IMG/VR virus record: IMGVR_UViG_3300045927_000142
Location: 1 to 37,644 of that record
DNA length: 37,644 nt
Reading direction: 5' to 3' (one strand)
Origin: a virus
In this document: one piece after another, positions 1 through 37,644 of the stretch
How positions within the stretch are numbered: the first letter of the stretch is position 1
Layout: each line of letters starts with the position of its first letter
Translations under genes and position numbers: made by a program
The notes under the pieces: generated by a model
Database searches by the model: none
What the model saw: the letters and a program-made list of their open reading frames with translations, nothing else
What the model was told of the DNA's origin: nothing

Positions 1-2194
1 CCTCGAACGAACCTTTCATCTTCTCCGCAATGTTGAACTCGGTGTAGATGCCGTCCTGGTCCGCGAACTCACTGAGCACCTGCAGCTCGATCTCTTCCGA
101 GATCCAGGCACACCACGGCCCGAGCGAATCCTGGTAGAGCTGCTTATGCTGTTCCTTGACGTTGGAGTTGTGGACGACGACGCCTTCCGCAATGAAGGAA
201 TGCGTGCCGTCCACGGTCAAGTCATACACGAGTTCCTGACGCGCCTGGTGATCGATCCGCACAATGGCGGAGAGTTGCGTCGTCTCACTCGCGAATCCGC
301 GGCCCCCCTGCCACGGATAGCGGCTGCCTTTGCGGGCGAAGGGCTGGCCCGCCGCCATCCGGCGTTGATACTCGGGCGTATGTGACCCGATCCGCCGATT
401 CGCGCCCGGATCCGAGCAGGTGAAGTTCCACTGAGAGAACGTGGCCATCCGGCCCGTCGGTAATCGTGTCTGCCCCCGTTGCTCCCGCAGGTTCGTCACG
501 GGCACCCCGACACTGAGGCAGAGATGCCAGATTTGTGAGAGCAACGGGCGACTGCACGAACTGAAGCTCAATCGCCCCAGGCGATCGCAACTGCCATCGG
601 CATCGAGAAATCCGCGCAGCAGCGCGAGACGATGCGTCGCCGGCAAGCCGAAGATCCAGCCCGGCACGCGCTTGGTGCGCGCGGTCCCGCTGAATCCCAG
701 CCGATCGAACTCACGCCCCACCGCAACGGACATCACCCGCGTCTGCCGGCCGCCTTCGATCAGATGCACGGGGCCACGAGTACCCGGGAGCTGATCCGGC
801 AGAAGCAGATCCTGCAACGTGCGGCGATACGCCGCCATGTACGGGGCGTGTTCGCCGCGCGCGATCTGGAGACCCACGGGCTCCCCGTGGACGCAGGTCA
901 CGTTCCCATCGCCGAGCAGCAGCCCACAGAGTTCAAGGAATCCCTCCGTGGCCAGCCGTCCCGAGGGCAACCGGACGGTCGCCTCCTCAAGGGTCGGCAG
1001 TTGACGGAGCACCACGATGGTGTCCCCCACCTGGAGTTCGCCCGCCGGGACATACTGCGTGACCCACTGCTTGTGAGGCCGGCCGAGGGCGCGACGGTGC
1101 CCATCCGCCATCACCACGACCGGCGCCGGCTGCAGGACGGCGCGACGGGCCAGCACGCGATGCCGGCCATTGAGCCGCAGCGTGCGGTTGCCCGTATGCA
1201 GGCGCAAGATCTCGTCCTGGCCGGTACACCCCGATCGCGTCACCAGACTCAACGTCCAGTCGCCGGCCTCGGTCAAACTCCACACGCGATCGCCACGGCG
1301 AACCTCTGAAATCGGCCGCGGGCCCTCCTCGGTGAACACTTCGGTCTCGCCCGGCAGACAGAATGTCGCGTGGTCGAGAATGCCCACCATCGGCTGCGGA
1401 ATGTGATACGCGGCCGCACATTCCTCGCGCGACAACTTGCGCGCGCCGATGTATTCCGACTCTCGAGCCGAGTGCGAAACGGGCCGGAACGTCATGCCCT
1501 CGTCGAGCACCGGCGTCATGCCCGCGTTCGCGACGCCCGAGTACCGCATCTGCCACTGCTCGCGGAACGCCTGCTTCTGCTCGGGCGTCCACGGCTTCGC
1601 CGTCGCCGGCCGTTCGATGATGCCCTCGAACCGCGCCGCGTTCGTCCAGTACGCCGCCCGATATGCGGACGCCGCCGACTCTTCCGCCAGCGTCTGTCGC
1701 AAGGTTTCGATCGGTGAGAGGCCGCCGATCGGATCGTCAGGATTGAAACCGTGAAAGTAGACCACCGACGATGGGTCCAGCTCGCGCGGCGGCTTGTTGT
1801 CCGGCACGTACCAGAAGAACGCATCGGGCCGCAGCCAGCCCGACACTTCCACGGTCTCCGGCGGGAGTCGCAGTAACCCGAGGCGACCCGTCCGCTGGTC
1901 CTTCACCTTCAACCAGAACGCGCAAAAGTAGATCCCGAGGTCCTGCATCAAACTCTCGAACAACTTGTAACGGGTGACCCCCGGAAACGGGTGATTGATC
2001 GTCTGCTGCAACTGATGGTCATGCGCACGCAATCGGTCCGTGTCCGACACGCGACGAAACACGTGCAACCCGAGCTGCGCCAGGTTTCGTGCGAGGAAAT
2101 CCACGCAGATCCGAATGTTCGGTTGTGTCCGATAGAACGCCGCGTAACTCGCGGCCGACCACGGCGTGTGCGTCGCCGTCGCGTAACTGTTCAC
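1..2194 (-). CDS. HK97-type portal protein interrupted by an intein (3' end off the window)
   Basis: The portal forms the dodecameric ring at the capsid vertex through which DNA is packaged. This copy starts at a GTG at 2194 and stays open to base 1, where it leaves the window without a stop. Its extein parts match the complete portal at 36365-37582 almost residue for residue. Between Phe (codon 1361-1363) and Ser (codon 164-166) lies an in-frame insertion of exactly 398 codons that is absent from the other copy. Removing it restores HATF-SNVKEQHK as in the uninterrupted copy. The gene lies directly downstream of the terminase block on the same strand, as usual for HK97-like head modules. Seen directly: the open frame, the clean insertion and the near-identical flanks. 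Inferred: that this is an allele of the same locus and not a second portal gene. Confidence 0.9.
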   Translation of the reverse strand, partial: MNSYATATHTPWSAASYAAFYRTQPNIRICVDFLARNLAQLGLHVFRRVSDTDRLRAHDHQLQQTINHPFPGVTRYKLFESLMQDLGIYFCAFWLKVKDQRTGRLGLLRLPPETVEVSGWLRPDAFFWYVPDNKPPRELDPSSVVYFHGFNPDDPIGGLSPIETLRQTLAEESAASAYRAAYWTNAARFEGIIERPATAKPWTPEQKQAFREQWQMRYSGVANAGMTPVLDEGMTFRPVSHSARESEYIGARKLSREECAAAYHIPQPMVGILDHATFCLPGETEVFTEEGPRPISEVRRGDRVWSLTEAGDWTLSLVTRSGCTGQDEILRLHTGNRTLRLNGRHRVLARRAVLQPAPVVVMADGHRRALGRPHKQWVTQYVPAGELQVGDTIVVLRQLPTLEEATVRLPSGRLATEGFLELCGLLLGDGNVTCVHGEPVGLQIARGEHAPYMAAYRRTLQDLLLPDQLPGTRGPVHLIEGGRQTRVMSVAVGREFDRLGFSGTARTKRVPGWIFGLPATHRLALLRGFLDADGSCDRLGRLSFSSCSRPLLSQIWHLCLSVGVPVTNLREQRGQTRLPTGRMATFSQWNFTCSDPGANRRIGSHTPEYQRRMAAGQPFARKGSRYPWQGGRGFASETTQLSAIVRIDHQARQELVYDLTVDGTHSFIAEGVVVHNSNVKEQHKQLYQDSLGPWCAWISEEIELQVLSEFADQDGIYTEFNIAEKMKGSFE
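167..1360 (-). mobile_element. Intein with LAGLIDADG homing endonuclease inside the portal gene
   Basis: A 398-residue protein-splicing element. It begins with Cys1 (CLPGETEVF, block A) and ends VVVHN before extein Ser+1, so it has the penultimate His397 and terminal Asn398 of a class 1 intein. The N-terminal Hint region runs to about residue 120. Its block-B-like segment is LRLNGRHRVL, with Asn where Thr is usual and His67 kept. A two-motif LAGLIDADG endonuclease follows: LCGLLLGDG near residues 144-152 (Asp151) and LRGFLDADGS near 248-257 (Asp255). Block F is VYDLTVDGTHSFIAEG, residues 378-393. The frame has no stop and both endonuclease Asp are present, so splicing and homing are probably active. 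Known family: Hint/DOD inteins in phage packaging and replication proteins. The intein-free allele is at 36583-37644. Confidence 0.95.
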
Positions 2195-2240
2195 GCTCCG
2201 CGCGGCCGGCTTGTCACCGACTCGTTGGAATGAGCCGAGA

Positions 2241-2492
2241 CTACGAACGATCGGCATCAGGAAAGACCTGGATGAAGGCGACGTTCGCGCGATCGACGTG
2301 CACCTCTCCGTCCATCGGAGAACCCGCACGCCCTTCCTGCGGTTTCCACTCAGACACGCGCCGCAGCACGAGCCAGCGTCCACGGCTGCACCACAGCACG
2401 CCGTGCAGACCCATGTCGGGAGATTTCAGATTGACGACGACCGTCCGCAGCAGACTAGGCGGACGCCACCAGGTCAACCACGTCCAGTCCAC
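2241..2492 (-). CDS. Small hypothetical protein upstream of portal
   Basis: 83 codons from a GTG. The product begins with an aromatic, Trp-rich stretch and continues as a beta-like region (TVVVNLKSPDMGLHGVLW) followed by alternating hydrophobic residues. I recognise no domain. It lies between the ribbon-helix-helix gene and portal on the same strand, with 47 bases to the portal start. That position suggests co-expression with the packaging genes; the start choice is uncertain. Confidence 0.6.
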   Translation of the reverse strand: MDWTWLTWWRPPSLLRTVVVNLKSPDMGLHGVLWCSRGRWLVLRRVSEWKPQEGRAGSPMDGEVHVDRANVAFIQVFPDADRS

Positions 2493-2525
2493 CGCTCGGC
2501 AGAATGGGGCGACCTTCGCGAGCCG

Positions 2526-2711
2526 TCAACTTTCTGACTTTTTAGTGTGGGCGCGCAGCGCTCGACGAATCACTTCCGCAACGCTGATGCCTTCGTGCCT
2601 GGCTTCGCTGCAGAGTTCGTCGTACTGGCGGGACGGGACACAGACATGCGCACTCACCGACTCGTCGTCCTCATCCAATCGAGGCCGGCCCATCGACACC
2701 GTGCGCTTCAT
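2526..2711 (-). CDS. Small ribbon-helix-helix-like DNA-binding protein
   Basis: 61 residues. The middle reads SVSAHVCVPSRQYDELCSEA (a beta strand followed by a helix) and then EGISVAEVIRRALRAH, the strand-helix-helix pattern of short Arc/MetJ/CopG-type proteins, in which a dimer puts a two-stranded sheet into the DNA major groove. The C-terminus is Lys-rich. It sits between terminase and portal and could regulate the head operon or act as a packaging accessory. The fold assignment is by pattern only. Confidence 0.65.
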   Translation of the reverse strand: MKRTVSMGRPRLDEDDESVSAHVCVPSRQYDELCSEARHEGISVAEVIRRALRAHTKKSES

Positions 2712-2741
2712 CCCGGGCCGCTATTCTAAATCTGGCGTCAT

Positions 2742-2954
2742 CTAATGTCGAGCCTGGTCGTCGTCAGGCCAGCGAACGAGCGCCGTGTCGACGTCGACCC
2801 GCCCGACACCCATCACCACGCCGGCGAGATGAATCAACCGACACGCGATCCACATGCGCCACCGAGCCGTCCTCCTGCCCGTCACGTGCACGCTCAGCGA
2901 CACCTTTCGCATCACGTCCCGCATGGGAATCTTCACGTCGCCCAGGTTCGCCAC
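2742..2954 (-). CDS. Conserved small phage protein between terminase and portal
   Basis: 70 residues, starting three bases after the large terminase stop. It has a basic amphipathic centre (RKVSLSVHVTGRRTARWRMW) then a hydrophobic helix (ACRLIHLAGVVMGVG). Short basic-plus-hydrophobic proteins of this kind are often found between TerL and portal in HK97-like phages. The function is unknown to me; the hydrophobic helix might be a membrane or packing segment. Confidence 0.65.
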   Translation of the reverse strand: MANLGDVKIPMRDVMRKVSLSVHVTGRRTARWRMWIACRLIHLAGVVMGVGRVDVDTALVRWPDDDQARH

Positions 2955-2957
2955 GAC

Positions 2958-4646
2958 TCACCAAACTACCACGAGGTCCGGGTCTTCCGCCGGCGGCACG
3001 GACGTCGCCCGGAGCATCAGGTTCCACGCAATCGCCAGGGCAATCACCGGGTCGATGCGCCCTCGACTCTTTTTCTTCACCGGATAGATGTTGTCCTTCC
3101 CGTCGCGCTGCACCACGGCATTGCCCACGCAATACAGCATCAACGGGTCATCCTGCGCGTCGACCTGGCCGGCGAGCACCGCCGCCTCGAGCGCCAAGCA
3201 CCCGCTCGACATCGCCTGATAGGACTGCGCCACCTCGAGAATCTCGTCCTCCGCGAACCCGTCGTCCTGCACCAACTGCGTCACGAGCTGGTCCGCGTGC
3301 CACGGATCGAACCCCACCTTCACGATCGTGGCGTGCGTGCGCAGCCACACCAGCGTCTCGCGAATCACCCGGTGATCGATGCGGGTGCCCGGCACCGTGC
3401 GCAACCACCCGTCCTCGACCCACTGCGGATAGGGCGCACGGTCGCGCAGGCCACGCTCGGCCAACGTCTCGTCCGGTGTCCACATCCAGCGGAGCGTGCG
3501 CCACGTGTCATGGTGCTCCGTCGGCGGAAACAACGCGACCAAGGCCATCAGGTCATTCTTCGCCGCCAGATCGACGCCGACGTAACAGGACTCCCCCGCG
3601 AGGTCTTCGTAGGTCCAATCGGTGTGCTGGCCACGTCGCCAGCCGTCGAGTGACAACCAGGGCGAGCTGGCCATGATCCACAGGTTCAGATGCTTCTGTT
3701 TGTACGCGGCGGCCGCACCTGGCATCCCGAGCGCCTTGATCACTTTGTTCTTCAGGTCGTCCGGCTTCACCGATACGCCGTAATTGGGATTCGCTTTCCG
3801 CGCCGTCGCTTCCGTCGTCCAATCGTCCTCCGGGTCGGCGTGCGCAATGAACGCGAAGTACGTCTCGTCCACCAGCGTGCGTTCCAAAATCTGGCACGCA
3901 TAATCGTGTTCCTGGCCCCCGGGCGACACCGGATTGTCGCCGGCCGTCGTGATCTTGAAGACGAGCGGCTGCCGACGCGCGCCCGTCGCCGTCTCGAGCA
4001 CGTCGATCATCCCGCGATCTTTGTAGGCGTGCAGCTCGTCCAGGCTGATGAAGTGCGGGTTCAGCCCATCCGTCGAGTCTTCATCCGCGCCCAGCGGCTC
4101 CAGCTTCTGCGCCGTTTCCTCGCGGTGCAGGTTCACCGTCAACACACTGATGCGCGAGCGCAGACCGCTCGACATCACGAGCCGCCGGCAATCGCTCCAC
4201 ACGATCTTGGCCTGGTCGCGCTTCGTGGCCGCGCAGTAGCCCTCGGCTCCTGGCTCTCCGTCGAAGAACGTCAGATAGAGCGCCATCACCGCGTCTTCGA
4301 GCGACTTGCCTTGCTTGCGCGGCAGCTCGTTGTAGGCGTGCCGGAATCGACGGAGCTCGGTCTCGACGTGGACCCACCCGACAATCGAGCCGAGGCGGAA
4401 CTGCTGATGCGGTTCCCACCGGATGAATTGTCCGGCCCACTCGCCCTTGTAGTGTTTCAGCCGCTCACCGAACCGCAGGAAGCGCTCGACCCGCGCGAGG
4501 TCCAGGCGGAACGGAAACGCGCGCGAGTCCTCGGCCTCGCGATCGCGCAGGTGCCGCGCACACGCGAGCCGATGGTACTTGCCGGCCGGAATCCGCCCAC
4601 GTGTGACGTCTCGCGCGTATGCGTCAATCGGATGTCGCCGCCTCAT
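2958..4646 (-). CDS. terL: Terminase large subunit (TerL), HK97/Terminase_1 type
   Basis: ATP-driven DNA-packaging motor and headful nuclease; it docks on the portal. From Met at 4646 (MRRRHPIDAYA, the usual beginning of this family) the protein is 562 residues. Visible parts: the N-terminal ACARHLRDRE motif; a deviant Walker A (RKQGKS, about 110-115); Walker B with catalytic Glu (ISLDELHA, Asp203 Glu204); coupling motif ITTAG near 232; and the RNase-H-like nuclease acidic residues at GVDLAAK (Asp359), FDPW (Asp447) and RGRIDP (Asp532). The frame is open for 31 more codons upstream (to 4739), but those are low-complexity and overlap a possible antisense gene, so I prefer 4646. It is followed closely by small genes and portal. 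Confidence 0.93.
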   Translation of the reverse strand: MRRRHPIDAYARDVTRGRIPAGKYHRLACARHLRDREAEDSRAFPFRLDLARVERFLRFGERLKHYKGEWAGQFIRWEPHQQFRLGSIVGWVHVETELRRFRHAYNELPRKQGKSLEDAVMALYLTFFDGEPGAEGYCAATKRDQAKIVWSDCRRLVMSSGLRSRISVLTVNLHREETAQKLEPLGADEDSTDGLNPHFISLDELHAYKDRGMIDVLETATGARRQPLVFKITTAGDNPVSPGGQEHDYACQILERTLVDETYFAFIAHADPEDDWTTEATARKANPNYGVSVKPDDLKNKVIKALGMPGAAAAYKQKHLNLWIMASSPWLSLDGWRRGQHTDWTYEDLAGESCYVGVDLAAKNDLMALVALFPPTEHHDTWRTLRWMWTPDETLAERGLRDRAPYPQWVEDGWLRTVPGTRIDHRVIRETLVWLRTHATIVKVGFDPWHADQLVTQLVQDDGFAEDEILEVAQSYQAMSSGCLALEAAVLAGQVDAQDDPLMLYCVGNAVVQRDGKDNIYPVKKKSRGRIDPVIALAIAWNLMLRATSVPPAEDPDLVVVW

Positions 4647-5161
4647 GTCGCGTCGCGCTCGGTCGGCTCGGCGGGTCGGTGACGTCGGCCCGGAAGACGA
4701 TCGCGGCCCGCCAGAACGCCAAAAAAGGCGGCTGGCCAAAAGGACGGGTCGGACGAGGCTGGGCCTCAGGCTGGCAGGGCGTCAGGCTGGCCGGCCGTTC
4801 GGTCATAATCTCGTTATTGGGGGGGGTGCTTGACGCCTCAGTCGATGCCCGTTTCGGTTTCTCCCACTTGGGCCTAGGATCTGGAGCGCCGCCAGTTCAT
4901 CGGCCACCTTCCGCACAATCACTTCAGCCACGTTATACACGCCGCCCTCCAACAAGCCCGCCGCGAGTCGCAGTTGATCGGCGGGCGAGAGGACTACGAC
5001 CCGATCGTGTAAGTCCTGAACCGTCGCCCGCATTTCAGATCACCAGCCGCGTCGGAATCGCCGCGATCTCCGGCGACGGTTTTACCTGCTCCCGTAAATC
5101 CCGTTCAAATTCCGCCGCGTTGTCATCCTCATGCACGGCAATGCGCGTGAGAAAGGCGTAA
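4619..5161 (+). CDS. Possible antisense small protein with GKKGG-type motif (weak)
   Basis: A rightward open frame crossing the TerL start. Residues about 14-40 read ALGRLGGSVTSARKTIAA and then RQNAKKGGWPKGR, which resembles the basic motif (GGxxxSxxKxxAARxNxKKGGRPK) of many short phage and plasmid proteins. The same motif occurs in the protein at 6297-6587. The first roughly 60 codons could be a real small gene. The rest of the frame is antisense to the genes at 4803-5268 and looks like a shadow, so the true end is unclear. It could also be chance in a GC-rich region. Confidence 0.3.
   Translation: MRQSDVAASCRVALGRLGGSVTSARKTIAARQNAKKGGWPKGRVGRGWASGWQGVRLAGRSVIISLLGGVLDASVDARFGFSHLGLGSGAPPVHRPPSAQSLQPRYTRRPPTSPPRVAVDRRARGLRPDRVSPEPSPAFQITSRVGIAAISGDGFTCSRKSRSNSAALSSSCTAMRVRKA
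4803..5033 (-). CDS. Small hypothetical helical protein
   Basis: 76 residues. The first about 50 form a helical region (LHDRVVVLSPADQLRLAAG, then VAEVIVRKVADELAALQIL). The remaining tail is basic and Pro-rich and reads unlike coding sequence; a run of eight C at its end is a possible frameshift spot. It starts one base after the stop of the gene at 5035-5268 and so is translationally coupled to it. Function unknown. Confidence 0.55.
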   Translation of the reverse strand: MRATVQDLHDRVVVLSPADQLRLAAGLLEGGVYNVAEVIVRKVADELAALQILGPSGRNRNGHRLRRQAPPPITRL

Positions 5162-5268
5162 CAGCGAATCCCGCCCGCCGTCTCGCCTTCCCAGATCCGG
5201 GCCGGTACATCCTGCCCATTGACGACCAGCGTGACGATCTTCTCCGTGCTTTCCAGCGTGACCTTCAT
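5035..5268 (-). CDS. Conserved hypothetical phage protein
   Basis: 77 residues with a good Shine-Dalgarno site (GAGGAGG) just ahead of ATG 5268. It has alternating strands (VTLESTEKIVTLVVNGQDVPARIWEG), then a Cys-containing core and an acidic C-terminal part. No recognised domain. It lies between small and large terminase genes. Confidence 0.65.
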   Translation of the reverse strand: MKVTLESTEKIVTLVVNGQDVPARIWEGETAGGIRCYAFLTRIAVHEDDNAAEFERDLREQVKPSPEIAAIPTRLVI

Positions 5269-5357
5269 TCGGCCTCCTCGTCAGTACTCCTCGTTATGTC
5301 ATCAGGCGGGATTTCGACCTTGTCACACAGCGTGTCAGGCCGAACCCGCCGCCAGGG

Positions 5358-5849
5358 CTAGTGAGCTGTCGGCAGTCGAATCGGTGTGTCGAACTCCCCG
5401 AATGGATCGGCCGGCGCGTCATCCGGCACCTTCACCCGTGACCGGCTCGAAGGCGTCAAGCCGAGTTCCGGCCACAACTTCAGGCACCCACTCAGCGCCT
5501 TCGTCGCGATCGACAAATACGGGTTCGGCATAGGGTAGCCGCTCGGGGTCCTCACCAACATGCTCGATTGCTGCACCTTGCCGATAGCCTCGACGTACCG
5601 GGACCACTCCACACAGAGCGCAATCAGCGCATTGCGATCGGCCTCGGTGATCTGTCGGCCCTGGCGGAGCATCGGCGCGACCCGCTGCCATTCCTCCGTT
5701 GCGATGGGATTGTTCGCCAGCTCCACCGGCGGCGTGTCGAACCCCGGCGCGGGTGCCGGCAGCTTGGGTTCTGCGTCGTTCTGCGCTCGCTTGCCGGGGT
5801 TCCCTTCGAGTCGCCGCCGCCAGGATGGGTGCGGCTTTCGTCCGCGCAT
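5358..5849 (-). CDS. terS: Terminase small subunit, P27 family
   Basis: 163 residues. The N-terminus RGRKPHPSWRRRLEGNPGKR is the signature of the P27-type small terminase, which recognises the packaging site and recruits TerL. A helical core follows (EWQRVAPMLRQGRQITEADR) and a region ending SGYPMPNPYLSIATKAL and LKLWPELGLTPSSRSRV, the family's usual C-terminal pattern. Size and position two genes ahead of TerL fit. The upstream neighbour is a broken DUF5131-like fragment ending a few bases before this start. Confidence 0.9.
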   Translation of the reverse strand: MRGRKPHPSWRRRLEGNPGKRAQNDAEPKLPAPAPGFDTPPVELANNPIATEEWQRVAPMLRQGRQITEADRNALIALCVEWSRYVEAIGKVQQSSMLVRTPSGYPMPNPYLSIATKALSGCLKLWPELGLTPSSRSRVKVPDDAPADPFGEFDTPIRLPTAH

Positions 5850-5852
5850 AGG

Positions 5853-6065
5853 TCAGACCTTTGGGAAGGCTCGCACGATGGCTCCGTCCAGCTCGATGCC
5901 GCGGCCTCGGTGAACAGTGCCGCCGACTGCTTAAAAAAGAACGCGGGGCCGGCACACGCGCCGCGCACCCGCAGGTCGCGTACCCACGCATTACCCCATC
6001 GGCCGATACCCTGGGCCGGATTCGCCGCCGATAATCACCCATTCAATGTGCGCCAGGGGGGTCAC
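5853..6065 (-). pseudogene. Frameshifted C-terminal remnant of a DUF5131 (phage Gp37-like) protein
   Basis: Read across three frames, this stretch gives IEWVIIGGESGPGYRPMG, then NAWVRDLRVRGACAG and PAFFFKQ, then GRGIELDGAIVRAFPK. These are the ordered C-terminal hallmarks of DUF5131 proteins (WVIxGGESGxxxRP, FFFKQWG, GxELDGxxxxxFP). One shift is at a GGGG run near 5999 (one base extra), the other near 5905 (one base missing). The family is normally more than 200 residues; only about 70 remain. The fragment begins at a GTG overlapping the stop of the preceding gene. Two opposite indels could also be assembly errors, but the missing N-terminal two thirds argues for decay. Confidence 0.65.
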
Positions 6066-6253
6066 TACTGGGGTGGCCGTTCGAGAATCAGGCGTTTGAG
6101 TTCTTCGATCGTTTCGCGCAGTTCCGCCATCTGGCCCGTGAGGTCTTTGTGTCCCTCCCACGCCTCTTCAAGCCCGCGCAGAATCTCATCGCGGCCCTCG
6201 TCGGCGTGGCGGAGGCCCTCGAGCATTCTCTTAAAGCCGTCGTCGAGACTCAT
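6065..6253 (-). CDS. Short coiled-coil protein, paralogue of the gene at 17528-17749
   Basis: 62 residues, almost all heptad-like helix: MSLDDGFKRMLEGLRHADEG, DEILRGLEEAWEG, then ETIEELKRLILE. The start, the DEI-LRGL segment and the ELKRLI end match the 73-residue product at 17528-17749, so the phage carries two related copies about 11 kb apart. Likely a small oligomerising protein; function unknown. Confidence 0.7.
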   Translation of the reverse strand: MSLDDGFKRMLEGLRHADEGRDEILRGLEEAWEGHKDLTGQMAELRETIEELKRLILERPPQ

Positions 6254-6296
6254 GCCCTGTGCTCGATGGATGTCATCGCGTTGTCACATGTCGGTT

Positions 6297-6587
6297 TCAT
6301 TCGACACCTCGTTGCTCGGCGTAGCGTTCGGCCTGACGGTGGCGGCGGGCGGTCAGAATGCGGAGGCATCGCGCGCACGTCACCGCATCGATCGCTCGGA
6401 TGGCATCAGCCGGCACCGGCCGGCCGCACACGGCGCGGACGCCGCGCGCATCCTGACAGAGCACATGGGTCAGGCTCGGACGCCCGCCGCGCGTCCCGTT
6501 CACGCGGGCCGCCGCGGCTTTCGCAGGGCTGGTCGATTTCCCGCCGCGCCGGCCGAGGCTCACGGCTGCTGGGTTTTTGCGTTTCAT
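6297..6587 (-). CDS. Basic GKKGG-motif protein with a CxxC pair
   Basis: 96 residues. The N-terminus is strongly basic with the LGRRGGKSTSPAKAAAARVN motif and TRGGRP that recur in short phage and plasmid proteins. The middle has Cys residues (VLCQDARGVRAVCG) and TCARC, which could hold a metal ion. A good ribosome-binding site (GGAGG) precedes ATG 6587. Probably nucleic-acid binding; role unknown. Confidence 0.7.
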   Translation of the reverse strand: MKRKNPAAVSLGRRGGKSTSPAKAAAARVNGTRGGRPSLTHVLCQDARGVRAVCGRPVPADAIRAIDAVTCARCLRILTARRHRQAERYAEQRGVE

Positions 6588-6671
6588 GCCTCCAAGTATA
6601 AACCTAAGCGGTTAGGATGTCGAGGCGGGGAATCTCACAGCCGCCGACCTGCCACCTCGGCCCCCCCCTTG

Positions 6672-6872
6672 CTAATTTCGCGGTTGGCCGAGAACCCCGG
6701 ACGAATGGATTGGGCGGCCTGTATTCACTAGCCTTTTTCTACGGGTATCCCGCTCACGTCCCTCACGCAGCTCACACGCGTCGCAAACTCCACGCGCGAC
6801 GGGTGACACCGGCCTCGGACACACACACTCGCTGCACGCCGCCGCCTCGGCCGCCGGTTCACCGACGGTCAC
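6672..6872 (-). CDS. Zinc-ribbon-like microprotein (GTG start)
   Basis: 66 residues starting at GTG 6872, preceded by GGAG four bases upstream and eight bases after the stop of the zinc-ribbon gene at 6881-7123. The sequence ACSECVCPRP, then VCDACELREGRERDTRR, gives two Cys pairs typical of a small zinc site, with a basic tail. I chose this start and not the longer open frame because the site and spacing fit. Function unknown. Confidence 0.5.
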   Translation of the reverse strand: MTVGEPAAEAAACSECVCPRPVSPVARGVCDACELREGRERDTRRKRLVNTGRPIHSSGVLGQPRN

Positions 6873-6880
6873 GCAACTCC

Positions 6881-7123
6881 TCACACCTTGAAGGTCTGAC
6901 CACAGACTGAACAGTAACACTCGCGCCCGATGCGCTCGACGAGTCGAGTCTCTCCGCAGCGCGGACACACCAGCTCTGCCAGTCCACTGCTCGGTGTTCC
7001 TGTCCACTCAGTCGAGGTCGTCCACCCGCAGTGCAAGCACCGTTGCAATGCACCCGCTGTCAATTCATGCCAGCCGACGAAGCACTGCACCCGCCGCAGC
7101 AAACCATTCACCGCGAACGTCAT
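6881..7123 (-). CDS. Double zinc-ribbon microprotein
   Basis: 80 residues with three Cys pairs: [20 protein letters not shown] and [12 protein letters not shown]. The last two form a classical zinc ribbon. Its ATG overlaps the stop of the short gene at 7120-7218 (ATGA), so the two are coupled. Probably a nucleic-acid or protein-binding adaptor; one of at least nine zinc microproteins in this genome. Confidence 0.7.
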
Positions 7124-7218
7124 CGCCGCTTCGTCTTGGCCTTGGCCGGGCGCTTCGAGGCTCCCGCCTTGCGCAGCGCGATCGCGATGGCCTGGTCGCG
7201 GGGCTTGCCGTGTTCCAT
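7120..7218 (-). CDS. Very short basic phage protein (32 codons; conserved part extends upstream)
   Basis: From ATG 7218 it reads [19 protein letters not shown] followed by a Lys/Arg tail. This resembles a widespread short protein family whose members read SKNIxTExxxGKPxxQAxAIAL. In this frame the conserved part continues upstream ([16 protein letters not shown]) over the 3' end of the MerR-like gene, but no ATG, GTG or TTG is present before the first in-frame stop. Either the start is non-canonical or a base has been lost. The stop overlaps the next start. Confidence 0.5.
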
Positions 7219-7219
7219 C

Positions 7220-7765
7220 TCAGTCCGAATGTTTTTGCTGATGGTCTTTCGAGACTTGCCGGTCCGCCGCCGTGCAGGAGTCGCCCGTGGCGGCTTCCAA
7301 GTCGAGTAAGAGGGTATCGAGGCGAATCGTCACGACGACCTCGCCGGCCGCGATGAACTTCACCAACCCTTCGCGATTAACGAGGAGCGGGACTTCGCCC
7401 GGTCGCTTGCAGAGCCAGAAGGCCGCCGAGGGATTGCGCGTGTGCGGATCGAGGAACTGCGCCCACTCCCCGTCATCGGGGGGCTGCGTGGTCTCCAACT
7501 GCCCGATGCCGAGCGTCGTGTACATCTCCACGACGCCCAGCATCTCGGCGACGAATGGCAACGACATCCCGCCGGGGAGGCGGGACAGGCGTTGCGCGAT
7601 GCGGGCCTCGAATTGGTCGAGGAACCCGAACACGCGGTGGTGGCCGGTGCCTCTGGTCCGTTTGACATCCGGCACGATGATCTTCTGCTGCACCAGGTGC
7701 TTCGCCTCGTTCGGCGTCAGCCCTGAGTACGTCGTGAGGTCCACGAATCGATAGTCGAGGCTCAT
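7220..7765 (-). CDS. MerR-like winged-helix transcriptional regulator
   Basis: 181 residues from ATG 7765. The N-terminus reads [18 protein letters not shown], then [20 protein letters not shown] and [11 protein letters not shown], which is the helix-turn-helix plus wing (GxGxxRxY/F) layout of MerR-type regulators. The C-terminal half is unlike known effector domains. It is preceded by a strong sigma70-like promoter with an inverted repeat in an 18-base spacer, the classical arrangement for MerR control, suggesting autoregulation. The start at 7765 is preferred because an upstream in-frame GTG falls inside the promoter. Confidence 0.75.
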
Positions 7766-7806
7766 CGCGCCGCAGTCTAAAGGTAACTCTCTCACCTTGT
7801 CAAGGT
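7766..7806 (-). promoter_or_regulatory. Sigma70-like promoter with MerR-type dyad, nearly leaderless
   Basis: On the minus strand TTGACA (7803-7798) and TAGACT (7779-7774) are separated by 18 bases. The spacer holds the inverted repeat AAGGT-N9-ACCTT (7780-7798); a second repeat ACCTT-GTC-AAGGT (7794-7806) overlaps the -35. Only eight bases separate the -10 from ATG 7765, so the transcript would start at or next to the start codon. Long-spacer promoters with an internal dyad are the hallmark of MerR regulation, and the gene it drives is MerR-like. Confidence 0.75.
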
Positions 7807-7924
7807 GATGAGACTACTTCGCCGGATTTCAGTGGCATCGTCGCACCGCTATCTTGACCGGGTTTCGCGGCCGGCCATGCCGCGTAAAAGTTTGCTACGG
7901 CGGCCGTCCACTCCTTGCGATGTT
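7807..7924. other. Short intergenic stretch upstream of the MerR-type promoter
   Basis: 118 bases between the gene at 7925-8224 and the MerR-type promoter. It contains an imperfect GC-rich hairpin (CGCGG...CCGCG around 7867-7885) without a following T run, so it is not a convincing intrinsic terminator. I see no supported gene. Confidence 0.4.
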
Positions 7925-8224
7925 TCACAGACTGGCCCCGGCATCGTCGCCCTCTGCTACGAGCAGGTCGCCGAGCGGCGTCTCCCGGATCAGGCCCTCG
8001 ACCGACATACCATCGGCCAGAATGACCGTCCGTATCTGACGATCGCTGAACGTCCGTTCGAAGACCGCTTTAAGCGCCGACGCGAGGTCGTCACTGATGG
8101 CACCAGGCGTTCGTATGATGACCAGGTCTCCAGGTTGGACGCGGAGTAACGCGACATCGAAGGCGGTTGGCGTATCAAACACCACGCGGTCAAGGTGTTT
8201 GACAGGAATGACGGTCTTTGTCAT
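7925..8224 (-). CDS. Hypothetical phage protein, alpha/beta
   Basis: 99 residues. Pattern: strand (LLRVQPGDLVIIRTPGAISD), helix (LASALKAVFERTF) and strand (IRTVILADGMSVEGLI). This resembles short phage proteins with a PGD-VVIxxPG core followed by a VxxLDGG-like strand. No catalytic motif is obvious. It is the last gene before the MerR-type promoter in the leftward run. Confidence 0.7.
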   Translation of the reverse strand: MTKTVIPVKHLDRVVFDTPTAFDVALLRVQPGDLVIIRTPGAISDDLASALKAVFERTFSDRQIRTVILADGMSVEGLIRETPLGDLLVAEGDDAGASL

Positions 8225-8234
8225 GGCGTCACGT

Positions 8235-8477
8235 TCACTCGTTAGGAAATTCGACGACCATCGAGAACTCAGGCGGAATCTTGCCGCCTTGCTTGCAGAT
8301 CATCCCGGCGTGCCAAGCCAAGTGCGCGAGTAGTTCGGTGTCTGTCGGCGGGGCCAATGCACCGAGGACACAGGCCAGGACTATACCCACGTGTCGAATG
8401 GTCGGATCAGTACTCGTCAACGCCTCGGCCGCAATCGGTTCGAGCTGTCCAAACAGGTCGGCGTTCGACGTCAGCAT
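8235..8477 (-). CDS. Hypothetical helical protein
   Basis: 80 residues from ATG 8477, which overlaps the stop of the cupin-like gene. Helical throughout (LFGQLEPIAAEALTSTD, VGIVLACVLGALAPP, ELLAHLAWHAGMICKQGG). An earlier in-frame start at 8534 lies deep inside the upstream gene and is less likely. No domain recognised. Confidence 0.65.
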   Translation of the reverse strand: MLTSNADLFGQLEPIAAEALTSTDPTIRHVGIVLACVLGALAPPTDTELLAHLAWHAGMICKQGGKIPPEFSMVVEFPNE

Positions 8478-8899
8478 GATGGAGCAAACTCCCACGGTTT
8501 CACGTACGGTCCAGCCATGAACAAGGTCCAGCAATCGTTCTCCAAGAGTTCCACGCGGTGTCGGTCATCAGCCGTCAGCAGGTTCACGTCACCTGGCTGA
8601 TACACGCGCGTCGTCTGCGTTCCGTCGCGGCTGCACCGGATCTCCCGATACCCGCCGACCAGTATCAGGCTGGCGCTCCACAACCACGGATGCGAGTGCA
8701 CCTGGTCTGCGCCGTCGCTGCTGACAAAGTGATGTAGGAAGATCGCCGCCTTCACCCGACGCCGCACGTGCGGTGCCCATCCCGCGGCAAAGTACCTCCG
8801 CAGATACGGGCGACCATCGCGCTTGATGTCTTGATGGCTCAGCACCCGCGAGAGTTCCACGCACCACGCGCGCGCGTTCGCCAGGTCACCGCCGGGCAT
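8471..8899 (-). CDS. Cupin-like phage protein
   Basis: 142 residues from ATG 8899. After YLRRYFAAGW comes IFLHHFVSSDGADQVHSHPW, then SLILVGGYREI and PGDVNLLTADDRHRVEL. The spacing of HxHPW, the Gly turn, PGD and the later His is that of a single-domain cupin with a His-based metal site. Cupin-like proteins of this layout occur in phages without a known substrate. It overlaps the HNH gene upstream and the small helical gene downstream. Confidence 0.7.
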   Translation of the reverse strand: MPGGDLANARAWCVELSRVLSHQDIKRDGRPYLRRYFAAGWAPHVRRRVKAAIFLHHFVSSDGADQVHSHPWLWSASLILVGGYREIRCSRDGTQTTRVYQPGDVNLLTADDRHRVELLENDCWTLFMAGPYVKPWEFAPSC

Positions 8900-9227
8900 C
8901 GGTCGTCTCTCGCACCGTCGTGGCCGAGTGACACCGATGGCACTTGGCCTCGAGGATTCCACGGTCGAAGAACACACGCGGGTCGCCGTGATGCTTCACC
9001 CGATGGTGCACGTCTACCGTCGGATGTCCGCACGGAATCCCATCGCCGCGACCCGGGCAGCGCGGTTCTTCAGCGAGCACACGCGCGCGCAGCTCGCGCC
9101 AGCGTGCCGTGCGATACAGCCGGCGGATTTCAAAATTCGGGCGCGCGTGGTCAGCGTCAACCTGGTGCCGCGCACACCGGCCGCGCGGAACAATCTTCGA
9201 GCAGCCAGGCACCGCGCAGTATCGCAT
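8886..9227 (-). CDS. HNH endonuclease
   Basis: 113 residues from ATG 9227 (MRYCAVPGCSKIVPRGRCAR), whose A is shared with the stop of the previous gene. It has an N-terminal Cys pair, RCPGRGDG and a Cys, then VDVHHRVKHHGD (the first H of HNH) and ILEAKCHRCHSATT (the final Cys pair with His). Free-standing HNH proteins of this size often sit near terminase and help generate packaging termini; here it is 3 kb upstream of TerS. A homing role is an alternative. Confidence 0.8.
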   Translation of the reverse strand: MRYCAVPGCSKIVPRGRCARHQVDADHARPNFEIRRLYRTARWRELRARVLAEEPRCPGRGDGIPCGHPTVDVHHRVKHHGDPRVFFDRGILEAKCHRCHSATTVRETTDARR

Positions 9228-9436
9228 CAGCGCCCCGGCTGAACGGCCTTGCGGCGGTCGTCGATCGTCCAGGTCGTCGGCCACTTCGTACGATGGCCCA
9301 TGCGCATGAACTGCTCGACGGAAATCATCGGGCCACACCGTCGCCGGTGATCGTCAATCACCGCATTGTCGACCGCTGACCAGCCGTACCACGCAGCTCC
9401 GCACGAGCAGAAGATCGCGACGCGCGGGGCCTTCAT
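9227..9436 (-). CDS. Small Cys-containing protein, paralogue of the domain at 19713
   Basis: 69 residues from ATG 9436 (MKAPRVAIFCSCGAAWYGW). The sequence IFCSCGAAWYGW, AVDNAVIDDH, RRRCGPM and later KWPTTWT matches the N-terminal part of the rightward frame at 19713 almost residue for residue. The CxCG...C pattern with a DH pair suggests a small metal-binding fold. Its stop shares a base with the HNH start. Function unknown. Confidence 0.7.
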   Translation of the reverse strand: MKAPRVAIFCSCGAAWYGWSAVDNAVIDDHRRRCGPMISVEQFMRMGHRTKWPTTWTIDDRRKAVQPGR

Positions 9437-10158
9437 CACGCCGCCACAAACGTAAACGGCAGGCTGTTGCTCGCGCCGGCCCCAGTGCGCACCAACACGG
9501 GCACCGTCGCCGGGGCGGTCCACAACGGCATGTTCACACCCGTCGTCACTTCCGTCGGAGACACCACGGTCGTCGGTTCATCGAATCCATTCCACACGAT
9601 CACTGAGCCAGGGCCGAAGCCTGTCCCATGCACGTGCACCGTGAAACTCGGCTCACCAATCGTCACCGTCGCCGGCACCAGCGAGGTCACCGCCGGCACC
9701 GGTGCCTCGGCGTCACCAGTGACCGCAGGCCCACGTGTCGCGCTGATTACATTCGACCCGCCACCGATCACGGAATCGAGCGTCGAGCCGACGACGGTGT
9801 ACGCTGCACCGTTCTCCGGCGTCAGCGTCCACACATACATCCCTGCCGTCATGTACACCGCCATGTGGCTCACTCCTTTTCCGGTGCGATGTGCTTGCCT
9901 CCGTGATGATGCCTCCGCGAGGATGTCTTGCCAGATGTCCCGCCGTTTAGCTTCCTGCTTCAGCATCTCGAGCGTCCCGAAATACCTGACGCTCCGCCGG
10001 CTTGTTTTTTGATTTGAATCCCCGGCCGCCTGAAGCTTGCGAATCGTCGCGATGGCGGCTTCGATTTCGGCCTTCCGCCCTTCCAGATCCGCAAGCGCGG
10101 CGTCCATCCAAATGGGCTTGCCGCATTCGACACACTCCGACGGGCGGGCGGGCGTCAC
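9436..10158 (-). CDS. Cys/coiled-coil N-terminus in frame with an IPT/TIG-like domain protein
   Basis: A 240-codon open frame. Residues 1-80: CVECGKPIW, then a charged helix (LADLEGRKAEIEAAIATIRK) and KQEAKRRDIWQDILAEASS. From Met99 (9864) a new unit seems to begin: MAVYMTAGMYVWTLTP, then Pro/Val-rich beta sequence with VTIGEPSFTVHVHGTGFGPG, typical of IPT/TIG immunoglobulin-like domains found in phage surface and tail proteins. AAAAGGAG lies eight bases before the codon at 9864, so the IPT protein (142 residues) may be translated on its own. No stop separates the halves. The domain call is moderate. Confidence 0.65.
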   Translation of the reverse strand: MTPARPSECVECGKPIWMDAALADLEGRKAEIEAAIATIRKLQAAGDSNQKTSRRSVRYFGTLEMLKQEAKRRDIWQDILAEASSRRQAHRTGKGVSHMAVYMTAGMYVWTLTPENGAAYTVVGSTLDSVIGGGSNVISATRGPAVTGDAEAPVPAVTSLVPATVTIGEPSFTVHVHGTGFGPGSVIVWNGFDEPTTVVSPTEVTTGVNMPLWTAPATVPVLVRTGAGASNSLPFTFVAA

Positions 10159-10562
10159 TCACTCTGCGCGGCTTTGAGACGTTGCGCGAACTCGTCAGGG
10201 GAGACAGATTCTCCATTGATCGTGTACCAGCGCAGACCCGGCACGTATTGCGTGTAGTCATCGGCCCGATACTGTGGCTCAATCCACTCGCCGCACGAGG
10301 GGCATTCGTAGTGCCCGATCGCATAGCGCTCGCCGTCGTCGTAGTAGCCCCAGCCGTCATGGACCCAGCGCAACGTGGGCACGTCGTACGCGAGGCTAGG
10401 ACGATACGTCTCGGCCGGGTGTTCGGCGGTGTACCACTGGTGTGGATGGCCCGCCGCGTCGATCACGCGCCACGCGGTATCGGGTCGATGGAGGCTCGTG
10501 ACATCAATCCAGTCGCAGCCCGTCTCGAACACGTCGGCCTGACGGGAGACAAACGGGACCAT
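10155..10562 (-). CDS. Hypothetical phage protein with CxxC zinc motif
   Basis: 135 residues from ATG 10562 (MVPFVSRQADVFETG). Aromatic-rich core: RWVHDGWGYYDDGERYAI, then YECPSCGEWIEPQYRADDY and PGLRWYTINGESVSPDEFAQ. The HYECPSCG motif suggests a zinc knuckle; the GLRWYTINGE...EF end recalls conserved phage proteins of unknown function. It overlaps the next gene by ATGA. Confidence 0.7.
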   Translation of the reverse strand: MVPFVSRQADVFETGCDWIDVTSLHRPDTAWRVIDAAGHPHQWYTAEHPAETYRPSLAYDVPTLRWVHDGWGYYDDGERYAIGHYECPSCGEWIEPQYRADDYTQYVPGLRWYTINGESVSPDEFAQRLKAAQSE

Positions 10563-10676
10563 GACGCACAATTTACCATGGAGGCCGACCAGCGTGCCCC
10601 CGACCCTGGTCCGCCGACGCGCGGCACGATTCCTGATACGCCGACACCGGCACTTCAAAATAGCGGCGGGATCGGA

Positions 10677-10799
10677 TCAACCCCCGTGCCGCTCGGCCGC
10701 CCTGTCTATAAATCGCAGACAGTGAAAGCACCACGACACGCGCCATGTCCAGCGCCGGCAATGTGGGCAGAGAACCTCCAACCGATCGTTCGCACTCAT
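10677..10799 (-). CDS. 40-residue zinc-finger microprotein
   Basis: Starts at ATG 10799, two bases after the stop of the upstream gene. MSANDRLEVLCPHCRRWTWR followed by VSWCFHCLRFIDRA gives two CxxC pairs about 10 residues apart, a minimal zinc ribbon. Too short for a domain assignment; the paired Cys and tight spacing support it as a real gene. Confidence 0.55.
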   Translation of the reverse strand: MSANDRLEVLCPHCRRWTWRVSWCFHCLRFIDRAAERHGG

Positions 10800-10801
10800 C
10801 G

Positions 10802-11140
10802 TCAGAGCCGCATCCCGCGCCGGCGTTCCCAGATGCCGCGACGCTCGGCGTCCGTCTTCAGCACTTTCAACAACTGCGCGACCACCACGATCACATGTCG
10901 GAGCTCGGCATCGTCCAGCTCGCGCAGCATCCGGGTGAACGTCGCCGCATCTCGCGCGCCGGCCCATTCCGGCAGGAGCGCCAACCGACGCTTGAACTCC
11001 TGTGCTGTCGTCGCCATTGCCGCACCGGTCAGGGAAACGCCCGGCTCCGCGAGGCTGAGCAGTTCGACCCCGACCAAGGAAGGATCGAACCTCACGACGC
11101 CGGGCGTCAGCATCATACTCCCGTCTATCTCACGCTTCAT
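10802..11140 (-). CDS. Hypothetical helical protein
   Basis: 112 residues from ATG 11140, overlapping the stop of the preceding zinc-type gene. The second half is helical: AAMATTAQEFKRRLALLPEW, FTRMLRELDDAELRHVIVVV and a basic end (ERRGIWERRRG). No domain recognised. Confidence 0.6.
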   Translation of the reverse strand: MKREIDGSMMLTPGVVRFDPSLVGVELLSLAEPGVSLTGAAMATTAQEFKRRLALLPEWAGARDAATFTRMLRELDDAELRHVIVVVAQLLKVLKTDAERRGIWERRRGMRL

Positions 11141-11334
11141 GCGCCAACAGTCCATCCTCGTGAAACATGTGGCACGCGCCGCAGTACCGCTGCTCGATGT
11201 CCTTCGGAGAATAGGAAATCCGTTGACACGTGTGGCAACGAATCCCTAACACGACCCGTCTCGCGGTTGATCACGAGGTCGTACCCGACGCCATATTTGA
11301 GGACGCCTAGGTCGCGGCGCCGCTTCGCTTTCAC
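11130..11334 (-). CDS. Zinc-ribbon microprotein with an apparent frameshift
   Basis: From GTG 11334 (overlapping the previous stop as TAGTG) the first 28 codons read RDLGVLKYGVGYDLVINRET. In the frame beginning at GTG 11252 the product continues LGIRCHTCQRISYSPKDIEQ, RYCGACHMFHEDG to the stop at 11130. Together this is the usual layout of a short phage family (YxLVI...LRCxTCgxxSxxPxDxxxRYCGxCHxFHED). In the sequence as given the two parts are in different frames, so there is either a one-base error or indel near 11250, or two overlapping genes with the second starting at GTG 11252 (40 residues). Confidence 0.55.
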
Positions 11335-11528
11335 TACTCAGACTCCTGTGTCATCGGCATCCCCGCAATCGTTTGATAGCCGAGACAGAGTCGACCGCAT
11401 TGGGCACATGTGGACCGAGGCACGATGGCGAGAATACGCACGGCTCGGAGCAAATCAAAACATTCGCTACAAAGAACGACCGGCGGACGTTCCGCATTCG
11501 CTGGAATGAGGTCGAACGTGAGCCGCAT
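11334..11528 (-). CDS. Zinc-ribbon microprotein
   Basis: 64 residues from ATG 11528, sharing bases with the stop of the gene upstream. VVLCSECFDLLRAVR followed by STCAQCGRLCLGYQTIAG gives two CxxC pairs about 15-20 residues apart. Part of the chain of tightly coupled small genes. Function unknown. Confidence 0.6.
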   Translation of the reverse strand: MRLTFDLIPANAERPPVVLCSECFDLLRAVRILAIVPRSTCAQCGRLCLGYQTIAGMPMTQESE

Positions 11529-11815
11529 CACTCGTCGTGTTCCTTCTGGCGTTCGTCCAGCAGGGCGTCGGCGAGGACGTAGCACGCGTCTGCGATGTCC
11601 TCCGCCGACGTGTCCTGCGGCAGGTAGTGGGCGACCAAGGCCGGCAGGGCCGCGGCCGCGAAGTAATCGCGCAGGCTCATACCCTGCGGCCAGCTGTGCA
11701 GCATCGCCGCCGCCGGGTGATTCCCGGACTGCGGGAACGCCGGCGGATTCGATTCGCGCCTCGCTACTGCCGCCTGCCCGTCGATGATCGCTGAGTCGCT
11801 TCGCTTGACGTTCAT
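11528..11815 (-). CDS. Phage protein with GMSLRDYFAAAAL motif
   Basis: 95 residues from ATG 11815, with GGGAGG a few bases upstream. The segment PQGMSLRDYFAAAALPALV is a recurrent motif (GMTLRDYFAAxAL) in many phage proteins of unknown function. It is followed by EDIADACYVLADALLDERQK, a helix. The start lies over the end of a degraded integrase fragment. Confidence 0.75.
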   Translation of the reverse strand: MNVKRSDSAIIDGQAAVARRESNPPAFPQSGNHPAAAMLHSWPQGMSLRDYFAAAALPALVAHYLPQDTSAEDIADACYVLADALLDERQKEHDE

Positions 11816-11976
11816 GTTTTCGCCTCCCATGCGGTACCGCCTTTGCGTCGGGGCGGCAGTTACAGCTGCCAGTCCGCAAACTTCACGTGCGCTCGCGCCA
11901 CACGCATGAGCGACGGGCCGGCCATCCCAGTCCACGCGATCACGCGCAGCCGAATCTTGCTCTCACCGGTGCAGCG
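11812..11976 (-). pseudogene. Tyrosine-integrase remnant, Arg-I region
   Basis: Minus-strand translation gives ESKIRLRVIAWTGMAGPSLM, then RVARAHVKFADWQL, a TAA stop, then LPPRRKGGTAW. This lines up with the intact integrase at 16287-17531 (TKIRLRVMAWTGLPPKSLMR, LERRHVNFRDEKL, YQPPRQKGTGA), with the stop exactly where YQ would be. No longer open frame surrounds it. It is therefore a broken piece of a related integrase, left between small genes. Confidence 0.75.
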
Positions 11977-12100
11977 CGCTCAGGCAGGATGTGTGCCACG
12001 CGCCCGCTGACGCGAACGTGGCGGAGCGCGCCTGCCGATCCACGAAGGCCGGACCCCAGAAGGCGGCCACGGCGCCCCCGGAGGCGGCGATCAGCGTGAC

Positions 12101-12346
12101 TTAGACGACGGGCCGGAAAGCTCCGGGACCACGCACGGTACCGCGCACGCGTGTTCGTGGCGCGGACGTCGATGGACGTCGATGGAGGTCGAGCGTCCAC
12201 ATCTCGACCACCATCAACGGTTCGCCCGAGTCCGACGTCAGCCAGCCCGTCGAGGCGTTCCATGATCGCCCGCCCGCGCTCTTACAGCGGCGCACCTTCC
12301 GATGCGTGCGGCAGTGCATCCCACCGGTCCCGCGCAGCATGGTCAC
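12101..12346 (-). CDS. Hypothetical protein, possibly truncated by a stop
   Basis: 81 residues from ATG 12346, overlapping the previous stop (ATGA). Contains GGMHCRTHRKVRRCK and SWNASTGWLTSDSGEPLMVV. After the TAA at 12101 the same frame stays open for another 45 codons (LIAASGGAVAAFWGPAF...) to a stop at 11963, so the gene may once have been longer. A tandem 10-base repeat (CGTCGATGGA-like, 12168-12190) lies inside. Low certainty. Confidence 0.4.
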   Translation of the reverse strand: MTMLRGTGGMHCRTHRKVRRCKSAGGRSWNASTGWLTSDSGEPLMVVEMWTLDLHRRPSTSAPRTRVRGTVRGPGAFRPVV

Positions 12347-12567
12347 GTCTTCGCTCCCATGCGGTACTTGCCGGGCACCAACGGATACCAGGCCATCGTC
12401 GGATGTTCCAGGTTCATTTCCTCGAGCAGCACGAAGCGCACCCGTTCATGCGCCAGCGCTGGACGGACCGCCAGGATCTTTCCCTGCACCTTGAACTCCA
12501 CAAGCCGAACCACGTCCCCGATCATCGGTTCTCGCATGGTCTCCCTCACAGGCGACGTCGCCTTCAC
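12343..12567 (-). CDS. Small hypothetical beta-rich protein
   Basis: 74 residues from GTG 12567, which overlaps the stop of the previous gene as GTGA; an internal ATG at 12537 is an alternative. IGDVVRLVEFKVQGKILAV, then HERVRFVLLEEMNLEHPT, suggests a small beta barrel. No family recognised. Confidence 0.6.
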   Translation of the reverse strand: MKATSPVRETMREPMIGDVVRLVEFKVQGKILAVRPALAHERVRFVLLEEMNLEHPTMAWYPLVPGKYRMGAKT

Positions 12568-12767
12568 TCACAATCTCCAACAAACTTGACCGCCGTGATG
12601 AACGTGATGAACGTGCTATAGCACTCATCGCAGACCGGCACCATGCGCGGATCGTGCGACGCCCGCGCGATACCCCATCGCTCAAGCGCCTCCACGTCAG
12701 CCTCCGCATCTGTCCACGTTTTGGGAAACTCACGGCCACACCGCGCGCACCGATACCAACCGACCAG
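12564..12767 (-). CDS. Zinc-finger microprotein with a probable CTG start
   Basis: 67 codons read from CTG 12767. The frame is closed by TAG immediately before it, and no ATG, GTG or TTG occurs before the conserved part, WYRCARCGREFPKTWTDAEA. Later comes VPVCDECYSTFITFI, completing two CxxC pairs as in short phage zinc proteins. GGGAGG lies about nine bases ahead of the CTG. The stop overlaps the next start (GTGA). Downstream of a cluster of TTGACTCAA-type repeats, which may control it. Confidence 0.6.
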   Translation of the reverse strand: MVGWYRCARCGREFPKTWTDAEADVEALERWGIARASHDPRMVPVCDECYSTFITFITAVKFVGDCE

Positions 12768-12784
12768 CTACTGGAGCCTCCCAA

Positions 12785-12876
12785 TTGACTCAATTGACTC
12801 AATCGACTCACGCTCAGGAGACCAGCGACCTTGAGTCAAATGGCGGATCGGATGAGTTCTGCACCAATTGACTCAA
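12785..12876. repeat. Cluster of TTGACTCAA-type near-palindromes
   Basis: TTGACTCAA occurs as two exact head-to-tail copies at 12785-12793 and 12794-12802, followed by a degenerate third (TCGACTCAC, 12803-12811). The reverse complement TTGAGTCAA is at 12831-12839 and a further direct copy at 12868-12876. The 9-mer is palindromic except for its centre. Five copies in about 90 bases just upstream of the ribosome-binding site of the gene at 12767 look like operator sites; iterons are an alternative. Confidence 0.6.
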
Positions 12877-12895
12877 CACCCGAACTCGATTTTTG

Positions 12896-12982
12896 TCACG
12901 GCGCGCGCCCCTTCACCGCCAGCAGATCGACGCCGCGCTTGTCGAGCACATCCGTCAGAAAGCTATGCCGCGATGGGGTCAT
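12896..12982 (-). pseudogene. Tyrosine-recombinase remnant, RHS box
   Basis: 28 residues read MTPSRHSFLTDVLDKRGVDL and LAVKGRAP before a stop. This matches the C-terminal box of tyrosine recombinases (TPHxLRHSFATxLLxRGVDLxxVxxLLGH), cut off just before the LGH motif. It is not collinear with the other remnant: here the RHS region lies upstream of the Arg-I fragment at 11812-11976, so at least two events or a rearrangement are implied. Confidence 0.5.
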
Positions 12983-13391
12983 CAATCTCGCACACACACC
13001 GCGCACACACACCGGATCTGGACATGCCATATTTCGGCCTAATTTTGATACTCAGTGAAACGGGTCTGTGTGCGCGGGCGCGAGGGCGAATCGCTGGAAG
13101 TGCTTGATTGTAAAGGCTTGAACGGCTGCTGTGGCGCCGCCCAGGCACGGCTCAGAGGGCCGTGCGCCCGCCACGTCGACCCCTGATTTTGTTGATCGAA
13201 TCTCACGCGCATACACAGTTCGCACACACAACACACAGATTAGGCGCGCAATTCAGGACCCGATTGAACCTGTCCGACTCTTCGTCGCGATCTGGCGCGA
13301 CGCGCCAGGCCGCGGCCCGGCTCGTCGGACGTGAGACACTTGAGTCGACTGGAAAGGCGGGACGGGAACCTCCCGTGCCAGGTCGGCCGGA

Positions 13392-14153
13392 TCATGAGAC
13401 TTTCGCCCGAGGTATACTTAATCGACGATTAAGTATACTTTTGCGTTTCTTCACCGAGATCAGCGTGATTCCCCAATGCTTCGCTAAGGCCTTTTCATTG
13501 CCCTGAAACGTCGCGAGATCCCGCGCCCATTGTTCATGGTTTCCCGGCGGCCGACCGTCACGCTGGCCGGTGCGCTTTCGCAATTCATCAATCACGTAGC
13601 GGATTTCGGTCGCATTACTGGTCCGCCGCACAATGCTCTCGACCAGGTGGTCGAGATGCGCGCGTCGATCCCGCACGGTCCGTCGACGCCGCTCCTGGGC
13701 CCGTTTCTCAAACGTGAGGCCGATCTTGGCGCGCGTAATCGCGCGACTCCCAACGGGGTGCTTTCCCTCCGTCCACCCGTGGCGCGACCAGGAGGCGGTC
13801 AAGCTGTCCGCCGCATGGGGATGGGCGGCGATGACGGCGTCAAGGGATCGGCGATAGCGGGTCTGACCCGTGCGCGACCGATCCATCGCGCTCGCCAGTT
13901 CGCTTCGTTCGTCCGGTGTCACATAGAAGCGCGCGACATCGTGGGCATCGACCGCTTGCAGTGCCAAAAAGTAATCAAATTCGCCAGGCTGAAACTGATA
14001 GACGCCGGTCGCGTCCCGGTAGTGGCGCCAATTCGCTGACCGCAACATCGCCATCGTCGCGTGCGTCAGCTCCCCGAGGCGGCCCATATTGGGGACGGCG
14101 CGTGCGAAGCGGTCGACCTGCTCGCCGTGCAGACGGAGCGCTTTGGTGTTCAT
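13392..14153 (-). CDS. Unknown protein coupled to the HNH-helicase gene
   Basis: 253 residues from ATG 14153, overlapping the helicase stop (ATGA), so the two are almost certainly made together. Mostly helical and basic. N-terminal half: RFARAVPNMGRLGELTHATM, an aromatic patch around YRDATGVYQFQPGEF and YFLALQAVDAHD. A strongly basic helix follows (FEKRAQERRRRTVRDRRAHL). The C-terminal end, WARDLATFQGNEKALAKHWG followed by ITLISVKKRK, resembles a helix-turn-helix. A 27-base perfect palindrome lies in its last codons. No family recognised; DNA binding is likely. Confidence 0.7.
   Translation of the reverse strand: MNTKALRLHGEQVDRFARAVPNMGRLGELTHATMAMLRSANWRHYRDATGVYQFQPGEFDYFLALQAVDAHDVARFYVTPDERSELASAMDRSRTGQTRYRRSLDAVIAAHPHAADSLTASWSRHGWTEGKHPVGSRAITRAKIGLTFEKRAQERRRRTVRDRRAHLDHLVESIVRRTSNATEIRYVIDELRKRTGQRDGRPPGNHEQWARDLATFQGNEKALAKHWGITLISVKKRKSILNRRLSIPRAKVS
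13412..13438. repeat. 27-bp perfect palindrome within the 3' end of a coding region
   Basis: GTATACTTAATCG, a single A, then its exact reverse complement: 13-base arms with a one-base centre, AT-rich in a GC-rich genome. It lies about 20 bases before the stop of the gene at 13392-14153 and encodes the symmetrical peptide SILNRRLSI. No T run follows on either strand, so it is not an intrinsic terminator. A dimeric regulator site is the simplest reading; the HTH-like end of the same gene's product is a candidate binder. Confidence 0.85.
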
Positions 14154-16261
14154 GATTCGTCTGCCGTTTGCGCCCAGCGCGGCAACGGCGTCCCCGTGTC
14201 CTGGCAATACCGACGAATGCGCTCCAGAGCGACCATCCGGGCGCGCTGGAGCTGGTCCGGTGTGGCATCGTCGAGTTTACGAATGCTGGCTTGCCGGTAG
14301 ATGTCGGCAATAAAATGGTCGACCGGTTGCCCGCCGTGCTTCGCTGGAAACTGCGCCCACCAGCGACTCGCCAAGATCACCTGCTGTCGAATCAGGGTGT
14401 GATGCTCGCGGGCGGTCAACGGCCGCGTCTGGGGTGCTGGCCGATCGACGACCGCCACGGGCCGCACAGCCCCGACCGCGATCGGTTGATCGAACGGGCG
14501 GGCTCGATTGTACCGATCGAGGAACTCCGCGAAGCGCGGCCAGAGCGATTCCGGGAGATTCAGGTCGCGGAGGATGGGCGTCAGCAGATCCTGCACTGCC
14601 GGATCGATATCGAACGTGCCGGCCGTCGTGATCGCCGACACGACTTCCAGCGCGGCATCGCGCACCCCGACGAGATCCTTATCAGGAAATCCGGGACCTT
14701 CAGGTCCTTGGGGTCCACGAGGTCCCTCCGGTCCTGGCGGCCGGACTTCAATGTCATGGACCATCGGCGCCAGGATGTTCGTAAATTCCTGGATCAGCTC
14801 CGGGATATCCGGCAGGATGATCGCCGTCGTCAGCGGATACCCGAGCCGCTCACGTTCCCACGTCGTCACTCGTTGCCCGCGCGCCACGACCTGTCGGATG
14901 TACTGCGCCGTGAGGACGTTGGTGGCATAGGTCACGACGCAAATGTCCGGACAGTCATAGCCTTCGCCCGCCATCCCCACTGTGCAAAGCACGCCCACGC
15001 GGGTCTTTTTGCGGAAATCTTCGAGACGCCGGTACGCGTCCTCGCCGTCATCGGAGACCACGCATTCGGCCAAAGGCTGTAACCGGCGCGCGACCATCTG
15101 CTGATCGACTTCCTTCGCGAAGGCTCTCGCCATGTCCTGACGATGCGTCACAATCAGCGCCTTGACCGGGGCGCCGCGACTGTCTCGATAGCGGCGTTGG
15201 AGCTGATCGAGTGTGACGGCCACTAATTGTGTGATCCATTCGTCGCGCAGATTAAGACGGCGAAGGGCGACACGTGCCGTGTCATCGGTGAGATCGGCGA
15301 TCGCCGTCTCGGTGACTTCCGCGGTCTTGAGATCGACGATGTCGACCGTCGCGCCCACCCGAAAGAGGTCCGGCGGCCGCAAGAGACCTTCGCGCACCAG
15401 CCGTTCGGAATGAATCGCGTAGGTCGCAATGGCCTGAATGCGTGGCTCCCCATGTTCGCCGACGACATCCTCGTATTGCACGGTCGAAATACGTTCGGCG
15501 GGTGAGGTGCGGAACAGCGTCCCGGAGAGATTCAGGACGTGGACATTGAGTCCTGTCCGCAAGTCCCCCACGAGTTCGCGGATGGTTTTTGCCCAGGCGG
15601 CGCCGCCGGTGTCGTCATTGACTGGCTGTCCGAGATGGTGGACTTCATCGAGAATCACGAGTGTCGACGTGTCGCGGAGGGCATCGCGATGCCGTTCACG
15701 AACCGTGGGTGTGAGTAGGCCCTGGTACGTGGTACACACGCCATCCATCCGGCTGAGTTCGCGCCCGCTGCCGCGGGCTCCCTCATGCACGTCGAGGGCG
15801 ATATGACAGTCGTTCAGGAGCGCCTTCGCCCATTGATTCACGAGCGGCACGCGTGGGACGACGACGAGCACGCGGCTCCACAGCGCCGCGTCTTGTCCGA
15901 CCGCGAAGACGTTGCCGGCGAAGAGTGTCTTTCCGCCACCTGGTGCCGCCATGACGGTCGCGACGCGCTGCATCGTGATCGCTTCCAACACGATCGCGAG
16001 CGCTTCCTCCTGCCAGGCCCGCAACTGGACCCGCGTGTCCCGGACATCTCGATTGCCATATCTGAGATTGCACGGGGCACACCAAGCCTCGAGATTCGAC
16101 ATGATTGGCGGCCCGCCGTGGCTCGCCGCGCGGAGATGCGCGACGTGAAAGGTCTCGAGGTCGATAGGTGCCTGGCAGCCTTGCCGTTGGCACTGGCTCC
16201 CGCTCAAAAAGAACAGTTGCCGGCGGTCACCGGGGGAAATGCGCCGAGAATACCGTGACAT
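14150..16261 (-). CDS. HNH nuclease-SF2 helicase fusion with a collagen-like linker
   Basis: 703 residues. Residues 15-75 form an HNH/zinc domain: Cys24, Cys29, HVAHLRAASHGG (His39, His42), NLEAWCAPCN (Cys61, Cys64). A superfamily 2 helicase follows: AAPGGGKT (105-112), DEVH (205-208), SGT (246-248), TVGMAGEGYDCP (428-438) and QVVARGQR (457-464). Residues 508-526 are Gly-X-Y collagen-like (PGPEGPRGPQGPEGPG). A helical C-terminal domain of about 175 residues remains unassigned. The layout recalls restriction-type or defence helicase-nucleases more than a replicative helicase. It lies next to the integrase, the usual place for accessory cargo, and is coupled to an unknown basic partner. A role in defence or superinfection exclusion is inference. 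Confidence 0.85.
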   Translation of the reverse strand: MSRYSRRISPGDRRQLFFLSGSQCQRQGCQAPIDLETFHVAHLRAASHGGPPIMSNLEAWCAPCNLRYGNRDVRDTRVQLRAWQEEALAIVLEAITMQRVATVMAAPGGGKTLFAGNVFAVGQDAALWSRVLVVVPRVPLVNQWAKALLNDCHIALDVHEGARGSGRELSRMDGVCTTYQGLLTPTVRERHRDALRDTSTLVILDEVHHLGQPVNDDTGGAAWAKTIRELVGDLRTGLNVHVLNLSGTLFRTSPAERISTVQYEDVVGEHGEPRIQAIATYAIHSERLVREGLLRPPDLFRVGATVDIVDLKTAEVTETAIADLTDDTARVALRRLNLRDEWITQLVAVTLDQLQRRYRDSRGAPVKALIVTHRQDMARAFAKEVDQQMVARRLQPLAECVVSDDGEDAYRRLEDFRKKTRVGVLCTVGMAGEGYDCPDICVVTYATNVLTAQYIRQVVARGQRVTTWERERLGYPLTTAIILPDIPELIQEFTNILAPMVHDIEVRPPGPEGPRGPQGPEGPGFPDKDLVGVRDAALEVVSAITTAGTFDIDPAVQDLLTPILRDLNLPESLWPRFAEFLDRYNRARPFDQPIAVGAVRPVAVVDRPAPQTRPLTAREHHTLIRQQVILASRWWAQFPAKHGGQPVDHFIADIYRQASIRKLDDATPDQLQRARMVALERIRRYCQDTGTPLPRWAQTADES

Positions 16262-16286
16262 GGAGGCCAGGCTCCTTGTTAAGCGG

Positions 16287-17531
16287 TCACGCGGATTCCT
16301 TCTTCACGACGAGGTGCAACACGGCGGCGGGCTTCACGGGCGACTCGGGGCACCAGGCGAGGCGCATCTTCGCCACGGCCTCGGCGACGAGCTCCGGCAC
16401 AGCGGACTTCAGATACTGCTCGGTCGTCTTGATGTTGCTGTGCTGCGCGTACTTTTGCGTGGCATAGATGTCCTTTGACTGGCGCAGCAGCTCGGTCAAG
16501 AGACTGTGCCGGAGATCGTAGGGACGGCAGTTCTTCGGCACGGCCACGAGGAACTGCTCGAGGAGCTCGGTTTCGCCCCCGTCGCGCAGTTCGCGCTCGA
16601 CCCGCGTGAGCGCGCGCTGCCACGCCTCCCGCGGCGACGACTGGGCGAACCGGCCCCACAACCCCGCCGCGTCGAAGTCGCGGAGCGCCGCCACGGCCGG
16701 CGGGAGCAGGTCGACCCACTGCCCGGCCGCGCCGGTCCCCTTCTGTCGCGGCGGCTGATAGAGCTTCTCGTCGCGGAAGTTCACGTGGCGGCGTTCCAGC
16801 CGCATTAAGGACTTCGGCGGCAACCCCGTCCACGCCATCACCCGCAGGCGAATCTTCGTCGCGCTGACCCGCGACCGCGGCTGGCCCTTGATGGATCGCC
16901 CGAGATCCGCCAAGGCGGCGAGCAGCCGCATGACGATCGGGATCGGGATGGCGCGCGGCTCCGGCCGGCGTGGAGGGCCGACCGGCCCGATCTGGTCCGT
17001 CGGCAGGGCCACATCGAGATCGCCGTCGGGGTTGAGCTCGCGCTCGAGGACCTTTGCGAGCGCGCGACGGCGATGCTTCACCGTGGAGACCGAGAGCTTC
17101 GCCTTCCGCCAGGCCAGCAGTTGCTCCCGCACGTGCGCGCGGCGGATCTGCTCGAGCGGGATCGCCGCCATGGGCTCCCGCCGCCACGCCGCCAGGAGAC
17201 ACCGCAGATCCTCGATGGGGCGATCGGCATCCGTGATCGGGGGGGATGGCTTCGGATGATCGGCCATCCAGCGATCGATCGCCGCGCCGAGCGTCCCGGC
17301 CGCGCTGCCGTCGGTGGCCCGTTGGCGGCGCAGATCCTCGAGCAGTTGCAGACGACACTTCACGAGCTCGCTACAGTTCTTCTTCGAGTAGGGAATGCCG
17401 TCGTCGTCGACGAGGGGAAATCGGGCGCGCGCTTCCCGCAGCGCGGCGCCAGATCCAATGCGGGCCAGCACGGTCACACCGTGCGCGTCGAGGTAGAGCC
17501 CCTGGCCGATGGTCTGCCGGGTGCGCGTCAT
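16287..17531 (-). CDS. int: Tyrosine-type integrase
   Basis: 414 residues. Catalyses site-specific insertion and excision between attP and attB. N-terminal arm-binding and core-binding helices span about residues 1-190. The catalytic domain begins near 195: KIRLRVMAWTGLPPKSLMRL (226-245), RPYDLRHSLLTELL (336-349, Arg341 His342), YAQHSNIKTTEQYL (361-374, His364 and nucleophile Tyr373). The first catalytic Arg, normally in TGLR, is replaced here by Pro, as in its degraded relative at 11812. Its stop lies 25 bases before the helicase start; upstream it overlaps the coiled-coil gene by ATGA. No attP core could be identified by eye. Confidence 0.9.
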   Translation of the reverse strand: MTRTRQTIGQGLYLDAHGVTVLARIGSGAALREARARFPLVDDDGIPYSKKNCSELVKCRLQLLEDLRRQRATDGSAAGTLGAAIDRWMADHPKPSPPITDADRPIEDLRCLLAAWRREPMAAIPLEQIRRAHVREQLLAWRKAKLSVSTVKHRRRALAKVLERELNPDGDLDVALPTDQIGPVGPPRRPEPRAIPIPIVMRLLAALADLGRSIKGQPRSRVSATKIRLRVMAWTGLPPKSLMRLERRHVNFRDEKLYQPPRQKGTGAAGQWVDLLPPAVAALRDFDAAGLWGRFAQSSPREAWQRALTRVERELRDGGETELLEQFLVAVPKNCRPYDLRHSLLTELLRQSKDIYATQKYAQHSNIKTTEQYLKSAVPELVAEAVAKMRLAWCPESPVKPAAVLHLVVKKESA

Positions 17532-17749
17532 CGGTTCAAACGGTCGCGGAGGGCGCGGATCTGCTCACCTTGCTCGACGATCAAGCGTTTGAGTTCGTCG
17601 AGCGTTTCGTTCAGGTCGCTGAGCGATTCCTCGAGTTCAGTCCGGCCCTCCCGGACTTCAGTTAAACCGCGCAGGATGATCTCATCGAGGCGCTTATCGG
17701 CCTGGCCGAGGCGATCGAGCATGTTCTTCACGTCGTCGTCGAGACTCAT
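17528..17749 (-). CDS. Short coiled-coil protein, paralogue of the gene at 6065-6253
   Basis: 73 residues, helical with heptads: MSLDDDVKNMLDRLGQADKR, DEIILRGLTEVREG, LNETLDELKRLIVEQGEQIR. Shares its start, the DEI-LRGL segment and ELKRLI with the 62-residue protein at 6065-6253. Its stop overlaps the integrase start. Likely to oligomerise; function unknown. Confidence 0.7.
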   Translation of the reverse strand: MSLDDDVKNMLDRLGQADKRLDEIILRGLTEVREGRTELEESLSDLNETLDELKRLIVEQGEQIRALRDRLNR

Positions 17750-17765
17750 GCGGGCTCCTCCCCGT

Positions 17766-17972
17766 TCACGGGAAAAACACGCGAATCAGGATCGCGATCA
17801 GCATGGCGCTGTTGGTGGAGAGGATGACGGTATGGAGACGCAACCGCGTGTCGAGAAGGTGGAGGCGTTTGTCGTAGGCCGCGATCTCTTCGGCCGCCGC
17901 CCGGGCCTGTTCCTCTGTAATGCCTTGTGCGGATTTCAACGCGTCATACGTCTTGCTCAGCATGAGCGGCAT
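17766..17972 (-). CDS. Small membrane-anchored coiled-coil protein
   Basis: 68 residues: an amphipathic helix (ITEEQARAAAEEIAAYDKRL, HLLDTRLRLHT) followed by a C-terminal hydrophobic segment (NSAMLIAILIRVFFP) that would span the membrane. The architecture is like that of DUF1640-type coiled-coil/TM proteins common in Gram-negative genomes. It is the first gene downstream of a promoter-like element at about 18024. Confidence 0.65.
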   Translation of the reverse strand: MPLMLSKTYDALKSAQGITEEQARAAAEEIAAYDKRLHLLDTRLRLHTVILSTNSAMLIAILIRVFFP

Positions 17973-18023
17973 GGGCGCATCACTCCTTCATCGGGCCTTC
18001 ATCCAGCGCACACTTCACAAATC

Positions 18024-18050
18024 ATTATACGAAGAGAATTTCAGTAATTC
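18024..18050 (-). promoter_or_regulatory. Promoter-like TATAAT with a small inverted repeat
   Basis: Reading leftward, TATAAT occupies 18029-18024, about 50 bases before the start at 17972. No good -35 lies at the ideal spacing (AT-rich sequence only). The inverted repeat GAATT-N5-AATTC (18036-18050) sits just upstream of the -10, where a repressor would act. Together this is a plausible controlled promoter for the integrase operon. Confidence 0.5.
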
Positions 18051-18124
18051 TGACTGTTTGTTGTCGGTTTTTCGTTGACCGTGATCAACCGCAGGTGCGA
18101 AGAAAGAGTTTTCTCGCCGACGGA

Positions 18125-18328
18125 TTACGGTTTGGTCTGTCGGTTGAGTTTGGCGGGCGTGGCGCGGCGGCGGGGCCGGTTCCAGTACGGGCTCTTGCAT
18201 TTCGGACAGGTCGCGGGCGCGAAGCCTTCGCGCTTCGGGACCCACTCGTGGCCGCACCGCAGGCACCGCCAGCCGATCCGTGTGATGGATACCCGCCCCG
18301 GGGTCTTCACAGGGAGGGAGTGTGGCAT
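18125..18328 (-). CDS. Zinc-ribbon protein
   Basis: 67 residues: WRCLRCGHEWVPKREG, then TCPKCKSPYWNRPRR and a basic tail. The two CxxC pairs and the CPKCxSxYWNxPR signature match short zinc-ribbon proteins found beside bacterial and phage regulators. It lies on the leftward side of the divergent control region. A DNA-binding or regulatory role is inference. Confidence 0.75.
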   Translation of the reverse strand: MPHSLPVKTPGRVSITRIGWRCLRCGHEWVPKREGFAPATCPKCKSPYWNRPRRRATPAKLNRQTKP

Positions 18329-18450
18329 AGCGCACAGAACTCAACAATATTCGCACAAAAGATAATCGTACACTAGTGCTCTTTTAAACTAACATCCCTC
18401 AGGCCCTTCGTCGGAGGCATCCCAGCGTCCCAATGGAGGGGGATTCCCGC
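18329..18450. promoter_or_regulatory. Divergent control region between leftward and rightward operons
   Basis: About 120 bases between the leftward zinc-ribbon gene and the rightward HTH gene. The stretch around 18340-18390 is AT-rich with -10-like words (GATAAT, TACACT) but no clear -35. GGAGGGGGA precedes the ATG at 18451, which sets that start. It must contain the rightward early promoter; exact elements are unresolved. Confidence 0.4.
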
Positions 18451-18750
18451 ATGTCGCAACCGGCGCCCGTCACCGACCTCGACTCGTTGCCCGTGATTCT
18501 CACCCTCAAGGAAATGTCGGCGCTCTACCGCGTCAGTCCGCTCACGATCCGGCGCGCGCTCTCGCTCGACAAATTCCGGCCACTCCCGTTCGAAAAATAC
18601 CCCTATCGCTGGCTCCGCGCCGACGTGCTGCGCGACCTCGCGACCCGCCGCCCGAAACTGCGTCAGCGCCGCCACGGCTTCGCGGCCGTCAAAGCCCGCC
18701 GTCAGGCGGCCGACGAGCAGGCCGCCGTCGCCCACGACAAGTCGCGATGA
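18451..18750 (+). CDS. Excisionase-like helix-turn-helix protein
   Basis: 99 residues from ATG 18451, preceded by GGAGGGGGA at good spacing (an in-frame ATG at 18433 lies ahead of that site and is less likely). LTLKEMSALYRVSPLTIRRA followed by a short wing (RPLPFEKYPYRWLRADVLRD) is the MerR-like winged helix of excisionase/HTH_17 proteins. A basic tail follows. As the first rightward gene, opposite the integrase operon, it could be the directionality factor or an early regulator. Confidence 0.75.
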   Translation: MSQPAPVTDLDSLPVILTLKEMSALYRVSPLTIRRALSLDKFRPLPFEKYPYRWLRADVLRDLATRRPKLRQRRHGFAAVKARRQAADEQAAVAHDKSR

Positions 18751-19265
18751 GCGGGCGGCTCGTCTCGGCCGTGTTTGAGTCGGCCCTTCCGGCCTGGCTC
18801 AAACCCTACGCGGCGGCCTATGCGTCATTCGCCGCCGACAATGGCACGCGTGTCTACCCGACCATCGGCACGATTGCGCTGATGGTCGGGCGGTGTGAAC
18901 GCTCCACGCAGTACGCCATCGCCGACCTGCGGCGGCGGCACATTCTCGAGCCCATCACCCCGGCCGGCCGCCACCAGGCGCCCCGGTATCGGTTCCACGC
19001 GGCGGGACTCCCGCAGGTCACGGACGGCGTGCAGCTTCAGTTGCTGGCCTTTTCGCGATCTCCACAGGGATTTCCACAGGCCGCGAAAAATCGGCCCAAT
19101 AAAACCGGGCCTCGATCCGCCTTTTCCACACTTTCCACAGGCAGGGGTGCAATGGGTTGCACCCCAGGGGTGCAATGGGTTGCACCCGATCCGTCAATAG
19201 ATCCTTCAGTACGTACTCGTACAACGCGCGCGCGCGCGAAGAGGACGGGCACGGAGGACCGATGA
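18747..19265 (+). CDS. Replication-initiator-like helix-turn-helix protein
   Basis: 172 residues, ATG overlapping the previous stop. The N-terminus (LPAWLKPYAAAYASFAADNG, TRVYPTIGTIALMVGR, RSTQYAIADLRRRHILEPI) is the winged-helix found in phage replication initiators and host-like HTH_36 proteins. The C-terminal third is low-complexity and its DNA holds repeated CCACA words and two hairpins, as expected when an origin lies inside the initiator gene (as in lambda O). No helicase loader follows. Confidence 0.7.
   Translation: MSGRLVSAVFESALPAWLKPYAAAYASFAADNGTRVYPTIGTIALMVGRCERSTQYAIADLRRRHILEPITPAGRHQAPRYRFHAAGLPQVTDGVQLQLLAFSRSPQGFPQAAKNRPNKTGPRSAFSTLSTGRGAMGCTPGVQWVAPDPSIDPSVRTRTTRARAKRTGTEDR
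19061..19187. other. Candidate replication origin inside the initiator gene
   Basis: Four related words occur: TCCACAGG (19061), TTCCACAGG (19072), TTTTCCACA (19122) and TTTCCACAG (19132), all close to the DnaA box TTATCCACA. They flank a short A-rich stretch (GAAAAATCGG, AATAAAAC). Two nearly identical hairpins follow: GGGGTGCAA-TGGG-TTGCACCCC (19144-19165) and its copy (19167-19187). Repeats, AT-rich stretch and location in the initiator gene fit a theta origin. Confidence 0.55.
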
Positions 19266-19708
19266 CCTCTCCTGTCACGCGACGATCGTTACTCCAACTC
19301 GGCGTACTAACCCTGACCGGCGGGCTCGTCGGCTGCGAGGATGAAATCATTATCCAGGCGCCGACCGCCCCAGAGCCGCCACCAGCGACGATCCCGGACC
19401 GGGTGGAGCTCCGGGTCATCGGCAGTTTCAGAAGCGTCACTGTGCGCCACGTGAACGCCCAGGATGGCAGCTCACGCAACGAGCGGGTCGACCTGCCCTA
19501 CTTCGCGTCGTTCACGACGCTCAGAGATTCCATGTTCATCAGTCTCGAAGCCTTTGCCGTGGGCGAAGGCTGGCTTCAGGTGCAGATCCTCGTGAACGGG
19601 TTTCTCCTGCAGGAAGCAACCAGCAGCAGCGACGACCCACGACTCGCGATCTCCGTCACGTTCCGCCACTCGGACGTCGTGCCGCCGCCGACGCCGCGCC
19701 CGGTGTAA
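19262..19708 (+). CDS. Lipoprotein with Tat-like signal peptide
   Basis: 148 residues from ATG 19262 (overlapping the previous stop). The signal TRRSLLQLGVLTLTGGLVGC has a twin-Arg motif, a hydrophobic core and a lipobox (LVGC) with acidic residues after Cys. A Pro-rich linker (APTAPEPPPATIP) precedes a beta-rich domain (VELRVIGSFRSVTVRHVN, LPYFASFTTLRDSMFISLEA). Phage-encoded lipoproteins of this size usually act at the host surface, for example by blocking receptors; that role is inference. Likely exported to periplasm or outer membrane. Confidence 0.75.
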   Translation: MTSPVTRRSLLQLGVLTLTGGLVGCEDEIIIQAPTAPEPPPATIPDRVELRVIGSFRSVTVRHVNAQDGSSRNERVDLPYFASFTTLRDSMFISLEAFAVGEGWLQVQILVNGFLLQEATSSSDDPRLAISVTFRHSDVVPPPTPRPV

Positions 19709-19712
19709 GGCT

Positions 19713-20720
19713 ATGACGCCTGAACCGAAGGTCGCCATCTTCTGCCGCTGTGGCGCGGCCTGGTATGGCTGGCCGGCGGTCGACAACGCCGTGATTGACG
19801 CCCATCGCCTGCGCTGCGGGCCGATGATCCACGCACACGAGTTTGCGCGGACCTTTAGGATTCGGTGGCCGAAGACCTGGACGCCTGACGAGTGCGCCGC
19901 CGCGTCCGCGCATCCCACGTTCAGACAACGGACTCAAGGACCTCGGAGGAACGCTATGCGAATCGGACTCGGACTGCTGATCGTCGTCGTGAGTCTCGTC
20001 TACGTCCCCCAGGCGGAGGCGACGCTCCTCCTGGCCGGGAGTGCCGGGACGGACGACTTCTGCGCCTCGGACAATAACACCGGGTGCAGCTTCGGGACCG
20101 TCCTGCTCGACCTCGACCCCACACTCGGGGTCCTCTCGCTAGCAGACGCGACGGCCGGCGGTCTCCTGGTCTCTGGCTCCTTCCATCTCGCCGTGGCCGG
20201 CCCGACCCAGAATGTGCTCGACTCGGGTTCTCTCTCCATCGTCAACACGACCGTTGCGCCTGTCACGGCCACGGTCGCCGTGGGTGCGACCGATTTTGTG
20301 GGGCCAAGCACCGCCTTCGACGCGTCCGGCAGCGGGACCTGGCTCTTTGCCGAAGGCAGCTCGATCCTCTACACCTGGTGGAATGACCCGGCCAATCAGC
20401 AGGGCGCCGAGGATCCGACCGATACCCCCGGCAACCTCTTGGATGCCTTCGTGGATGTCGCCGGGTTCGGCGTGGACTCCTTCTCCCATAACGTGGACGG
20501 AACCCTGCTGTTCCCCGATCCGAGCCTCTTTTCGATGACCCTGGGATTCCAGTTGACCTTGGGGGCGGGTGACCAACTGACCTCCCGCGGGCAGAATCTC
20601 GTCAAGCCCGTCATCCCGGAACCGGCGACGGTCACGCTCCTCAGCCTGGGCCTCCTCGGACTGGCGCGCGTGGCTCGGCGTGTCCGCCGCGCGGAGGAGC
20701 GCGCGCGTCAGTGCCGATAA
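19713..20720 (+). CDS. Secreted PEP-CTERM protein in frame behind a small Cys domain
   Basis: A 335-codon open frame. Residues 1-70 (VAIFCRCGAAWYGWPAVDNA, RLRCGPM) duplicate the protein at 9227-9436. At Met82 (19956), directly behind a strong ribosome-binding site, a typical secreted protein begins: MRIGLGLLIVVVSLVYVPQA signal peptide, a Gly/Thr/Ser-rich beta domain, and a C-terminal PEPATV motif, hydrophobic helix (LLSLGLLGLARV) and Arg cluster. That C-terminus is the PEP-CTERM sorting signal handled by exosortase in Gram-negative, exopolysaccharide-producing bacteria. No stop separates the halves. The secreted form (254 residues) is probably translated from 19956. Confidence 0.8.
   Translation: MTPEPKVAIFCRCGAAWYGWPAVDNAVIDAHRLRCGPMIHAHEFARTFRIRWPKTWTPDECAAASAHPTFRQRTQGPRRNAMRIGLGLLIVVVSLVYVPQAEATLLLAGSAGTDDFCASDNNTGCSFGTVLLDLDPTLGVLSLADATAGGLLVSGSFHLAVAGPTQNVLDSGSLSIVNTTVAPVTATVAVGATDFVGPSTAFDASGSGTWLFAEGSSILYTWWNDPANQQGAEDPTDTPGNLLDAFVDVAGFGVDSFSHNVDGTLLFPDPSLFSMTLGFQLTLGAGDQLTSRGQNLVKPVIPEPATVTLLSLGLLGLARVARRVRRAEERARQCR
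19944..19958 (+). promoter_or_regulatory. Ribosome-binding site and internal start of the PEP-CTERM protein
   Basis: CGGAGGAACGCT directly precedes ATG 19956, an ideal Shine-Dalgarno spacing. It decides the start of the secreted protein inside a longer open frame and implies two products, the fused and the secreted form. Confidence 0.7.
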
Positions 20721-21100
20721 TCGTCTATCGCGTGCAGGCAGCCGATGGCCGGGGGCCTTGGCGTCCAGGCTGGAGCCAAACATGGATTGACGGTGATGCA
20801 CCAGCCGATCGCCTCACCGAAACCGTGATGGATCTCATGCCCATCAGCCAGCTTCGCGCGCTGCCGACCACCATGATGTACGGCTCAGCCTGCCGATCCC
20901 TGGACGCCGTGCTCCAATGGTTCACATCCCTGGAGTGTCAGCGCTTGCAGGCCGCTGGCTACTACCCGGTGCGGTTGCAGGCAGATGTCGTGCTCGCGGA
21001 AAGCCCGTGGCAACTCCTCATCGGCCGCCGCCGGCCCTTCGCTGAGGGTGCGACACGACTCAGTTGGCCCGTTCGGCCGTTCGACCGCGGAGACGCGTAA
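20711..21100 (+). CDS. Conserved phage protein of unknown function
   Basis: 129 residues from GTG 20711, overlapping the PEP-CTERM stop. MPIIVYRVQAADGRGPWRPG followed by WSQTWIDGDAP is a start seen in a conserved phage family (YRVxDxxGRGPWRPGxSxxW). The middle has a CRSLDAVLQWFTSLECQRLQ helix. No catalytic motif. Real by its context and codon use. Confidence 0.75.
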   Translation: MPIIVYRVQAADGRGPWRPGWSQTWIDGDAPADRLTETVMDLMPISQLRALPTTMMYGSACRSLDAVLQWFTSLECQRLQAAGYYPVRLQADVVLAESPWQLLIGRRRPFAEGATRLSWPVRPFDRGDA

Positions 21101-21102
21101 CC

Positions 21103-21309
21103 ATGCACGACCGCATGTCCGGCACCGTGACCACACGACTCAGCGAAACAGGTGTGATCGCTGGCACCGACGGACTCAATTACCTCTTCCATCGGACGGA
21201 CGCTCCGACATTCGACCAGCTCCGCGTCGGCGTCTCGGTGTTCTTCTCGCCGTCCGGCGGGAAGAAAGGCCCGCGCGCGAAACAAATCCACATCGATCAG
21301 AGGACCTGA
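21103..21309 (+). CDS. Cold-shock-like protein with degenerate RNP-1
   Basis: 68 residues from ATG 21103. After SGTVTTRL comes SETGVIAGTDGLNYLFHRTD, then VGVSVFFSPSGGKKGPRAK. The fold and the FHRTDA and KGPRA motifs match the cold-shock-like protein at 21512-21724, but the usual RNP-1 (KGFGFI) is replaced by ETGVIAG. It may have lost canonical RNA binding or act as a partner. Stop overlaps the next start. Confidence 0.75.
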   Translation: MHDRMSGTVTTRLSETGVIAGTDGLNYLFHRTDAPTFDQLRVGVSVFFSPSGGKKGPRAKQIHIDQRT

Positions 21310-21515
21310 TGCGGATTCACGTGCGCCAGAGCGAAGACCAGATCGTCGTGTGGCTCGACCTCGAGGAGCCAGGTGATGGCGTGCCCATCGGCATCGCCAC
21401 GACCATCGAGGACGCCCTCGTCGATGCCGAGACCACGCTCTTGCTCGCGCTCCACACGCTCACGCTGACAAGCGAGACTCTCCCGGGTCCGCGCAAACCG
21501 ACAAGGCTCATGTGA
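21309..21515 (+). CDS. Small hypothetical protein between two cold-shock-like genes
   Basis: 68 residues from ATG 21309. RIHVRQSEDQIVVWLDLEEP, then IGIATTIEDALVDAETTLLL, gives a beta-beta-alpha pattern like small HicB-type folds, but without a recognisable motif. Overlaps both neighbours by a few bases, so co-translated. Function unknown. Confidence 0.65.
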   Translation: MRIHVRQSEDQIVVWLDLEEPGDGVPIGIATTIEDALVDAETTLLLALHTLTLTSETLPGPRKPTRLM

Positions 21516-21724
21516 CTACCAAGACTCTGACCGGCACGATCGAAACACTCCTGCCCGAGAAAGGCTTCGGGTTCATCGTCGGCAGCGACGGCGAAACGTA
21601 CTTCTTCCATCGCACCGATGCCGACGATTTCCCCATCTTCCGCACCGGGACCCCGGTGGTGTTCACACCAACCGTCGGCGCGAAGGGTCCACGCGCCGCG
21701 AACGTCCAGCTCCAGGAGTTATGA
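21512..21724 (+). CDS. Cold-shock (CSD) protein
   Basis: 70 residues from GTG 21512. LTGTIETLLPEKGFGFIVGS contains the RNP-1 motif KGFGFI, and ETYFFHRTDA is the RNP-2 region; the end (VVFTPTVGAKGPRAANVQL) is the usual last strand. Likely a single-stranded RNA/DNA chaperone. Paralogue of the gene at 21103-21309. Confidence 0.85.
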   Translation: MTTKTLTGTIETLLPEKGFGFIVGSDGETYFFHRTDADDFPIFRTGTPVVFTPTVGAKGPRAANVQLQEL

Positions 21725-21921
21725 CAATGCCCACCGACATGACACCCGACGACGCCGAGACCGCTCGCGACTGGGAATCGCTGCAGGTCAACGCGACCGA
21801 CCGCACCGAGCGACTCAAGATCCAGGAAGGCTGGCTCTACCGGACCATCGTCGAGGGCGACGGCGTCTCGCCGTCCGTCGCGCTCGCGTTCGTCGAGACC
21901 AAACACAAGGACAAGGACTGA
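21721..21921 (+). CDS. Small hypothetical protein
   Basis: 66 residues, overlapping the CSD gene stop (ATGA). Acidic N-terminus, then LQVNATDRTERLKIQEGWLY and RTIVEGDGVSPSVALAFVE, a short beta-type region, and a Lys/Asp tail. Similar small proteins are common in phage early operons; function unknown. Confidence 0.65.
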   Translation: MTMPTDMTPDDAETARDWESLQVNATDRTERLKIQEGWLYRTIVEGDGVSPSVALAFVETKHKDKD

Positions 21922-21924
21922 CCC

Positions 21925-22338
21925 ATGCCGTCGCGTGACCGCTACCTCTGGGCGCGATACCTGCGGCACGCGCCGGCCGGCTGGCGTCCGCACAAGTATG
22001 GCGCCTGCGCGGTGCAGCTCGACGGGTTACGATTCGACAGCAAACGCGAGGCCGCACGCTACCAGGAACTCAAGACCATGCTCGCCGCCGGCTTGATCGC
22101 CGAACTGATGGTGCATCCACCCTACGCGCTCATGGTCACCGAGCTATTCCACGACGGTCCACCGGCGGTGTTCCACACCATCGGCATGTTTCACCCCGAT
22201 TTTCGTTACGTGGATTTGCTGTCCGGCGAGCTCGTCGTCGAGGACGTCAAATCCCCACCGACGCGCACCACGGCCTACAAGCTACGTAAGCGCATGGTCG
22301 AAGCCAGCTACGGCATCACCGTGCGGGAAATCGCGTGA
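21925..22338 (+). CDS. DUF1064 family protein (PD-(D/E)XK nuclease-like)
   Basis: 137 residues. KYGACAVQLDGLRFDSKREA, ARYQELKTMLAAGLIAEL, PDFRYVDLLSGELVVEDVKS and YKLRKRMVEASYGI follow the order of DUF1064 phage proteins: DGxxFDSKxEAxRYxEL, then xxDFxY, the catalytic-like ExVK and a final YGI. The fold is a restriction-endonuclease-like core, proposed to act in recombination or junction resolution. Key acidic and Lys residues are present (Glu-Asp-Val-Lys). Confidence 0.85.
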   Translation: MPSRDRYLWARYLRHAPAGWRPHKYGACAVQLDGLRFDSKREAARYQELKTMLAAGLIAELMVHPPYALMVTELFHDGPPAVFHTIGMFHPDFRYVDLLSGELVVEDVKSPPTRTTAYKLRKRMVEASYGITVREIA

Positions 22339-22535
22339 TGCGAATCTATTCCGGTAACGAACTCGGGAAACACCTGATTGCCGAAGGTCTCTGCCCGCCG
22401 CAGGCTCGCAGCATCGAACTCCTCATTGAAGCGACCGATGCCGTACGGGTCCGCTACGAAATCATGCTCACGCAAGGCGACTTCGCCAAACTCGCGCGAG
22501 CCTTCGCGAAGCTCGAAGGTGACGAGGTGCCGTGA
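22335..22535 (+). CDS. Small hypothetical phage protein
   Basis: 66 residues, starting within the previous stop (ATGATG). IAEGLCPPQARSIELLIEAT, then VRVRYEIMLTQGDFAKLARA, is a helix-strand-helix pattern shared by many short phage proteins. Function unknown. Confidence 0.65.
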   Translation: MMRIYSGNELGKHLIAEGLCPPQARSIELLIEATDAVRVRYEIMLTQGDFAKLARAFAKLEGDEVP

Positions 22536-22936
22536 TGGGATATGCCCTGCAGTCCAGCCAAGCCTTTGACGACATCACCTGCGGCGAGTGCGGCATCACG
22601 TTTTACGTGCCGAGCCGCTGGCGGATGAGTCGGCGCAATGAGGGCGGGACGTTTCATTGTCCGAATGGACACCCACGTGTCTACCGCGAGACCGAGAACG
22701 AACGTTTGCGTAAGCAACTGGCGGTCCGCGAACAGGAATTGCACTGGGAACAAGAGCGGGTGAAATCCCTCAACAAGCGGCTGAAGACCGAAATCACGAA
22801 GCACCACCGACTGAAGCGCCGCGTGGCGGCGGGTGTCTGTCCGTGCTGCCATCGCACCGTGAGGCAATTGGCCCGTCACATGAAGACTCAACATCCCGAC
22901 TTCCCCGACAGTCCCGAGGCCACACCACATGGCTGA
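22532..22936 (+). CDS. Zinc-finger/coiled-coil protein
   Basis: 134 residues. ITCGECGITFYVPSRWRMSR and FHCPNGH form one metal site; a coiled coil follows (NERLRKQLAVREQELHWEQE); then GVCPCCHRTVRQLARHMKTQ, a C2H2-like finger with HPDF after it. This arrangement is recurrent in phages and is probably nucleic-acid binding. Coupled to both neighbours by overlap. Confidence 0.75.
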   Translation: MMGYALQSSQAFDDITCGECGITFYVPSRWRMSRRNEGGTFHCPNGHPRVYRETENERLRKQLAVREQELHWEQERVKSLNKRLKTEITKHHRLKRRVAAGVCPCCHRTVRQLARHMKTQHPDFPDSPEATPHG

Positions 22937-23312
22937 CGACATCGAACTCGCGGACGCGATCAAGGCCACGCACGAAGAAATCGAGGCGGCGCGCGAGGTC
23001 GTCCGCAACCTGGCGAACGAACTCGCGGACGTCATCGACGTGATCGAGCCGGCGCTCACGTCGCACACCAAGCGCTTGCGCCAGGCACGCATGTCCTCAC
23101 TCGATGAAATGCGGCAGGTGACCAATGCGATCCGCGAGCTGAAGACGCTGCTCCTCGCGGACACCACCGAACAAATGTTTGCCCGGGCCGAACGCTTTCT
23201 CGACATCTGCCGCGCGCTCGACTATTGGCGCACCAGCGGGTATCTCGACGTCCTGGCCCGAGCCTTTCAGACCATCCACAGCACCGCTGATGGCGATCAT
23301 CGACCGGCGTGA
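22929..23312 (+). CDS. Hypothetical helical protein
   Basis: 127 residues, almost wholly helical: ADAIKATHEEIEAAREVVRN, LADVIDVIEPALTSHTKRLR, LDEMRQVTNAIRELKTLLLA. Likely to oligomerise. No domain recognised. Starts inside the end of the zinc/coiled-coil gene and overlaps the next by 23 bases. Confidence 0.7.
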   Translation: MADDIELADAIKATHEEIEAAREVVRNLANELADVIDVIEPALTSHTKRLRQARMSSLDEMRQVTNAIRELKTLLLADTTEQMFARAERFLDICRALDYWRTSGYLDVLARAFQTIHSTADGDHRPA

Positions 23313-23622
23313 TCATCCGTCTGGAGCGACGTGGGTTCAGTCGCGCCGCAACCAGCCTCTGCGGTTCATGAGCGACCTTGCCGCCACGTTCCTGAACGAT
23401 GCCGATTACCTCGAACGTGGACGCGGCAGCATGGCGGTGTCACTCAGGCGCACCATCCTGGGCGAGCACCCGCTGATTCTCGTCGCGCCCCGCCAGCCAC
23501 GGTTTCAAATGCGCGCGATGGTGGTCCTGCGCCTCGGCGTGAAACTCGACAACCTGCTACTCCGTCTGCACCTGCTGCGCGCCGAGCGCGACGCCTTCCT
23601 CGTCCAGCGGGAGATCACATGA
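23290..23622 (+). CDS. Hypothetical protein
   Basis: 110 residues from ATG 23290. MAIIDRRDHPSGATWVQSRR, ATFLNDADYLERGRGS, then RQPRFQMRAMVVLRLGVKLD. Alpha/beta, basic. Overlaps the previous gene by 23 bases and the next by four, so it is part of the same translational chain. Function unknown. Confidence 0.6.
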   Translation: MAIIDRRDHPSGATWVQSRRNQPLRFMSDLAATFLNDADYLERGRGSMAVSLRRTILGEHPLILVAPRQPRFQMRAMVVLRLGVKLDNLLLRLHLLRAERDAFLVQREIT

Positions 23623-24368
23623 AGGGCAAAGCCCTGCGTCGCGCACTCCAGGTCGATGCGCTCCGCGTCAATGCCGAGCACGTCCCGCTCATCGTCACGA
23701 CGACCGAGCTGATCACCCCGGACGTCGCCAAGGACATGCTCAAACGCAACACCAAGAACCGCCCCGTCAACTGGCGCAAGGTCGAAGAGTACGCCGCCAT
23801 CATGCGCGCCGGCCGCTGGCGTCTGCACGACCAGGGCATCATGCTCGACGTCGAGGGCAATGTCCTCACCGGCCAAAAGCGGCTCTGGGCCATCATCCAG
23901 GCCGACGTCAACATCTACATGCGCGTCAGCCGAGGCAATCCCGCCGACACCGCGCACATCATCGACCGCGGTGTGCCGCAGTCCGCGCGTGACCTGGCGG
24001 CACGCGAAACCGGGCGCGTCCACTCACCCACCGAAGCGAGTCTCGCGCGCGCCATCCTGGCGCTCGACGGCAACCTCAAACCCTCCGGCGACGAGCTGGC
24101 CGCCGTGCTGCACGACCGATCGACGCAGCTCGCGCAGGCGCTCGCGCAAACACGCGGCACGAAAAAGACGCGGGAATTGTTGATGATTCTCGCGGTCCTG
24201 CTCGTCGAGCAGGGCGAGGCCTTCGCGACGTCCATCACGCAGGTGCCGATCCTCGTCGACCGTCTGCGTGCCGCGCTCCTGCCACGCACCGCGGCCGAGT
24301 GCTGGGGTCGAGGCGCAGCGTTCTCGCTCGCGCTCGAGCAGGCCCGCCGGCTCGTCCGCTCTGCCTAG
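23619..24368 (+). CDS. ParB-like nuclease-domain protein
   Basis: 249 residues from ATG 23619 (overlapping the previous stop). ELITPDVAKDMLKRNTKNRP, VEEYAAIMRAGRWRLHDQGI, MLDVEGNVLTGQKRLWAIIQ and IIDRGVPQSARDLAA follow the layout of phage ParB-like proteins (NRPL..V..Y...M..GxW....I..D..G.LLDGQHRL.A......DTG..R...D). The usual DGQHR is changed to TGQKR. Last gene of the rightward run; its stop meets that of the leftward membrane protein. Confidence 0.75.
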   Translation: MKGKALRRALQVDALRVNAEHVPLIVTTTELITPDVAKDMLKRNTKNRPVNWRKVEEYAAIMRAGRWRLHDQGIMLDVEGNVLTGQKRLWAIIQADVNIYMRVSRGNPADTAHIIDRGVPQSARDLAARETGRVHSPTEASLARAILALDGNLKPSGDELAAVLHDRSTQLAQALAQTRGTKKTRELLMILAVLLVEQGEAFATSITQVPILVDRLRAALLPRTAAECWGRGAAFSLALEQARRLVRSA

Positions 24369-24520
24369 ACGAACTGCACGAACCGCAAGAGCAGCAGCAC
24401 CATCAGCAGCACGACGACGACCCGCAGCACGACGCGCACTGGCGTCGCCATCGGCAGCAGCGACTCGACCAGGTAGAGCACGACACCGAGCACGACCAAG
24501 CCGATCACGAACTCGATCAT
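24365..24520 (-). CDS. Small membrane protein, two TM segments (holin candidate)
   Basis: 51 residues, too short for usual gene calling, with GAAGGGAGA ahead of ATG 24520. MIEFVIGLVVLGVVLYLVES, a short loop (LLPMATPVRV), then VVVVLLMVLLLLRFVQFV: two hydrophobic helices. It resembles small Thivi_2564-type membrane proteins of Gram-negative bacteria. At the end of the tail operon it is a holin candidate, by position only. Its stop overlaps the rightward operon's last stop. Confidence 0.7.
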   Translation of the reverse strand: MIEFVIGLVVLGVVLYLVESLLPMATPVRVVLRVVVVLLMVLLLLRFVQFV

Positions 24521-24532
24521 GGCGCTCTCCCT

Positions 24533-24607
24533 TCATTCGACGAATTGCACGATCCACCGCAGGCCCACCAGCAGCAGCGGGAACCCCACGACCAGGCCGA
24601 TGAGCAC
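24533..24607 (-). CDS. 24-residue membrane peptide
   Basis: From GTG 24607, sharing a base with the previous stop (TAGTG): MLIGLVVGFPLLLVGLRWIV and QFVE. One hydrophobic helix, and a QFV end also seen in the next gene. Tight coupling on both sides supports translation, but the length makes it tentative. A lysis accessory role is possible. Confidence 0.4.
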   Translation of the reverse strand: MLIGLVVGFPLLLVGLRWIVQFVE

Positions 24608-24900
24608 TAGAACGCGCCGACGCCCCACAGCCGCGACACGAACACGCGAAAATCTTTCGCCGCCGGCAACGCCGCGTTGCCCGTCCAGATCGTGCCGAGT
24701 TGCGTGAGGTCGGTGTACGCCGTTTTGAGACTCGCGACCTCGTCGGCGGTGAACCCGAGCGCGATCAAATCCGCGTCCGGGGTGGCGGTCAGGTACTGCT
24801 GGAGCGTCACCACGTCGCCAAACGCACGCTGGAACGTGCGCGCCAGATCGCCGGCGCGGGCGTTCAGTTCATCTTTCGTAACTGCTAAGCCGACGCTCAT
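24607..24900 (-). CDS. Conserved small phage protein after the fibre gene
   Basis: 97 residues. LNARAGDLARTFQRAFGDVV, DADLIALGFTADEVASLKTA, YTDLTQLGTIWTG and KDFRVFVSRLWGVGAF follow the pattern of a conserved phage family (DLxxLxxxYxGxxxxxxKDFRxFxxxLWGxG) found near tail fibres. Ribosome-binding sequence AAAGGG lies ahead of ATG 24900. Probably a virion or assembly component. Confidence 0.75.
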   Translation of the reverse strand: MSVGLAVTKDELNARAGDLARTFQRAFGDVVTLQQYLTATPDADLIALGFTADEVASLKTAYTDLTQLGTIWTGNAALPAAKDFRVFVSRLWGVGAF

Positions 24901-24915
24901 AGGTATCCCTTTCTT

Positions 24916-25611
24916 TTAGGGGCCTTCGTACAGGATGCTGCCGTTGATGGTTGTGTTGTTCGTGGCGGTCGCCCACGTGCCGCTTTGCTTTTGCAGAAAC
25001 AAGTACGGATTCGTCGAGTTCGCGAGAATCCACCCTAGACTCTGCGGTCCTCCGGCGTCTTGGTAGACGATCACGCCCCGAGCGACCGAGCCGCCTCCCG
25101 GCGTCGCGCCTGCGACATAAATTTGCAGTTGCGATGGTGAGCCGCTGACGCTGGTGTTATTCAGCGTGAAGGACACAAACACTAATTTTCCGATACGAAA
25201 ATACCGAAACACACTTTGATCGCTCGCTTCGACAGTCCAGGTGCCGACATTTGCTAAAAAATTGGATGCTGAATACGGGATGTCGATCCCATAGCCCATT
25301 GGCGTACTGCGGCTTGCTTCGTAGAGGACCGGCGCGGTGAGAGATTCATTGGAATAAATCCCACCGTTCACTTGCAGTTGATTCGCGCCGCCGCCCCCGC
25401 AGACGAGCGAACTATTCGCAGTCACCGCCCCGATCAGTTGCGACGTTTGATTGACCGTCAAGGTGTCGCACGTCAGCGCGTCGACGACCTGATCGCCGCC
25501 CGCGAGTGCGTCGATCTGGTCATACAATTCTTGCTTCCAAAAATTGTTCAGGATCGTGCCATCTTGGCCCGACCCCGAATCATCAATCATCGGCGTGCGT
25601 TGGATTGGCAC
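24916..25611 (-). CDS. Tail fibre/receptor-binding-like protein
   Basis: 231 residues from GTG 25611, with AGGAGG at good spacing. The N-terminus (IDDSGSGQDGTILNNFWKQE, LYDQIDALAG) is a coil that could join the tail tip. Then come Asn/Gln/Thr-rich repeats (TLTVNQTSQLIGAVTANSSL) and a C-terminal Gly/Ser beta domain (RIGKLVFVSFTLNNTS, TNNTTINGSILYEGP), like trimeric fibre tips. It follows the tail-tip protein, as expected for host recognition. Confidence 0.75.
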   Translation of the reverse strand: MPIQRTPMIDDSGSGQDGTILNNFWKQELYDQIDALAGGDQVVDALTCDTLTVNQTSQLIGAVTANSSLVCGGGGANQLQVNGGIYSNESLTAPVLYEASRSTPMGYGIDIPYSASNFLANVGTWTVEASDQSVFRYFRIGKLVFVSFTLNNTSVSGSPSQLQIYVAGATPGGGSVARGVIVYQDAGGPQSLGWILANSTNPYLFLQKQSGTWATATNNTTINGSILYEGP

Positions 25612-25622
25612 AGGCCCTCCTG

Positions 25623-27296
25623 TTAGTCGCTCGTCGTCACGACCAAATCGAGGAACGTACTCGGCTTCACGATGCCGCCCGAGCACGCGCGTCGCGGCGG
25701 CAGTGTCCGAAGCGGAAACGTGAGCGTCACGTTCAGAATCGTCACCGTCGTCTGAATCGGCGGCGTCACCGCCTCGCTTGAGAGATTGATCACCTGCGTG
25801 CGCCCCGGCTGCGCGGAAAAATCTTCCGTCACCCACTCGGCACTCACGAGCGGATCTTTGAAGGCGTCGAGGTCGGCCTGCGCGCGAGCCTGCGCACCCT
25901 CATACGAGTAGCGCCCATCCTGCACGAACGCCTCGAGCGCCGGCCACGTGTCCTGACTGACCGCCGCCGTCGCGAGCGTCACGACGGGCGTGTCGACCGG
26001 CTGGCCTAAGAGGGCGAAGGACGGGGAGTAAATGGTTTCCCATTCCTCGTCCAGATTCCGCGAGGCGACGAGGCCGACGGAATCAACCCATTCGACGGTT
26101 TCCCCCACGGCCAGCGGCACGGTAAAAAACCCGTACGGATTCATCGGCTCTAAGTGAATCCCCCAATTTGCCGTTAACGGCGTGCCCGTATACCCTGCAT
26201 AACTGGCGTATTGATTGCCCACGCGGACCCATCCGTTGACTGGCGGCATCGTGAGGACCGGCGACATCCATAACCGATCCTCGCCAGGATTGAAGGCGAT
26301 CACTACCTTGGCCTGCGGAGGACTGCCGAGCGCCGCCGGCGTTTCCGGCAGGTAGACAAAACCCCACTGAGCACCGATGCGTACCCGATGCTTCTCATCG
26401 CCCAGATCGGGAAACAGCGTGGCATCTTCGAGCGGCAGTCCGGTGCCCCAGAGGCCCGTCGTCGTCGGCCAGCCAATCAACGTCGAGGTCCGCCGCCCCT
26501 CCACGATCACGCGACGCCGCACCTGCGTGGCGTCCGTCGTCAGCCGAAACGATTTCAGCGTCTTCAGCCCCACCGTCAAGGCGGTGGGGTTCACCTGGTT
26601 CGGTTCCGAAATACTCTCGGGCCATGCGTGCACGGTCTTCCCGTCGATGTAGAACCCACCGCCGACCGCCGCCGTCAACGTGCGCATCACGGTCGACGGC
26701 CGCTGGTTCACGACCTCGAAGGCCGGAAGGCTCGGCATGTTCGGCACGACCGCCGAGGTCGAGAAATCGAGCGGGTGCGGCACCGCCGGGTCCAGGTTGC
26801 GATTACAGAACGCACTCACCAGGAACTCGATCGAATCGCTCACGCTCTGCGCGGGAAACTTGTAGGTCACGAGCCGCGCATCGAAGCGCCACATCGCGTC
26901 CTGGCACGTCACACTGATCCACGCCGGGTTCGTATTCCCGAGCCGCCAGTCCGCCTGCACGACGACGATGTACCCGTAAAAGAGCGTCGCCCCCGGGCCG
27001 CTCGTCCACGCGACGCGGATCTCTTCGCCCACCTTCGGCACGAGCGCCGGCGGCTCCTGCGGACGCAGCTCGAAACTGCACGTGTCCGGTTCGTCGTTCA
27101 GCGCCTGGGACACGTTCAGCGAATTGAGCAGGATCACTTCGGAGAGATCGGTCGTCGTCACGACGTTGCCCGCGGCATCCCGCGTGATCCATTCCACGGT
27201 GACGAGCGGCGCGACGTAGTTCGACCGCGTCGCCCCAGAGCGCGCGATTGCCGACCGTGCGTACAGATACGCTTGCTCGGAGCCACTGATCGCCAT
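25623..27296 (-). CDS. Tail tip/baseplate hub-like protein
   Basis: 557 residues. Beta-rich throughout: YVAPLVTVEWITRDAAGNVV, ALNDEPDTCSFELRP, GEEIRVAWTSGPGATLFYGY. PSTVMRTLTAAVGGGFYIDG, followed by VHAWPE, is the pattern of hub proteins with a gp27-like core. It follows the tape measure and precedes the fibre gene, the normal place for the distal tail/tail-tip protein. Domain homology by eye only. Confidence 0.75.
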   Translation of the reverse strand: MAISGSEQAYLYARSAIARSGATRSNYVAPLVTVEWITRDAAGNVVTTTDLSEVILLNSLNVSQALNDEPDTCSFELRPQEPPALVPKVGEEIRVAWTSGPGATLFYGYIVVVQADWRLGNTNPAWISVTCQDAMWRFDARLVTYKFPAQSVSDSIEFLVSAFCNRNLDPAVPHPLDFSTSAVVPNMPSLPAFEVVNQRPSTVMRTLTAAVGGGFYIDGKTVHAWPESISEPNQVNPTALTVGLKTLKSFRLTTDATQVRRRVIVEGRRTSTLIGWPTTTGLWGTGLPLEDATLFPDLGDEKHRVRIGAQWGFVYLPETPAALGSPPQAKVVIAFNPGEDRLWMSPVLTMPPVNGWVRVGNQYASYAGYTGTPLTANWGIHLEPMNPYGFFTVPLAVGETVEWVDSVGLVASRNLDEEWETIYSPSFALLGQPVDTPVVTLATAAVSQDTWPALEAFVQDGRYSYEGAQARAQADLDAFKDPLVSAEWVTEDFSAQPGRTQVINLSSEAVTPPIQTTVTILNVTLTFPLRTLPPRRACSGGIVKPSTFLDLVVTTSD

Positions 27297-27299
27297 CGG

Positions 27300-30200
27300 T
27301 CACGCGGCACGCAGCCGATTCGTCAACCCATGCCTAGCCGTCAACGCCGCATTGATTTTCTCGGCGAGCCGCTGCAAATCTCCGGGCGTGTCGAAGAAAC
27401 TGCCCTGCGCGTAGACGTTGATCGTCACCTGCGCGCCGCCCATCCCGCCGCCGCCGCCCCCACCGCCGCCAGGTTTCACGGCAGACTGCGGAATCACCGC
27501 TTCCTTGCCGTGCAACATCACCAAGGTCCCGCGTCCGAAATCCTCGAATCCCTTCGTGCCGCCCTGATAGCCGGGAATCGAGCCGCCACTGTGCTTCGGT
27601 GGGCCTTTGTCCTCATACCTGATTTTGATCTTGACCTCGTCGGGAATGTCCTCGACCTTGTTCTTGGTTCGGTCCAACTCCACGCCGAGCGAGCGCGCCA
27701 GCACGTTCGCCAGGTCATCCACCGACGAAATCAATTTCTCGAACCCCTCGCTCATCGTCATCGCGAACGAGATCCCCGCGTCCTCTAGGTTCTTCACCTT
27801 CTTGCCGCTCTTGTCCGTCAGCTGGCCCATGTCGGCCATCTGCTGCAGCATCGGTCTCATCGCCGACGGGACCTGCACGCCCATCTTCCGCGCGTCGCCC
27901 ACGTACTCGTTGACCGCTTCGGCCATCTTCTTCGTCACCGTCGTGTTCTTCACGCCGGCGGCCGTCAGCAATTCGAAATCCTTGTACAACTGCGCCGCTT
28001 TCTTATCGAGCTCGCCCTTCGCGAGCGCAGGACCCAGTTCTTTCAGCGTCAACCCGTATCGCTCTGCCGCCGCGTGCACGTCGGCAATCGCCGTCTGCTC
28101 CTGCTGGAACAGACTGTTCAGATTGGCGACCGCCGCGTTGTACTCCTCGACCGTCTCCGCGCGGAACATCTGGTCCATCAGCTCTTGCGAGCCGGTGAGC
28201 CGCTGCACGCTGGCGGCCAAGGTGTTCGCCCCACCAGCCGCGGACAGGAACTTGTCGCGCAGCGGATTGACCTGCGCGCTTTCCTCGTCGCGGCCGAACA
28301 GCGGACCGAGCAGCTTGCCGATGCCTTCGACGGCCGGCCCGAGCAGCGACCCGATCATCGGCACCATGCCGCTCAGGGCTTTCCCGATCTGGCCCATCAT
28401 GCCGCCGCTGCCGAACATCTCGCCGATGCCCTGCTTCATCGACTTGGCCAGGCCGGAGTCTTTCCCGAACAACATGTTCCCGAATCCCGTCAGCGCCGAC
28501 TGAATCGCACTGCCGCCGCCCTGGATCGCGGCCAGCACGTCCTTCCCGAACTGCTCGCCCAGATACTCGGAGGTCAACTGCGCAAAGCTTTTGAACTCGA
28601 TGCCTAGTTGTTTCAACGTCGGCGGAAACTGCTCGACCGCCGCGAGCGCCTTCCCGGCCGCCGGCGGGAGTCCTTCGAGCGCCCACACCGTCTTTTCGAT
28701 GGCTGGCACCAATTGCTCGTGGGCCGAGAGCGCAACGCCGTACGACGCGCTCCCTTCCAGCTCCGCCATCGCTTTCTTGTTTTCCTCAGCCAGTTTTTTC
28801 GTCGCCGCCGCCGCCGCCGTGTCCGCATCGGCCAGCCGCTTCAGCGCGGCCTCCGATACGCCCATCTGCGTCGCAATCGTGCCGAGCGACACCTTCAACG
28901 CCATCAGCGACCGGGCCTGCTCTTCCTGGGCCGCCGTCAGCGGAATCGTCGCCGCCTCGATTTCAGCCGTGGCTTGCGCGAGTTTTTTGGCCTCGGCCGC
29001 CGCAGCTTCCTGCTGTTCCTGGAGCCGCTTCGCGTTCTCGGTGCTCAGGTTCGCCGCGTTCGCGTTCTGATTCGTCTCCTTCGTGAGCTCGCGCGTCTTC
29101 CCGATCGTGGGCGTCAGGTTATCGGCCAACTTGAGGACGCGCGCCGACATGCCCTCAATGCCCTGCTCGAACTGCGCGGCCATGTCGGCGGATTTGCCGA
29201 TGTCCTGGGCGAATCCCTCGAGCGTCGTTTGCGAGGCTTGCAGCAGGTCGGCCATCTGGCGCGCGCCGAGATTGAACGGCGCCATCGCCTTCGCGGATTC
29301 GAGCAGAATGCCGTGGACCTTCACCAAGCCATTCGCAAAGGCTTGCCACCCCCGCATCTGGACCCGCAGGACCGACAGCACCACGCCGAACATGTCGAGC
29401 AGGATGCCGAAGGCCCGCACGAGGCCGATCACGACCTCGGACACGAGGTTCATCACGTCCTGGCTGACCTTGAAGTCGCCGCTCACCCCCGTCAACGCTT
29501 TGCCCACGTTTTCGATGGCGCTCACGACGGTCTGATTCTGAATGACCGTGCGCCCGACCGCCTCCTTCACGTTGTCCCACTGGTTCGCCAGCTGCTGCAA
29601 CCGCCCCGCATACGTGTTCGCGGCGGCGGCGGCGCGCCCCTCCATCTGCGTGTTGATTTGGTCAACGATGTAACTGAAGCCCTCGGCCTTGACGCGCGAG
29701 TCGTCGAGCTGAATGCCGGCCTTCTTGAGCGCCGCCGTCTGCCCGATGGCGGCTTTGCCGACGAGTTCAGTCCCTTTCGTGAGGTCGCCACCGAACCGCT
29801 GCGCGAGATTCGTCGCCGCCGTGAGCGCCGCATTCATGTCCTGCGGCATGACGCCCATCGTCTGCAGCAGCGCGGCCGACGCCGTGAGCGCATCGTCGGA
29901 ATAGGTCGTGATGCCTTCGAGGGCCGAAATGTAGCCCTGGTAGGCGGCAATGACCTCCGGCACCGCGACGCCCTGCGCGGCCATCGCCGCCGTGAGATCG
30001 GCCTGGGCCGCTTCCGCATCGGCCGCGGATTTCACGCTATCGGAGAGAAAGCCGACAATCGCATCAACACCGGCCTTGACGACGGAGATCACCGCCGCCG
30101 CGCTCACCAGACCGAGCGCCCACTTCTGGACCGCGGCGGCTCCCGCCGTGAATGCCGCCTGCGAATCCTTCGTACTCTCGGCGAGCTTCTTGGCCTCGGC

Positions 30201-30578
30201 CTCGCTTTGCTTGGCGGCCTCGGCCTGTTGACGTTGAGCGGCCGCCGCATTCGCGGCCGCATCGGCGAGCTTCTGCAGCTCCGGCGGGACCTCGACGCCG
30301 AGCTTCGTCGCTTTCTCGACCGCTTCAGCCGCTTTGCGTCCGACCTTTTCCAGTTCCGCCGCGGTCAGCGCGCTCGTGCCGCCCAGTCGTTCGACGGCGG
30401 CCGCGAGGGCCGTCGCGTCCTTGATGGCGCGCTCGCCTGACAGCGAGGTCACCATCCTGTTGAGCGACAATCCCGCGTCGGCGGCTTCCTTCTGCAGATC
30501 CGTCAGCTGCGCGTTCGCTTTGTCGACCGCGGCATACAGGCTCTGGAAATCGGCTATGAATTTGGCCGTGAGAGCCAT
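27300..30578 (-). CDS. Tape measure protein
   Basis: 1092 residues, the longest gene. Sets tail length and is passed into the host with DNA. N-terminal coiled coil (LYAAVDKANAQLTDLQKEAA), Ala/Glu-rich helices, hydrophobic segments (WALGLVSAAAVISVVKAG; VVIGLVRAFGILLDMFGVVL) and amphipathic repeats. Near the C-terminus GFEDFGRGTLVMLHGKEAVI, then a Gly run (GGGGGGGGGMGG) and QVTINVYAQGS, the usual tape-measure tail. The FGxGTLxMLHGKEAV peptide is also at the start of the S49 protease. Follows the frameshifted chaperone gene, as in most siphoviruses. Confidence 0.92.
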   Translation of the reverse strand: MALTAKFIADFQSLYAAVDKANAQLTDLQKEAADAGLSLNRMVTSLSGERAIKDATALAAAVERLGGTSALTAAELEKVGRKAAEAVEKATKLGVEVPPELQKLADAAANAAAAQRQQAEAAKQSEAEAKKLAESTKDSQAAFTAGAAAVQKWALGLVSAAAVISVVKAGVDAIVGFLSDSVKSAADAEAAQADLTAAMAAQGVAVPEVIAAYQGYISALEGITTYSDDALTASAALLQTMGVMPQDMNAALTAATNLAQRFGGDLTKGTELVGKAAIGQTAALKKAGIQLDDSRVKAEGFSYIVDQINTQMEGRAAAAANTYAGRLQQLANQWDNVKEAVGRTVIQNQTVVSAIENVGKALTGVSGDFKVSQDVMNLVSEVVIGLVRAFGILLDMFGVVLSVLRVQMRGWQAFANGLVKVHGILLESAKAMAPFNLGARQMADLLQASQTTLEGFAQDIGKSADMAAQFEQGIEGMSARVLKLADNLTPTIGKTRELTKETNQNANAANLSTENAKRLQEQQEAAAAEAKKLAQATAEIEAATIPLTAAQEEQARSLMALKVSLGTIATQMGVSEAALKRLADADTAAAAATKKLAEENKKAMAELEGSASYGVALSAHEQLVPAIEKTVWALEGLPPAAGKALAAVEQFPPTLKQLGIEFKSFAQLTSEYLGEQFGKDVLAAIQGGGSAIQSALTGFGNMLFGKDSGLAKSMKQGIGEMFGSGGMMGQIGKALSGMVPMIGSLLGPAVEGIGKLLGPLFGRDEESAQVNPLRDKFLSAAGGANTLAASVQRLTGSQELMDQMFRAETVEEYNAAVANLNSLFQQEQTAIADVHAAAERYGLTLKELGPALAKGELDKKAAQLYKDFELLTAAGVKNTTVTKKMAEAVNEYVGDARKMGVQVPSAMRPMLQQMADMGQLTDKSGKKVKNLEDAGISFAMTMSEGFEKLISSVDDLANVLARSLGVELDRTKNKVEDIPDEVKIKIRYEDKGPPKHSGGSIPGYQGGTKGFEDFGRGTLVMLHGKEAVIPQSAVKPGGGGGGGGGMGGAQVTINVYAQGSFFDTPGDLQRLAEKINAALTARHGLTNRLRAA

Positions 30579-30580
30579 CA

Positions 30581-31083
30581 GTGCTCGCTTTCGTCGCTCT
30601 CTCGAATCAGGTCCGCAACCAGGATGTCGTACACGTCGGCCGGCAGGTTCTGCACGTCATCGTAGGTCCAGTGCATGACGCGACAGATGCGAAGGTCGCT
30701 CAGGATGCGATCGGTGGTGTCGGCAGTTTTTTTTCCTGCTCGACCGCCGCCACGTGCGTCTCGATGGCCAGCTTGATCTCGTCGAAGGCGTCCGGGTCCA
30801 TGTTGTGCAGGATCGACGCGACCACGTCCGCCGGCTGGTCCCGAATCACGAGCGGCTTCTCATCGGCGTCCGTAATGTTCCAGTCGATGAGATATTCGAT
30901 CATCTGCGACAGGCCACCGACCTGCGCGAAATCAATGTCGGGAACCTGACCGGCCTTCATCGATTTGATCATGCGCATCTGCATCCGTGACCGCTCACCA
31001 GCGGTCAACCGCTTCTTCACCATGATCCAGTCGCCGTCGGTCAATTCGAGCCGCACCAGTTCAGGCTTGAGAAAGCGCGCCAT
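30581..31083 (-). CDS. Tail assembly chaperone, -1 frameshifted long form (gpG-GT type)
   Basis: The zero-frame product (30700-31083, 127 residues: MARFLKPELVRLELTDGDWI..., ending EQEKKLPTPPIAS) meets a run of eight A at 30727-30734. A -1 slip there continues TADTTDRILSDLRICRVMHW, TYDDVQNLPADVYDILVADL to the stop at 30581, giving about 167 residues. The extension ends just before the tape measure gene and contains the aromatic/acidic pattern of GT-type extensions. This gene pair, with frameshift, is a hallmark of long-tailed phages and coats the tape measure during assembly. Confidence 0.85.
30727..30734 (-). other. Programmed -1 frameshift slippery site (A8)
   Basis: GAA AAA AAA CTG in the zero frame: a slippery A-AAA-AAA heptamer inside an eight-A run. 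A slip back by one joins the short chaperone to an otherwise startless downstream frame (ACT GCC GAC...), which ends three bases before the tape measure ATG. Confidence 0.8.
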
Positions 31084-31384
31084 ATGCGGGTGTTTCCTCT
31101 GGCCCGAGTCGGGCCGTCAGGTGTCCTGCTTCCGAAATCGTGAACGCTTCGATCGGCCAGCGCCACACGCCCTGCTGTTCCGGGTGCGTGTCGGTCGCTT
31201 TCACCCGCCAAGGCGCTTCAAACACCAGCGGACGTTGCGCCAACTTGTACGCATCCTGCAGCACGACGGTCCCGGACACCGTCAACCCGCCGTGCTGCGG
31301 GTCGCGCGCGATGATGTAATTGTTCACCGCGGCCGCCGGGTAGTAGTGCCACATCACCCGCGCCACGATGCCGCTGAGCGGCAT
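31061..31384 (-). CDS. Hypothetical tail-region protein
   Basis: 107 residues between tail tube and chaperone. VMWHYYPAAAVNNYIIARDP, LTVSGTVVLQDAYKLAQRPL, VWRWPIEAFTISEAGHLTAR: beta strands with a conserved-looking core. It overlaps the chaperone start by 23 bases. No named family recognised; position suggests a tail assembly or tube-associated role. Confidence 0.6.
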   Translation of the reverse strand: MPLSGIVARVMWHYYPAAAVNNYIIARDPQHGGLTVSGTVVLQDAYKLAQRPLVFEAPWRVKATDTHPEQQGVWRWPIEAFTISEAGHLTARLGPEETPAYGALSQA

Positions 31385-31387
31385 CCG

Positions 31388-31834
31388 TCACGCCACGCGC
31401 GGCGCGCCCAGCATCACGCCAGCCGGCTCCAACGACCACGGACCCGCCGCGCCGAACGAGCCGCTAATCGAGACCGCGCCATCGGCCGCGACTTCCACCG
31501 ACGCATCGAGATATGCCAAACCCTGAAAGAACGTCGTCGCATCCAAGGTCGAGGGCGTCAGCTTCAACGTCACGGCCGCATCACCCATCGCCACATCAAT
31601 GAGCGGACGGCTCGCGATTGCTTCCCACCAACCCTTGACCGTCCCTTTGATGTCGCTCAGCCCCTGGACGTACACCTTGTTCGTGTCACCGAACGCCGTC
31701 ACGTCCACGCGGTCACGCGCCATGTCCAAGGTCCATCCATTCAGCGACGCGATCACCACAGGCGTGCCTGGTATCGCGCCCGTCTCGTCCATCGCCACTT
31801 CGCCCTTGTAACCGTGTCGTCTCAAGACTGCCAT
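31388..31834 (-). CDS. Major tail tube protein
   Basis: 148 residues from ATG 31834 (MAVLRRHGYKGEV). VVIASLNGWTLDMARDRVDV, TAFGDTNKVYVQGLSDIKGT and VKGWWEA form the core of phage tail-tube proteins (DVTxFGD...KxYVxGLxDxxGxxxG). The C-terminus (VSISGSFGAAGPWSL) ends the beta barrel. Stacks into the tail tube around the tape measure. An upstream in-frame start at 31894 lies inside the previous gene. Confidence 0.85.
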   Translation of the reverse strand: MAVLRRHGYKGEVAMDETGAIPGTPVVIASLNGWTLDMARDRVDVTAFGDTNKVYVQGLSDIKGTVKGWWEAIASRPLIDVAMGDAAVTLKLTPSTLDATTFFQGLAYLDASVEVAADGAVSISGSFGAAGPWSLEPAGVMLGAPRVA

Positions 31835-31842
31835 CGTGCCCC

Positions 31843-32274
31843 CTACTCTGCAGGACAGACCATTACTTGATACTGGCCACCGTGATGATGCCAACGGCCG
31901 GCCGCGTTCTCTGGATCGACCTCCGCATAGCGAATCGGAAACACCCGCTCCGACAACATGAACGTGTAGCCCACGATGTCGAGCGTCGCGCGATGAAACA
32001 GCTCGTGAATCCGATACGCCGCGTCGTTCGCCGGACTCACGCTCGTCGAATTGATCACGGCCTTGATCGTGTAGGTCAGCCGCTCGAACCCATCGGCGTC
32101 ACCGAGCGCCAGCTCGCGCTCCGCTTCGGCGCGCGTGACAATCACGAACTTCGTCGAGCCTTGCGGCGCGACGTCCCAATGCACGCCGTCGGGCGTCAGC
32201 GCCAGGAGCTGGGCGTCACTCACCAGGCGATTCAACACCGCGTTGTCGACCGCCGACACATCGGTCACCGCCAT
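31843..32274 (-). CDS. Tail terminator-like protein
   Basis: 143 residues from ATG 32274, overlapping the previous stop. NRLVSDAQLLALTPDGVHWD, GSTKFVIVTRAEAERELAL, FERLTYTIKAVINSTSVSPA, AAYRIHELFHRATLDIVGY: the alpha/beta order of DUF3168/tail-terminator proteins that cap the tail and join it to the head. Position between gp10-like and tail tube supports this. Confidence 0.7.
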   Translation of the reverse strand: MAVTDVSAVDNAVLNRLVSDAQLLALTPDGVHWDVAPQGSTKFVIVTRAEAERELALGDADGFERLTYTIKAVINSTSVSPANDAAYRIHELFHRATLDIVGYTFMLSERVFPIRYAEVDPENAAGRWHHHGGQYQVMVCPAE

Positions 32275-32678
32275 CAGCTGTGATCTCCGGTGACCTCGAA
32301 CCCGACTCCCCGCACCAGCGCGATGATCTCGGCCGTCGCTTTCATGCGCTCGTTCCCGGTGATCGGCAGAAACGTCGGCCTCGGTCGCTGCCCTGTCGAT
32401 TTGATCCACTCGGGTCGCTGCGTCCCGAACTCGTACAGGTGCGCATGGGGCGCAGTGCTCCGGCACTCATACGCCACGACCGCATCGCCCTCGCTCACCG
32501 CCCGGACCATCACGCCGGCTTTCAGGTTTCCCGTCGGGCCCATCGGATACGCGGACACCACGCGATCCTTCGCGCGCTCCGCGCCCGCTCGGAGAATCGA
32601 CCGGGCCTTCGCTTGCATGTCCCGCGACAACGTCTTCCAGTCGATGTCGAACTCGATCGTCAATTTATTGTTCGGCAC
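32274..32678 (-). CDS. HK97 gp10-like tail-joining protein
   Basis: 134 residues. IEFDIDWKTLSRDMQAKARS, ILRAGAERAKDRVVSAYPMG, TGNLKAGVMVRAV, APHAHLYEFGTQRPEW, PTFLPITGNERMKATAEII. The TGxLKxxx...A.yyEFGT...PRPFL order is that of gp10/tail-completion proteins. Overlaps neighbouring stops and starts. Confidence 0.85.
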   Translation of the reverse strand: MPNNKLTIEFDIDWKTLSRDMQAKARSILRAGAERAKDRVVSAYPMGPTGNLKAGVMVRAVSEGDAVVAYECRSTAPHAHLYEFGTQRPEWIKSTGQRPRPTFLPITGNERMKATAEIIALVRGVGFEVTGDHS

Positions 32679-33052
32679 TAGAGGCGCTCCGTCGCGACCA
32701 CGACCATCGACGCCGAGAGCTCGTCCACGCGCTGCACACTCTCGACATGAAATATCCGCAGCCGACCATGATCGAGAAACGTCAACCGGCTTTCTTCCTC
32801 CACCTGCGGGTGATACGGCCCCTTGATCACATGCGTCGCCGTCGCGAGAATCGTCGCGCTGCTCGTCACTTGTTCCAGGTTCCGCGTCGAGGCCGGCTGA
32901 ATCGAGACATACAGCGTCGGCGGTGTCGCCGGCGTCCAGCTCTCGGTGTACCCGCCCTCACCATCCGGCACCGGATCGCCGACGTTCTCGATCGTGACGC
33001 GGTGCGGACGGTCAGCCGGGGTCGGTCGCGACCCAATCGTCATGTCAGCCAC
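32678..33052 (-). CDS. Head-tail joining (head closure) protein
   Basis: 124 residues. RPHRVTIENVGDPVPDGEGG, YTESWTP, LYVSIQPASTRNLEQVTSSA, THVIKGPYHPQVEEESRLTF and a VESVQRV end: the family pattern of small SPP1 gp16/HK97 gp8-like stoppers. Overlaps the connector gene by 13 bases. Closes the portal after packaging. Confidence 0.85.
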   Translation of the reverse strand: MADMTIGSRPTPADRPHRVTIENVGDPVPDGEGGYTESWTPATPPTLYVSIQPASTRNLEQVTSSATILATATHVIKGPYHPQVEEESRLTFLDHGRLRIFHVESVQRVDELSASMVVVATERL

Positions 33053-33663
33053 ATCAACCGATGCGGAGCAATCAGCTCCTCGTAGCCCATCGGCACCAGC
33101 GCGGCCTTGCCGCCCGAGGCTTCCACCGTCGCCAGGTCGCGCCCGAGCGTCGCGTAGTGCGCGGTCAACAGTCCGACCGCCTGCACGAGCAACGGTGCCT
33201 CCACTCTCAGCACCGCGGCCGTCGTCCAGCCGGACACAATCGTCGCGACCAGGTATTCGACCTCGCCCTCACGCGGCGCGGTGTGCAGCACCGGCCAGCC
33301 GCCACGTCGTGACACCCACGCACGAATCGGCCGGCGGCCGCGCGTCCTCGAGACGACCGCGACGTCCAGGCTCTGCAACGGTGTCGCTTGCATCGGCAGT
33401 GGAAACGGCTCCGGCACATACGCGTCGTACACGATGTCCCGCGTCTGCGTCAGCAGGGCCAAGGCCGTGTCCTGCTCGACCTGCGCACGCGCCGTGCGAA
33501 TCCAGTCGAGCATCAATGCTTCACGCGGGTCCCCGCTCGCCCAGTCCACACCCGCGCGCAGCTTCGCTTCCTCCAGCGTCAATGGTTCCTCGACCGGCGG
33601 CGTCACGAGCATCGACTGCACGCTCGCCGGCGACGTCCACGGCGCAATCAGGAACTCACTCAT
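33040..33663 (-). CDS. Head-tail connector (HK97 gp6-like)
   Basis: 207 residues from ATG 33663. PPVEEPLTLEEAKLRAGVDW, LMLDWIRTARAQVEQDTALA, then beta segments (DIVYDAYVPEPFPLPMQ, PLQSLDVAVV) and a helical C-terminus. The LTLEEAK...R....D.....I..AR..VE..T..AL order is that of HK97 gp6 connectors, which sit under the portal. ATG overlaps the preceding stop. Confidence 0.85.
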   Translation of the reverse strand: MSEFLIAPWTSPASVQSMLVTPPVEEPLTLEEAKLRAGVDWASGDPREALMLDWIRTARAQVEQDTALALLTQTRDIVYDAYVPEPFPLPMQATPLQSLDVAVVSRTRGRRPIRAWVSRRGGWPVLHTAPREGEVEYLVATIVSGWTTAAVLRVEAPLLVQAVGLLTAHYATLGRDLATVEASGGKAALVPMGYEELIAPHRLMWLT

Positions 33664-34043
33664 CGCTTCGGTTTCGGAGCTGGCGGTGTCGGTGTCGCCG
33701 GCGTCGGCCTGGGCGCTGGCGGTGTCGGTGTCGCCGGTGTCGGCCGAGGCTCCGGCGGTGTCGGTGTCGGCGGCATCGGGTGATCGACCGATGGTGGTGT
33801 CGGCACGGTCGCCGCGCGAGTCACAGGCGCGCGCCGATACGTCGCCGTCGTGAACGACGGGACAGGCAGCACGCCAGTGTTCGCCGCCGCATCCTGCGCG
33901 CGCTGCCGCGCGATGAGGTCCACCCAACCAGGGCGACGAATCGGCACTTCGACGTTGCCCGCGTCGCCCTTGCAGGTGCAGAGCGGCGCGTCGCAAATAA
34001 TGCAACGCGCCGTCGTCGGCTGAAACGTGATCGCGAACCGCAT
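33660..34043 (-). CDS. Cys-pair protein with Pro-Thr repeat tail
   Basis: 127 residues from ATG 34043 (a GTG is one codon earlier). RCIICDAPLCTC gives a metal-binding-like motif, followed by VPIRRPGWVDLIARQRAQDA. The C-terminal 40 residues are a tandem repeat (PTPATPTPPAPR). Located between capsid and connector, where decoration proteins can occur; no homology recognised. Confidence 0.65.
   Translation of the reverse strand: MRFAITFQPTTARCIICDAPLCTCKGDAGNVEVPIRRPGWVDLIARQRAQDAAANTGVLPVPSFTTATYRRAPVTRAATVPTPPSVDHPMPPTPTPPEPRPTPATPTPPAPRPTPATPTPPAPKPKR
33672..33780. repeat. Tandem 36-bp repeat encoding the Pro-Thr tail
   Basis: Three near-copies of a 36-base unit beginning GGCGCTGGCGGTGTCGGTG (plus strand). 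Translated leftward they give the Pro/Thr/Ala repeat at the end of the gene at 33660. Read in the other frame on the same strand it gives a Thr-Asp-Thr-Ala repeat, a shadow. Confidence 0.75.
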
Positions 34044-35290
34044 CACACGGCGGCTGGCGTCAGTCCGCTGACCTGGCCGAACGCGGCCGGCCGATAGACT
34101 GCGAGGGCCAGCCGTTCCTCTGCGCGAATCGCAACCAGGTTCTTCACGAAGAAATCAGCGTGACTGTTCGTCGCGTCGATGCGGATTCCACCGTGTCGGA
34201 AAATCTGGCCGCCCGTTTTGAACGCGCCGACCCACCCGAACCCCTGCGGCTGATTCGGCGTGACCACGACGGGCAATCCCCACAGGTTCGCCGCCGTGAC
34301 CGATCCCGCGAACGGCCCACCGGCCAGGTACTCGCCCGTCGAGGTCTTCGACAACACGATGCCGTTCCAATTCGCCGGGTGCAGGATGTACGCATCGGGC
34401 ATCAAGAGCGAGGCCGCATACACCGTCATGCTCTGCTGAAACAGCACGTCCGCATTCGTCGCCGGGTCCACGCGCGCGAGCGTCGCCGTCAGGCCCACGC
34501 GATTCTTCAGGCCGAGAATGTTCGGTGCGATGCCGTCACCGTTCAGCACCTGGTCGTCCTCTTCGAGCTTCAGACCGAACGTCAACCGCGCGTCGACGTA
34601 ACTGCGAATCTGCGGCTCGTCCTCCAACATCTCCTCGCTGATGGGAATCCAATGCGCCAGCTTGCGCACCGGGTCCGTCGCGGAATCAAAGCGCAGCGTG
34701 GACTCGGGTTTCGCCGCGCCCTCGAGCACCGCCGCCGCCGCATTCGTGAACACCGACTCGCGCATGTACACAATCGACGTCGATGAGGTCGTGCCCTGCG
34801 CGAACAAATCCGCGACCGTCGGCGGCTGCACCGCGAGCGGCAGGATTCCCGGCTGATATTGCGGAATCAGGAGCTTGCCGCCGGAGGCCGGGTCACTCGT
34901 GATCGTCTCGGCCAGGAACTCAAAACTTGGCGTCGACCACTGCGCCTGCTGCCGGTGCAGGTGCTTGCGCACGAAGTTGTACGCCTCGGACTGCACGAAC
35001 TGCGCGCCGATGCTCAGGCTCCGACGCATCCCGCTGAAGGACGGCACGCGCGCGGTGTTCCCCGTCACGCGCTCCAACTGATGAATCAAATCGCGATCAC
35101 CCGTCGCCCGATCGAGCTGCGCTTCCAGGTCGCGGCATGACGCATTGATGCGCTCGATGTCCGCGCGCTCCGCGTCCGTCAACAGCCGATTGCCCTCCGC
35201 GTCCGCTGCTTTCGCATACCTGTCGTACAGTGCCAGCCCCTCCTGGCGCTTCGATTCAAACTCCTGCTCAAGCGTGGCGATCGTGGCCAT
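34043..35290 (-). CDS. Major capsid protein, HK97 fold
   Basis: 415 residues. The first about 110 are a charged coil (QEFESKRQEGLALYDRYAKA, DIERINASCRDLEAQLDRAT), the scaffolding delta domain removed by the protease. The capsid core follows: DPASGGKLLIPQYQPGILPL, KLAHWIPISEEMLEDEPQIR, DDQVLNGDGIAPNILGL, AYILHPANWNGIVLSKTSTG, VVVTPNQPQGFGWVGAFKT, the standard order for HK97-like capsid proteins. The start overlaps the protease by 23 bases. Confidence 0.93.
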   Translation of the reverse strand: MATIATLEQEFESKRQEGLALYDRYAKAADAEGNRLLTDAERADIERINASCRDLEAQLDRATGDRDLIHQLERVTGNTARVPSFSGMRRSLSIGAQFVQSEAYNFVRKHLHRQQAQWSTPSFEFLAETITSDPASGGKLLIPQYQPGILPLAVQPPTVADLFAQGTTSSTSIVYMRESVFTNAAAAVLEGAAKPESTLRFDSATDPVRKLAHWIPISEEMLEDEPQIRSYVDARLTFGLKLEEDDQVLNGDGIAPNILGLKNRVGLTATLARVDPATNADVLFQQSMTVYAASLLMPDAYILHPANWNGIVLSKTSTGEYLAGGPFAGSVTAANLWGLPVVVTPNQPQGFGWVGAFKTGGQIFRHGGIRIDATNSHADFFVKNLVAIRAEERLALAVYRPAAFGQVSGLTPAAV

Positions 35291-36356
35291 GATGCGTACT
35301 CCTGCGCGGGCGAAATCCCCACGCGAACAAGAACCGTTCCGTGTCGCGGAGAACGCCCCGCGCCTCTACCTCTGGACCCACCGTCTCTCCGACCACGCGC
35401 GCCGGCGCAGCGCTCGTCTGCTGCGCACGTGCGATCGTTTCTTCCAAGGTCGCAATGCGATCGATCATGCCGAGCGCGAGCGCGTCTTCCGCGTACTTGA
35501 CCTCGCCCGTAAACCGCTCGCGCACCTGGCTCTCCGGGACGCCGCGACCCTCAGCCACGTCCCGCATGAACCGGTTGTAGCGCTGACCCAACAAGTGATC
35601 GATCTGTGCCTTCGCTTCGACCGACAGCGGCTCGGCTTCGTTCCCGTCCACCTTGTGCGGACCCACCGACAAATAGGTTCGCTTGATGCCGGCCTGCTCG
35701 AACGCTTTCGACAGGTCGTCGTGAATCGTGTACACGCCGAGCGACCCGACCGATGCCGAGGGCGACGCGATGATCTCCGTCGCATTCGACGCGACCCAAT
35801 ACGCCGCCGAGTGCATCCGAAAGTTCGACAGTGCCCAGATCGGTTTGCGTACTCGAGCGGCCCGCAACACCGCGGCGGTCTCGGGTGCGTTCATCACCAT
35901 CCCGCCCTCCGAGTCCACGTCGAGAATGATCGTGCCCACTTCCGGGTCCGCGACCGCCGCTCGCACGTCGCGCTGCAATCCTTCAAACGTGGTCATCCCG
36001 CTCACGTCGCTGACCAGGTTCGCGCGCGGGGCGATCGTGCCGTGCAACGGAATCACCGCCACGCCTCGGCCGGTCATCACCGACGGCTTCGGCTGCGGCG
36101 CGAACGCGAGCTCGCTCCCGGCCGAGACACCGCCGGCGCGGCGCGTCAGAATCGCCACAATCGTGGGCAGAAACTTCGGATTGATCGCCCACACGTCCGA
36201 CGCCGCTAACGCGAGCACGTGATCGATCGCGTGCGCTCGCGAGTGATCGATCGGCTCTGGCACAACCGCTTCCTTGCCGTGCAGCATGGCCAGGGTCCCG
36301 GACCCGAAGTCCCGGTGCCCGTTCGTGCCGTCAGTCTCATCGAGCATCAGCCTCAT
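35268..36356 (-). CDS. S49-type prohead protease with a tape-measure-like N-terminal peptide
   Basis: 362 residues. Cleaves the capsid delta domain. Core: GRGVAVIPLHGTIAPR, VGTIILDVDSEGGMVMNAPE, SNFRMHSAAYWVASNATEII (Ser183 in the family's nucleophile position), ASPSASVGSLGVY and VGPHKVDG (Lys235 as the second member of the Ser-Lys dyad). Residues 10-34 (GTNGHRDFGSGTLAMLHGKE, AVVPE) are nearly the same as the tape measure C-terminal peptide. That extension is not needed for the fold. Nine bases follow the portal stop; the end overlaps the capsid gene. Confidence 0.9.
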   Translation of the reverse strand: MRLMLDETDGTNGHRDFGSGTLAMLHGKEAVVPEPIDHSRAHAIDHVLALAASDVWAINPKFLPTIVAILTRRAGGVSAGSELAFAPQPKPSVMTGRGVAVIPLHGTIAPRANLVSDVSGMTTFEGLQRDVRAAVADPEVGTIILDVDSEGGMVMNAPETAAVLRAARVRKPIWALSNFRMHSAAYWVASNATEIIASPSASVGSLGVYTIHDDLSKAFEQAGIKRTYLSVGPHKVDGNEAEPLSVEAKAQIDHLLGQRYNRFMRDVAEGRGVPESQVRERFTGEVKYAEDALALGMIDRIATLEETIARAQQTSAAPARVVGETVGPEVEARGVLRDTERFLFAWGFRPRRSTHHGHDRHA

Positions 36357-36364
36357 ACCGTCTC

Positions 36365-37582
36365 CTATGCCGCGTCCTCCGACGACACCAAGGCCTCGCT
36401 CGTCGATTCCTCCGGCGCCGCTTCACTCGGTGTCGTCTCCGCACCCATCGTCATGTTGAGCGGGGCAGCCAGGGCGTTCGCAGACGGATCGTCGTGGATG
36501 GCTGGCAGGTTCAACCGCGCGCGTCCTTCGTTCGCGGTCATGATCGGCCGGCCCACGAGTCTCGCGAGCGACACCGCCTGGTCCTCGAACGAACCTTTCA
36601 TCTTCTCCGCAATGTTGAACTCGGTGTAGATGCCGTCCTGGTCCGCGAACTCACTGAGCACCTGCAGCTCGATCTCTTCCGAGATCCACGCACACCACGG
36701 TCCCAGCGAATCCTGGTACAGCTGCTTGTGCTGTTCCTTCACGTTCGAGAACGTCGCGTGATCCAGGATGCCCACCATCGGCTGTGGAATGTGATACGCC
36801 GCCGCACATTCCTCGCGCGACAACTTGCGCGCGCCGATGTACTCGGACTCTCGAGCCGAGTGCGAGACCGGCCGAAACGTCATGCCCTCGTCGAGCACCG
36901 GCGTCATGCCCGCGTTCGCGACGCCCGAGTACCGCATCTGCCACTGCTCGCGGAACGCTTGCTTCTGCTCGGGCGTCCAGGGCTTCGCCGTCGCCGGCCG
37001 CTCGATGATGCCCTCGAAGCGTGCCGCGTTCGTCCAGTACGCCGCCCGATACGCGGACGCCGCCGATTCTTCCGCCAGCGTCTGCCGCAGCGTTTCGATG
37101 GGTGAGAGGCCACCGATCGGATCGTCAGGATTAAATCCGTGAAAGTAGACCACCGACGACGGGTCCAGCTCGCGCGGCGGTTTGTTGTCCGGCACATACC
37201 AGAAGAACGCATCAGGCCGCAGCCAGCCCGACACTTCCACGGTCTCCGGCGGGAGTCGCAGTAACCCGAGGCGACCCGTCCGCTGGTCCTTCACCTTCAG
37301 CCAGAAGGCGCAAAAGTAGATCCCGAGGTCCTGCATCAAACTCTCGAACAACTTGTAGCGGGTCACTCCTGGAAACGGGTGATTGATCGTCTGCTGCAAC
37401 TGATGGTCGTGCGCACGCAATCGGTCCGTGTCCGACACGCGCCGAAACACGTGGCACCCGAGCTGCGCCAGGTTCCGCGCGAGAAAATCCACGCAGATCC
37501 GAATGTTCGGTTGTGTGCGATAGAACGCCGCGTAACTCGCGGCCGACCACGGCGTGTGCGTCGCCGTCGCGTAACTGTTCAC
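36365..37582 (-). CDS. HK97-type portal protein, intein-free allele (complete)
   Basis: 405 residues from GTG 37582. IRICVDFLARNLAQLGCHVF, NHPFPGVTRYKLFESLMQDL, FHGFNPDDPIGGLSPIETLR, GMTFRPVSHSARESEYIGAR and EECAAAYHIPQPMVG are the ordered motifs of HK97 portals. The site occupied by an intein in the copy at 1-2194 is empty: HATF runs directly into SNVKEQHK (36746-36752). The C-terminus is acidic and Ser-rich. Placed upstream of the protease and capsid genes. Confidence 0.93.
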   Translation of the reverse strand: MNSYATATHTPWSAASYAAFYRTQPNIRICVDFLARNLAQLGCHVFRRVSDTDRLRAHDHQLQQTINHPFPGVTRYKLFESLMQDLGIYFCAFWLKVKDQRTGRLGLLRLPPETVEVSGWLRPDAFFWYVPDNKPPRELDPSSVVYFHGFNPDDPIGGLSPIETLRQTLAEESAASAYRAAYWTNAARFEGIIERPATAKPWTPEQKQAFREQWQMRYSGVANAGMTPVLDEGMTFRPVSHSARESEYIGARKLSREECAAAYHIPQPMVGILDHATFSNVKEQHKQLYQDSLGPWCAWISEEIELQVLSEFADQDGIYTEFNIAEKMKGSFEDQAVSLARLVGRPIMTANEGRARLNLPAIHDDPSANALAAPLNMTMGAETTPSEAAPEESTSEALVSSEDAA

Positions 37583-37644
37583 GCTCCGCGCGGCCGGCTT
37601 GTCACCGACTCGTTGGAATGAGCCGAGACTACGAACGATCGGCA
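36583..37644. repeat. Terminal repeat with bases 1-2256 (intein-free allele)
   Basis: Matches 1-2256 once the 1194-base intein is left out (1062 bases aligned). The first 106 bases (from 36583) and the last about 130 (to 37644) are identical or nearly so. In between there are scattered, mostly synonymous differences, densest around the intein site (11 in the 82 bases nearest it). A window closing a circle through two alleles would look exactly like this. Confidence 0.9.

Follow-up and report, generated by a model that had tools for sequence, protein, structure and literature searches.

A class-1 LAGLIDADG intein in an HK97-family phage portal gene, with an intein-free portal allele on the same contig

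Introduction

Inteins have been described in the portal genes of several cultured phages. Six are reported from cluster C1 mycobacteriophages (PORT, POG1190; Kelley et al. 2016, PMC5050341), and the portal of Gordonia phage Lahirium is annotated in GenBank (MK494109) as 'portal protein, contains intein'. Here we analyzed a 37,644-nucleotide uncultivated virus contig (IMG/VR record IMGVR_UViG_3300045927_000142, positions 1 to 37,644; hereafter the window), which also carries an intein in its portal gene. The C1 inteins share this host function but differ from the window in portal family, as judged through ET08, a phage of Bxz1 (C1) type; no PF04860 portal was found in ET08, which places the C1 intein site in another portal family. 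Lahirium and other members of Woesvirus resemble the window in having a portal intein, with occupied (Lahirium, Sticker17) and intein-free (MrWormie) alleles in close relatives. However, the Lahirium and Sticker17 portals are of the Mu type (PF06074) and are interrupted at two other sites, YLE/SQM and VAH/TQV (here and below a slash marks the insertion point). Their inserts, of approximately 354 and 275 amino acids, are both missing in MrWormie, and neither was recovered when the window intein served as protein query at a threshold of E 0.001. Together, the closely related Woesvirus isolates with portals L110, L111 and L112, which grow on Gordonia terrae, cover two different intein sites as well as an intein-free allele, and they constitute a laboratory-ready system for portal homing. 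Portals of the T4 type (L060 and L061) also bear inteins, as do L070 and L080 judging from their flanks. In these four the two ends of the intein meet the portal at YG/S(x)LE, and L060 and L061 have an additional HNH-containing insert near residues 200-300. Outside phages, the yeast VMA1 intein (PI-SceI) shares with the window intein its combination of Hint and LAGLIDADG domains, its fold and an Asn in block B, but the two are only about 13% identical and the host gene of PI-SceI encodes a cellular ATPase.

Results

The interrupted portal gene, allele A, is read on the minus strand from an ATG at 2257..2255 as far as the contig edge (position 1). The 299-residue N-extein (1361..2257), which ends in LDHATF, matched PF04860 (Pfam, 1.3e-62), PHROG 2662 (6.7e-92) and also PHROG 12, making the host gene an HK97-type portal; 55 residues of the C-extein, starting SNVKEQ, are seen (2..166, minus strand) before the contig edge. 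Between the exteins, translation from 1360 to 167 gives 398 codons that are free of stops and in frame with the portal on either side, exactly the span assigned in the first-pass annotation, with the strand now specified as minus. The insert begins with CLPGETEV and ends with GVVVHN, followed by Ser at +1. It thus has the ends of a class-1 intein (Cys1, a His-Asn terminus and Ser+1), and its two LAGLIDADG motifs, LLLGDGN (Asp151) and FLDADGS (Asp255), both retain the Asp, so that every one of these initially noted features was present in the translation. It does not belong to class 3, since Cys1 is present and block F reads YDLTVDGTHSF, without Cys.

The insert was then compared with profile and structure libraries. 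Searched alone, as the first-pass annotation had proposed, the 398 residues matched Intein_splicing (4.6e-9) and LAGLIDADG_3 (1.1e-6) in Pfam, both exceeding the cut-offs, and TIGR01443 intein_Cterm (1.4e-8) in NCBIfam; with the whole precursor as query, the Intein_splicing match lay slightly under the Pfam cut-off. An AlphaFold2 model built from a 20-sequence alignment had a pLDDT of 90.8 and a pTM of 0.89, replacing an earlier and poor three-sequence fold (pLDDT 65.8). Its top Foldseek matches in the PDB are complete endonuclease-bearing inteins, namely TliVMA (1.2e-20), PI-PfuI and PI-SceI. The Hint splicing halves comprise residues 1-117 and 356-398 approximately, and the two-motif LAGLIDADG endonuclease lies between them (residues ~118-355). 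Weak matches to Hint and Hint_2 raise the idea of a Hint domain of the bacterial intein-like or hedgehog type, which would cleave but not ligate, but the insert carries a complete intein signature, including Ser+1, the His-Asn end and a LAGLIDADG domain; taking it out of the sequence restores a conserved portal exactly, and its complete relatives keep the frame at either junction. We consider such a domain very improbable, and chance is no serious alternative for the insert. It is a class-1 intein and adds a new member to an already known kind of element. From its residues, it is probably splicing-competent, and its endonuclease is apparently intact.

To place the intein among relatives, IMG/VR was scanned. 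The window intein as query returned two relatives, and a three-sequence alignment as query returned approximately 20 more, which are 38-78% identical to it. The host gene of the close relatives is again a PF04860 portal, and the insertion point is nearly constant, within (A/S)(T/S)(F/Y) followed by SN (ATF/SN in the window). The intein of L046 lies about three residues upstream of this common site, and that of L055 precedes the Ser of a differing portal motif (RST/SYGRGIEQ), where the alignment is ambiguous. Some members are not independent, being from the same virus or contig (L043 with L044, L003 with L056 and probably L048 with L083). Family members are in frame on both flanks wherever complete. 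Of 32 portals retrieved with the empty allele as query, the motif is uninterrupted in 31, and the remaining one has a variant, NANFSN, also uninterrupted. Within the inteins, position 1 is Cys in 18 of the 19 members with a complete N-terminus and Ser in the other, while both catalytic Asp residues (Asp151 and Asp255), His67 and Asn398 are invariant in 20/20 sequences. The endonucleases of L048 and L053 contain extra segments and that of L050 lacks a 20-residue stretch containing KRVPGW, which fits elements at differing stages of a homing cycle. In L003, a terminase (243-2777, plus strand) has an intein-like insert too, bounded as GNGK/ALALDTP...ATHN/T, with Ala at position 1. Outside IMG/VR, INPHARED phages searched with the intein gave distant matches only, the best (28%) in a tape measure protein from Gordonia phage BearBQ, and in a scan of 84,980 species genomes pieces of archaeal endonucleases were the only matches, none of them a close relative.

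These results, with the profile matches and the confident fold match, bear out the identification of an endonuclease-bearing intein in a phage portal. The suggestion that portal inteins are much less common than others is weakened by some 20 of them at one site in one IMG/VR scan and by the C1 and Lahirium precedents. In a literature mostly outside subscription journals, we found no description of ATF/SN in PF04860 portals as a shared intein home.

Block B of the window intein (residues 64-67; 1160..1171, minus strand) reads NGRH, with Asn64 in place of the usual Thr and with His67 present, as the first-pass annotation had stated. It had also proposed that this Asn may alter splicing control. 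Asn at this position is not special to the window copy: 18/20 family members have it, the exceptions being L046 and L003 with Thr, and the corresponding residue of the yeast VMA1 intein is Asn76 (PMC6805012). Among other phage inteins examined, Thr is commonest and Asn also occurs (e.g. L058); no literature was found on block B under the name 'NxxH'. The block-B Asn thus appears to be a trait of the family and a variant already known elsewhere, with no sign of special control in these comparisons.

At the opposite contig end lies an uninterrupted portal, allele B (minus strand, 37642..36365), a placement that the first-pass annotation had not given. It runs from codon 2 to the stop codon (36365..37642; PF04860, E 3.4e-80), the contig edge falling at nucleotide 2 of its ATG. 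The empty site, TTC/TCG encoding Phe/Ser, is at 36746..36751 (minus strand), corresponding to the allele A junction 1361/166, and the surrounding sequence is GGCATCCTGGATCACGCGACGTTC/TCGAACGTGAAGGAACAGCACAAG. The spliced sequence had been described as equal to the uninterrupted allele. At the protein level this holds for 352/353 residues, the sole change being Leu64 in A and Cys64 in B, but identity is not exact, and the DNA differs at 50/1062 positions. As 48 of these differences are synonymous and two nonsynonymous, the exteins of allele A are strongly constrained, although this constraint may be older than the insertion.

Both portal copies lie on a single contig and both are strongly constrained, as would be expected from a tandem duplication in one genome in which one copy was invaded, perhaps tolerably because the other supplies portal. 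The copies are, however, at opposite contig ends and each is truncated there, and their shared start is exactly 127 bases. The first 127 bases of the B contig end are identical to A, the overlap expected at an assembly-graph fork with k=127 (assembler and k being presumed), and the last 106 bases of the A contig end are identical to B; that this second identity is 106 bases and not 127 is unexplained by the simplest bubble picture. Closing the contig into a circle at the portal restores the usual order of terminase, portal, S49 protease and capsid: the large terminase, with TerL ATPase and nuclease domains and an uncertain start codon (2958..4739), lies upstream of portal A, and the S49-type head protease (35268..36356) and the HK97-type major capsid protein (34043..35290) lie downstream of portal B, all on the minus strand. 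In addition, a second portal is absent from the 18 other intein-bearing IMG/VR records, several of which are fragments. A duplication is therefore quite improbable, and likely a poorer account than two strains; the best reading of the contig is a single phage genome that was opened at a strain bubble. From this arrangement, the sampled population probably included both intein-plus and intein-minus phages. The intein-bearing portals of L037, L041, L045 and L054 are also at contig ends, like that of the window, and assemblies may break at the portal where occupied and empty alleles are mixed.

Elsewhere in the genome, the N-terminus of the S49 protease, DFGSGTLAMLHGKEAVVP, repeats a motif from the C-terminus, DFGRGTLVMLHGKEAVIP, of a long tape-measure-like protein (27300-30578, minus strand), and a phage-encoded protein at 19713-20720 (plus strand) matched the PEP-CTERM sorting motif of Pfam (PF07589, E 0.00017). 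A tyrosine integrase adjoins a helicase with an N-terminal HNH domain (16287-17531 and 14150-16261, minus strand); the integrase suggests that the window phage is temperate.

We also compared the histories of inteins and portals. Many portals that are merely 20-30% identical carry inteins that are 50-57% identical. The window, L041, L049 and L051 form one clade of the portal tree (100/98), whereas the intein tree groups the window and L041 with L037, L038 and L040 (99/95), and the intein data reject a clade of the window, L041, L049 and L051 (AU p 0.0007, for groups chosen after the first trees were inspected). This conflict indicates that the intein has moved between distant portals. The closest comparison is L041 (IMG/VR contig 3300047160_001591), an uncultured phage with the identical site, a portal of the same clade and an intein 78% identical to that of the window, although the two portals are just 59% identical.

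Comparison with L041 was also used to assess constraint within the intein. The endonuclease has a dN of 0.142 and a dS of 1.39, and the splicing halves a dN of ~0.24 and a dS of ~1.1; dS (~1.0-1.4) is close to saturation, so that the dN/dS comparison is a guide only. By this measure the endonuclease is the most constrained part of the intein, and its maintenance under constraint suggests that homing is ongoing. An intein in decay, in which splicing is retained since the portal is needed while the endonuclease is defunct, would represent a stage expected in a homing cycle, and L050, without its 20-residue KRVPGW stretch, could exemplify one. For the window, which keeps both motifs, the catalytic Asp residues and KRVPGWIF in an endonuclease so constrained, we regard decay as unlikely.

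Finally, we considered the position of the site in the portal and the differences around it. When the gene transfer agent portal 6tba was aligned with the window portal, GDATY/ANYAE fell at the site. The order of elements around it is a helix, the clip region, a helix, ATFSN and a long helix. Together, this order and the alignment probably put the insertion within or close to the tunnel loop, which lies between the stem and the long wing helix. Papers on the structures of related portals describe this layout and do not give a residue range for the tunnel loop. Within 21 nt either side of the insertion point, alleles A and B show seven synonymous differences against 1.7 expected (P 0.0014), and wider windows give similar enrichment (30 nt, P 0.0026; 45 nt, P 0.0035); with no place fixed beforehand, the enrichment is not significant (scan P 0.33-0.44). 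The flanks of A and B have SNPs at -4 and +3, which makes the pair unlike a recent homing event that left long tracts of co-conversion. Foreign flanks acquired through co-conversion, or silent escape of allele B, might explain the clustered changes, but the pattern is suggestive only. A broader version, in which the pair is a snapshot of an arms race, with B resisting the endonuclease through silent target changes or the intein having imported foreign flanks, and with splicing acting as an assembly checkpoint, seems to us doubtful.

Discussion

These observations provide the basis for a model of the window locus, to which we give a probability of roughly 0.9: a full-length, class-1 mobile intein resides in an HK97-family portal, its precursor self-splices, its endonuclease homes, and two strains were co-assembled. 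We predict that the portal is translated as an intein-containing precursor, in which Cys1 would initiate an acyl shift and the chain would be transferred to Ser+1. Asn398 would then cyclise and the intein depart, restoring an intact portal, which would leave little cost to the host gene. The LAGLIDADG domain would cleave intein-free portal genes at the conserved ATF/SN codons, and repair templated by the intein-bearing copy would copy the intein in. Such homing could extend to distantly related phages that enter the same cell. In the sample, intein-plus and intein-minus phages of one population would have been co-assembled, breaking the circular map at the strain bubble.

The conserved ATF/SN of HK97-family portals is a recurrent home for one intein family, whose host is a structural protein obliged to form a ring. 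If the site is indeed at the tunnel loop, an insert that has not been spliced out should obstruct that ring of twelve. The best value of the locus lies in its pair of occupied and empty alleles: the window holds a natural matched pair, probably from one population, with which homing and silent resistance become testable.

Follow-up and report, generated by a model that had tools for sequence, protein, structure and literature searches.

An HNH-SF2 protein and its constant partner gene form a two-gene unit beside the integrase gene of a soil phage

Gene layout of the virus record

The window, meaning the whole stretch of DNA that was analysed, is the virus record IMGVR_UViG_3300045927_000142 (37,644 nt), from a soil phage with a helicase gene beside its integrase gene. 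Along the minus strand, the genes run from the tyrosine integrase (P0002, 16287–17531; PF00589, 30.6 bits) to the helicase (P0001, 14150–16261), its partner (P0003, 13392–14153), and the small (5358–5849) and large (2958–4739) terminase subunits, while portal, protease, and capsid genes occupy the right end of the record. Except for an insert, the two record ends are repeats of each other at 95–96% DNA identity, which makes a nearly complete genome probable. Because the ends match this closely, two portal alleles seem to have been joined in one assembly: besides the right-end portal gene (36365–37642), a second copy lies at the left end (167–1360, minus strand) and holds a 398-aa in-frame intein-like insert that the right-end copy does not have. 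The insert starts with Cys, ends with His-Asn, contains two LAGLIDADG-like motifs, and weakly matched PI-PkoII and mini-inteins in the PDB.

The reading frame of P0001 starts with ATG and encodes 703 residues, as initially annotated, and its full-length relatives at 60–74% identity place it beyond chance. P0002, encoded on the same strand, stops 25 nt upstream, in agreement with the described position next to the integrase, and the two genes probably belong to the same operon. A small coiled-coil protein (17528–17749, minus strand; Pfam search) is tied to the integrase start by a 4-nt overlap. In locus L012, a relative is encoded immediately upstream of the helicase, and 4-nt overlaps likewise link the partner, HTH, and integrase genes. 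Divergent from the integrase, on the plus strand, are an excisionase-like gene (18433–18750; phrog_66) and an initiator-like HTH gene (18747–19265; weak HTH_36), both of which have relatives in L135, a locus with a related integrase. Tandem 23-nt repeats lie within the initiator-like gene of the window (19142–19187) and tandem 22-nt repeats within that of L135 (4808–4851); these are possible origin iterons. With one mismatch allowed, a search for a tRNA-like attachment site (GGTTCRANTCC) found 5 occurrences against 5.6 expected, and the promoter scan found none. An AT-rich palindrome with 13-nt arms and a 1-nt centre (13409–13441) falls within the final codons of the partner; it is terminator-like on the plus strand only and was not seen in the C-termini of relatives.

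The HNH-type domain and the SF2 motor of P0001

P0001 opens with an HNH-type zinc domain (residues 20–72; 16046–16204, minus strand), supported by alignment columns and by a PF01844 match at residues 27–71 that scores 24.6 bits against a cut-off of 21.4. The SF2 motor core follows (residues 77–500; 14762–16033, minus strand), with Pfam matches to ResIII (PF04851, residues 78–225; 52.7 bits, cut-off 22.5) and DEAD (35.3 bits, cut-off 26), and to Helicase_C below its cut-off only. All 46 aligned relatives share the Walker A motif A105-x-x-G108-x-G110-K111-T112, D205-E206-x-H208-H209 (DEVHH), G247-T248 of the SGT motif, and Q457...R461..R464 of the QVVARGQR motif. With Walker A, DExH, motif III, and motif VI all present, P0001 is, judged by its motifs, a member of the SF2 helicase superfamily. 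Both the HNH/zinc domain and the complete helicase motifs of the initial annotation were thus confirmed.

An AlphaFold2 model built from 42 sequences of the window and the fetched loci has a mean pLDDT of 88.2 and a pTM of 0.87. The nearest solved proteins to the motor by profile are archaeal XPBII, which works with the Bax1 nuclease (the best PDB match, E 6e-24, P0001 residues 73–439), and RadD (E. coli YejH), an SF2 repair ATPase (E 1.8e-19). RadD also ranks first in Foldseek and is the closest solved fold in VIA (Z 18.2, rmsd 5.3, 341 aligned), where rows within 1 of it, among them chromatin remodellers and XPB, count as ties. The RadD match spans only about residues 75–500, with ends near residue 513 (VIA) or 442 (profile); RadD itself has a C-terminal zinc ribbon. 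To our knowledge, RadD has neither an HNH domain nor a constant partner gene. P0001 resembles XPBII as a motor paired with a second protein, whereas its nuclease-like domain is fused and degenerate and its partner has no nuclease match. The label “DNA helicase” of phrog_16 is a family label; its matches (74.1 bits for P0001, 140 bits for the clade-2 protein of L007) cover the motor and not the HNH domain, the C-terminal domain, or the partner.

The C-terminal domain (residues 528–703; 14153–14680, minus strand) matched no Pfam family, in line with its initial description as unassigned, and was confidently modelled. Before it lies a linker (residues 507–523; 14693–14743, minus strand) whose Gly-X-Y stretch spans residues of about 508–522 and includes the sole internal segment with pLDDT under 50 (residues 514–523). 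The collagen-like Gly-X-Y linker noted earlier is present, yet it varies among relatives, and the collagen idea was rejected on that ground. A regular-expression scan found at least four Gly-X-Y triplets in only 2 of 81 sequences, the window and L002 (the latter with seven GPP triplets), and among the 13 aligned clade-1 proteins the site is filled by unrelated sequence, Pro/Thr-rich in L004, Gly/Ser-rich in L003, and acidic in L018. The stretch is simply a variable disordered linker and should not be credited with a function.

The HNH domain matches Cas9/IscB-type HNH nucleases and keeps their Cys cluster, His, and Asn; in contrast, the Asp of the triad is Ala or Ser throughout clade 1, the helicase clade of P0001. 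PMC6706240 gives the Cas9 triad as D839-H840-N863, with D839 and N863 as metal ligands and H840 as the general base, and describes the activity of D839A as substantially compromised. Mapped by spacing, this triad falls on P0001 residues 41, 42, and 65. Position 41 is Ala, a feature absent from the initial annotation, while His42, Asn65, and the zinc cysteines Cys24/29/61/64 are kept; the domain therefore has the HNH family profile and the zinc cysteines and not the Asp-His-Asn(His) active-site triad. Of the 13 clade-1 rows, 11 show Ala and 2 show Ser at this position, as compared to sister clade 2, where 32 of 33 rows show Asp and the remaining row has no HNH domain. His42, Asn56, Asn65, Cys24, Cys61, and Cys64 are kept in 13/13 clade-1 rows, and the second Cys column in 12/13. 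L002 was excluded from the helicase alignments, as a frameshift at about 8780–8860 splits its gene (intact relatives exist); outside the 13-row count, it likewise aligns with Ala at position 41. In the helicase tree, a single branch (100/100 support) sets clade 1 apart, compatible with either a single loss or a single gain of the Asp, the direction depending on the root. Since a metal-ligand Asp is missing clade-wide, nuclease activity of the P0001 HNH domain is doubtful, so that of the nuclease–helicase fusion first described, the HNH and SF2 domains stand and the nuclease does not stand firmly.

The partner gene and the distribution of the pair

P0003 encodes 253 aa, starts 4 nt inside the helicase end, and was not mentioned in the initial annotation. 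No Pfam family scored over the cut-off for it, and NCBIfam and PADLOC yielded no family; PHROG gave no convincing match (best E 0.036), and seven of its relatives (three from clade 1, four from clade 2) matched no PHROG family. Its model (pLDDT 89.4, pTM 0.65) has a C-terminus (residues 203–253) with mostly HTH-like VIA rows at Z 3–5 (up to 5.0). The N-terminal domain is helical and without a clear known fold, which need not mean that it is new. Foldseek returned a best E of 0.18, and the partner profile had no match to PDB sequences at E 1.

A four-member partner profile found the partner in 14 of 81 loci, namely all clade-1 loci and no others. It occurs once per record in 14/14 clade-1 records and starts 4–20 nt before the helicase end in 14/14 loci. 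The identity matrices of helicase and partner co-vary (rho 0.82 across 13 loci and 0.85 across 29 loci), and none of 1000 permutations reached as high. A second partner cluster occupies the same place in fifty further loci (clade 2); among the 46 of these 50 used for comparison, a downstream ORF is present in 45, and in the single exception, L032, the contig ends soon after. The four-row profile gave almost no match against one sequence, whereas the two partner families align by hhalign over 192 columns (probability 76%, P 2e-5), and therefore the families are likely kin that descend from one ancestral pair. The helicase is thus half of a two-gene unit with a constant partner, and the listed open PMC papers on HNH-SF2 phage fusions held no description of such a pair. 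Copies (L011 of L002, L019 of L003) and near copies (L025, L048, L052, L063) were dropped, and the clade counts omit loci without an HNH domain (L035, L042, L043, L046, L055, L060, L064, L071, L077, and others). The nine named loci carry a third helicase group, found beside two conserved genes that by appearance we label SbcCD-type nuclease subunits. Three clade-1 loci, L012 (8480–8710), L016 (7448–7708), and L017 (5753–5962), have a further small gene after the partner, with HTH matches in L012 and L016.

Tblastn recovered most of the helicase length from a single phage record out of 50,697, where the partner lies next to it. The clade-2 partner was recovered from 3 of 72,556 plasmid records, all three with a helicase hit as well; terminase and capsid annotations mark one of them, from Streptomyces atratus, as a phage-plasmid. 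Among 297 Acidobacteriota genomes, the partner occurs in one, the seed genome itself. In this Acidobacteria MAG (L085), a gene that we label serine-recombinase-like shares the contig with the pair, and no structural phage genes were seen by eye in the 39 kb examined. Upstream of the pair there (13055–14895) are an ATPase gene and a 197-aa gene that overlap by 4 nt and have no clear family.

Searches with the capsid, terminase, and integrase yielded 49 loci, and those from records at least 20 kb long, 21 in all (9 of them over 35 kb), were tested for the pair. None of the 21 has the helicase, the partner, or a ResIII match over the cut-off, and one weak HNH-only match occurs in the L108 record. 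The pair is therefore accessory, an optional element in these phages, and not needed in the related ones. L010, found via the helicase, combines the pair with a terminase that shares 61% identity with that of the window, so the pair is patchy rather than absent in this lineage. L135 has no pair and keeps the integrase (50%), the divergent excisionase-like gene (64%), and the initiator-like gene (49%). This, together with the result for the 21 records and the location directly downstream of the integrase, supports the “cargo position” originally assigned.

Gene neighbourhoods and possible functions

Recombination or replication genes lie beside the pair in 6 of the 14 clade-1 loci (L012, L013, L014, L016, L017, and L018), so the homologues are not confined to replication modules. 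These neighbours include RecT over the cut-off in L012; an initiator, a RecE-like nuclease, and a weak RecT-like gene in L016; RusA in L013 and L017, the latter also with a RecT-like gene; an initiator in L018; and a replication protein in L014 and L017. The window and L002 have the integrase as the immediate same-strand neighbour, in L012 one small gene intervenes, and the distance is about 2 kb in L008, where an ArdC-like anti-restriction gene (PF08401) adjoins the pair and we also read a HigBA-like pair. In Saccharomonospora phage PIS 136, the genes around the pair are those for Pol III epsilon, an exonuclease, VRR-NUC, an integrase, and Pol III alpha. Across 104 neighbour proteins, the most frequent PHROG names include integrases (5), excisionase (3), and RecT, RusA, initiator, and endolysin (2 each), while PADLOC at E 1e-5 named mad1 twice and homing endonuclease, mad8, SspH, and ZorE once each, with no enrichment of known defence genes. 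These counts draw on a small number of loci and on short flanking stretches.

We favour, at slightly below an even chance, an accessory two-gene cassette for phage DNA processing, that is, recombination or repair, over a role in defence. It is the best single reading because the HNH domain is likely inactive, the distribution is phage-bound, recombination genes are among the neighbours, and the fold is like that of RadD and XPB, which act in repair and recombination. RadD reportedly accelerates RecA strand exchange (PMC8887467). In the proposed working, DNA would be held by the zinc domain derived from HNH and by the C-terminal domain, the XPB/RadD-type motor would move along or remodel it with ATP, and the partner, with its HTH-like end in the window, would recruit or regulate the motor. 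The pair would most likely serve recombination, repair, or recombination-linked replication of phage DNA early in infection, and would not act as a nuclease effector. Against this, the closest loci (the window, L002, and L008) have the pair by the integrase and not by recombination genes, the 21 related records do without it, and the initiator-like gene with tandem repeats lies elsewhere in the window and is kept in the pair-less L135.

The initial annotation suggested a prophage-borne defence or exclusion system. In a rival reading of this kind, as defence or superinfection exclusion, a lysogen would express the cassette of the integrase operon, the partner would sense or bind invading DNA, and the motor would block it, with or without HNH cleavage. 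The integrase-operon position and the patchiness keep exclusion viable, and the ArdC-like gene of L008 and the serine-recombinase-like gene of the Acidobacteria MAG point the same way. However, P0001 matches no PADLOC model over its length (best PbeA, 32 bits, 140 of 672 residues), although a weak or missing match leaves room for a new system. Few neighbour proteins have PADLOC names, six loci lie by recombination or replication genes, the HNH Asp is lost, and the partner is rare in the sampled bacterial genomes; the proposal was thus not borne out, and we consider it somewhat unlikely. An HNH domain that cuts despite Ala41, using His42, Asn65, and another metal ligand, would agree with the conserved His, Asn, and Cys columns of clade 1, but the large loss of activity reported for Cas9 D839A makes it improbable.

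A role in assisting integration or excision, or in the control of lysogeny, is suggested by the place of the pair in the integrase operon and by the 4-nt overlaps in the window and L012 and is equally improbable, as an integrase over the cut-off is present in only 8 of 13 clade-1 and 10 of 32 clade-2 records, some of which may be fragments. The least probable reading, which we regard as very unlikely, makes P0001 the main replicative helicase and its partner a loader or initiator. Initiator-like neighbours in some loci and the lack of DnaB_C over the cut-off in all 13 clade-1 virus records would suit it, yet DnaB_C is also rare in relatives without the pair (1 of 21), so that a missing DnaB_C does not argue for a replacement. 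Moreover, DnaB accompanies the pair in 6 of 32 clade-2 records (as DnaB_C over the cut-off) and in PIS 136, and RadD is reported to have no helicase activity on branched DNA.

Beyond the favoured DNA-processing reading, it is conceivable, if rather unlikely, that the pair represents a phage-specific two-gene motor family, made up of an HNH-derived SF2 protein and an unnamed DNA-binding partner, in an undescribed DNA-processing or rival-exclusion pathway. One clade would then have converted its HNH domain from a cutter to a DNA clamp. HNH-bearing SF2 motors carry the automatic label “DEAD/DEAH box helicase family protein” and are easily taken for defence; the constant unnamed partner and the clade-wide loss of the HNH Asp offer a simple way to test if such fusions are nucleases at all. 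The pair occurs here and there in uncultured phages and hardly ever in cultured ones, which makes it a candidate for an unknown phage function.

Follow-up and report, generated by a model that had tools for sequence, protein, structure and literature searches.

A viral family of PEP-CTERM proteins in soil phages and its host-type promoters

The PEP-CTERM/exosortase system is common in soil and biofilm bacteria, and the role of most of its cargo proteins is unknown. Why, then, should a phage carry the gene for such a protein? The question is raised by a 37,644-base stretch of DNA, the whole of IMG/VR record IMGVR_UViG_3300045927_000142 (hereafter “the window”). A first-pass annotation had proposed that its open reading frame (ORF) at 19713-20720 (+), 335 aa long, encodes a PEP-CTERM protein by which a phage modifies the envelope or matrix of its host during lysogeny, and that the tag restricts the phage to hosts with an exosortase.

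That the gene is phage-encoded is borne out by its surroundings. PHROGs and Pfam searches assign to the window an excisionase-like gene and a helicase as well as small and large terminase subunits, portal, and integrase (PHROGs), and an S49 protease and HK97 capsid protein (Pfam). The genes of most use for orientation are as follows.

2958-4646, minus strand: terminase large subunit (phrog_9)
16287-17531, minus strand: tyrosine integrase (PF00589, phrog_1)
18451-18750, plus strand: excisionase/regulator-like gene that opens a rightward operon (phrog_66)
34043-35290, minus strand: HK97-type major capsid protein (PF05065)
36365-37642, minus strand: portal protein (phrog_2662)

Judged by its integrase, terminase, portal, and capsid genes, the window phage is a temperate siphophage from soil. 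There are no tRNA genes and no Rfam matches in the window. Its terminase had no match in the six genomes of the host search, and all INPHARED matches to it are below 60% identity and thus too distant for host calling. Two related phages with terminases 70-74% identical to that of the window have the morphogenesis genes in common with it, but not the accessory region that includes the PEP-CTERM gene.

Several other features of the record deserve description. The portal gene is present at both ends, at 1-2257 (-) and 36365-37642 (-), with flanks that are 95-96% identical. The left copy is interrupted in frame after GILDHATF by about 1194 bp that match intein-splicing (just below the cut-off) and LAGLIDADG domains, and the right copy is uninterrupted. 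The record with its overlapping ends therefore holds both an intein-bearing and an intein-less portal allele. At 14150-16261 (-), an N-terminal HNH domain and a helicase (ResIII/DEAD) are fused in one 703-aa protein. Two related small genes, 45% identical, lie near each other at 21103-21309 and 21512-21724 (+), the second of which encodes a cold-shock domain protein (PF00313).

The PEP-CTERM gene and its immediate neighborhood can be divided into the following parts.

9227-9436, minus strand: free-standing paralogue of the 81-codon module below (sequence comparison)
19262-19708, plus strand: putative lipoprotein, with an LVGC lipobox assigned by eye and a predicted MmpS-like fold (sequence and structure model)
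19713-19955, plus strand: 81-codon upstream module in the same frame, a Cys-containing small-protein domain outside the exported protein (paralogue in the same phage)
19945-19950, plus strand: ribosome-binding site GGAGGA ahead of ATG 19956 (sequence)
19956-20720, plus strand: PEP-CTERM protein P0002, 254 aa, with signal peptide, beta-sandwich domain, and PEP-CTERM tail (PF07589, family alignment, AlphaFold)
19956-20021, plus strand: putative signal peptide, residues 1-22, cut at ...AEA|T (judged by eye; the family alignment begins there)
20022-20612, plus strand: mature domain, a predicted jelly-roll-like beta-sandwich (family alignment, AlphaFold)
20613-20681, plus strand: PEP-CTERM motif, comprising PEP, hydrophobic helix, and Arg cluster (PF07589 position)
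20711-21100, plus strand: next gene of the operon, whose first 10 nt lie within the PEP-CTERM gene (weak phrog_1106)

The ORF had been taken as one PEP-CTERM protein. It is indeed open and its tail is real, but the exported protein most likely begins at ATG 19956, after GGAGGA, because the putative signal peptide MRIGLGLLIVVVSLVYVPQAEA, recognized by eye, has its first residue at this codon and because in the family alignment most homologues also start with their signal peptide there. Codons 1-81 appear to be a separate module: the residues they encode are 68% identical over 57 aa to the ORF at 9227-9436 (-) of the same phage. The internal start, this paralogue, and the family alignment lead us to reject the whole 335-aa ORF as a single exported protein.

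Assignment of the tail to the PEP-CTERM class holds, although the models searched agree only in part. PF07589 matches the C terminus with 22.0 bits against a cut-off of 20.7 (26.9 bits, E 3.3e-7, in the search of the record), whereas the general NCBIfam model TIGR02595 reaches 13.8 bits, just below its cut-off of 16. The best NCBIfam whole-protein match is floc_PepA (NF033554), which covers residues 197-324 of the 335-aa ORF with 23.9 bits versus a cut-off of 80. The tail itself consists of PEPAT, a hydrophobic stretch, and an Arg-rich end. A six-frame regular-expression scan found only one other PEP plus K/R string before a stop, and that string comes without a hydrophobic helix. No further membrane span is present from signal peptide to tail, where residues 24-218 are predicted strands and loops with pLDDT above 90 in most blocks.

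The region between signal peptide and tail had been described as a Ser/Thr/Gly-rich domain. The composition is as claimed (S+T+G account for 32.5% of mature residues), but such a composition does not mean disorder here: AlphaFold, given 63 sequences, predicts a helix (3-15), an ordered beta-sandwich, and a C-terminal helix with pLDDT 93. The mature domain also carries a conserved D-x-x-N-x-Q-G-A loop and a conserved Cys44. The best PDB matches of the model, by VIA, are Bd1399 (Z 9.3, rmsd 3.6, 145 aligned), SGBP-B (Z 8.2, rmsd 3.7, 134 aligned), and CBM61 (Z 8.2, rmsd 3.1, 119 aligned), and matches to CBM61/16/4 have Z of 6-8. A profile search of PDB sequences gave no significant match. The predicted fold resembles carbohydrate-binding modules, an arrangement that is common among glycan-binding modules and is no proof of binding; Z values of 7-9 may reflect merely a common arrangement.

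Is the gene an oddity of one phage, or does it belong to a viral family? Close relatives of the window protein were found neither in viral contigs searched with peptide patterns nor in INPHARED phages, and a homologue from locus L102 retrieved nothing from INPHARED or PLSDB. The family was opened up by a degenerate DNA pattern of the tail, which, scanned over IMG/VR, identified 89 stretches; 75 of the 80 listed satisfy the tail rules, and the remaining five likewise end in PEP tails. When compared without their tails, the pattern proteins sort into families, and that of the window protein has 12 members there (best E 3e-51). A second, larger cluster of PEP-CTERM genes on viral contigs (L082-L170; 38 of the 80 pattern loci) is unjoined to it outside the tail. 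A profile made from ten members located relatives on 127 viral stretches, 80 of which were kept. The tail-free core HMM matches 96 of the loci examined, with one gene each, and 89 of these genes have a PEP tail by pattern. Removal of near-copies leaves 76 loci, of which 2 are cellular, one is the window, and 73 are further viral loci. Homologues therefore stand on about 70 distinct IMG/VR loci, which span three terminase families.

The family is kept by purifying selection. An alignment of 63 sequences has invariant columns, and dN/dS has a median of 0.18 and a maximum of 0.39 over 61 pairs, which are non-independent. Cellular homologues are few. In a scan of 84,980 species genomes at least 11 loci pass, and among the matches listed only L249, and weakly L250, cover most of the core. 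L249, from a Methylococcaceae MAG, has the gene close to dnaN, recF, and gyrB-like genes; in L250 it is surrounded by kinase/regulator and EPS-type genes of a host locus (neighbors named by eye in both cases). In whole-genome searches that scored at most 7 or 8 candidates per genome, full-length matches numbered 1 among 369 genomes of the class to which L249 belongs (L249 itself), 0 among 396 genomes of the phylum of an Acidobacteria MAG, and 0 among 398 genomes of the L250 phylum, with L250 giving a partial match. Because the scan rests on the matches listed and the searches on so few candidates, cellular homologues may be under-counted. As sampled, nearly all members of the family are viral, on contigs that represent several phage lineages.

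The contexts in which these phages keep the gene are diverse. Among 48 related virus records, 26 carry a phrog_2 terminase and 7 a phrog_38 terminase, with zero overlap (a few of the matches are weak), and the window has phrog_9. In L102 the gene overlaps the stop of the portal gene (named by eye) by 4 nt, within a morphogenesis operon; in L205 it precedes the portal gene; and in L225 the terminase gene follows two genes later. A further secreted protein, as a rule bearing a PEP-type tail, is encoded one or two genes downstream in 16 of 76 loci. Such a second PEP-CTERM-type gene is present in L129, L184, L193, L207, L230, and others, several with overlapping stop and start. PF07589 was found in none of 80 records with terminases related to that of the window, so the gene is no fixed feature of this phage group. 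Together with an accessory region that the two related phages described above do not have in common with the window, this is as expected of a moron.

Lysogenic modification of the envelope fits the window phage, which has an integrase, but does not extend to the family. A tyrosine integrase was found in 5 of the 48 related records, which may be fragments, and not in the other 43. Because of this count and of the morphogenesis-operon position in L102, lysogenic conversion cannot account for the family as a whole. As to the proposed host restriction, none of the 48 virus records encodes an exosortase, which would leave these phages reliant on that of the host, and both cellular genomes with a homologue have an exosortase, in two copies each. 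It is plausible that the tag limits the host of the window phage to exosortase bacteria.

The putative lipoprotein gene beside the PEP-CTERM gene has homologues in 8 viral records, several seemingly of one phage group, and PF07589 is present in 5 of these 8. A sixth record, L294, breaks off in a truncated gene whose family is that of the PEP-CTERM protein of L292. The PEP-CTERM partners belong to different families. The lipoprotein has no Pfam family at E 0.05. A model built from nine sequences (pLDDT 81) matches MmpS5 (9mvz_A) with a VIA Z of 13.8 and an rmsd of 1.5 Å over 91 residues.

Upstream regions provide a further link to the host. Proteobacterial PEP-CTERM genes were described by Haft et al. 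2006 as preceded by a motif 1 that ends in TTTACA, a spacer (mean 62.8 nt, range 32-92), and a sigma-54 site, followed by about 71 nt to the start (PMC1569441). After omission of L249, L250, and loci with less than 150 nt upstream, 68 of the 76 loci could be compared. A sigma-54 site, with no more than one mismatch allowed, is found in the 150 nt upstream of 13 of these 68 viral family members versus 6 of the 1367 other genes in these loci (Fisher 4e-14), and the composite of TTTACA and sigma-54 site precedes 19 of 68 versus 1 of 1367 (Fisher 9e-26). Dinucleotide shuffles yield the composite 0.13 times on average and at most once in 60 rounds. It is also found upstream of 5 of 56 PEP-CTERM genes outside the window protein's family.

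The spacings of the viral module are in helical phase, with a period of about 10.5 bp. Once three near-copies are dropped from 24 values, the remaining 21, five of which come from PEP-CTERM genes outside the family, cluster at 40-42, 50-53, 62-63, and 84 nt. Their resultant at 10.5 bp is 0.86, a value not reached by any of 100,000 uniform sets, although shared ancestry weakens this figure. In small cellular control sets, with starts set by a simple rule and 60 nt of downstream slack allowed, the module precedes 8 of 20 PEP-CTERM genes from Proteobacteria-side loci (spacings 53, 63, 64, 74, 75, 84, 85, and 94) and none of 10 from the phylum of an Acidobacteria MAG. On a tree of 67 rows, after nine truncated, fused, or odd rows of the 76 were dropped, the promoter label changes 11 times, 9 of which are forced by starred branches; the promoter cases are not independent.

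The TTTACA and sigma-54 module is absent upstream of the window gene itself and from every one of the 11 rows in its subclade. No sigma-70 promoter was found between 17400 and 21300 of the window, and the gene is part of the early operon that runs rightward from the excisionase-like gene, where it stands beside the putative lipoprotein gene. Given the missing module, the window gene is probably under phage control, and the host of this phage may lie outside the Proteobacteria.

We favor, with a probability of roughly 0.6, the reading that this is a phage-borne accessory gene, or moron, whose product uses the export and sorting machinery of the host to reach the surface or the exopolysaccharide (EPS) layer, where it may alter adsorption. 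The protein would be exported by Sec and cleaved or anchored by the host exosortase, and would end up at the cell surface or in the EPS layer. There, more speculatively, the modeled beta-sandwich might bind a glycan and thereby change adsorption by other phages or progeny, through superinfection exclusion or receptor masking. Perhaps the lipoprotein acts in the same envelope module. With the same degree of confidence, we propose that a family of exosortase cargo dedicated to viruses is spread over diverse soil phages and that many of them place it under the host PEP-CTERM enhancer and sigma-54 promoter of the PrsK-PrsR regulon. The viral surface protein would then be made and sorted in step with the exopolysaccharide program of the host, so that viral expression is gated by the matrix-building state of the cell.

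One possible but more tentative alternative is that the protein joins the matrix and, like host PepA-type proteins, helps infected or lysogenic cells, perhaps also virions, to flocculate or to stay in the matrix, rather than masking receptors. Host PEP-CTERM genes do function in floc formation (PMC9850573), the promoter module links relatives to the host EPS regulon, and floc_PepA is the best whole-protein match, though below its cut-off. However, this match is confined to the C-terminal half, and the window copy is outside the host promoter module. We regard as unlikely a late or lytic-cycle role, with the protein made during infection to aid release or to stop progeny from re-adsorbing to debris. 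The many records lacking a tyrosine integrase and the positions in L102, L225, and L205 would suit such a role, but the window gene is grouped with early genes, and in relatives under sigma-54 control expression would follow the physiology of the host rather than phage timing.

It is also conceivable, but very improbable and already disfavored by the data, that the gene was recently captured from a host and has no phage function, or that viral contigs were misassembled and the gene is a piece of host sequence in them. Host DNA may be present in some IMG/VR contigs, cellular homologues do exist in L249 and L250, and some relatives retain host-type promoters. Against this stand the purifying selection, the recurrence of the gene in distinct phage contexts, including the overlap with the portal gene, and the near absence of full-length homologues from the sampled cellular genomes.

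A cargo family kept by phages under selection makes one PEP-CTERM role testable, namely surface modification relevant to phages. For uncultured phages, the family also gives a hint of host range: the host should have an exosortase and, if the gene follows the TTTACA and sigma-54 module, should belong to the Proteobacteria. The promoters suggest, moreover, that phages tap a two-component EPS regulon of the host. Phage surface morons are known already; what is of interest here is the viral PEP-CTERM family and its host-type promoters. In the portions of the open-access full-text literature available to us, including PMC12642866 and PMC4886054, we found no description of phage-encoded PEP-CTERM proteins.

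Compared with known systems, the window protein is close to the PEP-CTERM/exosortase (EpsH) cargo of Gram-negatives (Haft 2006, PMC1569441), with which it shares a putative signal peptide (assigned by eye here), PEP tail, helix, and basic cluster, and a tail that is the sole Pfam domain. A subset of the viral relatives also shares motif 1 and the sigma-54 module. In contrast to that cargo, the viral proteins are encoded by phages in which no exosortase was detected, frequently within phage operons of several genes, and the window copy lacks the regulatory module. PepA (NF033554) aligns with the tail and part of the C-terminal half, but by its score the window protein is not a member of that family. 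The predicted fold of the neighboring putative lipoprotein resembles that of mycobacterial MmpS, whereas sequence identity is only about 19%. Among phage proteins, the comparison is with Ltp of TP-J34, which acts in superinfection exclusion (PMC3952083). Ltp is a lipoprotein of a Streptococcus phage and no exosortase substrate; what the two would have in common is that each is a phage-encoded exported surface protein expected at the host envelope.
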